IMG/VR virus record: IMGVR_UViG_3300031974_001077
Span: 1 to 37,961 of that record
DNA length: 37,961 nucleotides
Strand: one strand, 5' to 3'
DNA from: a virus
Below are positions 1-37,961 of this stretch, one piece after another (position 1 is the first letter of the stretch; each line of letters opens with the position of its first letter). Under the pieces are notes generated by a model. That model was not told the origin of the DNA, ran no database searches, and worked only from the letters and a program-made list of their open reading frames with translations. The translations under genes and the position numbers were made by a program.

Positions 1-2
1 CA

Positions 3-989
3 CTAAGCCATGAGACTACCAACCCGATAAGTGGGAGTGGATCTTTAAAAATTACATTGTCAAATACTGGAACCTCGACAGGTTACCCAAGGGTGAGAGT
101 CTTCACGGGAACGGATGCTAGAACAAATGTGAAGTATCGCTTGAGTTTCAAGGCAAAGCTATTAAGCGGAACACCGAGGTGCGACATACGTTTTGGAACG
201 ACTACACTCAACATGAAGTTTGCTACCCAACAAGAATTTACGTCAACAGCACAAACTTACACATTTACAGAAACTTTTGATACTCTTGCCTTCGGATCTT
301 TAGACGTTCTTGACTTTTTATTTAATGGAACAAGAGGCCCATTTGAGTTATTAATCGATGACGTAAAAGTTGAAGAGGTAGGCGTAGAAGGCTACGTCAC
401 AACTCTATACGACCAGACAGGAAACAACTGCCATGCCCTTCAATCGACTGCTGCTAATCAGCCTCAGATTGTTTCTGGTGGAGACTTAATAAAGTCAGGT
501 AATCATCCTGCTTGGGAACATACAGACCAATCAAATCTTGAGTTGCATGGTAAGATACAAGCTGCTCATCTAGACGCATGGTTCGTCCATGATACCAGTG
601 ATGGTACTTTCTTATATCCTTCCAATGGTAGTGACTACGGAGGGGACTTTGGATGGGTAGCCCAAGACGGAAGTTCATCTACTTCCAATTCAGGAGATTA
701 TGGTGGAGGCGATGCAAAACTTTATGCTAATGGAACTCTAATCGGTTCATCTGGATCAAAAACTAGAGACGAAGTGCATACTGCCCTCAATGGAAGAAAG
801 TTAGTGCATCACCAAGATTCTGATACAGCAGATTGGCAGTCGCTACAAATGGGATTATATGACTCTTATGGTGATGGGTTTTGTTACCAAGGCAAGTTTT
901 CCGAATGGATTTGGTACGACTCAGACCAAAGCTCTAATAGGACAGGCATCGAAAGCAACATAAACACTCATTACAACATCTATAGCTAA
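3..989 (+). CDS. Tail fibre / lectin-like adhesin, C-terminal part (5' truncated by window edge)
   Basis: The frame is open from the window edge (base 3) to the stop at 987-989, so this is the 3' part of a longer gene. The first possible internal start is only a TTG at 57. The first ~110 residues look like a carbohydrate-binding beta-sandwich (SLKITLSNTG, YRLSFKAKLLSGTPRCDIRF). A segment then follows with VTTLYDQTGNNCHALQSTAA, a pattern seen in concanavalin-type domains of secreted glycan-binding proteins and phage fibres. The rest is rich in Gly, Ser, Asp, Tyr and Trp, as in receptor-binding tips. Position upstream of the capsid unit and followed by two small acidic proteins fits a host-recognition module. 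Inference: it binds cell-surface glycan. No catalytic residues could be assigned. Confidence 0.65.
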   Translation, partial: LSHETTNPISGSGSLKITLSNTGTSTGYPRVRVFTGTDARTNVKYRLSFKAKLLSGTPRCDIRFGTTTLNMKFATQQEFTSTAQTYTFTETFDTLAFGSLDVLDFLFNGTRGPFELLIDDVKVEEVGVEGYVTTLYDQTGNNCHALQSTAANQPQIVSGGDLIKSGNHPAWEHTDQSNLELHGKIQAAHLDAWFVHDTSDGTFLYPSNGSDYGGDFGWVAQDGSSSTSNSGDYGGGDAKLYANGTLIGSSGSKTRDEVHTALNGRKLVHHQDSDTADWQSLQMGLYDSYGDGFCYQGKFSEWIWYDSDQSSNRTGIESNINTHYNIYS

Positions 990-994
990 AATTT

Positions 995-1363
995 ATGGCA
1001 TATCTAATATTCGAATCAAAAGAAGAAGCACAAGCTCGATCAGAACAAGCAGGGATCGCAAAGGGGTTATCTTATCACAAAACTGGCAGCGGCTCCCGTT
1101 ACTGGTGGGGCGTTTCTGAAGAAGCATCTGAAGAAGATCCTAGAGCTTATATCGAGATACAAAAGAATGTTTGGACTGACGAGGAGTCAGGTGAAGAGCA
1201 TACAAACATTCCTGATCAATCATTACTCACCGAAGAGGACACTCTTGTTGATTCACTACCAGAAGATTGGGTTTACCCACCTGATCCAATGGCAGAGCCT
1301 ACAGAGGATGTGGTTGAAGAGCCTACAGAAGAAGATCCAGAAGAACCACCACTCGCTGACTAA
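995..1363 (+). CDS. Small acidic protein following the tail fibre
   Basis: This 122-residue protein begins five bases after the fibre stop codon, with an A/T-rich gap and no Shine-Dalgarno sequence. It opens with LIFESKEEAQARSEQAG, includes an aromatic patch (SRYWWGV) and ends in a strongly acidic Glu/Pro tail (TEEDPEEPPLAD). The next protein opens with a similar FDSKEQA pattern, so the two may be distant paralogues. No family was recognised. Position directly after a fibre gene suggests a fibre accessory or chaperone, but nothing in the sequence proves it. The stop codon shares one base with the next start (TAATG), so the two are probably translationally coupled. Confidence 0.6.
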   Translation: MAYLIFESKEEAQARSEQAGIAKGLSYHKTGSGSRYWWGVSEEASEEDPRAYIEIQKNVWTDEESGEEHTNIPDQSLLTEEDTLVDSLPEDWVYPPDPMAEPTEDVVEEPTEEDPEEPPLAD

Positions 1364-1746
1364 TGAAAGATATACTTTTAAAATTCGATTCAAAAGAACA
1401 GGCCGTTACTTTCGCAGAAGCTAATGGCTTTACTTCTGTTGATGAAGAGGATGAACTCCGTGTCATTGAACAGGGAGACGACTATGTCTTTACCGTCATC
1501 GGTGAACACTGGACAGAGACTGGTGAAACTGAAACATTTAGAGACGAAGATGGTACTGAATACGAACACCCAATCATGGCGACTGACAATGCATGGTGGG
1601 TATTGTTTCGTGACAAGGCCGACAGGGATATGACTCCCGCAGAAGATTTTATTGTATGGCATAGTGCCATGACTGAACAAAACGAGGAAGGCGAAGAAGT
1701 GCCTGTCCCAAGACCAACTAACGCACCCGATCGGGTTTTTCTCTAA
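1363..1746 (+). CDS. Small acidic phage protein, possible fibre accessory
   Basis: This 127-residue protein starts in a TAATG overlap with the preceding gene. The N-terminus (LLKFDSKEQAVTFAEANGF) resembles small phage proteins commonly found next to tail-fibre genes. The middle is acidic and aromatic (DNAWWVLFRDK), and the end is Pro-rich (VPVPRPTNAPDRVFL). No enzymatic motif or membrane segment is visible. It is the last gene before the capsid promoter, so it closes the fibre transcription unit. Function unknown; a role in fibre assembly is inferred only from position and from N-terminal similarity to its neighbour. Confidence 0.6.
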   Translation: MKDILLKFDSKEQAVTFAEANGFTSVDEEDELRVIEQGDDYVFTVIGEHWTETGETETFRDEDGTEYEHPIMATDNAWWVLFRDKADRDMTPAEDFIVWHSAMTEQNEEGEEVPVPRPTNAPDRVFL

Positions 1747-1757
1747 CAAAGATATAA

Positions 1758-1788
1758 TTGACAGTCTTGAGAATACTGTTAGTATAAT
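1758..1788 (+). promoter_or_regulatory. Sigma70-type promoter for the capsid unit
   Basis: A consensus -35 box TTGACA (1758-1763) and a consensus -10 box TATAAT (1783-1788) lie in the gap after the fibre genes. The spacer is 19 bp, longer than the usual 17. Transcription would start near 1795 and give a leader of about 160 nt before the major capsid gene. Use by the host RNA polymerase is inferred from the consensus match. No phage RNA polymerase gene is visible in the window. Confidence 0.6.
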
Positions 1789-1800
1789 GTTAGAGTCTTT

Positions 1801-1913
1801 GCTTTCGGTTGCTCTAGCCATTAATTAGTTCTACAAGAAAGCGGGCCTCAACGAGCCGTGCCTCGCTTCCGATGTGCTTTGGTTGCTCTAGCCATTAACT
1901 AGTTCTAAAAGCA
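1801..1913 (+). repeat. Duplicated 27-nt element forming paired hairpins in the capsid leader
   Basis: Two direct copies at 1807-1833 and 1881-1907 are identical at 26 of 27 positions (T1825 versus C1899). Each can fold the same way. The outer stem of copy 1 is GCTTTC (1801-1806) with GAAAGC (1837-1842). That of copy 2 is TGCTTT (1875-1880) with AAAGCA (1908-1913). The inner 4-bp stem is CTAG with TTAG in copy 1 and CTAG with CTAG in copy 2, enclosing the same 7-nt loop CCATTAA. The outer stems differ in sequence yet still pair. A third hairpin between them, AAGCGGGC (1839-1846) with GCCTCGCTT (1860-1868), overlaps the 3' arm of the first stem, so the two are mutually exclusive. It could be a structured leader RNA or a pair of protein-binding sites. 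Confidence 0.55.
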
Positions 1914-1957
1914 AATCACAAGAAACTAAATAATAATTTTAACCACTTTATACTAAA

Positions 1958-3334
1958 ATGGCTGATAGAAATACTCAAGCAGAAGACTTCATTGGTGCAG
2001 CTAATGCAAGTACAACTGCGATTAATACAATCCTTGCTGAAGAAGCAAACAGGATTGGTGGTGATATACACCGCCGCATGGTTCACACTTCACCGTGGAT
2101 CGACCTTATACCACAAACCCAATTCCCAGATGGATCGGGTTATCAATTAACCACACTTGTTTACGATAGAGCTATCCCAACAAAAGATAAAGATGGAGAT
2201 AGTGCTGGAGCAAACTGGAACAACGTAGGATCTTTAGCTACTGGAGGAAACGAGTTTAGTACTTCGCTTCTAAACCAGCCTCTTAACGATGCTGCTGATG
2301 ACATTCAGGGGCCGTCTGGAACTGGAGGAACTACAAGTTCTGCTGGAACTGATCAGCGTAGTTTCATTAACTTCAGTAAGCAGCTCAAGAAGTACAACAT
2401 CCAACGTGCTATGGTTGAGTCTCCAAGAATCAACGTCGAAGACCTCAGATATGCGGCTCATCGTCAGGATCAGCTCCGTGCTATCCTTGATTCACTTGCT
2501 GAAGCTACACGATTCACTTGGGAAAATCGTTATCGTGATGAGTTTGATAGAATCGCCGACAACATCGTAACTTGTAAGACTGCGGCTTCTGTATTTAATA
2601 CAGGCCAAGAAAATGTACAATCTGATGCCCTAGCTGTTGGTGCTGATGATGCTACGGCAGGAAACGAAGATGATACAGCTACAGAAATTACTGCTAACAT
2701 TTCAAATGCAGTTCTTGATAAGTGCTACTTCCAGATGATCAGAAAAGGTGCTGGCGGAAACGGATACGGTCGTGAAAACGGTCGCCCAGTTTTTGGCCTC
2801 GTACTTTCATCTGAAGCTTCTTATCAGTTGATGACTGAAGCTGGATTCCGTGATGACGTTCGTTACAACAATGCTGTTGTTTCTGACCTCATTGCTCCTT
2901 TGGGAATTGAGAAATCATTCAGAGGTTTCTACCACTTGATTGATGATCTTGCTCCAAGATTTGCTTCTGATACAACATCACCAGACGATGATAACACTCT
3001 TAACCGTGTTGAGCCTTATACTGTAACAAACGGAAAAGTTACCGTTAACCCTGCATATGAGACTGCTCCATTTGAGGCAGCTTATATTATCCACCCAGAG
3101 GTCATGGAGTCTCAGATTCCATCACCATTCAGTGGAGCTGCTGGAGTAACTTTCAATCCTGTTAACTACAAGGGTGACTTCAAGTGGACTAACATCCTCA
3201 ATGAAGCGACTAACCCAGACGGTTCAATTGGATTCTTCCGTGGTGTTCTTGCTTCTGCTTCTAAGCCGATCAAGACAGATTGCGGATACGCTATCCTATT
3301 CAGAAGGGTTTCAACTACACCTGCTGCTGTCTAA
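1958..3334 (+). CDS. Major capsid protein (probable HK97-fold)
   Basis: This 458-residue protein has the size and style of phage major capsid proteins. The Ala-rich N-terminus (EDFIGAANASTTAINTILAEEANRIG) is followed by IHRRMVHTSPWIDLIPQTQF, an insertion rich in Gly and Ser (~residues 105-135), and a C-terminal region typical of capsid folds (AAYIIHPEVMESQIPSP, FFRGVLASASKPIKTDCGYAILFRR). It has its own promoter, a long leader and a strong terminator directly after the stop, as expected for the most abundant virion protein. The start ATG follows an A/T-rich stretch with no ribosome-binding site. Family assignment rests on overall pattern and context; no short motif is diagnostic for this fold. 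Confidence 0.75.
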   Translation: MADRNTQAEDFIGAANASTTAINTILAEEANRIGGDIHRRMVHTSPWIDLIPQTQFPDGSGYQLTTLVYDRAIPTKDKDGDSAGANWNNVGSLATGGNEFSTSLLNQPLNDAADDIQGPSGTGGTTSSAGTDQRSFINFSKQLKKYNIQRAMVESPRINVEDLRYAAHRQDQLRAILDSLAEATRFTWENRYRDEFDRIADNIVTCKTAASVFNTGQENVQSDALAVGADDATAGNEDDTATEITANISNAVLDKCYFQMIRKGAGGNGYGRENGRPVFGLVLSSEASYQLMTEAGFRDDVRYNNAVVSDLIAPLGIEKSFRGFYHLIDDLAPRFASDTTSPDDDNTLNRVEPYTVTNGKVTVNPAYETAPFEAAYIIHPEVMESQIPSPFSGAAGVTFNPVNYKGDFKWTNILNEATNPDGSIGFFRGVLASASKPIKTDCGYAILFRRVSTTPAAV

Positions 3335-3341
3335 TTCTAAA

Positions 3342-3369
3342 GTGGGGTTCCCGTAAAAAGGAACCCCAC
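3342..3369 (+). terminator. Rho-independent-type terminator after the capsid gene
   Basis: A perfect 10-bp stem (GTGGGGTTCC at 3342-3351 with GGAACCCCAC at 3360-3369) encloses an 8-nt loop. It starts eight bases after the capsid stop codon and is followed by an A/T-rich tract containing TTTT. The stem is GC-rich at its base in an AT-rich genome, which supports termination or 3'-end protection of the capsid message. Confidence 0.8.
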
Positions 3370-3397
3370 ATAATATTAATTTTAACTTTTAATAATT

Positions 3398-3589
3398 ATG
3401 CCAACTTTAGATGACGCTCCAGTTGTTGAGTCAATGACCGCCACCAGCCTTGTTGGGGGAGGTGACTCTGCTGATGTAGTAACTCAGTTACATGAAAATG
3501 ACTTAATACAAGTTTATGATGTTTCTGAGCAAAAAGCCAAAGCAGTAACTGTAAAAAATCTCGCTGCTGCTTTAGGTATAGGTCTTTAA
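3398..3589 (+). CDS. Small protein between two terminators
   Basis: This 63-residue ORF (MPTLDDAPVVESMTA...) is flanked by the capsid terminator and a second hairpin at 3610-3651. It begins after an A/T-rich spacer without a Shine-Dalgarno sequence. The C-terminal half (LIQVYDVSEQKAKAVTVKNL) resembles short segments of phage virion proteins that describe a parameter or state, but no domain was recognised. There is no signal peptide or membrane helix. Position next to the capsid gene suggests a minor head or decoration protein, as inference only. Confidence 0.55.
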   Translation: MPTLDDAPVVESMTATSLVGGGDSADVVTQLHENDLIQVYDVSEQKAKAVTVKNLAAALGIGL

Positions 3590-3609
3590 ACAAAGACGTA
3601 ACATTCACG

Positions 3610-3655
3610 GAAACCCTGAATCTCTTGACAATAAGAGAGGTTCGGGGTTTCTTTA
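3610..3655 (+). terminator. Second hairpin terminator
   Basis: An imperfect inverted repeat lies between GAAACCCTGAATCTCTT (3610-3626) and AAGAGAGGTTCGGGGTTTC (3633-3651), with one T-G wobble and a small bulge. It is followed by CTTTATTATA. It lies just after the 63-residue gene and ends only a few bases before the next ATG, so it separates the capsid unit from the downstream gene. Confidence 0.7.
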
Positions 3656-3661
3656 TTATAT

Positions 3662-4054
3662 ATGAGTGATGAGACCAATCAGTTTGAAGAGACCCAACAA
3701 CTTCCTCAAGAAGGTGCGCAAGAAAATGTTGCAACAGAAAAAGAACCTTCTTTTCAAGACTCTTTTGAAGAGAGACTAAATGATATCCTTTCAGAGCCTG
3801 TAGCGAAACAAACTAAGAAAGCAGTAAAGAAAGTCGCTAAGAAAAAAGTAGCCGCTCCAGTTGAAGCCGCAGAGGAACCCTCTTTAGATTACAATAGTTT
3901 ATTTGAGGATGTTTATGGGTCTGTATTTGATTCTGAAAAAGACCAAGATAAAATGAAGTCTTTGAGATCTATCCTTGATAAAGATCCTCGTCTCAAGCAG
4001 ATGGCTATGGAAAGCCCAGAAAAGTTTGCTCTGTACTTTTACAGACTCGTTTAA
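3662..4054 (+). CDS. Charged hypothetical protein with Lys/Ala-rich linker
   Basis: This 130-residue protein has three parts. The N-terminus is acidic and Gln-rich (~1-58). A Lys/Ala/Val-rich linker follows (TKKAVKKVAKKKVAAP, ~60-75). The C-terminus is predicted helical (KMKSLRSILDKDPRLKQMA...). Mixed acidic-basic composition resembles small scaffold or DNA-binding phage proteins, but no family was recognised. The ATG follows the second terminator within about ten bases, so its transcript must come from readthrough or from an unrecognised start. The stop codon overlaps that of the opposite-strand glycosyltransferase within a shared TTAA at 4051-4054. Confidence 0.55.
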   Translation: MSDETNQFEETQQLPQEGAQENVATEKEPSFQDSFEERLNDILSEPVAKQTKKAVKKVAKKKVAAPVEAAEEPSLDYNSLFEDVYGSVFDSEKDQDKMKSLRSILDKDPRLKQMAMESPEKFALYFYRLV

Positions 4055-4755
4055 TTTTTCTCCACTAAGGATTCTATTAGTGACCCGCTGAACTGTCGAG
4101 TTCCGCAATGGTTTAACTTTGCCTCCGTGTCGCAGAATATTTTACCTCCTATATCTTTCCATATTTTACAAAAAGAAATATCCTCTCCTGATCCTGCTTG
4201 TCCTTTTTCGTTAATACAATCAAAGTAAGTATAATACTCTGGATCTTCTGTTACTTTGCCTTGAATCACATGACGCATGACGACTTTCTTTTCTGGATAA
4301 GCTTCGTGTAATTTTTCAAAAACGCTTCTGTCTATCATCATAAATCCTGCGGGGCCAGCATTTATTTCAGCAAAACCATCCGCTTGTACTTTTATATTTT
4401 CTGGGTTTTCATAATGGAGAATGAAATCTTTTTTCTCTACACCCGAAAAGTTTTTAAGAACGTAAGGAGCTAATACAACGTCTTCGTTTTTCCTTAGTAG
4501 TCTCCAAATGTTTTCGGGTTCAAATCCTATATCTGAATCTATGAACAATAATTTTGTGTGGTCTGTTTTTAAGAACTCAGCCACGCAGTTATTTCTAGCA
4601 TGGGTGACTAAAGCAGAACCTGAATGCAAATGAACGGTTGTTGTGTATTTAAGATCTTTTGGAGCTTCACTTGATATGAAATTAATCACTCCGTTCATAT
4701 AATCTATATAGGCTTGATATCCGTAAGTAGGAGTAGCAATAAATAATTTTTCCAT
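4051..4755 (-). CDS. GT-A fold glycosyltransferase (family 2-like)
   Basis: A 234-residue protein counted from the ATG at 4755; the longer frame would begin at a TTG at 4788. It opens with FIATPTYGYQAYIDYM, typical of nucleotide-sugar transferases. It then shows THARN (~51-55), a DxD-type metal/nucleotide-sugar motif FIDSDIGF (D73, D75), an acceptor-side segment NAGPAGFMMIDRSVFEKL, SGEDISFC near residue 195, and a late His (LNHCG). Such enzymes move a sugar from a nucleotide donor to a glycan, protein or modified base. It is the only reverse-strand gene inside the left structural region and is convergent with its neighbour. Possible roles are virion glycosylation, host surface modification or DNA base glucosylation; the sequence does not decide. 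Confidence 0.8.
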   Translation of the reverse strand: MEKLFIATPTYGYQAYIDYMNGVINFISSEAPKDLKYTTTVHLHSGSALVTHARNNCVAEFLKTDHTKLLFIDSDIGFEPENIWRLLRKNEDVVLAPYVLKNFSGVEKKDFILHYENPENIKVQADGFAEINAGPAGFMMIDRSVFEKLHEAYPEKKVVMRHVIQGKVTEDPEYYTYFDCINEKGQAGSGEDISFCKIWKDIGGKIFCDTEAKLNHCGTRQFSGSLIESLVEKN

Positions 4756-4820
4756 AAATGACGGTCGTTCAGGCGGGAAATAAGTCAATAATTTCTTGTT
4801 AACACAACTATCAAGAACGC

Positions 4821-4849
4821 TTGTAATATGCTTGACTTAAAGCTATAAT
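4821..4849 (+). promoter_or_regulatory. Promoter giving a leaderless message
   Basis: A -35 box TTGTAA (4821-4826), a 17-bp spacer and a consensus -10 box TATAAT (4844-4849) precede the ATG at 4855 by only five bases. The expected transcription start is therefore at or within a base or two of the start codon. The same layout recurs at 8715, 17773 (minus strand) and 20927. Confidence 0.65.
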
Positions 4850-4854
4850 TAAGC

Positions 4855-5466
4855 ATGGCAACTTCAATTTCAGGTAATGTTAGGTTGGTGTATGGGAATC
4901 ACGTTCACAGTGAGACATATAGCACGACAGCATCTACTTTAACAAACGCAAACGAATCACATGACTACGCTGCTGGAGGATCGAGAGCAGTGGCCGCAGC
5001 AAACCAATTGCAGGATGATACATTAAACGCTGCTGAAGGTTTGTTGCTTATAAAGAATACAAACAACTACGGAAGTCTTTCTGTTAGTGTAGACGGAGGT
5101 TCTAATTATGATGTTAGTATACCCGCAGGATTAGTTAATTTAATATCTGTTGGGCCTGATCATGCAGTTTATGTTAAGTGTCCTACGGCAACTGAAAGTG
5201 GAGCAGGGGTTACTAGCGTAACTAGTGCAGGGGTTATAACTTTTGATGGGAGTAGCGGAGCCACTGGGACGGCTATCATGACAGGAGTGTCTAATGTAAA
5301 CAGTAACACGAACGATTACTTAGTAGAGATATCTGCTCAAGGAACAGGAATTGTTTATGAATTAGACGGAGTAACTAAAAAAGATTTAACGGCTGACTAC
5401 AGCGGATCTTCAACAGTGAACTTGGTTTACTTTGCTGGATACCGCTACACACTAACAGAAGCTTAA
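4855..5466 (+). CDS. Probable virion structural protein (beta-rich)
   Basis: This 203-residue protein is rich in Thr, Ser, Gly, Val and Asn and lacks Cys-rich or catalytic motifs. The segment GLLLIKNTNNYGSLSVSVDGGSNYDVSIPAG reads as a compact beta-sandwich, and the C-terminus (VNLVYFAGYRYTLTEA) ends on an aromatic beta strand. It is the first gene of a plus-strand structural run and has its own leaderless-type promoter. Next gene begins one base after its stop codon, so they form an operon. Likely a minor tail or head-decoration protein; the exact role is unknown. Confidence 0.6.
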   Translation: MATSISGNVRLVYGNHVHSETYSTTASTLTNANESHDYAAGGSRAVAAANQLQDDTLNAAEGLLLIKNTNNYGSLSVSVDGGSNYDVSIPAGLVNLISVGPDHAVYVKCPTATESGAGVTSVTSAGVITFDGSSGATGTAIMTGVSNVNSNTNDYLVEISAQGTGIVYELDGVTKKDLTADYSGSSTVNLVYFAGYRYTLTEA

Positions 5467-5467
5467 T

Positions 5468-5830
5468 ATGGTAAATTTAACAACATACAATTTAGGAAGT
5501 ATGGTAGAGGGAGATACTTGGGCAGGAATATCTTCGTATCATATAAATCAGGCGGCACAAACTTATGGGACTAACTTAGTTCAAGTAAACATGACTCTCA
5601 AAGGCCGTGCGGGTATGGGTGCAGGATATTTGTATTTATCGTCTGCAACTGGAGATGGAACAATTGACAATGCGGGAAATTGGACTTTTACAATAAATCA
5701 CATACATAATTTTCCTTTACCAAAAGATACATACGACTATGCCATAGAAACGATTGATAGTGCGAGTCCTACCCACCATAGAGTTTTATTAAAAGGAACT
5801 TTGATTGTCACTGATCCTATTACTCCCTAA
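5468..5830 (+). CDS. Small Ig-like structural protein (BppU N-terminal-like)
   Basis: This 120-residue protein has the pattern GDTWAGISSYHIN near the start and TYDYAIETIDSAS...LLKGTLIVTDPIT at the end. That resembles the Ig-like N-terminal fold of phage baseplate-upper proteins and related virion attachment domains. It begins one base after the preceding stop. Inference: it attaches a fibre or other structural protein to the tail or capsid. A full BppU protein is longer, so this may be a single-domain version. Confidence 0.55.
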   Translation: MVNLTTYNLGSMVEGDTWAGISSYHINQAAQTYGTNLVQVNMTLKGRAGMGAGYLYLSSATGDGTIDNAGNWTFTINHIHNFPLPKDTYDYAIETIDSASPTHHRVLLKGTLIVTDPITP

Positions 5831-5835
5831 TAAAA

Positions 5836-7125
5836 GTGCCAGTACCTAGAAATCAACCAAGCCCACAGAGGCAAACTGTATTAACATTTGTTTCCCCAAA
5901 TGTTCAGGACTTACTGTTTTACGAGACGGTAGATGCCCAGCGTGTAGGAAGAACACCTCCCGCATATGGAACTGCTCATCCTAACACTGATAAATTTCCA
6001 GATCATAAATTAGTTTATGTAAGGCAGTCTGATCCTACTGGTCAATTGTACCAATATTTTTACGCTGCTTCTAGAGCTAGTCAGGACAGTTACAACTTTG
6101 AGTATTCTCAAGCCAGTCTAGGTAGTTCTAAATTTAATACTGTTGTCAGAACTTACGTTATACCGAGAGCTGATTTTGCAGAGGATGATGCTGCTTTAGA
6201 AGCGGGAGACGCAATGCCAACAGATCCTGCATCCGCTAATTTTGCAGGAAAAGGATATATCTTAATGACCCGCCAACAAAAAAGGTTAGGTGATCAAGAG
6301 CTAGATGGATACTTTGTTATTGAGCAAAGAGTTTATTTTGTTAGAGAAGACCTTGAAACTCTGCGTTGGGATGAGCTATCAGGATCTAATTTAAAAACAA
6401 CAGTTAGTTATTTTGCTTTAGGAGAAACTCCTTCAGGTGGTGGTGCGAACATACAGACTTTAATTTCTGATGCAGACAACGCTTATTGGAGTCCTACTAT
6501 AGAATATAGAGACGCTACTTCTAACCCAAAGAAAGCTGTCGCTTTTTACAAAGAGGGCAGACAGGTATCTTCAGATTGGTTTGAAGTCGTTAAGACTGAA
6601 ACAATTGCAGGGACAACCACTGATTCTGCTATCGATGCTGACACTACTTTGCTTATCGAAGAACTTGATACTTCTGTTAACTATACATTCCCTCCAGTTT
6701 TACAAGATATATCGGTAGTAAACTGGGAACGACATGACGGTCAGATACAATCTAATCCAGAGTATCACATGAATCCTGAAGGGTATAGTGGGCCATGCAA
6801 AGCTAAAGTTAAAAAAGAATATAAGGTGGGTGAGTTTACAGGAGTCGAGGCCCCTGTAGCTAAAGCTATGCAGCCCCAGTCTTTTTCTTTTTCTACACCC
6901 TACATTAGTTTACGAATACCAGCGTGTTTAATGAATGGTGGTGAAGTTGGGTTTACTACAGGAACTACAGATCCTGTTTACAAGTATACGGTTTATACAA
7001 AACAATTGCCTGTAACTGAGCCTTCTTCTTGGCCGACTTCTATTGATGTTAGAGTCACTCAACAAAATGCTAGGGGAGGGTTCATTAAAGAAACAACAAC
7101 TGTATATCCTCCTTCTTATAATTAA
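5836..7125 (+). CDS. Phage virion structural protein
   Basis: This 429-residue protein most likely starts at the GTG at 5836, five bases after the previous stop, since no nearby ATG fits. The segments YGTAHPNTDKFPDHKLVYV, QYFYAASRASQDSYNFEYS and DGYFVIEQRVYFVRED recall conserved virion proteins found near neck and fibre genes in tailed phages. The fold appears mostly beta; no membrane segment or enzyme motif was found. It shares a base with the next start (TAATG at 7123-7127), so the two are translationally coupled. Which virion part it forms cannot be told from sequence. Confidence 0.6.
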   Translation: MPVPRNQPSPQRQTVLTFVSPNVQDLLFYETVDAQRVGRTPPAYGTAHPNTDKFPDHKLVYVRQSDPTGQLYQYFYAASRASQDSYNFEYSQASLGSSKFNTVVRTYVIPRADFAEDDAALEAGDAMPTDPASANFAGKGYILMTRQQKRLGDQELDGYFVIEQRVYFVREDLETLRWDELSGSNLKTTVSYFALGETPSGGGANIQTLISDADNAYWSPTIEYRDATSNPKKAVAFYKEGRQVSSDWFEVVKTETIAGTTTDSAIDADTTLLIEELDTSVNYTFPPVLQDISVVNWERHDGQIQSNPEYHMNPEGYSGPCKAKVKKEYKVGEFTGVEAPVAKAMQPQSFSFSTPYISLRIPACLMNGGEVGFTTGTTDPVYKYTVYTKQLPVTEPSSWPTSIDVRVTQQNARGGFIKETTTVYPPSYN

Positions 7126-8714
7126 TGCCTGAAGAATTTAGAGATGGTAACTATGGTTTTGGGAATCCTACGACTCCCGCTGATAAAGATATAACCGACT
7201 CTCAGTTAAGTAATCTTTCTTCTGTAGAAGAAACAGCTTACGGATCTGATGTTGGTTTTTATGAAACTAACCATGCACCTCCATCTGGTTCGGTTCAGTC
7301 GATTCCTCAAGATGATGTTCGTTATCGTCAGGAACATGAACCATATAATTATCAACCTGATGGTGATCAGTTTGTTTATATAACAAAAGCTCACTTGTAT
7401 GAAATTCACCCGCTATTAAAAGATGATGGTCTAATAAAAAAACGTGAGCTTACTCCTTTAAAAATAAAACTAGATACAGCAAAAGGTTGTGTGTACACAC
7501 AATTTATGGTGGATCAACAAGGGAAGGTTATAGGAGACTATATCCTTTTAAAAACTGAAGAGGATGATCCTCCTGAATCAACGCCCTTTGAGTTACTTAA
7601 TGAAGACGGTGACGTTGAGCCTGACAAGTATGGTATATATAATATTCTTCTATTCAAGTTTGCTAATGGTCAAATACTTAGAAATCATTATAGCACAGAT
7701 GAAGAAGGTGCAGCAGATCCTAGATCTGTACAACACTATGGAGGTGTTGAAGGACACCGCGGCCCTTTAATATGGTCTAGTGGTTATAATACTTTAAATA
7801 ATAAAGGTATTGGAGCGGGTCTAATATATGGAGGATATGATGTTGATAATGATAATATAAATTTACGAACCTTACAAGGGCAAGGACAAATCTCTGTCGC
7901 AACGGCGGGAGATCAGATAAATATCCGAGGAAACAGTAACGATAAAACTTGGCAAGCGGTTCCTGCTAGTGGCGTAAGTTATACCAATACTACATTAGCT
8001 ACCTTTGCAGATGGTTTACTAACTGGTACACCTACTAATCTAGAAGTCGTAGAAGTTCCAACAGCCGCTTCTGGTAGCACTACTGTCAATAGCGTAGACT
8101 CGGCTCCTACAATAAATACAACGGTTGAAACCCTAACAACAACTCAGATAACCCCACCGAGTGGTACAGGTATGTCATTAAATACTAAGACATATACGGT
8201 GAGAGAGTTATCGAGAGAGACTTTGGAGCAACAAGCAGGTGCTTGGAAAGGTGGGGCTGCTTCACAATCAGCAGGTTTAAATTTATATGAAGTACAAGAC
8301 ACAACAGGCAGCAACATATGGGTTATGGGTAAAGCCTCAACTGGGGGATCACCTCCCGCATTCCCTACTTTCATAACAGGAGCCTCTACTTATACAGGGG
8401 TAAAAAACTTATCTTCAGCGAGTGTTGAATTATATAAAGCTTCTTCCTCTGGAAACCACAAGTATTTAGAGTCTACTGATGGGGATACTACTACAAACAA
8501 TATTTACGTAAGTTCAGCTACAACAGCTAGAACTTTCATAACTTCCACTGGAACGCCTATTTATGTTTATTCAGAAGACGGCTCTACCACTTCAAAATTC
8601 TTTAAAACAGATATATCTGATGGCACTACCGTGCCTATAGTTACTGCTGTAAATACCACAGCTTCAACCTTTCAAACAGTCAGTGGAAACGCAAAAGTGT
8701 TAAAGGCTCCCTAG
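7125..8714 (+). CDS. Tail fibre-like or large virion structural protein
   Basis: This 529-residue protein has two halves. Residues ~1-240 are mixed, with YQPDGDQFVYITKAHLYEIHPLL and YGIYNILLFKFANGQ. Residues ~240-529 are low-complexity beta-rich sequence dominated by Thr, Ser, Gly and Asn, as in phage fibres and spikes. A glycine-rich passage (NTLNNKGIGAGLIYGGYDV) marks the junction. There is no enzyme motif. It follows the 429-residue structural gene with a one-base overlap and is the last gene before the promoter at 8715. It probably forms or attaches part of the tail; its relation to the fibre at the left edge is unclear. Confidence 0.55.
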   Translation: MPEEFRDGNYGFGNPTTPADKDITDSQLSNLSSVEETAYGSDVGFYETNHAPPSGSVQSIPQDDVRYRQEHEPYNYQPDGDQFVYITKAHLYEIHPLLKDDGLIKKRELTPLKIKLDTAKGCVYTQFMVDQQGKVIGDYILLKTEEDDPPESTPFELLNEDGDVEPDKYGIYNILLFKFANGQILRNHYSTDEEGAADPRSVQHYGGVEGHRGPLIWSSGYNTLNNKGIGAGLIYGGYDVDNDNINLRTLQGQGQISVATAGDQINIRGNSNDKTWQAVPASGVSYTNTTLATFADGLLTGTPTNLEVVEVPTAASGSTTVNSVDSAPTINTTVETLTTTQITPPSGTGMSLNTKTYTVRELSRETLEQQAGAWKGGAASQSAGLNLYEVQDTTGSNIWVMGKASTGGSPPAFPTFITGASTYTGVKNLSSASVELYKASSSGNHKYLESTDGDTTTNNIYVSSATTARTFITSTGTPIYVYSEDGSTTSKFFKTDISDGTTVPIVTAVNTTASTFQTVSGNAKVLKAP

Positions 8715-8743
8715 TTGACCTAACACTGTTTCAAGCTTACATT
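8715..8743 (+). promoter_or_regulatory. Promoter giving a leaderless message
   Basis: TTGACC (8715-8720) follows the preceding stop codon directly. A 17-bp spacer leads to TACATT (8738-8743), and the ATG at 8749 is five bases further on, the same geometry as at 4821-4855. The -10 box is weaker than at the other sites (4 of 6 consensus bases), but the spacing is exact. Confidence 0.5.
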
Positions 8744-8748
8744 GTAGC

Positions 8749-9705
8749 ATGGCTACATTAACTGTTGCGGGAGTTGAAGACATTTTATCTGAGTATAAAT
8801 CAGCAGGTGGTTCTTTTATAAAAGAGCTTAATCTCGTTATGCCCCGCTTATTTGCTATGGGTATGTGGAGGGATCTGGTTTATGAAACGACTATATCTAC
8901 CACTGATGGGAACTTTACTCTACCTGAAGATGCAGAGTCTGTTATTTCAGTTTTAATTGATAATGATCCTGCTAAAGCACGGTCAATGTTCCATGATTAC
9001 AGACTAACTGGAAGGAACAATGACGGAACGACTTTAGCTACGTATGGGATAATTGATGATGGCTTTGTCCCTACTATCAATGAGCTTGAAGCAGATAAAA
9101 CATATAAAATAACTGTTGAGCCTATAAGTCCTCAAACAACATTGCCTGATAATATGGGAGAGACTGTAACTATAACAGGTCTGGATAATTCATCTACACC
9201 TGTTATGAAGTCTGAAACTATAACTATGGCAGGTGAGTCTATTATCACTTCATCTACTACTTTCACGACGATATCTGAAATACGTAATGGAGATAGCGTT
9301 CTCCCTAACGTCATTGAATTAAATGCTCAAAACACGGCTGACGCTACAGATATACTAAAGATGGCCGACGTTCAACAAGCCAATCATATAAACAGATACA
9401 GAAGATATAGAATTGGTAATGATTTAGCTGGAACTAAAAAAACATTAAGAGTTCTTGTTAAAAGAAAATTCACTAAACTACTTAACTACACTGATCCTGT
9501 TTACCCAAGTAATCTAAATGCCATCAAACACGCTCTATTAGGAAGCATTGCAGAAGACAACGCTGATCTTGAAAGAGCTTCTTACCATTGGGGTTTATGC
9601 AAACAATTACTCGAAGACGAGCTAGATGCCTACAGAGGGGCAGCGAAACCAACAATTAATTTTGATCCTTCTGGTTCAGGATCAAGAGTACCAAATTTAC
9701 TTTAA
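8749..9705 (+). CDS. Neck / tail-tube-like protein
   Basis: This 318-residue protein carries LNLVMPRLFAMGMWRDLVYE followed by DGNFTLPEDAESVISV and MFHDYRLTG, a pattern seen in phage head-to-tail connector (tail tubular A-like) proteins. The C-terminal helices (KHALLGSIAEDNADLERAS, GLCKQLLEDELDAYRGAA) also fit that group. The central ~150 residues form a Thr-rich beta insertion. T7 gp11 is about 196 residues, so this version would be enlarged by the insertion. It is the last virion gene before the lysis cassette and has its own leaderless-type promoter. Confidence 0.6.
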   Translation: MATLTVAGVEDILSEYKSAGGSFIKELNLVMPRLFAMGMWRDLVYETTISTTDGNFTLPEDAESVISVLIDNDPAKARSMFHDYRLTGRNNDGTTLATYGIIDDGFVPTINELEADKTYKITVEPISPQTTLPDNMGETVTITGLDNSSTPVMKSETITMAGESIITSSTTFTTISEIRNGDSVLPNVIELNAQNTADATDILKMADVQQANHINRYRRYRIGNDLAGTKKTLRVLVKRKFTKLLNYTDPVYPSNLNAIKHALLGSIAEDNADLERASYHWGLCKQLLEDELDAYRGAAKPTINFDPSGSGSRVPNLL

Positions 9706-9715
9706 CTTTAAAATC

Positions 9716-9895
9716 ATGATTGAATTTATTAAAACAAACTACGATCAACTTTTATCAATTGCTACTGGAGTTGTAGCGTTAGCGTCTGCGATATGCGCCC
9801 TAACACCTACTCCAAAAGATGATGGAGTTGTAAAAAAATTATATGCAATCGTTGAGTGGTTAGCTCTCAACATAGGGAGAGCAAAAGATAAGTGA
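9716..9895 (+). CDS. Small membrane protein, holin candidate
   Basis: A 59-residue protein from the ATG at 9716; a longer frame exists but would overlap the preceding gene. One hydrophobic segment (LLSIATGVVALASAICAL, ~14-31) is followed by TPTPKDDGVVKK and an amphipathic tail ending in IGRAKDK. Small single-helix proteins of this form are frequent next to phage endolysins. The stop overlaps the GTG start of the spanin gene (GTGA at 9892-9895). Holin function is inferred from size, membrane segment and location. The 57-residue protein at 10210 is the rival candidate. Confidence 0.6.
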   Translation: MIEFIKTNYDQLLSIATGVVALASAICALTPTPKDDGVVKKLYAIVEWLALNIGRAKDK

Positions 9896-10083
9896 AATTC
9901 TTCAGGTTACTAAGCGCAGCACTAGAGGCTGTCGTTTTGTACTTACACTACCGAAGACAAAAATATGTTGATGAGATCGAAGATGAAATTGATGAGCTTG
10001 CCCGCAATGGCTCTGCTTCTGCAAAGCTGCGGATTGAAAGATTGGGCAAACGACTCAAGCGTGAACGAGAGCGCACTATATGA
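9892..10083 (+). CDS. i-spanin-like protein (Rz-like)
   Basis: This 63-residue protein starts at a GTG overlapping the previous stop. A short hydrophobic N-terminal stretch (FFRLLSAALEAVVLYLHY) is followed by a charged, coiled-coil-like tail rich in Glu, Lys and Arg. Inner-membrane spanins have this plan: an N-terminal membrane anchor and a periplasmic coiled coil that contacts the outer-membrane partner. It is shorter than Rz of lambda (153 residues). A lipoprotein frame begins inside it in another reading frame, which strongly supports the spanin call. The single Glu in the hydrophobic stretch makes the anchor unusual. Confidence 0.55.
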   Translation: MKFFRLLSAALEAVVLYLHYRRQKYVDEIEDEIDELARNGSASAKLRIERLGKRLKRERERTI

Positions 10084-10213
10084 TCCACCAACAGTCACTT
10101 TGATTGAAGGGCAACAATACCGATTTAAGGAAGGTGTTTTGCTCGGCAGGAAAAATCATAAATATCACAGTAACTATTCTTACTTAAGGGCAATCACCAT
10201 CGGAAATAAATGA
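9965..10213 (+). CDS. o-spanin lipoprotein (Rz1-like), overlapping the i-spanin gene
   Basis: This 82-residue protein begins inside the i-spanin gene in another frame and runs past its end. The N-terminus is a lipoprotein signal: basic residues (MLMRSKMKLM), a hydrophobic core (LPAMALLL) and a lipobox LQSC with the lipidated Cys at 22. The mature ~61-residue protein contains YDPPTVTLIEGQQYRF and HSNYSYLRAITIG. Spanin pairs fuse inner and outer membranes in the last step of lysis of Gram-negative hosts. Two starts are possible, 9965 and 9983 (MKLMSLPA). The stop overlaps the next ATG (ATGA at 10210-10213). Confidence 0.65.
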   Translation: MLMRSKMKLMSLPAMALLLQSCGLKDWANDSSVNESALYDPPTVTLIEGQQYRFKEGVLLGRKNHKYHSNYSYLRAITIGNK

Positions 10214-10383
10214 ACTCTTCAAAAGCATTGGATACTCTTTTAGGCACAATAACCCCCACTATAGCAGTCGCTGCTTCATTTCAGGAACAATTAGAATACT
10301 GGTTAAGAGTATCTTCTTTGGTTTTGGGAATACTGGTTGCTTTAGTTTCTTTATACAGACTAATTTTTAAATACAAAAAATGA
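10210..10383 (+). CDS. Small membrane protein of the lysis cassette
   Basis: This 57-residue protein is linked by ATGA overlaps to the o-spanin before it and to the amidase after it. It has a weak hydrophobic stretch (~TITPTIAVAASF) and a clear C-terminal membrane helix (SSLVLGILVALVSLYRLIF) ending in a basic KYKK tail. The tight coupling to the endolysin makes it a good holin or holin-regulator candidate. No family was recognised from sequence alone. Confidence 0.6.
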   Translation: MNSSKALDTLLGTITPTIAVAASFQEQLEYWLRVSSLVLGILVALVSLYRLIFKYKK

Positions 10384-10925
10384 TAGGCATTTGCATAGGT
10401 CATAGTAGGAAGGGGGACAAAGGAGCTTACACTCTTTCTCCTGATTCTGTTAGTGAGTACGATTTCAATAAAGCTCTAGTCCCGCTCATAGTTCCTTACT
10501 TAGAAGTCCCATACAAAGTTTATGATGACTATCAAGCTTCTAGTTATGTAGGGGCCATGAACTTTATATCTAGAAAGTTAAAAGAGGATGGAGCCACTGC
10601 TTGTGTTGAATTACATTTTAATGCAGCGAGCCCTTCAGCGCACGGACACGAGTGGCTTTACTGGGAGACCAGCAAAGGGGGGAAACGATTAGCTGAATCT
10701 TTTAAGGATGTTATGGATGAAGAGTATCCTGACATTAGATCCAGAGGAATAAAAAGCCGAACGCATAGACAAAGAGGGAGTTTGTTTTTAAGAAAGACAC
10801 CTTGCTATGCTTGTATCGCTGAACCTTTCTTTGGTTCTAATAGAGGGGACGTAGACATAATAATGTCCGACTTAAGTAAGTTAGCCAGAGTATATGCTGA
10901 TGGCATAAATAACTTCTATGCATAA
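10380..10925 (+). CDS. N-acetylmuramoyl-L-alanine amidase (Amidase_3-type endolysin)
   Basis: This 181-residue protein has the Amidase_3 layout. Zinc ligands are H8 in CIGHS, E26 in VSEYDFNKAL and H79 in ELHFNA. The catalytic Glu is E148 in IAEPFFGSN. These enzymes cut the bond between muramic acid and the first L-Ala of the peptide stem, using zinc. There is no signal peptide or separate wall-binding domain, so release would depend on a holin. It is the last gene of the lysis cassette, joined to the preceding membrane-protein gene by an ATGA overlap and to the next gene by TAATG. Confidence 0.85.
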   Translation: MIGICIGHSRKGDKGAYTLSPDSVSEYDFNKALVPLIVPYLEVPYKVYDDYQASSYVGAMNFISRKLKEDGATACVELHFNAASPSAHGHEWLYWETSKGGKRLAESFKDVMDEEYPDIRSRGIKSRTHRQRGSLFLRKTPCYACIAEPFFGSNRGDVDIIMSDLSKLARVYADGINNFYA

Positions 10926-11218
10926 TGAATATTCCAAAGTCACTTCGTATAGCTGGACAGCGTGTTCGGATATGCATCGCTGATTTAAGCGACGACGACG
11001 TTTTTGGATACTATAGCCACGACCGAAAAATAATATTTTTATCTGAAGCTTTAGAAGAAAAAGATCTTCTGGATACTCTTAGACATGAGCTTATGGAAGC
11101 GAGCTTATGTATATCGGGAGTTGGCTTCTGCGAATCTTTTGAACAGGAAGCTGTAGTTCGATGTATGGATGAAGTTTTCTTTCCTGCTTACGAAAGGTTA
11201 TTAAAAATAATTTCATAG
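10925..11218 (+). CDS. Metallopeptidase-like protein with HExxE motif
   Basis: This 97-residue protein shows RVRICIADLSDDDVFGYYSHDRKIIFLS followed by DTLRHELMEA, the arrangement of small phage zinc-metallopeptidase-like proteins. The motif reads H54-E55-L-M-E58, so Glu replaces the second histidine of HExxH. It may be a binding-only relative, or Glu may serve as ligand. It starts in a TAATG overlap with the amidase. Substrate and role are unknown. The C-terminal segment (FEQEAVVRCMDEVFFPAYERLL) is helical, as in related proteins. Confidence 0.5.
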   Translation: MNIPKSLRIAGQRVRICIADLSDDDVFGYYSHDRKIIFLSEALEEKDLLDTLRHELMEASLCISGVGFCESFEQEAVVRCMDEVFFPAYERLLKIIS

Positions 11219-11221
11219 ACG

Positions 11222-11746
11222 ATGGACTCATTGCCTCCACAATTTAAAAAAGACAAGAAGATGATTGTCTTTCATCCATCATCGGATGACATAAAGGAAG
11301 CTTTCGAGCGCACTCAAAAGTTAGGTGTGCTACCTAATTCTTTTACTAGAGGTCAGGGAAGGATGACAGGGTTCCTTGGGGAAGTTGCTTTTGAACTACT
11401 ATACCCTAACTCTGAATATGTGGGAGACTCTTGTTTTACATATGACTATGTAATGGGTAGAAGAAAGATTGATGTTAAATCAAAAACCTGTACAGGAAAA
11501 CCCCTACCTCATTACACAGCATCTGTTAATACCAAAGACAAAAAGCTTAACGCCACTACTTACTTTTTTGTTAGAGTCCGAAAAGACCTAACCAGAGTTT
11601 GGTTGTTGGGCTGGGCCTCAAAACAAAAAATGGAAACTAAAGCTGAGTTCAAAAAGCGTGGTGAAAAAGATGACTTTGGATTTACTTATAAAGTTGATGG
11701 CTATCATTTGCCTATTCAACATCTCCGCCGACCTGATTCTCTTTAG
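11222..11746 (+). CDS. PD-(D/E)XK-type nuclease candidate
   Basis: This 174-residue protein contains GRMTGFLGEVAFELLYP (E54), then YDYVMGRRKIDVKSK with D75, D84 and K86. This matches the restriction-endonuclease-like core: a Glu on the first helix, then D...(D/E)xK. Such proteins cut DNA in recombination, repair or restriction. Basic C-terminal residues may bind DNA. It is the last plus-strand gene before the reverse-strand replication block, and its end overlaps the primase-helicase gene by 35 bp in convergent orientation. Specific activity (resolvase, nicking or other) cannot be told. Confidence 0.65.
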   Translation: MDSLPPQFKKDKKMIVFHPSSDDIKEAFERTQKLGVLPNSFTRGQGRMTGFLGEVAFELLYPNSEYVGDSCFTYDYVMGRRKIDVKSKTCTGKPLPHYTASVNTKDKKLNATTYFFVRVRKDLTRVWLLGWASKQKMETKAEFKKRGEKDDFGFTYKVDGYHLPIQHLRRPDSL

Positions 11747-13889
11747 ATGAAGCTGGATCGATATCATACTTTTCAGTTATATCTATAATAAGTATTTTAC
11801 CTCCGCCAGTCCCTTCTGATTTTACAGGTCTAATGTTCTTGTTGGTCTTACATAGTTCTTCAATATAAGTAACATCTCTCCTTAGATCGGCTGAACTTCC
11901 TTCTATTGATCCAACAAATGTTTTAACATCTTGTGATAACTTGTAGAAAGTACCTCTCCATTCTGTTCTGTTCGGATCGGTTGCTCTTAATTCTTGTGAG
12001 AACATATCGAGAATCTCTGCGGCTCTTGCTCTTGTTGAGCTATCATAAGCGGCATCAGACAATGTCGGGTCGATAAAGCTCTTAACACCAAACCTATCGT
12101 CCTCTTGAATTTCATCAGGAACTTTAAACCCTTTCAGAAAAGCTAAATAATAAGGAAGCTCTTTTTTTATGGTAGCCTCTAGTGTTTTCCTATCAGGAAA
12201 ATCAAAGGGAGTCGCACTAATTCTAAACGCTATGATCTTATCACGATTACTAGAATCCAAGTTAGGGATAACTGACATACTGTTTGGATCATCATTCAAA
12301 CTTAGAATAGCCCGACCTGCCCAAGGAATTGATATGGCATCACCATACTTAGGCATAAGATCCATTCTAGGATTCGCTGTAGACCTCTTTAGCATTTCAG
12401 TTAACCTCATTTGCTCATGCCTGTTTGATGCACTTGTTGTATCATCAATAACCCAACAAGCAACTCTCCCCATCTCTTTATTGAACTTTGTTTGTCCTGA
12501 TAAATAATCGCTACCATCAGCGTACCCTCCGACAGAAGGAGCTATAACCATTGTAGATAACAATGTCTTGCCCCTTTTTGATGGCCCACAAAAAACCATA
12601 GTATGTCCTTGATCCAACCTTGAGTTCAATATGGCTTCATAAAATCTTTTGTGCCATGCCCAAAAAGTAAACACTGATGGTAGGCTTGATTGTGGACTAT
12701 CTACAAACATATGAGTCATTAGCTTATAGAGGAAAGGCCAATTCTTTTTGTCTCCGTTATCTGCCGCTTCAAGAGGTTGTATGTTTGTTGTATTTAAAAT
12801 CTTCTGTCCATTCCATTCTACTATTCTTTCTCCCCTTCTAAAAACAATAGGAGCCATTTCAGCTACTCTGTTCTTTTGGCTTATCACCAAGATCGCATCC
12901 TCAACTTCTGAGAGTGTCTCTCCTTTCTTTGCTCCCTTATATCTGAATCCTCTCTTTCTTAGTTCCAGAACCAATTGATCTTTCGGTATGAGTTGTGGGA
13001 ACCCATCAACTAAACCGTAGAAGTTTTTCCCATTAAACCAATAATGATCAAGCAAGTCCCCCATCTTTTGCTCCTCAAAGTCTTTAACAAACTTAGCTCC
13101 AAAGATATCTTTCCATGTCATCCAACCCTTTGATCTATCTGAATAGACCAACATACCATCTTCAAAAACCTGACAACCCTCTCTATCAATACCATCGTCT
13201 ATCCAGAAAAGTGGGCCTCTAGAACCAACTTCAAATTCACCTACCCATCTGTTAGGAAATCTTTTCTCTACTTCTTTAGCGACTTCTGCCATAGGGATAG
13301 AAGTATCTTCTGATTTAGGTGTATGCTTTTGAGCCGCCTTGATAAGAGCTGTTTGAACTATTGAGTTAGGAACAACTCCTCCTAAGTCTACAATGTCGTG
13401 ACCGAGTGCAAAGTACTGAGAGGCACTTTCTGATTTGGAATCATACCCTGCAAAAATTTTATCAAACCCTAATATCCTCTTTAGTTCTTTTACGAAGTAT
13501 GGGTGTATTTCTGAATTAACAGGAGCAGGACTCTCAAACAAAAATCCAAGTCTAATATACCCGCTGTATGTTTTAGCTCTCCATGCTGGCATTGCTTTAG
13601 GACACTTAGCGGTAATGATATCATCGACATTATTCCAGTCTACTGGGGCATCACAATCTATTATAATTCCAGAAGTTTTATGTATTTTATTTTCAGAGTC
13701 TATTCTCCTGTTAGGGTTTAATCCTTCACAGAAACTTATAAAGTAGCTGTCTGTTTTCTTATCCGCACACCATGCTCTGAAATCAGCTTTGTCTTTGAAC
13801 TTAGGTACATTGGGGTCAGGCAATGAAAATATATCATCGAATCCTTTTGCTTCTTCTTCTCTTAGGTTTTTTAAATAACGGTACTTCAT
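11712..13889 (-). CDS. Primase / SF3 helicase (NrS-1-like)
   Basis: This 725-residue protein has an N-terminal archaeo-eukaryotic-type primase-like part with the acidic pair D78 and D80 in TSGIIIDCDAP. The usual later SxH motif is not obvious (SGYIRLGFLF). The C-terminal part is an SF3 helicase: Walker A GPSKRGKT (435-442), Walker B ACWVIDD with D482 and D483, and motif C SLNDD (~530-534). This arrangement resembles the NrS-1 phage primase-polymerase/helicase group. It would prime and unwind DNA at the fork. The start overlaps the polymerase stop by four bases (13886-13889), so the two are co-translated. It is the last gene of the minus-strand block. Confidence 0.8.
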   Translation of the reverse strand: MKYRYLKNLREEEAKGFDDIFSLPDPNVPKFKDKADFRAWCADKKTDSYFISFCEGLNPNRRIDSENKIHKTSGIIIDCDAPVDWNNVDDIITAKCPKAMPAWRAKTYSGYIRLGFLFESPAPVNSEIHPYFVKELKRILGFDKIFAGYDSKSESASQYFALGHDIVDLGGVVPNSIVQTALIKAAQKHTPKSEDTSIPMAEVAKEVEKRFPNRWVGEFEVGSRGPLFWIDDGIDREGCQVFEDGMLVYSDRSKGWMTWKDIFGAKFVKDFEEQKMGDLLDHYWFNGKNFYGLVDGFPQLIPKDQLVLELRKRGFRYKGAKKGETLSEVEDAILVISQKNRVAEMAPIVFRRGERIVEWNGQKILNTTNIQPLEAADNGDKKNWPFLYKLMTHMFVDSPQSSLPSVFTFWAWHKRFYEAILNSRLDQGHTMVFCGPSKRGKTLLSTMVIAPSVGGYADGSDYLSGQTKFNKEMGRVACWVIDDTTSASNRHEQMRLTEMLKRSTANPRMDLMPKYGDAISIPWAGRAILSLNDDPNSMSVIPNLDSSNRDKIIAFRISATPFDFPDRKTLEATIKKELPYYLAFLKGFKVPDEIQEDDRFGVKSFIDPTLSDAAYDSSTRARAAEILDMFSQELRATDPNRTEWRGTFYKLSQDVKTFVGSIEGSSADLRRDVTYIEELCKTNKNIRPVKSEGTGGGKILIIDITEKYDIDPASSKENQVGGDVE

Positions 13890-15652
13890 TTTTCATATTT
13901 AGTTAGTATTTCTCCTTCAGCTTGTAGAGGTATATCGGGTATCCATTTTGGAGGGTCAGACATAATATTAACTATATCTTTGTATGCCTCTTCTGCTTTG
14001 TCTGCGTCTTCTTCTATGATCACTTCATCGTGAACATGGAAAATTATTTTATGCTCTGCTTTGTCGAGCCTTACCATCATGTCAGAAAAAATATCACGGG
14101 CTAGTGCTTGAGATAAGTTTTCAGCGAGTAACCCGCCCCACAATCTTACAGGCAATCTCTTACCATTCTTAGGTATAGCGGCAATGTAATCATTAAAAGA
14201 ATTTCTAGCTCCTGATACTTTCTTAATCTTACCATAGTTCAATTCTCTTTTGCTTGGCAGTACATGAACTAAATCAACTTTAGCTGCATGAGCTTTTTTA
14301 ATTTTGTCATTCAGTACACTCCAATAACCTTTTATCTTCGGCATATAGTATCTGTATCTCGCTATACCTTCTCTTGCTTGATCGACACTAAAACCAGTCA
14401 TACTTGCAAACCTATCTACTCCTACACCGTAGCCACACCCTAAAACTAAAGCTTTAACTGTATGCCTAAGTTTAGGATCTTCCTTTTTAAGTAGCCCTTT
14501 CTCTCTGCCCCACATCTTAAATCGAATAGCAAAAGCTTCATATATGTCATCAGTATCTGCAATCTCAGCTAACATATTTTTATCTTCCGCCAACCAACAT
14601 AAAGTTCTAACTTCGATTTGAGCTAAGTCTACAACGATTAGTTTTTTACCTTCTTTAGGAGCAATCAAATGTCTTAGATTTGCTCCGAACATTTCTTCAC
14701 GAGGTAAGTTCTGTAAATTTAAATTACCTCCCGATCCACTGAACCTTCCAGTATGCGCTCCAAAATACATGATGCCTCCATAAAATCTAGAGTCTGGCAT
14801 AGTTGCGTAATCGAAAGACTCAAGTTTCTTTTTAATAGCATTGATCCTTCTCCAGTCTCTAACTGAGGTAATCCATTTATGTTTTTCACTATGGTGATCA
14901 ATCCACTCTTGCGCTTTCTCATCTGTAGCCGCAAGACTTGCAGGAGGTTCTAGACCAACTAACCTACATTGATTATCAAAAGCTGCCCTACTCAATAGTG
15001 GGCTTTCTTCTATCCAAGGAATATTTTGCTCTGCTTCAAATAGCCTGACCTTTACTTTTTCCAGTTGATCTTTCAATAGGCTTTGATCAATCGGTATGCC
15101 TCCCTGAACTATTTTTCTATTGAGGTTACTTATTTCTTTTTCTGAATCAGGCCACTGGTCACTATACTTTTTCCATAGATCAAGACACAGCTCACTATCC
15201 TTAAGGGCATACTCGCTGACCTCTTCTTTGAATTCGTCAGTCATGTTATTCCACTTCTTGCCTGACATATTATCCCTTGTCGATTTGTCTACTGTCAGAC
15301 CGAAAGCTTCCGCTGTTGCATTCTTAAGTGATCTGGGTAGTCGGCAGAAAGCCGCCATATCTGCGGTGCAGTACCATGCTTTAACTTCACTGTAATCCCA
15401 CCAACCTTTATTAACGCCAAACAAATATAGGGTCTCATCAAAAGATGCGTTGTGACTAAGAACAATTGAATCTTTTATTAGAGACCAATCAAAGTCTTTA
15501 GGATGTCCTACAAATTTGTATCCGTCATCTCCAACAACTGACACCATATATGCATCAAAGTTTGGGTGACTAAAGTATCCTAACGGCCCTAATGTTTTTA
15601 TACTACATTCTTTATCGTAGTAAGTTTCAAAATCGAGTGCGTAAGTAACCAT
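13886..15652 (-). CDS. polA: DNA polymerase I-type (family A) with 3'-5' exonuclease
   Basis: This 588-residue replicative polymerase has an intact N-terminal proofreading domain: D7 and E9 in LDFET, SHNASFDE and YALKDSELCLD. Polymerase motif A is VVDLAQIEVR (D342, E347), motif B is RHTVKALVLGCGYG (~396-409) and motif C is VHDEV (H541, D542, E543). There is no 5'-3' exonuclease domain. In motif B the position equivalent to Phe762 of E. coli Pol I is Leu404, a substitution known in marine phage polymerases and associated with slower, more accurate synthesis. It is shorter than T7 gp5 (704). It overlaps the primase-helicase start and lies downstream of a 90-bp gap. Confidence 0.93.
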   Translation of the reverse strand: MVTYALDFETYYDKECSIKTLGPLGYFSHPNFDAYMVSVVGDDGYKFVGHPKDFDWSLIKDSIVLSHNASFDETLYLFGVNKGWWDYSEVKAWYCTADMAAFCRLPRSLKNATAEAFGLTVDKSTRDNMSGKKWNNMTDEFKEEVSEYALKDSELCLDLWKKYSDQWPDSEKEISNLNRKIVQGGIPIDQSLLKDQLEKVKVRLFEAEQNIPWIEESPLLSRAAFDNQCRLVGLEPPASLAATDEKAQEWIDHHSEKHKWITSVRDWRRINAIKKKLESFDYATMPDSRFYGGIMYFGAHTGRFSGSGGNLNLQNLPREEMFGANLRHLIAPKEGKKLIVVDLAQIEVRTLCWLAEDKNMLAEIADTDDIYEAFAIRFKMWGREKGLLKKEDPKLRHTVKALVLGCGYGVGVDRFASMTGFSVDQAREGIARYRYYMPKIKGYWSVLNDKIKKAHAAKVDLVHVLPSKRELNYGKIKKVSGARNSFNDYIAAIPKNGKRLPVRLWGGLLAENLSQALARDIFSDMMVRLDKAEHKIIFHVHDEVIIEEDADKAEEAYKDIVNIMSDPPKWIPDIPLQAEGEILTKYEK

Positions 15653-15661
15653 AAATAAATC

Positions 15662-15685
15662 GGGAGCTTTTATGCGATTACTCCC
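15662..15685 (-). other. Inverted repeat upstream of DNA polymerase
   Basis: In the 90-bp gap between the small coiled-coil gene and polA, GGGAG (15662-15666) and CTCCC (15681-15685) can pair around a 14-nt loop, followed on the minus strand by an A/T-rich tract and the ATG at 15652. It is too short and its loop too long to be a confident terminator. No promoter matching the leaderless layout was seen here. Confidence 0.25.
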
Positions 15686-15742
15686 AAGGCGATGAAGTTG
15701 ACCAGCCCTTAAACAAGCCGCCGCAATACCTAATTATTCAGA

Positions 15743-15925
15743 CTAGATTTCTAGCTCTGTCTGTTTGTTTATTTGTTTAAGTTGTGATTCCAGAGACTGC
15801 ATAATTATTTTAGTAGCCTCTAGATCTAATTTTGAGTTCTCAATAGCAGCAGATATTTGTTCTATCGTACTGGTGAGATTCTCAATTTCCCTTTCAAGTA
15901 TTTTCGCTTGATCCAAATCGCTCAT
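15743..15925 (-). CDS. Small coiled-coil protein
   Basis: This 60-residue protein is almost entirely one predicted coiled coil (EREIENLTSTIEQISAAIEN, then LESQLKQINKQTELEI). The ATG overlaps the stop of the upstream gene by four bases, so it is co-translated with the possible ssDNA-binding protein. No enzyme motif or membrane helix is present. It may be a partner or oligomerisation subunit of a replication protein, as inference from position only. Confidence 0.6.
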   Translation of the reverse strand: MSDLDQAKILEREIENLTSTIEQISAAIENSKLDLEATKIIMQSLESQLKQINKQTELEI

Positions 15926-16581
15926 GATACAAACCCTTCGACAAATTCAGCCACAGCTTTGCTAGGCTCTTCGTTAGTGATTGTAAGCGATGGAGCAAAC
16001 CAACTGTACTTACCACGACTTATTGATGAAGACTGGAAATTCCAAATCCTGCTATGGATTGGAGTCTTCTTATTAAACACGGAGAATGTTGCCAGTCTTT
16101 TGAAAGTCTGACGGTATGCGTCTTTAGCCACATTGATGCGGCCCATCGCAAAGTTTTCATCTCCGATTGGGAAAGGGAATGTTTCCACATCATCCCCACC
16201 TTGGAACAGCAGAGTTATTTCAGCAAACTCAAGAATCGGATAGTCACTATCCATTGCTAACTCGTGCTTTTGATCAGCGGTGTTAGCAATTCTAGGGACA
16301 TCGTCTGAGTCAAATGGGATGTCTTCTCTCCATGCTTTAGCCGCAATGAGAGGAACAACCTTGATTGGCTCTTCTGCTTGAGCAAGAACAATCCTTTTAT
16401 CCAAAGCAACTGAGCCATATGGTAATGGCTTTCCTTCGGAGTCAGTCATGTCACTTGTTTTCTGAACAACATTAACTCTAGGGATATCGATATCCGTAGA
16501 TTCTAATGTCGATGATATATCACCTTGTGGGGTGATTACTGCTGTTTGAACTTCTGCAAGTTCTGCTTTTTCTTCGCTCAT
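15922..16581 (-). CDS. Possible ssDNA-binding / replication accessory protein
   Basis: This 219-residue protein has an acidic N-terminal tail (1-30) followed by IPRVNVVQKTSDMTDSEGK, KVVPLIAAKAWRED and a basic-aromatic C-terminal part (AYRQTFKRLATFSVFN, IWNFQSSSISRGKYSWF). No named family was recognised with certainty. It lies between the Cas4-like exonuclease and the polymerase, where phages often keep a ssDNA-binding or annealing protein, and its aromatic and basic residues fit such a role. The start ATG is preceded by an unusual run of 8-bp repeats. Function is inferred from location and composition only. Confidence 0.5.
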   Translation of the reverse strand: MSEEKAELAEVQTAVITPQGDISSTLESTDIDIPRVNVVQKTSDMTDSEGKPLPYGSVALDKRIVLAQAEEPIKVVPLIAAKAWREDIPFDSDDVPRIANTADQKHELAMDSDYPILEFAEITLLFQGGDDVETFPFPIGDENFAMGRINVAKDAYRQTFKRLATFSVFNKKTPIHSRIWNFQSSSISRGKYSWFAPSLTITNEEPSKAVAEFVEGFVS

Positions 16582-16584
16582 ATA

Positions 16585-16616
16585 TCTATGTTTCTATGCT
16601 TCTATGTTTCTATGTT
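16585..16616 (-). repeat. 8-bp tandem repeat in the leader of the ssDNA-binding candidate
   Basis: Four contiguous copies of an octamer (TCTATGTT on the plus strand, AACATAGA on the minus strand), with one base changed in the second copy (TCTATGCT), sit immediately upstream of the ATG at 16581. A degenerate fifth unit follows at 16617-16624. Read on the coding strand this is an A-rich, weakly structured leader, which could help ribosome loading where no Shine-Dalgarno sequence exists. It could also be replication slippage or a protein-binding array. Confidence 0.7.
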
Positions 16617-16627
16617 TCTATTTATCC

Positions 16628-17737
16628 CTAAGACAATGTATGTCTTGGGGGAGATACTTCGACGATACCGACGCTATTGCATTGGTCAATAAACTTGTCT
16701 TGTAATTTTTTCTTCTCACCTTTTTCAGCTTTCTCGGACACAGCCTTTGCAATTTTTGATAGTGGAAGGTTTACTTCTTCAATAATTTCTTTCTCTGATA
16801 AACCAAACTCTTTGGCTATTTCAATCAGCGTTTGATTATCGGTGACCTTTTTTGTACTACCCATTTTCTTCAACCTCAGTGTTGGAAACTCAGTTCCATC
16901 TTTAGCTAAATCAATAGCTCGCTTTTTAAACTTGTCTGCCCAATTAGATACAATCTTTGAAATAACCCAAAGCTGTTCAATCATTTGCGGGTCTTCCGTA
17001 GAATCAAAATCTACATCAGGTAGACTAGGGTCAATCTTTTTAGCGACATCAACTACCAGTCCGCCTAAAGCAGGGCATACATCTTCATATCTACAAAAGC
17101 GGCAGTTAACTGTTGGCGTTAGTTCTTCAAGAGATGGGGTTCCTTTCTCCCACTTTGGCCTGACTCTTTCTGCATTTAGTATGACGTTAGACAGATCATC
17201 AATAAGATCTTCAAGCTCTTCTCTTTTAAAAGTATCTGTTAGGATTTCATTTCTTTGTGGGATAAAGAAAACAAAATCTATTCTTTCTAGTTGTGGAAAT
17301 CTTTGGAAACAACCGACCGTGTAAGCTTTGGCCTGATAGTTTTCTTTCGGGGTATCTATTTTAGATATACCTGTTTTGTAATCGGCTAGTACTCCAACCT
17401 TGTCGTAGATATGTAAAGAATCACAAGTTCCAAAAGTTGAAGTTCCTTTCAACTCAATATCTAAAACGACTTCAGCAAAGCTTTCTGTTAACTCAAGTTC
17501 TGAGTAATTACTTAAGTACTGCTCCTGATCTGCTACAATTTCCTCATATATAGAAACTTCTTCTTCAGATTGTAAGTTACTTGGATCAAGAATTTCTATA
17601 GCCTCATGGATTCGTGTCCCCATTTCAGCGGCTTCGTTTGTACCCTCTCTTCCGTGATATCCACTACACCCTGCACAATATTTTAAACTCGATGGACTAA
17701 ACTCTGCGTGACCTCTATCGGCGTGATTTACATTCAT
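16628..17737 (-). CDS. Cas4/DUF2800-like PD-(D/E)XK exonuclease with Fe-S cysteines
   Basis: A 369-residue protein from the ATG at 17737; the longer frame starts at a TTG that overlaps the promoter. It opens with FSPSSLKYCAGCSG, the form of DUF2800 proteins. It shows a RecB-type helix (GTRIHEAIE, H44), the nuclease core GTCDS (D106) and VLADYKTG (D119, K121), and a C-terminal cluster CRFCRYEDVC (C212, C215, C221). With C21 or C24 this gives the four cysteines of a Cas4/AddB-type 4Fe-4S site. It likely resects DNA ends for recombination. It lies upstream of the ssDNA-binding candidate. Confidence 0.8.
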   Translation of the reverse strand: MNVNHADRGHAEFSPSSLKYCAGCSGYHGREGTNEAAEMGTRIHEAIEILDPSNLQSEEEVSIYEEIVADQEQYLSNYSELELTESFAEVVLDIELKGTSTFGTCDSLHIYDKVGVLADYKTGISKIDTPKENYQAKAYTVGCFQRFPQLERIDFVFFIPQRNEILTDTFKREELEDLIDDLSNVILNAERVRPKWEKGTPSLEELTPTVNCRFCRYEDVCPALGGLVVDVAKKIDPSLPDVDFDSTEDPQMIEQLWVISKIVSNWADKFKKRAIDLAKDGTEFPTLRLKKMGSTKKVTDNQTLIEIAKEFGLSEKEIIEEVNLPLSKIAKAVSEKAEKGEKKKLQDKFIDQCNSVGIVEVSPPRHTLS

Positions 17738-17744
17738 GGCGCAG

Positions 17745-17773
17745 ATCTTAGCACCTCCGATATTTAAGATCAA
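17745..17773 (-). promoter_or_regulatory. Leaderless-type promoter for the exonuclease gene (minus strand)
   Basis: On the minus strand, TTGATC (17768-17773), a 17-bp spacer and TAAGAT (17745-17750) lie seven bases before the ATG at 17737. This supports 17737 as the true start. The hexamers match the consensus at 4 of 6 (-35) and 4 of 6 (-10) positions. A GGAGGT stretch in the spacer is too far from the ATG to act as a ribosome-binding site. Confidence 0.45.
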
Positions 17774-17791
17774 TTAAATTTTCAATAATTT

Positions 17792-18289
17792 TTATCTGAC
17801 CCCATTTTGATAGAGGTACATAGCGATCAAATAAGCGTCAATCATACCATCGTGTGGAGTACGACACCGTTTGTTTTTCAACCAATTTTCATTTGGGGCT
17901 AACAGTGAAGCGACTTCTAAAGCTTTACATTTAGTCTGTCCTTTCGGTATGTGGCCTAACATAAACTTCTGCCACTTATGTACCGACACTCTGTTAGTAT
18001 CAAACTCACAGCTCTCCGCCATACCCATAAGTTTACCAAAACTTAAAGCCATTGACCGTACTGCTTGAGAACTTTTAGCATGAGCTAGTGGTTCTTCTAT
18101 AGCTAACATTGGAAACACCGCAGTAAAGTCATCAAGACTTTCTAACCACAGTTTTACTTTCAATGTATCCACTTCTCGTTTCTTTGAGTTTTGAAAAGTT
18201 GGCATCGGTATCTTATCAATGATCCGTGCATCCCGACTCGATATCGCACACAAGCCACCGTCTAATCCGTTATCAATCCCTACTATCAT
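17792..18289 (-). CDS. RuvC-like Holliday junction resolvase
   Basis: This 165-residue protein has the RNase H-fold resolvase pattern: VGIDNGLDGG (D6), AIEEPLAH (E65 or E66) and the C-terminal acidic pair in PHDGMIDAYLIA (D147, D151). RuvC enzymes cut four-way junctions that arise during recombination and concatemer processing, which phages must resolve before packaging. Length matches the family (about 160-175). It overlaps the upstream gene by 17 bp and is followed by the exonuclease promoter. Assignment is strong at the fold level; the preferred substrate is not known. Confidence 0.85.
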   Translation of the reverse strand: MIVGIDNGLDGGLCAISSRDARIIDKIPMPTFQNSKKREVDTLKVKLWLESLDDFTAVFPMLAIEEPLAHAKSSQAVRSMALSFGKLMGMAESCEFDTNRVSVHKWQKFMLGHIPKGQTKCKALEVASLLAPNENWLKNKRCRTPHDGMIDAYLIAMYLYQNGVR

Positions 18290-18614
18290 TTTCTACAATT
18301 CCAGTATCAAGGAAACACGGAGAGGATGGCCCTAAGTTTGAATTTATTAATTGGTCTAAAGCAATCTCTGCATCTTCTAAACTTAGACCATGTTTGTTTT
18401 GAAATATAGAAATGACAGCATCACTACTGTAACAAGCAACTGGTGGGTTTTCCGAATGCTCGACGATCCCTAACAGAGCATCTTCAAGGCGACCAAAGAA
18501 AATAACCTCCGCAAATTTACCTGCTCCTTTTTGTATAGGTGTTTGAGTCCTTTTTGAATAAGGGTCTTTTGAAGGATTATAATCCCAAGTAAAATCTTCA
18601 AAGTTATTTTGCAT
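18273..18614 (-). CDS. Hypothetical protein of the replication block
   Basis: A 113-residue protein from the ATG at 18614; an alternative ATG at 18632 would overlap the upstream gene further. It contains FTWDYNPSKDPYSKRTQT, then FAEVIFFGRLEDALLGIVEH and ISIFQNKHGLSLEDAEIALDQL, and ends in SPCFLDTGIV. It reads as a small soluble alpha/beta protein without a catalytic signature I recognise. It overlaps the HTH gene at its start and the RuvC-like gene at its end, so it belongs to the same message. Function unknown. Confidence 0.55.
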   Translation of the reverse strand: MQNNFEDFTWDYNPSKDPYSKRTQTPIQKGAGKFAEVIFFGRLEDALLGIVEHSENPPVACYSSDAVISIFQNKHGLSLEDAEIALDQLINSNLGPSSPCFLDTGIVENDSRD

Positions 18615-19107
18615 CGGACTCAGGAGGCACATCAATGACTTCGCTCTTTGCTATGCGTTTCCCTTTGTGGTTATTCAAAATATTAATATCGATCTGTTGC
18701 TTCCCGCAACCTTGATCTTTTTCCAGACCGAGATTCCTTCTAATCATTTGGTCTAGCATGATTAGTTCTCTGATGTTCTTTGCATACTGTAACCTACTAA
18801 GACTATTCTTGTATATCGTCATAGCAGTAGCCGCAGCATAGTTAGCATATTGTTGAGCAGGATCTCCTTGAGCTTCAGAAACTTTCTTTATCTTTTCATG
18901 TTCGTTCTCAATATCTTTTAGTTCTGCTAGGGTCTTGGCATTTCTTTTGTCTTTGATATCGACACCCATTTCTTTTAACCAACGATATATAGTAGGTCTT
19001 GATCTGCCAATCATGTTGCCAATAGTTGTAGGTTCAGCCCCTTCAGCGTAAAGTTTGACAACTCTATGTTTCAGCTCTTCTAGATCTTCTTTCTGTTTAC
19101 TACTCAT
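18604..19107 (-). CDS. Helix-turn-helix protein, possible small terminase subunit
   Basis: This 167-residue protein has an N-terminal helix-turn-helix (EGAEPTTIGNMIGRSRPTIY then RWLKEMGV, ~22-49), a charged helical middle and a C-terminal helical region (LSRLQYAKNIRELIMLDQMI). It is transcribed divergently from the large terminase, with only 23 bp between the two starts. Small terminase subunits have an N-terminal DNA-binding HTH and a helical oligomerisation part, so this is the leading candidate. A transcriptional regulator of the divergent pair is the alternative. Confidence 0.55.
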   Translation of the reverse strand: MSSKQKEDLEELKHRVVKLYAEGAEPTTIGNMIGRSRPTIYRWLKEMGVDIKDKRNAKTLAELKDIENEHEKIKKVSEAQGDPAQQYANYAAATAMTIYKNSLSRLQYAKNIRELIMLDQMIRRNLGLEKDQGCGKQQIDINILNNHKGKRIAKSEVIDVPPESDAK

Positions 19108-19114
19108 TATATAG

Positions 19115-19144
19115 ATATTACTTTAATAATATGGCTTTAAACAA
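19115..19144 (-). promoter_or_regulatory. Weak promoter candidate for the minus-strand block
   Basis: On the minus strand, TTGTTT (19139-19144), an 18-bp spacer and TAATAT (19115-19120) precede the ATG at 19107 by seven bases, the same spacing as the stronger sites. Both boxes are poor matches, and the -35 lies inside the terminase coding start. It would drive the whole replication block, for which no better promoter was seen. Confidence 0.3.
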
Positions 19145-20930
19145 TTCACCGAGCAAGCAGTTACTAGATCCTAAACTAGAGCCAACTGTTAGTTCAAATG
19201 GAAAAGAAATAAAAGTAGGAGATTTTTTAATTCCGTTAGGAACTACACTAACATCATTACTCTTTGGTTTTAAACAACATGATGAAGTAGAGAAAAAAGA
19301 ATACTACTTCTGGAGGCTTTGTGATGAGCTTTGGAACAATGATGACCTTCCAGAACCTTTGATGATAAAACATCCTTGGGCAGAACAAATGATTAGAGCG
19401 GCTCTTGAAAATAAATATCTCGCTGTCGGTGGGTCTGCATCATCTGGTAAGTCACACACTATGGCTGCATGGGGTATTATAAATTGGTTGAGTCAACCGA
19501 GAGACACACTCGTACTCATGACATCAACAACTTTGCGTGAAGCTCGTAAACGTATCTGGGGTAGTGTTATGTCATTACTATCCGTGATTGATGATGCACC
19601 AATCAAGATTCGGGATTCAATTGGAAACGCCGCTTACATAAACGAGAAGGGTAATCTGATTGAACGAGCTGGATTATCTTTGATATCCGCTGAAAAATCT
19701 AAAACGAAAGAAGCTGTCGGTAAGTTCATAGGTATTAAACAGAAGCGGGTTATGCTTATTGGTGACGAGCTTTCTGAATTATCTGAGGCAATACTGCAAG
19801 CGGGTTTGACTAACTTATCTAAAAACCCATCCTTTCAAATGATTGGGATGAGTAACCCTAACAGTCGATTCGATGCGTTTGGTGTTTGGTCAGAACCCGA
19901 TAGAGGTTGGGACTCGATAGATACCAACACCGCAGATAACTGGACGACCAAATGGGGCGGGTTCTATTTAAGACTCGATGGGGAAAGATCTCCAAATATT
20001 CTGGCGGGCGAAACTATTTATCCGTGGCTACCGACAGAAGAAAAGCTGAATGAGGATAGAGCTTTGTTAGGAGTTGAGAGTAGAGGATATATGCGAATGG
20101 TTCGAGCTGTCTTCTTTGATAGTGATGAAACAACAGGCATCTATACTGAAAACGAAATATCATCTAGTGGATCGATGGGTTCAGTGGAGTGGTCATCAAA
20201 TCCTATTAAGTTGTGTGGCATTGACCCCGCTTTTACAAATGGTGGAGACCGTACAATTATGTACACCGCTCAGTGTGGGTACAATCGTTCAGGACATTAT
20301 GTAATCGAGTTTGGCGATTACTTCCATTTGAATGATGACGCTACCAACAAAGCTGTTCCGAGAACTTATCAAATTGTTAGGCAGATAAAAGAGAAGTGTG
20401 AGAAGCTAAAGATACTACCAGAGAATGTAAGTGTTGATGCCACTGGTGCGGGTGCGCCTTTTTGTGATGTGTTAGCGGGTGAGTGGTCTAGTAAATTTAT
20501 GAGGATAAGTTTCGGTGGTCGAGCAAGTGACAAGCGAGTTAGTGCAAACAGCCAACTAACAGGAGCAGAATTGTACATGAACCGAGTATCTGAATTGTGG
20601 TTTGTTGGTAAAGAGTTGATGAGGACAAGACAAGTATTCGGAGTAAAGTCTGACCTCGCACAAGAAATTACTGCACGAAATTATGACATGGTAAAGAGTG
20701 GTGGTTTGCGTATGAAGATCGAATCTAAGCCTGAATTTAAGAGTAGATTTGGTAAAAGTCCTGACCTTGCAGACGCTGCATTTCTAGCATTAGACTGCGC
20801 TAGACAGCGTTTAGGACTAGTTGCTGTAGATCCAGTTGACGATGACCCTAACGGAATGCCAAGGAAAAGGCAGACAATACAGTCTTTGCGGGGTGCTTTG
20901 CAGAACTCAGAAGCCGTGTTGATCGATTGA
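19131..20930 (+). CDS. terL: Terminase large subunit
   Basis: This 599-residue packaging motor has both expected parts. The ATPase has Walker A GGSASSGKS (100-108) and Walker B VMLIGDE (D212, E213). The nuclease is an RNase H-like fold with D365 in CGIDPAF, D436 in VSVDATGAG and D545/D548 in SPDLADAAFLALD. It cuts concatemeric DNA and pumps it into the prohead through the portal. The gene starts 23 bp from the divergent HTH gene. The stop codon overlaps the -35 box of the next promoter. The HTH protein is the likely small-subunit partner. Confidence 0.92.
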   Translation: MALNNSPSKQLLDPKLEPTVSSNGKEIKVGDFLIPLGTTLTSLLFGFKQHDEVEKKEYYFWRLCDELWNNDDLPEPLMIKHPWAEQMIRAALENKYLAVGGSASSGKSHTMAAWGIINWLSQPRDTLVLMTSTTLREARKRIWGSVMSLLSVIDDAPIKIRDSIGNAAYINEKGNLIERAGLSLISAEKSKTKEAVGKFIGIKQKRVMLIGDELSELSEAILQAGLTNLSKNPSFQMIGMSNPNSRFDAFGVWSEPDRGWDSIDTNTADNWTTKWGGFYLRLDGERSPNILAGETIYPWLPTEEKLNEDRALLGVESRGYMRMVRAVFFDSDETTGIYTENEISSSGSMGSVEWSSNPIKLCGIDPAFTNGGDRTIMYTAQCGYNRSGHYVIEFGDYFHLNDDATNKAVPRTYQIVRQIKEKCEKLKILPENVSVDATGAGAPFCDVLAGEWSSKFMRISFGGRASDKRVSANSQLTGAELYMNRVSELWFVGKELMRTRQVFGVKSDLAQEITARNYDMVKSGGLRMKIESKPEFKSRFGKSPDLADAAFLALDCARQRLGLVAVDPVDDDPNGMPRKRQTIQSLRGALQNSEAVLID

Positions 20931-20955
20931 CTTTTGTTAACTAAAGTATTATAAT
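20927..20955 (+). promoter_or_regulatory. Strong leaderless-type promoter after the terminase
   Basis: TTGACT (20927-20932) overlaps the terminase stop codon. A 17-bp spacer leads to a consensus TATAAT (20950-20955). The ATG at 20963 is seven bases later, so the expected transcription start is at the start codon. This is the best box-and-spacing match of the leaderless-type sites and probably drives the virion operon that includes the 13-kb gene. Confidence 0.7.
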
Positions 20956-20962
20956 TTACGTT

Positions 20963-21733
20963 ATGGCTATTGAAGATGAAATGGTGGTTAGATCAGACAA
21001 TTTAACCGACACTCAAAAAATGTTGCAGACAAAACTTTCTGTTGCAGATCGTGAACAATACGAGGGATTTTCACCAGAAAAAAAGAAAAGGTTGCTTGAG
21101 TTAAAAGACCCTAAAATGGTAATGTTCCAAGAAGAACAGAACAGGGATAAAAATATGGGGGCTAAAAATTTAGAAAGCCGCCGTGCTTTGTCAGATCGAC
21201 TAGCCTCATCTTTGTTGATTAAAGATCCTATGCAACGCCAAGAAGCGGTATCAGGTCTACAAAAAGAGGGAGAAAAATTAGGTATTCTTAAAAGTCAGTT
21301 TGACAAAGTAGCTGGAGATTATGCTTCGGCTATGGAAAAACAAATAGGCACTCCTCAACGAGAAGAAAGAACTAGATCTTTTTTAGAGGAAATGCGCAAC
21401 AAAAGTTTAGGCCAAAGAAGGAGAAAAACTTTTAGTCGTTTTGATGACTTAAAATTGGCTAGAAGATATCAGAGATTAGGTTTTGACAAACCCGCTCAAG
21501 CTGTTGCAATGCGAGGTGCTTTGGGTCAACAAGAAGCTCCTTTACCTTCTGTAGCGTCACGACAATTTTTAGGGGCAAGAGAAGATGTTCTTCGAGAAAA
21601 AACAGAAATGCAAAATCTTCAGAAGAAATTAATGGAAAGATTATTAGGTAAAATGGGCGATCCGCCACAACAAGATCCTGCTCAACCAGCTCTGTTCGCT
21701 CTGCCGATGAGAGGAACTACAATCTATAAGTAA
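20963..21733 (+). CDS. Probable internal virion or assembly protein
   Basis: This 256-residue, mostly helical and charged protein (VADREQYEGFSPEKKKRLLEL, KEGEKLGILKSQFDKVAGDYA) has an Arg/Lys-rich middle (LGQRRRKTFSRFDDLKLARRYQRLG) and a Pro/Gln-rich tail ending in QPALFALPMRG. It has its own promoter and begins the operon containing the next helical gene and the giant protein. No family was recognised. Helical character and genomic position suggest a protein packaged in the capsid or helping the giant protein to assemble, as inference. Confidence 0.5.
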   Translation: MAIEDEMVVRSDNLTDTQKMLQTKLSVADREQYEGFSPEKKKRLLELKDPKMVMFQEEQNRDKNMGAKNLESRRALSDRLASSLLIKDPMQRQEAVSGLQKEGEKLGILKSQFDKVAGDYASAMEKQIGTPQREERTRSFLEEMRNKSLGQRRRKTFSRFDDLKLARRYQRLGFDKPAQAVAMRGALGQQEAPLPSVASRQFLGAREDVLREKTEMQNLQKKLMERLLGKMGDPPQQDPAQPALFALPMRGTTIYK

Positions 21734-21734
21734 C

Positions 21735-22751
21735 ATGGCTTTAGACGATTTATACAGTAGGGATATAGCCCCCCTTAAAAATACTTATGGTTTGACTGGG
21801 GAAGAAGCTTCATTCATTTCTGGTATGCGTGGCAGGGAGGTAATGCCTGAAGTTGAAAATATAATAAAACTTCAGGGAGCTATTGAAAGGCAAAAGATAA
21901 ACGAGCTTGCTTTTGAAAAATCTAAATTTGAATTTGAAAAAGAAAAAGAAAAAGCTCAACGAGAGGCTGATTACATAGGTAAAGCAGATACTTTGTTTGA
22001 GGAGTTTGACTCTATAATAAATGACTCAAAAGATTCTTTTGAAGGTCTTCAAAGGATGAATAGTTGGGCGATGCAAAATGCGAAGCAGTTAAATGAGCAT
22101 GATGTTACTAAGTCTATATACAATGCTGCTTTAAGCCGACTTAAAACCAAACAAGCAGAGAAAGATTATACTTTAAAACAACAAGACCTGTTAGATAAAA
22201 CTACAGGACAAGCTTTTAACATTGCTCAATATGGAGACACGGAAGCTGTACAAGGTATTATAAATGCCGATGGGGAAGTTACTCCATATGAACAAGCAGC
22301 CCTTGAATTTGCCATGAAGAGGCAAGAAGAAAAGAAATTAAGTAAAGAGTCAGCGACGGAGAAAGCCAAAGACGACTTTATTTTAAACCGATTTAAAGAT
22401 GAAGAGAGACTTTATAACTTTAGGTCTGAAGAATTGGACGATAAAATAAAACAATTACGAGACATTTTAGATCAGGCTACAATAGAAGAAAAATTAGACG
22501 ATGATAAAAAACCCGTAATTAACAGCAGCGGTAGGCCAGTATACGAAATAAATTATGACAGTGTAGAACCCCTTTTAAAGCGAGACCTACCTGAAGCATG
22601 GGCAAACCCCCAAAAATATTTAAAACAATTAACAGACGAAAGAAAAGCTCTTAGAGAAGAATACGAAACAAAGCTTTCAAGTTTAACTAAAAATTTAAAA
22701 GTTCAACCTTCCGCTGGGTCTAAAATTAGATCCAGCACCAAAAAAAATTAA
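21735..22751 (+). CDS. Coiled-coil protein, probable internal virion component
   Basis: This 338-residue protein starts one base after the previous stop codon. It is predicted almost wholly helical with coiled-coil runs (AFEKSKFEFEKEKEKAQREA, KDEERLYNFRSEELDDKIKQ) and ends in a basic tail (GSKIRSSTKKN). The N-terminus (YGLTGEEASFISGMRGREV) is the only compact-looking part. Such proteins commonly precede the large ejection protein in podovirus-like genomes. Role as an internal virion or core protein is inferred from position and composition. Confidence 0.5.
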   Translation: MALDDLYSRDIAPLKNTYGLTGEEASFISGMRGREVMPEVENIIKLQGAIERQKINELAFEKSKFEFEKEKEKAQREADYIGKADTLFEEFDSIINDSKDSFEGLQRMNSWAMQNAKQLNEHDVTKSIYNAALSRLKTKQAEKDYTLKQQDLLDKTTGQAFNIAQYGDTEAVQGIINADGEVTPYEQAALEFAMKRQEEKKLSKESATEKAKDDFILNRFKDEERLYNFRSEELDDKIKQLRDILDQATIEEKLDDDKKPVINSSGRPVYEINYDSVEPLLKRDLPEAWANPQKYLKQLTDERKALREEYETKLSSLTKNLKVQPSAGSKIRSSTKKN

Positions 22752-22783
22752 TACCAACTAACAACATATAATATTTTTCTGCC

Positions 22784-25700
22784 ATGCCAGAAGATTCATT
22801 TACATCTCGCTTTTTAGCGGAACCTACTCCATCCACAGTTGAAGAGGTTCCATATTCCACTTGGTCACAAGATAATATTTTTGAAGACCCAATTGAAAGT
22901 TATTCAAAATATATGGATCACATACGAGAGCAGTATGTAGAGGCAGGAGAATACAATGTGGATATTGAAAAGAGTATCACACAAAATTTTTATGGTGAAT
23001 TAGTTCGTCAAAATTTAATTGATCCCAACAAGTTGGATGATTTTAAAACTGTTGACACAAAGATAAGAAAGTTTGAATTACCAGACTTTGAAGATCAAGT
23101 TGAGAACTTATATAAAGAAGACCTCACAAAAAAAGGCATTAGAAAAATACTCGATGAGGATGAAAGAAATTTGTTTAAAGGATATTTAGCGGATGTTCAA
23201 GCAGGAGAAGAAATTTCAGAAGAACAACAGAATATTGTAAAAGAAACTTATCGTAAAAAAAGGAACAAAATTTTAAAGCAACAGTTTGTTAGGGGCGAAA
23301 TAAATGCTGCGGTTCTTGAGGACGATGAAGGTAACTTTCAATTCTTTGGAGGACATATTCCCGAAGGGCAATCCTACATGGATGTTTTGAGAAATGCTCA
23401 AGCTCAAGGAACTGGAGTTAGAATATCTGATCTTCCTAATCTTGTTGCCGCTCAGAAAAAATTACCCGCTTTTAAAAACAAAACCCAAGCAGAGGTTATG
23501 CGGTTAACGGCTTTAGCGGGAGAGGTTCAGGCCCATCTTAAAAAAGATGAAGGATTAAAAAATAAATTAGCGGGTCTTTCCAGAGCTAGAGTAGAGGCAG
23601 AAGATGGTTTTTGGGATAATACAAAAGATGTAGCTGAGTCTGCTTTAGGTTTTATGTTCGACATCGGCACTGCTGTTTTCGGCAGCGATGAAGCTCAAGC
23701 AAATAGGAATGTCCAGTCAGCGATTAAAAGATATTCAAACAGCGTAGAAATTACAAAAGAAAGTCTCAAATCTGAACTAGCTACCTTAACAGGAGCTTCT
23801 GATAAAGATGTTGAACAAGTCATTGATCAACTCTCAATAGACCAAGCTGACTTTAAGTTTTACGAGGATGATTTAAAATTAAATCTAAGAGAAGGTATTT
23901 ATAAGCAACCTAAGATACATACCTCTCTATTACACCAACCTAAGTTACTTGATAGAGCTATAGCGGAAGCAGATTTAGACGACGAAGTCGCTGAAAGTTT
24001 ACGAGCATCCAGAGAAATTTTTGCCGCTGAAGATTATAGTAGAGTTAATAAACTCCTTCAGGAGGATGGAGATACTGCTGATGACTGGAATGAGTTCTAC
24101 CTTAATAACAAAAAAGAAGGAATAGAAGATCATAAAATATTAGAAAAATTTGCAGAAGAATATGATTTTAATGGGTTCGTTGATAAACTAGAGGGTATTG
24201 GTTATTCTCTGTATTCAGGGACTATAGGAACTGCGGCAACAATCATTGGGTCAATAACAGGGATAGATACTTTAAGAGAGTATGGTGTTGAAGTCATTAC
24301 TAATGAGCAGAAGAGAAGACAAGTAGGTGGAGTCTTCGGAGTTGAATATGGCTCGATGTATGATCTTGCAACGACTGCCGTGCCAATGGTTACAGACATG
24401 GCTGCCACTGTATTCCTATCAAAGTTTACAGCAGGTGTCGGGGGAGCAGTTTATGCAGGAGCTAAAGCAAGTTCAGTATCTGCTGTTAGGTCAATAGCTA
24501 ATAACTTTGTTAAGGGAAACTTGAAGCTTGTAGGTGGGGAAACATACAAAGACGTAGCGCAAAAACTATTTAAAGAGGGAGCGATTAAAAATTTAGATGA
24601 TGCTTATGGGATAGTTAAGAACTTTAATTCTGTAATGGCACAACGTATAGGAGCTGCTCCTGCTGTTTTTATTCCAGCAGCTAGTAGATCTGGTGCAAAT
24701 ACATATGCCGCCGTTAACACCTTGATGACGGAAAAACTTACGCAAGACCATAAGAATGCCGACGGTTCGTGGCAAGATGGTTGGAGTGAAGAGAGAGTTA
24801 AAAAGGAAGCCCATGAAAAAGGAATATCGGGGATGATATACGGAGGAGCGTTTACAGGATTACTTACAGCGGGTTTTGGTTTAGTGGGTAAAGGTGGATT
24901 TGAAACAGCTTTCCTCAGAAACGCTTCTTACAGGCAATTAAAAAATGTAGGGGAAAGACTTTTAAATAGAGAAATAGCTGACGTAGTTTTTGTTGAAAAC
25001 TTAAAGAAGAGTTTTAAAACTGCATTAGCAAAACAACAGTTAACAGGTCTATCTAAAATTACTCAGGGTGCTTTATCAGAGGGGGTAGAAGAAAGTATAG
25101 ATGAATTTGCTAACACACTTATTCAGGATATAATCACAAGTGAAGCCACTCCAATGGTGGATGTACTTAATCAAACCTTCCACGCCTTTTTCTTAGGTGG
25201 TGTTTTAGGTGGGGGTGGAGTCGCTGTAAATAGAGCCGCAAAAACAATTGCCCCAGACAGATTCTTAGACAAAAAAGCAGCCGCAGATTTTGAAAATGAA
25301 ATCTTGGAACAGTACCAAAGAGATGTTCAAGGTAATAAAGAATTAATAGAAGCAGGTGCGCCACTTACAGCTCAAGCGGCTGCTGAATACTTAAGCCGTT
25401 ATGCCCGTACTCAACCATCAGCCGAACAAGAGGCAGAAAAAATAATAGAGCCTTTTGTTGAAGATGAGGTCAACGAAGAATCTGAGATACTAAACAATGA
25501 TTTAAATAATATAGACAGAGACGAAGTAGAAAATGCTTTTAATGAAGAGCTTGAAAAATCTGAAAAAGGTAAAGATCCAGTTGACCCTGAAGTAGCTATC
25601 TCTGAAGACGCTCAACAAATCATAAAAGAAAATGGTCTTGATGTAGACGAGGCACTAGGAAAAATTTTAAAGCCTCACTACGCACCGTCTCCTAAAGAAG

Positions 25701-28700
25701 TTCAAGAAAGGTATACCGAAAAAGAAAAAGACATAAAGCAAAGACTGGAGACTTGGGAGGCTGTAAACAGAATAAAAGATCCAGAAAAACAACAAGAAAC
25801 TAAAATCGCTCTTAAGCAAGTAGGTTATAATATCTTAAATCCATCTCAAGCAAAAGCCGCTGTAAAAAAATTAAGGACTCAAACTGAAAGAGATTTAAAA
25901 GCTATTGAGCAAGCAGAAAAAGATGGCCTCACTGAAACCGATATGCACCTTGTTGAAACACTTGCTTCAGAAGGTGTTTCAAAATCTTTAGATCAAAGCA
26001 CTCTTAAAGAATTAGATGTTAAACCAAGCAAGAGTGATCCTGCTTTTATTAAAGTTCTTGAGAAAAAAGTTAAGCAGAGGATCAAGTCTAAGTATCCTAC
26101 TCGTCCTGTTAGATTACCAGAAGGTGGGTATGAAATACCAAGAGGTGAAGGCAAAAGCACTCTGAAAGTGAAGAGTAACGGTGTAGGTGTTTTTAACAAC
26201 GATCCTGAATCAATGATTGCTTTACTGCAATTAGGAGTTCCTGTTGAAGTAGACAGCGTAACGGAACAAACCAACCCATCTTTTAAGTGGGAGCAGAAGG
26301 GAAATAAATTTATACTCCGTGATGTCGTAGTCAGAGAGTCGGGTGGAATGATCTCCGCTACTACATCTAATAATGATGTCGCCGTTTTAGAGGAAGACTA
26401 CACTGATTTAATCAATGATGCGAAAAAGCTAAACGAATTAAATCAGATAGATAACCCAAATCTCGACGTTCAAATTAAGAGTCCTTTTGATAGAAGAAGG
26501 AAAGCTACGGTGAGGGATCTGATCGAAGTATCTAAAGATCCTTTAGAACTTAAAAAACTTTTAGCTAAGTCAAACACAAAAGTCGATGACTTAGATAAGC
26601 CCTTTTTTGATTCCGCTGTAACTTATCTTAGTGTTCAATTGCAACTAAGATTTAGAAATTATGCCGAAGCTTTAGGTAAAGGGCTTGCTGTTGATTTAAA
26701 CTTTACTGCCAATAGCGTTGCTTCGGATGTTGTAGAATATTTATACAAGCAACAACAAGCTAGAAAAGATTATCAAGTTAGATCTACTGTAGAGTCTATC
26801 GATACAGATCGAACCAACAAAGTAGATCTAAACGAAGACGTAGACAGAACAGAAATGTCTGAGGACACCTATGTTCCTGTAAGCTTTTCATCAGACCCAT
26901 CGTTAAGAGATCCTTCTGTTATTAGAGAATACTTAACACAGCAGCAAGATGCTGCCGCCGCTGCTTTGGAATCTGACCCTGAAATGACTCAAGCTCTTAG
27001 AGCCGCCATGACAGAGGCGGGTCATGGATATGCAAATCAACTTTCTGGAGAAGCTTTGTTTGCGGCGCACGTTTCAGAATTAGCTAGAACAGGAAACTTC
27101 AATAAACAGAAGAGTATTTATCAGTTTCACAGCAGACTAAAAGCAGGTGAATTTGATAAAGGAAAAGTTTTAAGTGATTCTTTATTCTTCTTAAATCTTT
27201 CTCACAAATTTAATAGAGCCGCAGACCAAAGTCCGACTACTAAAAAAGAAGCCGCTGCTAGAGTAAAAGAAAAATTAGAATCTATAACAGGTAAAAAGAT
27301 TCTGGAGCCAGAGGCTATTAATTTTTATACGCAAGTTAAGAAACAAATAAATAAGTTTCTTCAAAGGGGAGTCGCTGATAAGAGGTCTCGGAAAGCTATA
27401 GAGGCCGCTAATGACTCTCAAGTTGAAGAGCTAGGTCTTAGAGATGGATCTCCTGATCACGTTATCAAAGCTTTAGAAAAAATTGCTAAAGGTAAAAACA
27501 AAGTACAGGCTATCATTGCTAGAGTTCTGTTGCACAACAGAGCGTTGCTTAAAACAATAGACTTCACTCTTGAAAAATCCTCCGCTACTTATGCAGGAAA
27601 ATATTTTATTAACAATGAAGGTAAAGGCCATGTCGTAATTAACTTAAGTCGAACTGGCGGAAGAGGTATTGCTGACACATTACTCCATGAGTATATCCAT
27701 GCTTTCTCTTCAAGAATAACTCAGCTTGATCCAAGCCAAAGAACTACAGCAGAGAACAACGCTATCGCAAGACTCGAAGGTCTTTTGAAGATTGTTAGAA
27801 AACAAGCGGCTGCGGATAAAGCTCCCGCTAGTATTCAAGCAGGTCTTGCTAATGTAGATGAGTTTATCTCTTACTTCTTAACATCACCTAAGTTCCAAGG
27901 TTACATAAAGAGTATGACTCTGAAAGAGGGTCGTAGTTTCTTTGATAGAATCATCGACGCTATTGCTCGTTTATTCAGACAACCTACGAATGAAAGAGAA
28001 TACAATGCGGCATTGAGAGATGTTCTTGATATTACTAAACGTGGTATGCTTGTCAGGGAACCTGACTCAAGTGCAGGATTCAGGGATCAGGTTGCAGAGG
28101 GTATTGAGCAATCTCAAAAAGAAAGGGATGGGATCTCTAAGTTGCTTTCAATGGAAGCAGATATAAGAGATCTTGAAATGCTTGATGAGAAAGCAGCAGA
28201 GCTAGAAATATTTGTGGGGAACTATGTTCCTTCAGAGGTCGCTGTATTCTCAAACAATGATATACCTACCATCGCCCGATGGAATCCACAGACTCAAGCT
28301 ATTGAGTTTAACGGAAGAAGAGCTGCCGCCTTTTTAAATGAGGCGTTAACTAATAACGGAGGGTATCCGATAAACGAAGAACAGGTCATTGGTATTTTAA
28401 TCAATGAAGAACTTGCCCACGCCGCTTCATTCGCTTCGTTGAGTCAAGATAGTATTAACACAATCATCGATTCAATGGATGACGCTCAAGCAAAGATTGT
28501 CATTGAAGAGTATTATCCAGAAGACGAACAAGCGGATGCTTTGAAAAGACTTGAGAGTGACGACCCTCAAGTAGTTAAAAACCAAAAGTATATCCTTGCG
28601 GAAGAAATGATGCGTATGTTCTTCCAAAAGAAAACAAGAGGGACAACTTCTGAAGAAGTAGTTTCCTTCTTAATAGAATCACCTACCAATTTAGAAATAT

Positions 28701-31700
28701 TTAAACAGTATCTTAAGAATACTTTTTCTAGACTTAGTTACCATAAAGAAGCAAAACACATTTCTCCTGAAATGAGAAATGGCATCAAGCGTGTTTTGAA
28801 TGAGGTGCGCCGAATGGAAGCAGGGTACAGAACCAGAATGAACGGTATGTACTTTGACACTGCTAACCCTAACGCTACCGTCAATCAATTAATCGATCAG
28901 TTATCTAGAAATAAATCATTAGACTTTTTAGAAGAAGATGACATTGCTCCTGATTTAGAAACTAGAATAGGATCTACCGCTCTTATAACCGCTCCTCTTA
29001 GAGTAGACGAATTGAGAACTTTGTCGAAACAAGAAATGGTTAAGCGAGTAGACTCTGCTAAGTATATCCATTTGCAACAGGCTTTCGATGATATAGCGGA
29101 GGCTTATGGCTTAACAGTGGATACAAGAAGTCCATTAATAGGAGGCTACTTAGAACCAGTTGATAAAACAGACCCTGATTATGAAGGAAAAACGGAGGAA
29201 GAATTAAGGCAGTTAGCAACTTTATCTACTGAGGTTCCTGAAAGAGTTTTTGTTGAAGGAGCAACTGAAGAAGAGTTAAGAGAAATAGCATTACTAATTA
29301 AAGTTTTAGCTCCAGAAGTACAGCACTCTACTTTGATAGTGAAGTACCAAGATGAAGAAGCAGGAGCGCAAGAAATAGAAGTGCGCATAAAAACAAAGGG
29401 GGCTGAAAAAGCTAGAATGATGGCAGAGGATTGGTTGAAAGATAAGAATGCAGGAGGTTTTTCTTATGACCCCACAACCAGAGAGATAAACACTCTATTG
29501 CTTGAGCCTGAAGAAGAGGGCGATCCTACGGTTGACGAACAGCTAAATACATGGAATACTTTTGTAGATGAGCAAAAACAAAAAGGGAACATCTTCAAAA
29601 ACGCCCAATCAGAATCCACCTATGTCTCGACCCAATTTGTCGGAGGAAAGCTTGAGGACGTTCAAGCAGAGGTGCAAAGAATTAGGGATAAAGCACGTCA
29701 GCAAGACAACGCAGCCCTTCTTGAGGTTTCAGAGAGAACCCTCAAAAGAATAGATCAAGAGAAAGACGCTGAAAAAATACAGTCGAAAGCGAAAAAGATT
29801 TTAGAGAAAAGAACGCTTTCCCCCTTATCTTCAAAGACAATAGCTAAAGAAACGAAGGGTAAATCCTTTGAGACCATAAGAGACTTTGGTAAATTTTTAG
29901 ATGACCGTTTTGAATCCATTGAAGGCGTTCGTCAACTAAGTGAACAAGCTGATGAAGGGATTGATGATCGTGCCGCTAAAGCCGCCATTCCTTTAGTAGA
30001 TGATATCCTAACAGGATTGTCAGAGTCAGGTAGTGGTAAAGGGTGGTATGATGGAAGAGTTCAAGCGACTCTACATGAGTTAACTAAAGTATACCCTGAA
30101 CTCGCCGACAGCCCAAATGAGTTAGCGATCTTTGTTGGTATCCTTGCGACTACAAGCCAAGGACAAAAAGTGGTAGCTAACTTTAGATTTGCTTCACAAG
30201 TATACGAAGACTATAAAGCAACAGGCAAAATCCAAAGTGATTACACACAGATGGGTGAAGCTCAAGGGGCTATAAATGGAAACCTCAAATTCATGCAAGA
30301 CCTTATAGACAGGTTTCAAAAAGAAACTGGTTTAGGTAAGGATGAGTTTACGAAGTTCATGGATAGCGAAATTTTAGGAGGGGCACTTCGAGATATGTTT
30401 GGTAAGGCTCCAACTGGAGTAACTCTAAAAGAGACTGTCGTAGGAGCAAGGATGCTTGGCCCTAAGATAGGATCTTTCTTTAATAATCTAAGGCGTAGAT
30501 TTGATACCATAACTATGGACTTGTGGTACACAAGAACCATGCACCGTTACATCGGTAACTCTGTTTTGGAAAACGATGCCGAAGCAGTAGTCAATGCCAG
30601 AGAAAAATTTATTGACGCTCTTCGTGTTGCCGAAAGGAAATACGAATTAGATCCTGAAGAACTTGAGACCAAAGATTTTGAAGAAGTTTTCTCGGCAGCG
30701 AAACAAGTTTTTAGAGTTTGGGCTTCAGGTAAACACCCCGATGCAGGAGGCAAGACTTACAAAAGATATGCGGACGGTTATGAAATAGAAAAAGCAGCTA
30801 GAACAATTACGACTACTTCAGAAATGAAGAAGGCTCCAAAGAATAAATCACACTCTTTATTCTTTGAGAGGATTGTTAGAGAAGCTCAAAGCCAACTAAA
30901 AGATTTAGGTATAGATTTAAACGCCGCTGATATACAAGCAATCTTATGGTTCAGAGAAAAGAATCTATTTAAAGGATTAGGATTAGCAGATAGTGCCGCC
31001 GCACCTGCTGACTATCTTGATGCCGCTATGGTATTGAGAAGAGAGAAAGCACAAGAGGTCGCACCCGCACTTGAAACAAAAGTTGGTGGGGGAGTTACGG
31101 TGGATGACATGATATCTTCTGTTTTAAAAACTATTAGAAATATTGAATCTATACAAGAGAGATCACCTGTCCTTTACGATTTAATAGATCCTTCGGAGGC
31201 CAAAGAAGCGGCTCGATTGATAAGGCAGCAACTAGGTTTTGCTGATCCTAACGATGACGTAGATAAGGCGGCAAACTTTATTGAGGGCATAGATTTTTAT
31301 ATTGATTCACAAGAAAACCCTATAACCTCAGAAGGCTGGGAAGCCTTACTTGAAGCTTCAGGAATTCCATCCGAAATTTTACAAATGCCAGAAGAAATCA
31401 TTCCTGATTATCTCGCTGAAGGAATTTCAATAGACGAAGAACTAGATTCAGAACCTGTACCTCCTGCATTGGAGACCCGCTTTGGAGCAGGTAAGTTTCC
31501 TTCAGATCACAAAGGATTGAAAAATATAATTGAAGGGAAGAAAGTAGGTAATGCTACTGGTATTGGTAAAGGGATGGAAGGTAGTCGTGTTAACTTATCT
31601 CATACTAACATTACTCTAGGCAGATTAAGTAGAGATACTGAGGGCAAGAATTACGACGACAATTACCCTGTCGGAGTTATGCCTTACGCTTTAGAAATTG

Positions 31701-34700
31701 GTAATAGAAAGTTTAATGCTTTCAATGTCAGGTTAAAGGATTCAGATAATGTTAATCTCTCAAAATCTGTATACGAAAATTTCTTGAAGGGGGGTAACAA
31801 ATACAAGTTGTCTGAAGACATGACAATTGAACAACTACTCACCGCAGTAAACGTAAATAGAAATACACCTACTGCAAGAATAGGCGAGACAGATCTAAAA
31901 CTTATTAACCCCGATATAGTGGGCAAAGATATAATACCAAAAGGAACTATAATATATGCACAAGGAGCTAAAGGTGTAGTCGGAGGGCCAGCAGGTACAC
32001 TCGTTTCTTATAACAAGGATATAAAAGATGTTGCTGCTGAAGGAATTTATATTAATGACAGCACTCAAAAGTTTACTGATCAAATATTAAAAGGAGAGAA
32101 AACTGTTGAAACAAGAAACAAACCAACTCTTGATAGGTTCATTGGACAAAGAGTTGGCATAATTAGATCAGGTAGAGGTAAGTCAGTGGTCGTTGGATAT
32201 GCGACCATTGGAGATAGAATTGATTACCCAACAGAAAAATCTTTTAGAGCGGATGAGAAAAGGCACAAGGTTAAAAAGGGAAGTAAGTTTGATACTAAAG
32301 GAGTTAAGTATGGGTATGAATTACTTGATGTAACAGAAGAACCAAACCCTTACGGAGTTGTCGAAAGTAAATCAAGACAACACGCACTCATTGCTCATTC
32401 AATTGCTTACAATCCAGCTCAATCAAACTATATGTATCCAGTTTATGGAACTAAAGATGGGCCTGTATTTGAAGTGAACAAAGAATTTGTTGGTGCTGAT
32501 GAAGTAATAATGATCAGTGATTTAGGTAAACAAACCACGGATCAAGGAATCAACTTCATGCTCGTGGCTAGGGGTGCAAGGTTCAAGAATCTTACAGATC
32601 AACAAGTAAAAAGAAAAAGAAGTTCTAACCAAATTACAAAATTTATTAAAGGTAGAGCTACTCCTCTGGAAGCTCCACCTAAAGCCCCCGCACTTGAAAC
32701 ACAGTTCGGTGCTTCTTCGTACATACCTAAATCTATTGGTGAAGCAGACTTAGACTTCTCCGATATGTTTGAGTCGCTCGACATACCGATACTCGAATAC
32801 GGAACCTTTGAGCAACCATCAAGCACATTCAAGAAAGCTTTGGTAGGAAGCACGGACAGACAAGTCAGAAGATTTATTGAAGAGCGGGATGCCTTTGTTA
32901 GGACAACAAAAGGTATCGTTAAACAATTCAAAGATAAATTTGATAAAGACATTGAGAGAATAGAAAACAAAAAGAACGTAACAATTCCAAAGTCTATAAT
33001 TTCAAGAGCTACTGGATCTACGGTCGGGTCTCAGTTGTCACAAGATCAATTAGATGATGTCTCCGATAAGTTTGAAAAAGCGATCAAGGCCGCTCGGAAA
33101 ATAAATGATCAGGCTACTCGTGAAGCGGCTTTCATTTCGGCAGAAGAACAGCGTAGAAAAAACATAACCAACTACCGCCAGCAAAACAGAGATCGTTTGC
33201 TTGAGGACAGAGACAAAGCTCTTAAGGAATTGTCTGAACTTACCGATAACTCGCCTGATGTCGTTCAGCTTATTATAAATGCTCGTGCATTCATGGATGA
33301 GCTGTCTAAGAAGGGCAACGATTTGTTCAGCGATTACCTATCTGACTTCGACGTTCAAGCAACCTTCGACGGTAACTTAGGTATCTATATAACAAGAAGA
33401 TACCGTATGTTTGAAGACGATGCTTTTGGAGACAGAGTTTTAACAGGCACAGAGTATGAGTCTGTTAGAAATGCAGCTCTAAATTTCTTCAGCAAAGTTT
33501 ACTTCAACCAACAAGTTAAGTACTACATGACTGAAGAAGGTTATAGTAAAAAGGTTGCAAGAGAACTTGCTTCACAAGATCTCGATGATGCAAACGCAAT
33601 GACCGTTTCTCCGATGCAAACAATGATGGAGGATTTTGTTAACGGATATAAGAGTGGGGATATAACTGGGGGAGTGAAAACTTTTGTAGGCTCAAACCAA
33701 GAAGAGCAAATTGCTATTAGCAGTACTCAAAATATTTCAAAGCCATTAAAAGCTTATCTCAATCAAATAAAAAACAAACATGATGTCCCTGTAGAGTTAA
33801 GAAATCTGTTAGGTGAATATGGAGAAGAAGCGGGTATAGATAACATACTCATATCGATTGTATCTACTTCAAGTATGATGGCGAACCAAGCGATGCTTAA
33901 CAAGATGGCTCACTACGGGATGCAAGGAGACAATCCGTGGATGGTCGGGGCTACCGATATCTTAAATGAAAAAGAGGCCGCCGCCGCTGAAGGCAGACGG
34001 TCAAAGTATGAAGGATGGGTTCCTTTAAGAAAGTCTCAAGGGTCTATGGATTGGAATCCTGTTTCTGATATGTACGTCGAACAAGAAGTTTACGACGGCC
34101 TGAAAGAAATTTTTGAGAAACCAAGTCAAAAAGAAGCGGGTGCTTTTGGTAATCAAGTTTTCAGAGCAATGCAACAAGCGACTGGTCTTTCACTCGCCGC
34201 TAAGACATTAGGTTCTGTAGGTTTCTATGTCAGAAACATGGTGAGTAACGGACTGTACTTCGGCCCAATGCAGGGATACTACGGAGGTATAGGACTCGGT
34301 ATGAAAGAAGCAGGTGCAGTTCTCGGCGGGATATCCCACATCGATAGATTGAATGGGCCAGTAGGAGATTATGTTAAAGGGCTGAAGGAAGACTCCATGT
34401 TGGTTCGAGCCTACAGAGGTTCAAGAGCAACGATGGATGCTGAGTTAGAGTTTCTCGCTTCACAAAATGTTTGGGGGGATGAAGTTCAGGCTGAAGTAAT
34501 AAGAGAATTTGTTGAAGGAAAAGTTACTAAGAAAGGTATTGAATTAAAAATACAGGAGGTAGCTGAAGAGATTAAAAGACTAGCCCCTAAAGGAATCGAA
34601 AAGGCTCCAGAAAAAGTAGCAAGTAAAGTTAAAGGTTTAGCTGAGTTTGCCGCTAGATTAGCTAGTGCTTCTGATGCCTACTATAAGATAGGTTACTATC

Positions 34701-36016
34701 ACTTTGAGTTAGCTCATCTTGTTGAAGCCGCTCAGAAAGATGCGCCTGATGGTAAGTACAGAAAGCTTCTTAAGGAAGACGGAACACCATCTACGGAGAT
34801 GAAAAAGATGGCGGCATTAAAAGTTAAAAGAACTTCTCAAGCTTACAGCCAAGCTCCACCAATAATAAGGAAAGCCACATCTAGTGCGCTTGGTTTACAC
34901 GTTGGTGCTTATGTTAGATTCGCTGGTGAGACTGTTAGAATTCCTTTTAACACATGGCAACTCTCAAAAGAAGAATTAGCCGATGCTAACCCAGTGATCC
35001 AAGCAAGAGGAAAATCAAGGCGTAAAGGAATGGCACTCGTATTCGGTGGGTTTACCGTAGTAATCCCACAAATGATGAGGATGCTCATAGCTAATATGGA
35101 TCTCGATGAAGAGGAAGCTCTCAGGAACACATTACCTGAATACATGAGAGATCATACTTTCTTATATACGACCTTCGGTAAAGGCATACAGAGTTGGGAT
35201 TTAACGTACTTGAATCCGTTCGCTTCAATCACTGATGGCTTTATCAGAGGAGCTGAACATTTACTTAAAGGTAACTTTGGTGAAGCTGTTGAAAGTATTT
35301 TACTCAAAACATTTAAGCCTTTTGTAGAGCCTCAAATATTAGCAGAAGCACTAATACAAGTGGGACTAAACAAGAACCAATATGATAAACCAATCTACTA
35401 TAAAGATGACCCTGCAATAGAACAGTGGGCGAAGAGATTCCTGTATGTTTTGGATAACGCATATGGTTTAAGAACTATGAGCAAAATAAATGAGACTCAA
35501 ATTGCTCTGCGGGGTGAAGGTGAAGGTTTCCTTAATAGTCCGTTAGGGATTATAGCCGCTGAATTTACCCCTACAAGACCTCACTCAGTAGACTTGCAAG
35601 CTAACATGAGGAACTTCCTTAACGCTAAAGCGAAAGAGTACAGAGATATCACCACTAAGTTCAATCGCCTGTATCAAGATAAGGCCATGACGAGAGGTCA
35701 AGTAAACTCACTATACAGCGACATACAAAACTCCAGACGAAGATTGAATGAGACTGTTTTTGAAACCATGAAAAACTTTGAAAGCATAGGTAGAAAACAT
35801 GGAGGCATAACTCGATCTGAAATCGAGAGACAAGCAAAGATAACAGGCATGAGTAAAGAGAGATTCAGACTTGGCAGAATGGGTTACATGAAAACCTTGA
35901 GACCAAGCCCTGCTCAAAGAAAGAAATTAGACTCATCCGCTTTAGGTCGATCAAGATCTAATCAACTCAAACAACTCCAGAGAGAATTTGGAGACACCAT
36001 ACCATTAGATAATTAA
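22784..36016 (+). CDS. Giant polyvalent virion protein (4410 residues)
   Basis: One uninterrupted frame. Residues ~1-470 are helical and charged. Residues ~470-820 hold Gly/Ala-rich hydrophobic segments (~470-500, ~539-560, ~681-705, ~801-820) suited to membrane insertion. A zincin-like site follows: HEYIH at 1635-1639, with E1693 in NVDEFISYF as third-ligand candidate. A second copy reads NEELAH (1874-1879) with AEE at 1939-1941. Residues ~2370-2740 form a helical domain (GWYDGR, ATTSQGQK, GSFFNNLRRRFD). Residues ~3087-3185 look like an ASCH fold (ILKGEKTVETR, GQRVGIIRSGRG). The C-terminus (~3660-4100) resembles the LPD38 domain of polyvalent proteins (LRNLLGEYG, VGFYVRNMVSNG). A PxLETxxG motif occurs at ~2055, 2760, 2893 and 3301. 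Most likely packaged and ejected with the DNA. Confidence 0.75.
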   Translation: MPEDSFTSRFLAEPTPSTVEEVPYSTWSQDNIFEDPIESYSKYMDHIREQYVEAGEYNVDIEKSITQNFYGELVRQNLIDPNKLDDFKTVDTKIRKFELPDFEDQVENLYKEDLTKKGIRKILDEDERNLFKGYLADVQAGEEISEEQQNIVKETYRKKRNKILKQQFVRGEINAAVLEDDEGNFQFFGGHIPEGQSYMDVLRNAQAQGTGVRISDLPNLVAAQKKLPAFKNKTQAEVMRLTALAGEVQAHLKKDEGLKNKLAGLSRARVEAEDGFWDNTKDVAESALGFMFDIGTAVFGSDEAQANRNVQSAIKRYSNSVEITKESLKSELATLTGASDKDVEQVIDQLSIDQADFKFYEDDLKLNLREGIYKQPKIHTSLLHQPKLLDRAIAEADLDDEVAESLRASREIFAAEDYSRVNKLLQEDGDTADDWNEFYLNNKKEGIEDHKILEKFAEEYDFNGFVDKLEGIGYSLYSGTIGTAATIIGSITGIDTLREYGVEVITNEQKRRQVGGVFGVEYGSMYDLATTAVPMVTDMAATVFLSKFTAGVGGAVYAGAKASSVSAVRSIANNFVKGNLKLVGGETYKDVAQKLFKEGAIKNLDDAYGIVKNFNSVMAQRIGAAPAVFIPAASRSGANTYAAVNTLMTEKLTQDHKNADGSWQDGWSEERVKKEAHEKGISGMIYGGAFTGLLTAGFGLVGKGGFETAFLRNASYRQLKNVGERLLNREIADVVFVENLKKSFKTALAKQQLTGLSKITQGALSEGVEESIDEFANTLIQDIITSEATPMVDVLNQTFHAFFLGGVLGGGGVAVNRAAKTIAPDRFLDKKAAADFENEILEQYQRDVQGNKELIEAGAPLTAQAAAEYLSRYARTQPSAEQEAEKIIEPFVEDEVNEESEILNNDLNNIDRDEVENAFNEELEKSEKGKDPVDPEVAISEDAQQIIKENGLDVDEALGKILKPHYAPSPKEVQERYTEKEKDIKQRLETWEAVNRIKDPEKQQETKIALKQVGYNILNPSQAKAAVKKLRTQTERDLKAIEQAEKDGLTETDMHLVETLASEGVSKSLDQSTLKELDVKPSKSDPAFIKVLEKKVKQRIKSKYPTRPVRLPEGGYEIPRGEGKSTLKVKSNGVGVFNNDPESMIALLQLGVPVEVDSVTEQTNPSFKWEQKGNKFILRDVVVRESGGMISATTSNNDVAVLEEDYTDLINDAKKLNELNQIDNPNLDVQIKSPFDRRRKATVRDLIEVSKDPLELKKLLAKSNTKVDDLDKPFFDSAVTYLSVQLQLRFRNYAEALGKGLAVDLNFTANSVASDVVEYLYKQQQARKDYQVRSTVESIDTDRTNKVDLNEDVDRTEMSEDTYVPVSFSSDPSLRDPSVIREYLTQQQDAAAAALESDPEMTQALRAAMTEAGHGYANQLSGEALFAAHVSELARTGNFNKQKSIYQFHSRLKAGEFDKGKVLSDSLFFLNLSHKFNRAADQSPTTKKEAAARVKEKLESITGKKILEPEAINFYTQVKKQINKFLQRGVADKRSRKAIEAANDSQVEELGLRDGSPDHVIKALEKIAKGKNKVQAIIARVLLHNRALLKTIDFTLEKSSATYAGKYFINNEGKGHVVINLSRTGGRGIADTLLHEYIHAFSSRITQLDPSQRTTAENNAIARLEGLLKIVRKQAAADKAPASIQAGLANVDEFISYFLTSPKFQGYIKSMTLKEGRSFFDRIIDAIARLFRQPTNEREYNAALRDVLDITKRGMLVREPDSSAGFRDQVAEGIEQSQKERDGISKLLSMEADIRDLEMLDEKAAELEIFVGNYVPSEVAVFSNNDIPTIARWNPQTQAIEFNGRRAAAFLNEALTNNGGYPINEEQVIGILINEELAHAASFASLSQDSINTIIDSMDDAQAKIVIEEYYPEDEQADALKRLESDDPQVVKNQKYILAEEMMRMFFQKKTRGTTSEEVVSFLIESPTNLEIFKQYLKNTFSRLSYHKEAKHISPEMRNGIKRVLNEVRRMEAGYRTRMNGMYFDTANPNATVNQLIDQLSRNKSLDFLEEDDIAPDLETRIGSTALITAPLRVDELRTLSKQEMVKRVDSAKYIHLQQAFDDIAEAYGLTVDTRSPLIGGYLEPVDKTDPDYEGKTEEELRQLATLSTEVPERVFVEGATEEELREIALLIKVLAPEVQHSTLIVKYQDEEAGAQEIEVRIKTKGAEKARMMAEDWLKDKNAGGFSYDPTTREINTLLLEPEEEGDPTVDEQLNTWNTFVDEQKQKGNIFKNAQSESTYVSTQFVGGKLEDVQAEVQRIRDKARQQDNAALLEVSERTLKRIDQEKDAEKIQSKAKKILEKRTLSPLSSKTIAKETKGKSFETIRDFGKFLDDRFESIEGVRQLSEQADEGIDDRAAKAAIPLVDDILTGLSESGSGKGWYDGRVQATLHELTKVYPELADSPNELAIFVGILATTSQGQKVVANFRFASQVYEDYKATGKIQSDYTQMGEAQGAINGNLKFMQDLIDRFQKETGLGKDEFTKFMDSEILGGALRDMFGKAPTGVTLKETVVGARMLGPKIGSFFNNLRRRFDTITMDLWYTRTMHRYIGNSVLENDAEAVVNAREKFIDALRVAERKYELDPEELETKDFEEVFSAAKQVFRVWASGKHPDAGGKTYKRYADGYEIEKAARTITTTSEMKKAPKNKSHSLFFERIVREAQSQLKDLGIDLNAADIQAILWFREKNLFKGLGLADSAAAPADYLDAAMVLRREKAQEVAPALETKVGGGVTVDDMISSVLKTIRNIESIQERSPVLYDLIDPSEAKEAARLIRQQLGFADPNDDVDKAANFIEGIDFYIDSQENPITSEGWEALLEASGIPSEILQMPEEIIPDYLAEGISIDEELDSEPVPPALETRFGAGKFPSDHKGLKNIIEGKKVGNATGIGKGMEGSRVNLSHTNITLGRLSRDTEGKNYDDNYPVGVMPYALEIGNRKFNAFNVRLKDSDNVNLSKSVYENFLKGGNKYKLSEDMTIEQLLTAVNVNRNTPTARIGETDLKLINPDIVGKDIIPKGTIIYAQGAKGVVGGPAGTLVSYNKDIKDVAAEGIYINDSTQKFTDQILKGEKTVETRNKPTLDRFIGQRVGIIRSGRGKSVVVGYATIGDRIDYPTEKSFRADEKRHKVKKGSKFDTKGVKYGYELLDVTEEPNPYGVVESKSRQHALIAHSIAYNPAQSNYMYPVYGTKDGPVFEVNKEFVGADEVIMISDLGKQTTDQGINFMLVARGARFKNLTDQQVKRKRSSNQITKFIKGRATPLEAPPKAPALETQFGASSYIPKSIGEADLDFSDMFESLDIPILEYGTFEQPSSTFKKALVGSTDRQVRRFIEERDAFVRTTKGIVKQFKDKFDKDIERIENKKNVTIPKSIISRATGSTVGSQLSQDQLDDVSDKFEKAIKAARKINDQATREAAFISAEEQRRKNITNYRQQNRDRLLEDRDKALKELSELTDNSPDVVQLIINARAFMDELSKKGNDLFSDYLSDFDVQATFDGNLGIYITRRYRMFEDDAFGDRVLTGTEYESVRNAALNFFSKVYFNQQVKYYMTEEGYSKKVARELASQDLDDANAMTVSPMQTMMEDFVNGYKSGDITGGVKTFVGSNQEEQIAISSTQNISKPLKAYLNQIKNKHDVPVELRNLLGEYGEEAGIDNILISIVSTSSMMANQAMLNKMAHYGMQGDNPWMVGATDILNEKEAAAAEGRRSKYEGWVPLRKSQGSMDWNPVSDMYVEQEVYDGLKEIFEKPSQKEAGAFGNQVFRAMQQATGLSLAAKTLGSVGFYVRNMVSNGLYFGPMQGYYGGIGLGMKEAGAVLGGISHIDRLNGPVGDYVKGLKEDSMLVRAYRGSRATMDAELEFLASQNVWGDEVQAEVIREFVEGKVTKKGIELKIQEVAEEIKRLAPKGIEKAPEKVASKVKGLAEFAARLASASDAYYKIGYYHFELAHLVEAAQKDAPDGKYRKLLKEDGTPSTEMKKMAALKVKRTSQAYSQAPPIIRKATSSALGLHVGAYVRFAGETVRIPFNTWQLSKEELADANPVIQARGKSRRKGMALVFGGFTVVIPQMMRMLIANMDLDEEEALRNTLPEYMRDHTFLYTTFGKGIQSWDLTYLNPFASITDGFIRGAEHLLKGNFGEAVESILLKTFKPFVEPQILAEALIQVGLNKNQYDKPIYYKDDPAIEQWAKRFLYVLDNAYGLRTMSKINETQIALRGEGEGFLNSPLGIIAAEFTPTRPHSVDLQANMRNFLNAKAKEYRDITTKFNRLYQDKAMTRGQVNSLYSDIQNSRRRLNETVFETMKNFESIGRKHGGITRSEIERQAKITGMSKERFRLGRMGYMKTLRPSPAQRKKLDSSALGRSRSNQLKQLQREFGDTIPLDN

Positions 36017-36017
36017 A

Positions 36018-36203
36018 ATGAACAAAGCTAACTTCAAACCACACATGATGTATGATCCCAAATCAGGAAGAGGGGTCAGGGCTAAAACTTATGCAGAGCA
36101 TTTAGCTCTCAAGAAAAAAGGATACGGCCACAGTAAACCTAAGAGTAATCAAACCGCTAGTGCCATCGAAGAAAGAATGAAAGGGATGGGCGGAGGATAC
36201 TAA
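36018..36203 (+). CDS. Small basic protein downstream of the giant gene
   Basis: This 61-residue basic protein (FKPHMMYDPKSGRGVRAKTY, HLALKKKGYGHSKP) ends in a glycine-rich MKGMGGGY. It starts one base after the giant gene's stop codon and shares a base with the next start (TAATG at 36201-36205). The composition suggests nucleic-acid binding or a packaged basic peptide. Similar short Gly/Lys-ending phage proteins are common, but no function is established. Confidence 0.65.
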   Translation: MNKANFKPHMMYDPKSGRGVRAKTYAEHLALKKKGYGHSKPKSNQTASAIEERMKGMGGGY

Positions 36204-36382
36204 TGAAAAAGAAATCAAGAGTCAACGAGGCAGGTAACTATACTAAACCTGCAATGCGTAAGAGGCTGTTTAACAGAATCAAAGCTGGCACTAAAGGGGG
36301 CAGAGCGGGGCAGTGGTCAGCTCGTAAAGCTCAGATGTTAGCGAAAGCTTACAAGAAAGCAGGAGGAGGATACACTTCATGA
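36203..36382 (+). CDS. Small basic protein, DUF6321-like
   Basis: This 59-residue protein carries NYTKPAMRKRLFNRIKAG, GGRAGQWSARKAQMLA and KAYKKAGGGY. This strongly resembles a short domain of unknown function common in marine phages (DUF6321-like). High Lys/Arg content suggests nucleic-acid binding. It overlaps the start of the DUF5872-like gene (ATGA at 36379-36382). The two families often occur together in phage genomes, which supports both calls. Function unknown. Confidence 0.75.
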   Translation: MKKKSRVNEAGNYTKPAMRKRLFNRIKAGTKGGRAGQWSARKAQMLAKAYKKAGGGYTS

Positions 36383-36651
36383 AGGCTCCTCAAAAAAGTT
36401 TGAAGCGGTGGACTCAACAAAAGTGGAGGACAAAGTCTGGAAAGAAATCTTCTGAAACAGGAGAAAGATATTTGCCAGAGGCCGCCATCAAAAAGTTATC
36501 TGCGGCTGAGTATGCGGCAGGAACAAGACGTAAAAGAAAAGCAACTGCACAAGGAAAGCAACGAGCCAAGTACACCGAAGCTGAACGTAAAGCTTTCTTG
36601 AGTGCCGCTTATAAAAAGAAAAACAAAAAGAAAAAGAAAAAGAAAAAGTAA
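36379..36651 (+). CDS. DUF5872-like basic protein with poly-lysine tail
   Basis: This 90-residue protein has SLKRWTQQKWRTKSGKKSSE followed by TGERYLPEAAIKKLSAAEYA, the pattern of DUF5872 proteins found in phages. It ends in an extreme lysine-rich tail (KKKNKKKKKKKK). The tail suggests binding to DNA or RNA, or to an anionic surface. The poly-A/AAG tract encoding it is prone to replication slippage, so its exact length may vary. The stop overlaps the next ATG (TAATG at 36649-36653). Confidence 0.75.
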   Translation: MKAPQKSLKRWTQQKWRTKSGKKSSETGERYLPEAAIKKLSAAEYAAGTRRKRKATAQGKQRAKYTEAERKAFLSAAYKKKNKKKKKKKK

Positions 36652-36701
36652 TGCCTTACAAACCAAAGAAACCAAAGCCAAGACCGCCTAAAAAATTTTA
36701 A
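36651..36701 (+). CDS. Putative 16-residue Pro/Lys microprotein
   Basis: A 17-codon frame (MPYKPKKPKPRPPKKF) starts in a TAATG overlap with the DUF5872-like gene and ends one base before the next ATG. It is strongly basic and proline-rich like its neighbours. The coupled start and full use of the gap argue for a real gene, although a frame this short could arise by chance. Confidence 0.4.
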   Translation: MPYKPKKPKPRPPKKF

Positions 36702-36702
36702 A

Positions 36703-37068
36703 ATGAAATGGTTTATCATAAGCCTATTCTGTTTTTTAAATTTAGTAAGAGCTGATGATCATTGGGGAACCACCCCACCAGTCCCAGAGATTAATATAAA
36801 ACATAATATTTTTTCTGGGGAAATAATCGTTGATTGGATTTCAGATTCTAGTTTCGACAAACCTATCTGGTACATTGTTGAAATAAAACAAGTTGATGAA
36901 AGTAACAAAGCTGATCCACAATTCTTTTGGTTCAGACCATTCGTCCCTATTCAAAGTAACTTTAATGAAGCCATCACAATTCGTATGAGTTACAGAGATG
37001 CTTTCGGTCAGGTAAATGATTGGGTGAGAGCTGAGATGTTTAGAATAAGATCTATGTGGGGAGCTTAA
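36703..37068 (+). CDS. Secreted/periplasmic small protein
   Basis: This 121-residue protein starts with a signal-peptide-like segment (MKWFIISLFCFLNLVRA), predicted to be cleaved after Ala17. The mature part looks like a single beta-sandwich (INIKHNIFSGEIIVDWISDS, WYIVEIKQVDES, AITIRMSYRDAFG), reminiscent of fibronectin-III or Ig-like folds. It would act outside the cytoplasm of the infected cell or in the envelope. Partner and function are unknown. Its stop overlaps that of the next opposite-strand gene in a shared TTAA (37065-37068). Confidence 0.6.
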   Translation: MKWFIISLFCFLNLVRADDHWGTTPPVPEINIKHNIFSGEIIVDWISDSSFDKPIWYIVEIKQVDESNKADPQFFWFRPFVPIQSNFNEAITIRMSYRDAFGQVNDWVRAEMFRIRSMWGA

Positions 37069-37295
37069 TTTAGGTTCTGCCTGTATAGTTGTGTTAGTCT
37101 AACAGCGATATCGTTCTTATAACCTTTATTCTTTTTAGAGAATATCTCTGGCCCGATCATATCTTTATCGGCAAGGTTAGTCCACACTTGAAAGATCTTC
37201 ACCGTATTGGGATCGACAACTTCAAGTTCGGGTTTGTATTCTCCTTGAAACAGGAAGGGTAGGTGGTCGGGTTTACTTCGTATGATGTGTTTCAT
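37065..37295 (-). CDS. Small protein downstream of the helicase
   Basis: This 76-residue protein has HLPFLFQGEYKPELEVVDPN, TVKIFQVWTNLADKDMIG and a basic C-terminus (KKNKGYKNDIAVRLTQLYRQ). No domain was recognised. Its ATG (37295) lies 23 bp inside the helicase gene, so it is read from the same message and probably coupled. It may be a replication or host-takeover accessory, but this is only positional inference. Confidence 0.5.
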   Translation of the reverse strand: MKHIIRSKPDHLPFLFQGEYKPELEVVDPNTVKIFQVWTNLADKDMIGPEIFSKKNKGYKNDIAVRLTQLYRQNLN

Positions 37296-37961
37296 ATTCT
37301 AATCCATGTAAGGTTTCCATTCTTTTTATCTTTTCTAAAACTCTACCCATAACGTAGTTCTCAATACTTCCGTTAGTGACTAGCATCTTCTGCACTGCGT
37401 CAGTCATCGCACCGTTACGGTGAATACGACCTAACACTTGAACAAACTCTTTGGCATTGAACGACGGTGAGATAAAAGAGTACCGTTGCCTGTTACCAAT
37501 AGTGTCATGTAAAGAGATACCTGTTCCACCAGTAGCGGCGTTGATCAGAAGGATATGCGACTGGTCATTTTGAAACTCTTCAATCAATTCATTCCGCTTC
37601 TCGTGTGGTGTTCCGCCGTCGATGTAATCGAGATTTAAATTCTTAGCGAGTTCATGCAAGCTGTCCTTGAAGTTGAAGAATACAACGGCACTATGTCCTT
37701 CCTCCACACAATCCTCTACCATGTTTACCACATCAGGGATCTTATGATACTCTGCTTCTTGTCTGGCACGAAGTATCTTAACAATCATTAAATCTTCAGG
37801 GTCACTGGAATCAGGATCACGGTCAATGTAATTGTCGATATCACTTTCATCTATGTCTTTGAAAGCTTCTAGAATCTTACGGCTGTTCTTAAAGTTGATC
37901 GCATCATTGATGATACGGTTGTTCTTAAACGAATCAGGGAAGTCACTGATGCGAAGACCCA
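37273..37961 (-). CDS. SF2 (DEAD/SNF2-type) helicase, C-terminal part (5' truncated by window edge)
   Basis: The frame stays open to the last base of the window, so only the C-terminal helicase domain is visible (~229 residues). It shows SAVVFFNFKDSLHELAKNL (motif IV region), a motif V-like INAATGGTGISLHD and motif VI QVLGRIHRNG with the arginine-finger residues. Spacing is typical of a RecA-like second domain. The first ATP-binding domain with Walker A and DExx motifs must lie to the right. The protein would remodel or unwind nucleic acid using ATP. A small gene overlaps its 3' end. Confidence 0.85.
   Translation of the reverse strand, partial: GLRISDFPDSFKNNRIINDAINFKNSRKILEAFKDIDESDIDNYIDRDPDSSDPEDLMIVKILRARQEAEYHKIPDVVNMVEDCVEEGHSAVVFFNFKDSLHELAKNLNLDYIDGGTPHEKRNELIEEFQNDQSHILLINAATGGTGISLHDTIGNRQRYSFISPSFNAKEFVQVLGRIHRNGAMTDAVQKMLVTNGSIENYVMGRVLEKIKRMETLHGLEYETHHTK

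What the first reader, a model, noticed from the sequence alone, without database searches (positions are those of the whole stretch)
28946..32710. Four copies of a PxLETxxG motif at apparent segment boundaries in the giant protein
APDLETRIG (2055-2063), APALETKVG (2760-2768), PPALETRFG (2893-2901) and APALETQFG (3301-3309) share P-[AD]-L-E-T-x-[FVI]-G. Each lies between differing regions and is preceded by acidic or Pro-rich linker. The spacing (about 700, 130 and 400 residues) splits the protein into parts carrying different domains. This looks like a repeated linker or a processing site that would release several effectors from one polyprotein.
Basis: seen in the sequence. Interest (0 to 1): 0.85.

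Follow-up and report, generated by a model that had tools for sequence, protein, structure and literature searches.

The report
Phage cargo protein with private cut-sites
A giant marine-phage protein carries swappable enzyme modules between copies of a short tag; each phage lineage has its own version of the tag, and lineages that lost the tag also lost the active site of a protease-like domain in the same protein, so the tags are probably self-cleavage sites that free several enzymes from one chain.

Summary
The four PxLETxxG copies are real, exactly placed and not chance (0.003 expected in shuffles). I recovered 38 homologues of the 4410-aa protein from IMG/VR. They share an N-terminal part (aa 1-2055) and a C-terminal part (3301-4410). 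Between them lies a hypervariable cargo zone, bounded exactly by the first and last motif copies and divided by the inner ones. The letters PxLET occur only in the window and its nearest relative. Other lineages use their own tag at the same places: LQSRxG, LES(R/Q)FG or xSG(I/L). No protein mixes tags. A cargo module 79% identical in two phages is flanked by LQSR in one and LETR in the other, so tags follow the recipient. Just upstream lie two zincin-like domains. In 8 homologues (3 lineages) that lost the tag, the putative active site of the second domain (E1875, E1876, H1879, Y1910, E1941) is destroyed, while the first domain's HExxH stays; 577 near-invariant columns elsewhere show no such three-fold loss. 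Best reading: phage-specific self-processing sites that release injected effectors. Cleavage itself is not shown. Zincin processing of "polyvalent proteins" was predicted in 2017; I found no account of this site code.

The parts
22784..36016 (+). giant gene, 4410 aa, polyvalent-type internal virion protein
   Evidence: homology
27386..28018 (+). zincin domain 1 (aa 1535-1745), HExxH at 1635-1639, third ligand E1693
   Evidence: AlphaFold2 model; matches N4 vRNAP C1 zincin, Z 8.4
28079..28813 (+). zincin-like domain 2 (aa 1766-2010) with variant motif NEELAH
28406..28420 (+). E1875-E1876-x-x-H1879, putative active-site helix of domain 2
   Evidence: invariant in 26 of 26 tag-bearing proteins, destroyed in 8 of 8 tag-less clade members
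28511..28513 (+). Y1910, putative active-site residue of domain 2
   Evidence: lost in all three tag-less lineages
28604..28606 (+). E1941, putative third metal ligand of domain 2
   Evidence: lost in all three tag-less lineages
28946..28972 (+). tag 1 APDLETRIG (aa 2055-2063)
   Evidence: pLDDT under 50
28973..31060 (+). cargo module A (aa 2064-2759), weak DUF7178 similarity in its C-terminal half
31061..31087 (+). tag 2 APALETKVG (aa 2760-2768)
31088..31459 (+). cargo module B (aa 2769-2892), no relatives found
31460..31486 (+). tag 3 PPALETRFG (aa 2893-2901)
31487..32683 (+). cargo module C (aa 2902-3300), relatives in L119, L141 and L144 start at their own tag
32039..32392 (+). ASCH-like domain inserted in module C (aa 3086-3203)
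   Evidence: 65% identical to a separate tag-flanked cassette of L126/L170; weak Pfam ASCH
32684..32710 (+). tag 4 APALETQFG (aa 3301-3309)
   Evidence: pLDDT about 29
32711..36016 (+). conserved, largely helical C-terminal region (aa 3310-4410)
   Evidence: homologous to MS-detected virion protein gp123 of Cellulophaga phage phi18:3

Best explanation
The protein is a phage-injected polyprotein. Shown: a conserved N-terminal part ending in two zincin-like domains, a hypervariable cargo of exchangeable modules, and a conserved C-terminal part; the PxLETxxG tag sits at the junctions of this cargo in the window. Shown: each lineage has its own tag at the same junctions, and imported modules carry the recipient's tag. 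Inferred: the tag is a proteolytic processing site in a flexible linker, read by a protease that co-evolves with it. The best candidate is the protein's own second zincin-like domain (NEExxH...Y...E), because its active-site residues are lost exactly where the tag is lost. Inferred: cutting, perhaps just N-terminal to the bulky hydrophobic residue (LETR|FG, LQSR|YG, LASG|IT), as zincins often prefer, frees modules such as DUF7178, ASCH, GNAT, methyltransferase, phosphodiesterase and ADP-ribosyltransferase-like enzymes in or on the way into the host cell. When it cuts (assembly, capsid or host) is unknown; that the protein is packaged and injected is itself inferred from its relatives.
For: (1) Four copies against 0.003 expected. 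(2) Cargo zone bounded exactly by copies 1 and 4: homologue coverage 21 of 24, then 0-3, then 23 of 24. (3) LET, LQSR and LES patterns: 33 hits in 32,045 aa of cargo zones, 0 in 124,742 aa elsewhere; own class 33, foreign class 0. (4) Number of copies follows cargo length, Spearman 0.93, n = 24; relatives with no cargo keep at most one copy. (5) Module L117 2852-3185 and L141 3083-3418 are 78.8% identical end to end, flanked by LQSR and by LETR respectively; other modules cross between all tag classes. (6) Copies use different codons in the window (19 different, 10 same) and in L117 (11, 5), so the peptide is under selection there. (7) Of 44 near-invariant columns in the zincin region, those lost in most tag-less relatives are E1875, E1876, H1879, Y1910, E1941 and I1727; 2 of these 44 columns but 0 of 577 elsewhere in protein and terminase are lost in all three lineages. 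L120 and L156 lost tag and active site but keep cargo, so the loss tracks the tag, not the cargo. (8) Copies 1 and 4 fall in disordered tails. (9) Tag class is monophyletic on the zincin tree.
Against: No peptide, N-terminus or cleavage has been observed. Domain 2 lacks a canonical HExxH; its zincin fold rests on a moderate model (mean pLDDT 74, pTM 0.45) with weak matches (ArdC Z 5.7, MATCAP Z 4.3) and a profile match in register but not significant (E 0.065). Only three independent co-losses, so the pairwise sign test cannot be significant (p 0.25). In the LES lineage the first junction often has no tag (L121, L124, L127, L151). Five distant homologues (L132-L136) keep most or all of the domain 2 set without a recognised repeat. 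Phage N4 vRNAP, which has a related zincin, is packaged uncut (PMC5512222).
Confidence: 0.7

Rival explanations
1. Docking motif, not a cut site: domain 2 (as pseudoenzyme or scaffold) or another phage part binds the tag to order cargo in the head or pull it through the tail, without cleavage.
For: Explains tag privacy, re-addressing and co-loss with domain 2 as well as cleavage does; NEExxH is not a canonical catalytic motif.
Against: The residues lost are those expected of a metal site (E-E, H, distant E, plus Y) rather than a surface groove, while the rest of the domain stays conserved; a docking role does not by itself explain why tags separate the modules.
Confidence: 0.15
2. The tags are processing sites, but the cutter is another protease: zincin domain 1, an unseen prohead protease, or a host protease.
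For: Domain 1 has the canonical HExxH...E and is nearly always intact; prohead proteases cut head proteins such as DarA in phage P1 (PMC12810830).
Against: Domain 1 is intact in tag-less relatives; no protease gene was seen among the ten window proteins scanned; a host protease would not explain a private tag per lineage.
Confidence: 0.09
3. Recombination seam: the tag DNA is short homology used to insert and swap modules, and the peptide has no function.
For: In L122 and L126 most identical residues share the same codon (17 same, 4 different; 57 same, 12 different), so copies there arose by recent DNA copying.
Against: Codons differ mostly in the window and L117; near-identical modules sit in phages whose tag DNA differs (L117, L141); does not predict co-loss with domain 2.
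Confidence: 0.05
4. Chance similarity or plain linkers.
For: Three of the four copies follow acidic or Pro-rich stretches, as plain linkers often do.
Against: 33 against 0 distribution and class purity; 0.003 expected.
Confidence: 0.01

Closest known systems
Polyvalent proteins of phages and conjugative elements (Iyer et al. 2017, PMC5512222)
   Same: Very large multidomain proteins with zincin-like metallopeptidase and effector domains, predicted to be injected and to be processed by the zincin.
   Different: That paper's text, searched for linker, motif, repeat and cleavage terms, describes no repeated junction tag in the passages shown, no lineage-specific site code and no co-loss of tag and peptidase.
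Virion RNA polymerase gp50 of coliphage N4 (Schitoviridae; PMC12633501)
   Same: Zincin domain followed by a large helical C-terminal domain; domain 1 here matches the N4 C1 domain (Z 8.4), and sequence similarity to Klebsiella N4-like vRNAPs lies in this domain.
   Different: Here a second zincin-like domain and up to about 2,000 aa of tag-punctuated cargo stand between zincin and C-terminal domain; no RNA polymerase family was recognised.
DarA of phage P1
   Same: Head-packaged anti-restriction protein that is proteolytically processed (PMC12810830).
   Different: Cut near its N-terminus by the separate prohead protease Pro, not at repeated tags by its own domain.
Self-processed viral polyproteins (general knowledge)
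   Same: Several products in one chain, one site type at the junctions, protease inside the chain.
   Different: Known mainly from RNA viruses and retroviruses; here in a tailed DNA phage protein with swappable cargo, cleavage unproven.

Membership tests
Polyvalent proteins | Several effector-like domains in one polypeptide, exchanged between elements | tested here: met
   Module clusters across phages; Pfam DUF7178, GNAT, Methyltransf_23, 2H phosphodiesterase, weak ASCH, DUF5591 and DUF3990
Polyvalent proteins | Zincin-like metallopeptidase domain | tested here: met
   Domain 1 HExxH...E, three strands plus helices as described in PMC5512222
Polyvalent proteins | Packaged in the virion and injected | not testable with these tools
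   Indirect only: the C-terminal region is homologous to MS-detected virion protein gp123 of phi18:3
Zincin metallopeptidases (domain 2) | HExxH motif | tested here: not met
   NEExxH in most instead; L060 has HEELGH, the HEXXXH form
Zincin metallopeptidases (domain 2) | Zincin fold | tested here: inconclusive
   ArdC Z 5.7, MATCAP Z 4.3; hhalign to domain 1 in register, E 0.065; no Pfam family
Zincin metallopeptidases (domain 2) | Conserved Glu downstream as third ligand | tested here: met
   E1941 in 26 of 26 tag-bearing proteins, lost in all tag-less clade members
N4-type virion RNA polymerases | T7-like RNA polymerase domain | tested here: inconclusive
   No hit in Pfam or PHROGs with the whole protein; divergent forms could be missed
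Self-processed polyproteins | One site type repeated at module junctions | tested here: met
Self-processed polyproteins | Cleavage at the sites by the internal protease | not testable with these tools
   Only co-loss evidence

The most novel reading that the evidence does not exclude
A family of uncultured phages carries an injected self-cleaving polyprotein with plug-in effector cassettes. Each lineage's variant zincin (NEExxH...Y...E) reads a private site code, and cassettes that move between lineages are re-addressed to the recipient's code.
Probability: 0.6. Interest if true: 0.9.

Novelty: new variant of a known kind. Interest (0 to 1): 0.82.

Why it matters
Whether the zincins in polyvalent phage proteins process the chain, and where, has been open since the 2017 prediction. 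This gives exact predicted sites, a named candidate active site with natural loss-of-function controls, and a tag-swap test. If true, it is a delivery platform in which counter-defence enzymes are exchanged as cassettes; the tags would also give a simple way to find and delimit new injected effectors in uncultured phages.

Tried and rejected
A first relatives search with the C-terminal part found nothing, because of its few exact patterns; terminase-based recruitment worked. Cultured-phage relatives (Pseudoalteromonas Y3, Limnohabitans DC33, Cellulophaga phi18:3) and two Manatee Spring podoviruses lack the tag and show no convincing repeated tag of their own, so I do not claim that all polyvalent proteins do this. 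Gene conversion as sole cause was weighed against codon data. Foldseek alone gave no significant match for the zincin pair (E 0.24 at best); domain 1 was resolved by the second aligner. No relatives in bacterial genomes by the A3 scan. Pfam and PDB sequence searches with domain 2 gave only chance-like hits. One structure model per region only; inner copies 2 and 3 were not modelled. Extra fragments among L007-L086 added only two new domain-2 sequences.

Full report
Observation. The window is a whole IMG/VR record of 37,961 bases. Its largest ORF, 22784-36016 (+), encodes 4410 aa. PxLETxxG occurs four times at the stated residues; residue shuffling expects 0.003. It occurs in no other ORF of the window.

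Relatives. Cultured phages and a few named metagenomic records gave only distant matches: to virion proteins of Cellulophaga phages and a Pseudoalteromonas phage in the C-terminal part, to Limnohabitans DC33 and two spring-water podoviruses in module A, and to N4-like vRNAPs and Xanthomonas internal virion proteins in the zincin part. The tag is absent there. Using the adjacent terminase, I recovered 80 IMG/VR loci and then the giant gene from 24 records; a zincin-based scan added more. The working set is 39 proteins including the window.

Anatomy. Against the first 24 homologues, most of residues 1 to about 2050 and all of 3301-4410 are widely conserved, while 2055-3301 is matched by 0-3. The two steps coincide with tag copies 1 and 4. 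The zone between is a cargo of modules, from none (about 10-36 aa) to about 2,000 aa. Recognisable cargo includes DUF7178, ASCH-like, GNAT, methyltransferase, 2H phosphodiesterase, DUF5591 and weak ADP-ribosyltransferase-like domains.

The tag is a lineage-specific code. The window and its closest relative L141 use LET(R/K/Q)xG, four copies each. L117, L118, L119, L144, L147 and L149 use LQSRxG, two or three copies. L121, L122, L124, L127 and L151 use LES(R/Q/T)FG, one to three copies. A fourth group uses xSG(I/L/V), up to six copies. The first three patterns hit 33 times in 32,045 aa of cargo zones and never in 124,742 aa elsewhere, always in their own lineage; the short SG pattern also has 0-3 background hits per protein. 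An unsupervised search for the best repeated 9-mer in each cargo recovers the same tags, above all shuffles for the window, L117, L119, L122, L126 and L128. Copy number follows cargo length (Spearman 0.93, n = 24). Cargo-less L166 and L167 keep a single copy.

Modules move, tags stay. Module L117 2852-3185 is 78.8% identical over its whole length to L141 3083-3418 but is flanked by LQSR in one and LETR in the other; modules about 60-65% identical are shared between LQSR and SG lineages, and others between LES, LQSR and LET. Tag class is monophyletic on the tree of the zincin region; on the terminase tree the LES class alone needs two changes, weak support for linkage to the giant gene. In the window and L117 identical tag residues mostly use different codons, so selection acts on the peptide; in L122 and L126 codons are mostly shared, which suggests recent DNA-level copying.

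A candidate reader. Upstream of tag 1 the model shows two domains with three strands and flanking helices. Domain 1 has HExxH at 1635-1639 and E1693 and matches the N4 vRNAP zincin domain (Z 8.4). Domain 2 has NEELAH at 1874-1879. Of 44 columns at least 92% conserved in the 26 tag-bearing proteins, the ones lost in most of the eight tag-less members of the window's clade are E1875, E1876, H1879, Y1910, E1941 and I1727; domain 1's HExxH and E1693 are kept. These eight form three lineages: L120; L123 with L156; and L125, L154, L157, L158, L159. In N-terminal, middle, C-terminal and terminase alignments, 0 of 577 such columns are lost in all three lineages, against 2 of 44 here. L120 and L156 still have cargo, so the association is with the tag. 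Three pairs are too few for a significant sign test.

Mechanism. I infer that domain 2 is a variant metallopeptidase (or at least the reader of the tag) and that the tag is its cleavage site. A common form of the tags is (L/I)-x-(S/T)-x-hydrophobic-G, and zincins often cut before a bulky hydrophobic residue; a cut such as LETR|FG is a guess from that general knowledge. Tags 1 and 4 lie in predicted disordered stretches. Steps shown: tag distribution, code, re-addressing, co-loss. Steps inferred: packaging and injection, cleavage, its agent, its timing and the benefit to the phage.

Known context. Iyer et al. 2017 predicted zincin processing of polyvalent proteins (PMC5512222). I found no mention there of a junction tag, and literature searches for an EExxH-type peptidase or such sites found none, within an open-access library only.

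Noticed in passing
L001 (Pseudoalteromonas phage vB_Pun_Y3) about 13900-15900: The end of the first giant ORF (4573-14838) and the start of the second (14864-17947) encode the same stretch of about 300 residues (METNEKIEEQIYSG... to KIPTN), so the record holds a direct duplication there: a real duplication or an assembly artefact splitting one giant gene.
   Followed up: no
window 32039-32392 and L126 aa 3080-3203: The ASCH-like domain is 65% identical between two distantly related phages; in L126 it is its own tag-flanked cassette, in the window it sits inside module C.
   Followed up: partly
L126, L128, L130 cargo modules: Some cargo modules themselves contain further HExxH zincin-like stretches (AHEIVHA, LTHESGHA, LLHEAAHA), possibly effectors or extra processing enzymes.
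   Followed up: no
L132 and L134 giant proteins: HExxH of zincin domain 1 is lost (RSFAH, EEYVH) while the domain 2 set is kept, the reverse of the tag-less lineages.
   Followed up: partly
L060: Domain 2 reads HEELGH, an HEXXXH form like the one mentioned for some polyvalent metallopeptidases; NEELAH of the window may descend from it.
   Followed up: partly
L002, L003, L005 giant proteins: Phrases such as LFNQNN, VFAQSG, MFQTQE recur near domain borders and may be another lineage's tag; not above shuffles in my search.
   Followed up: partly
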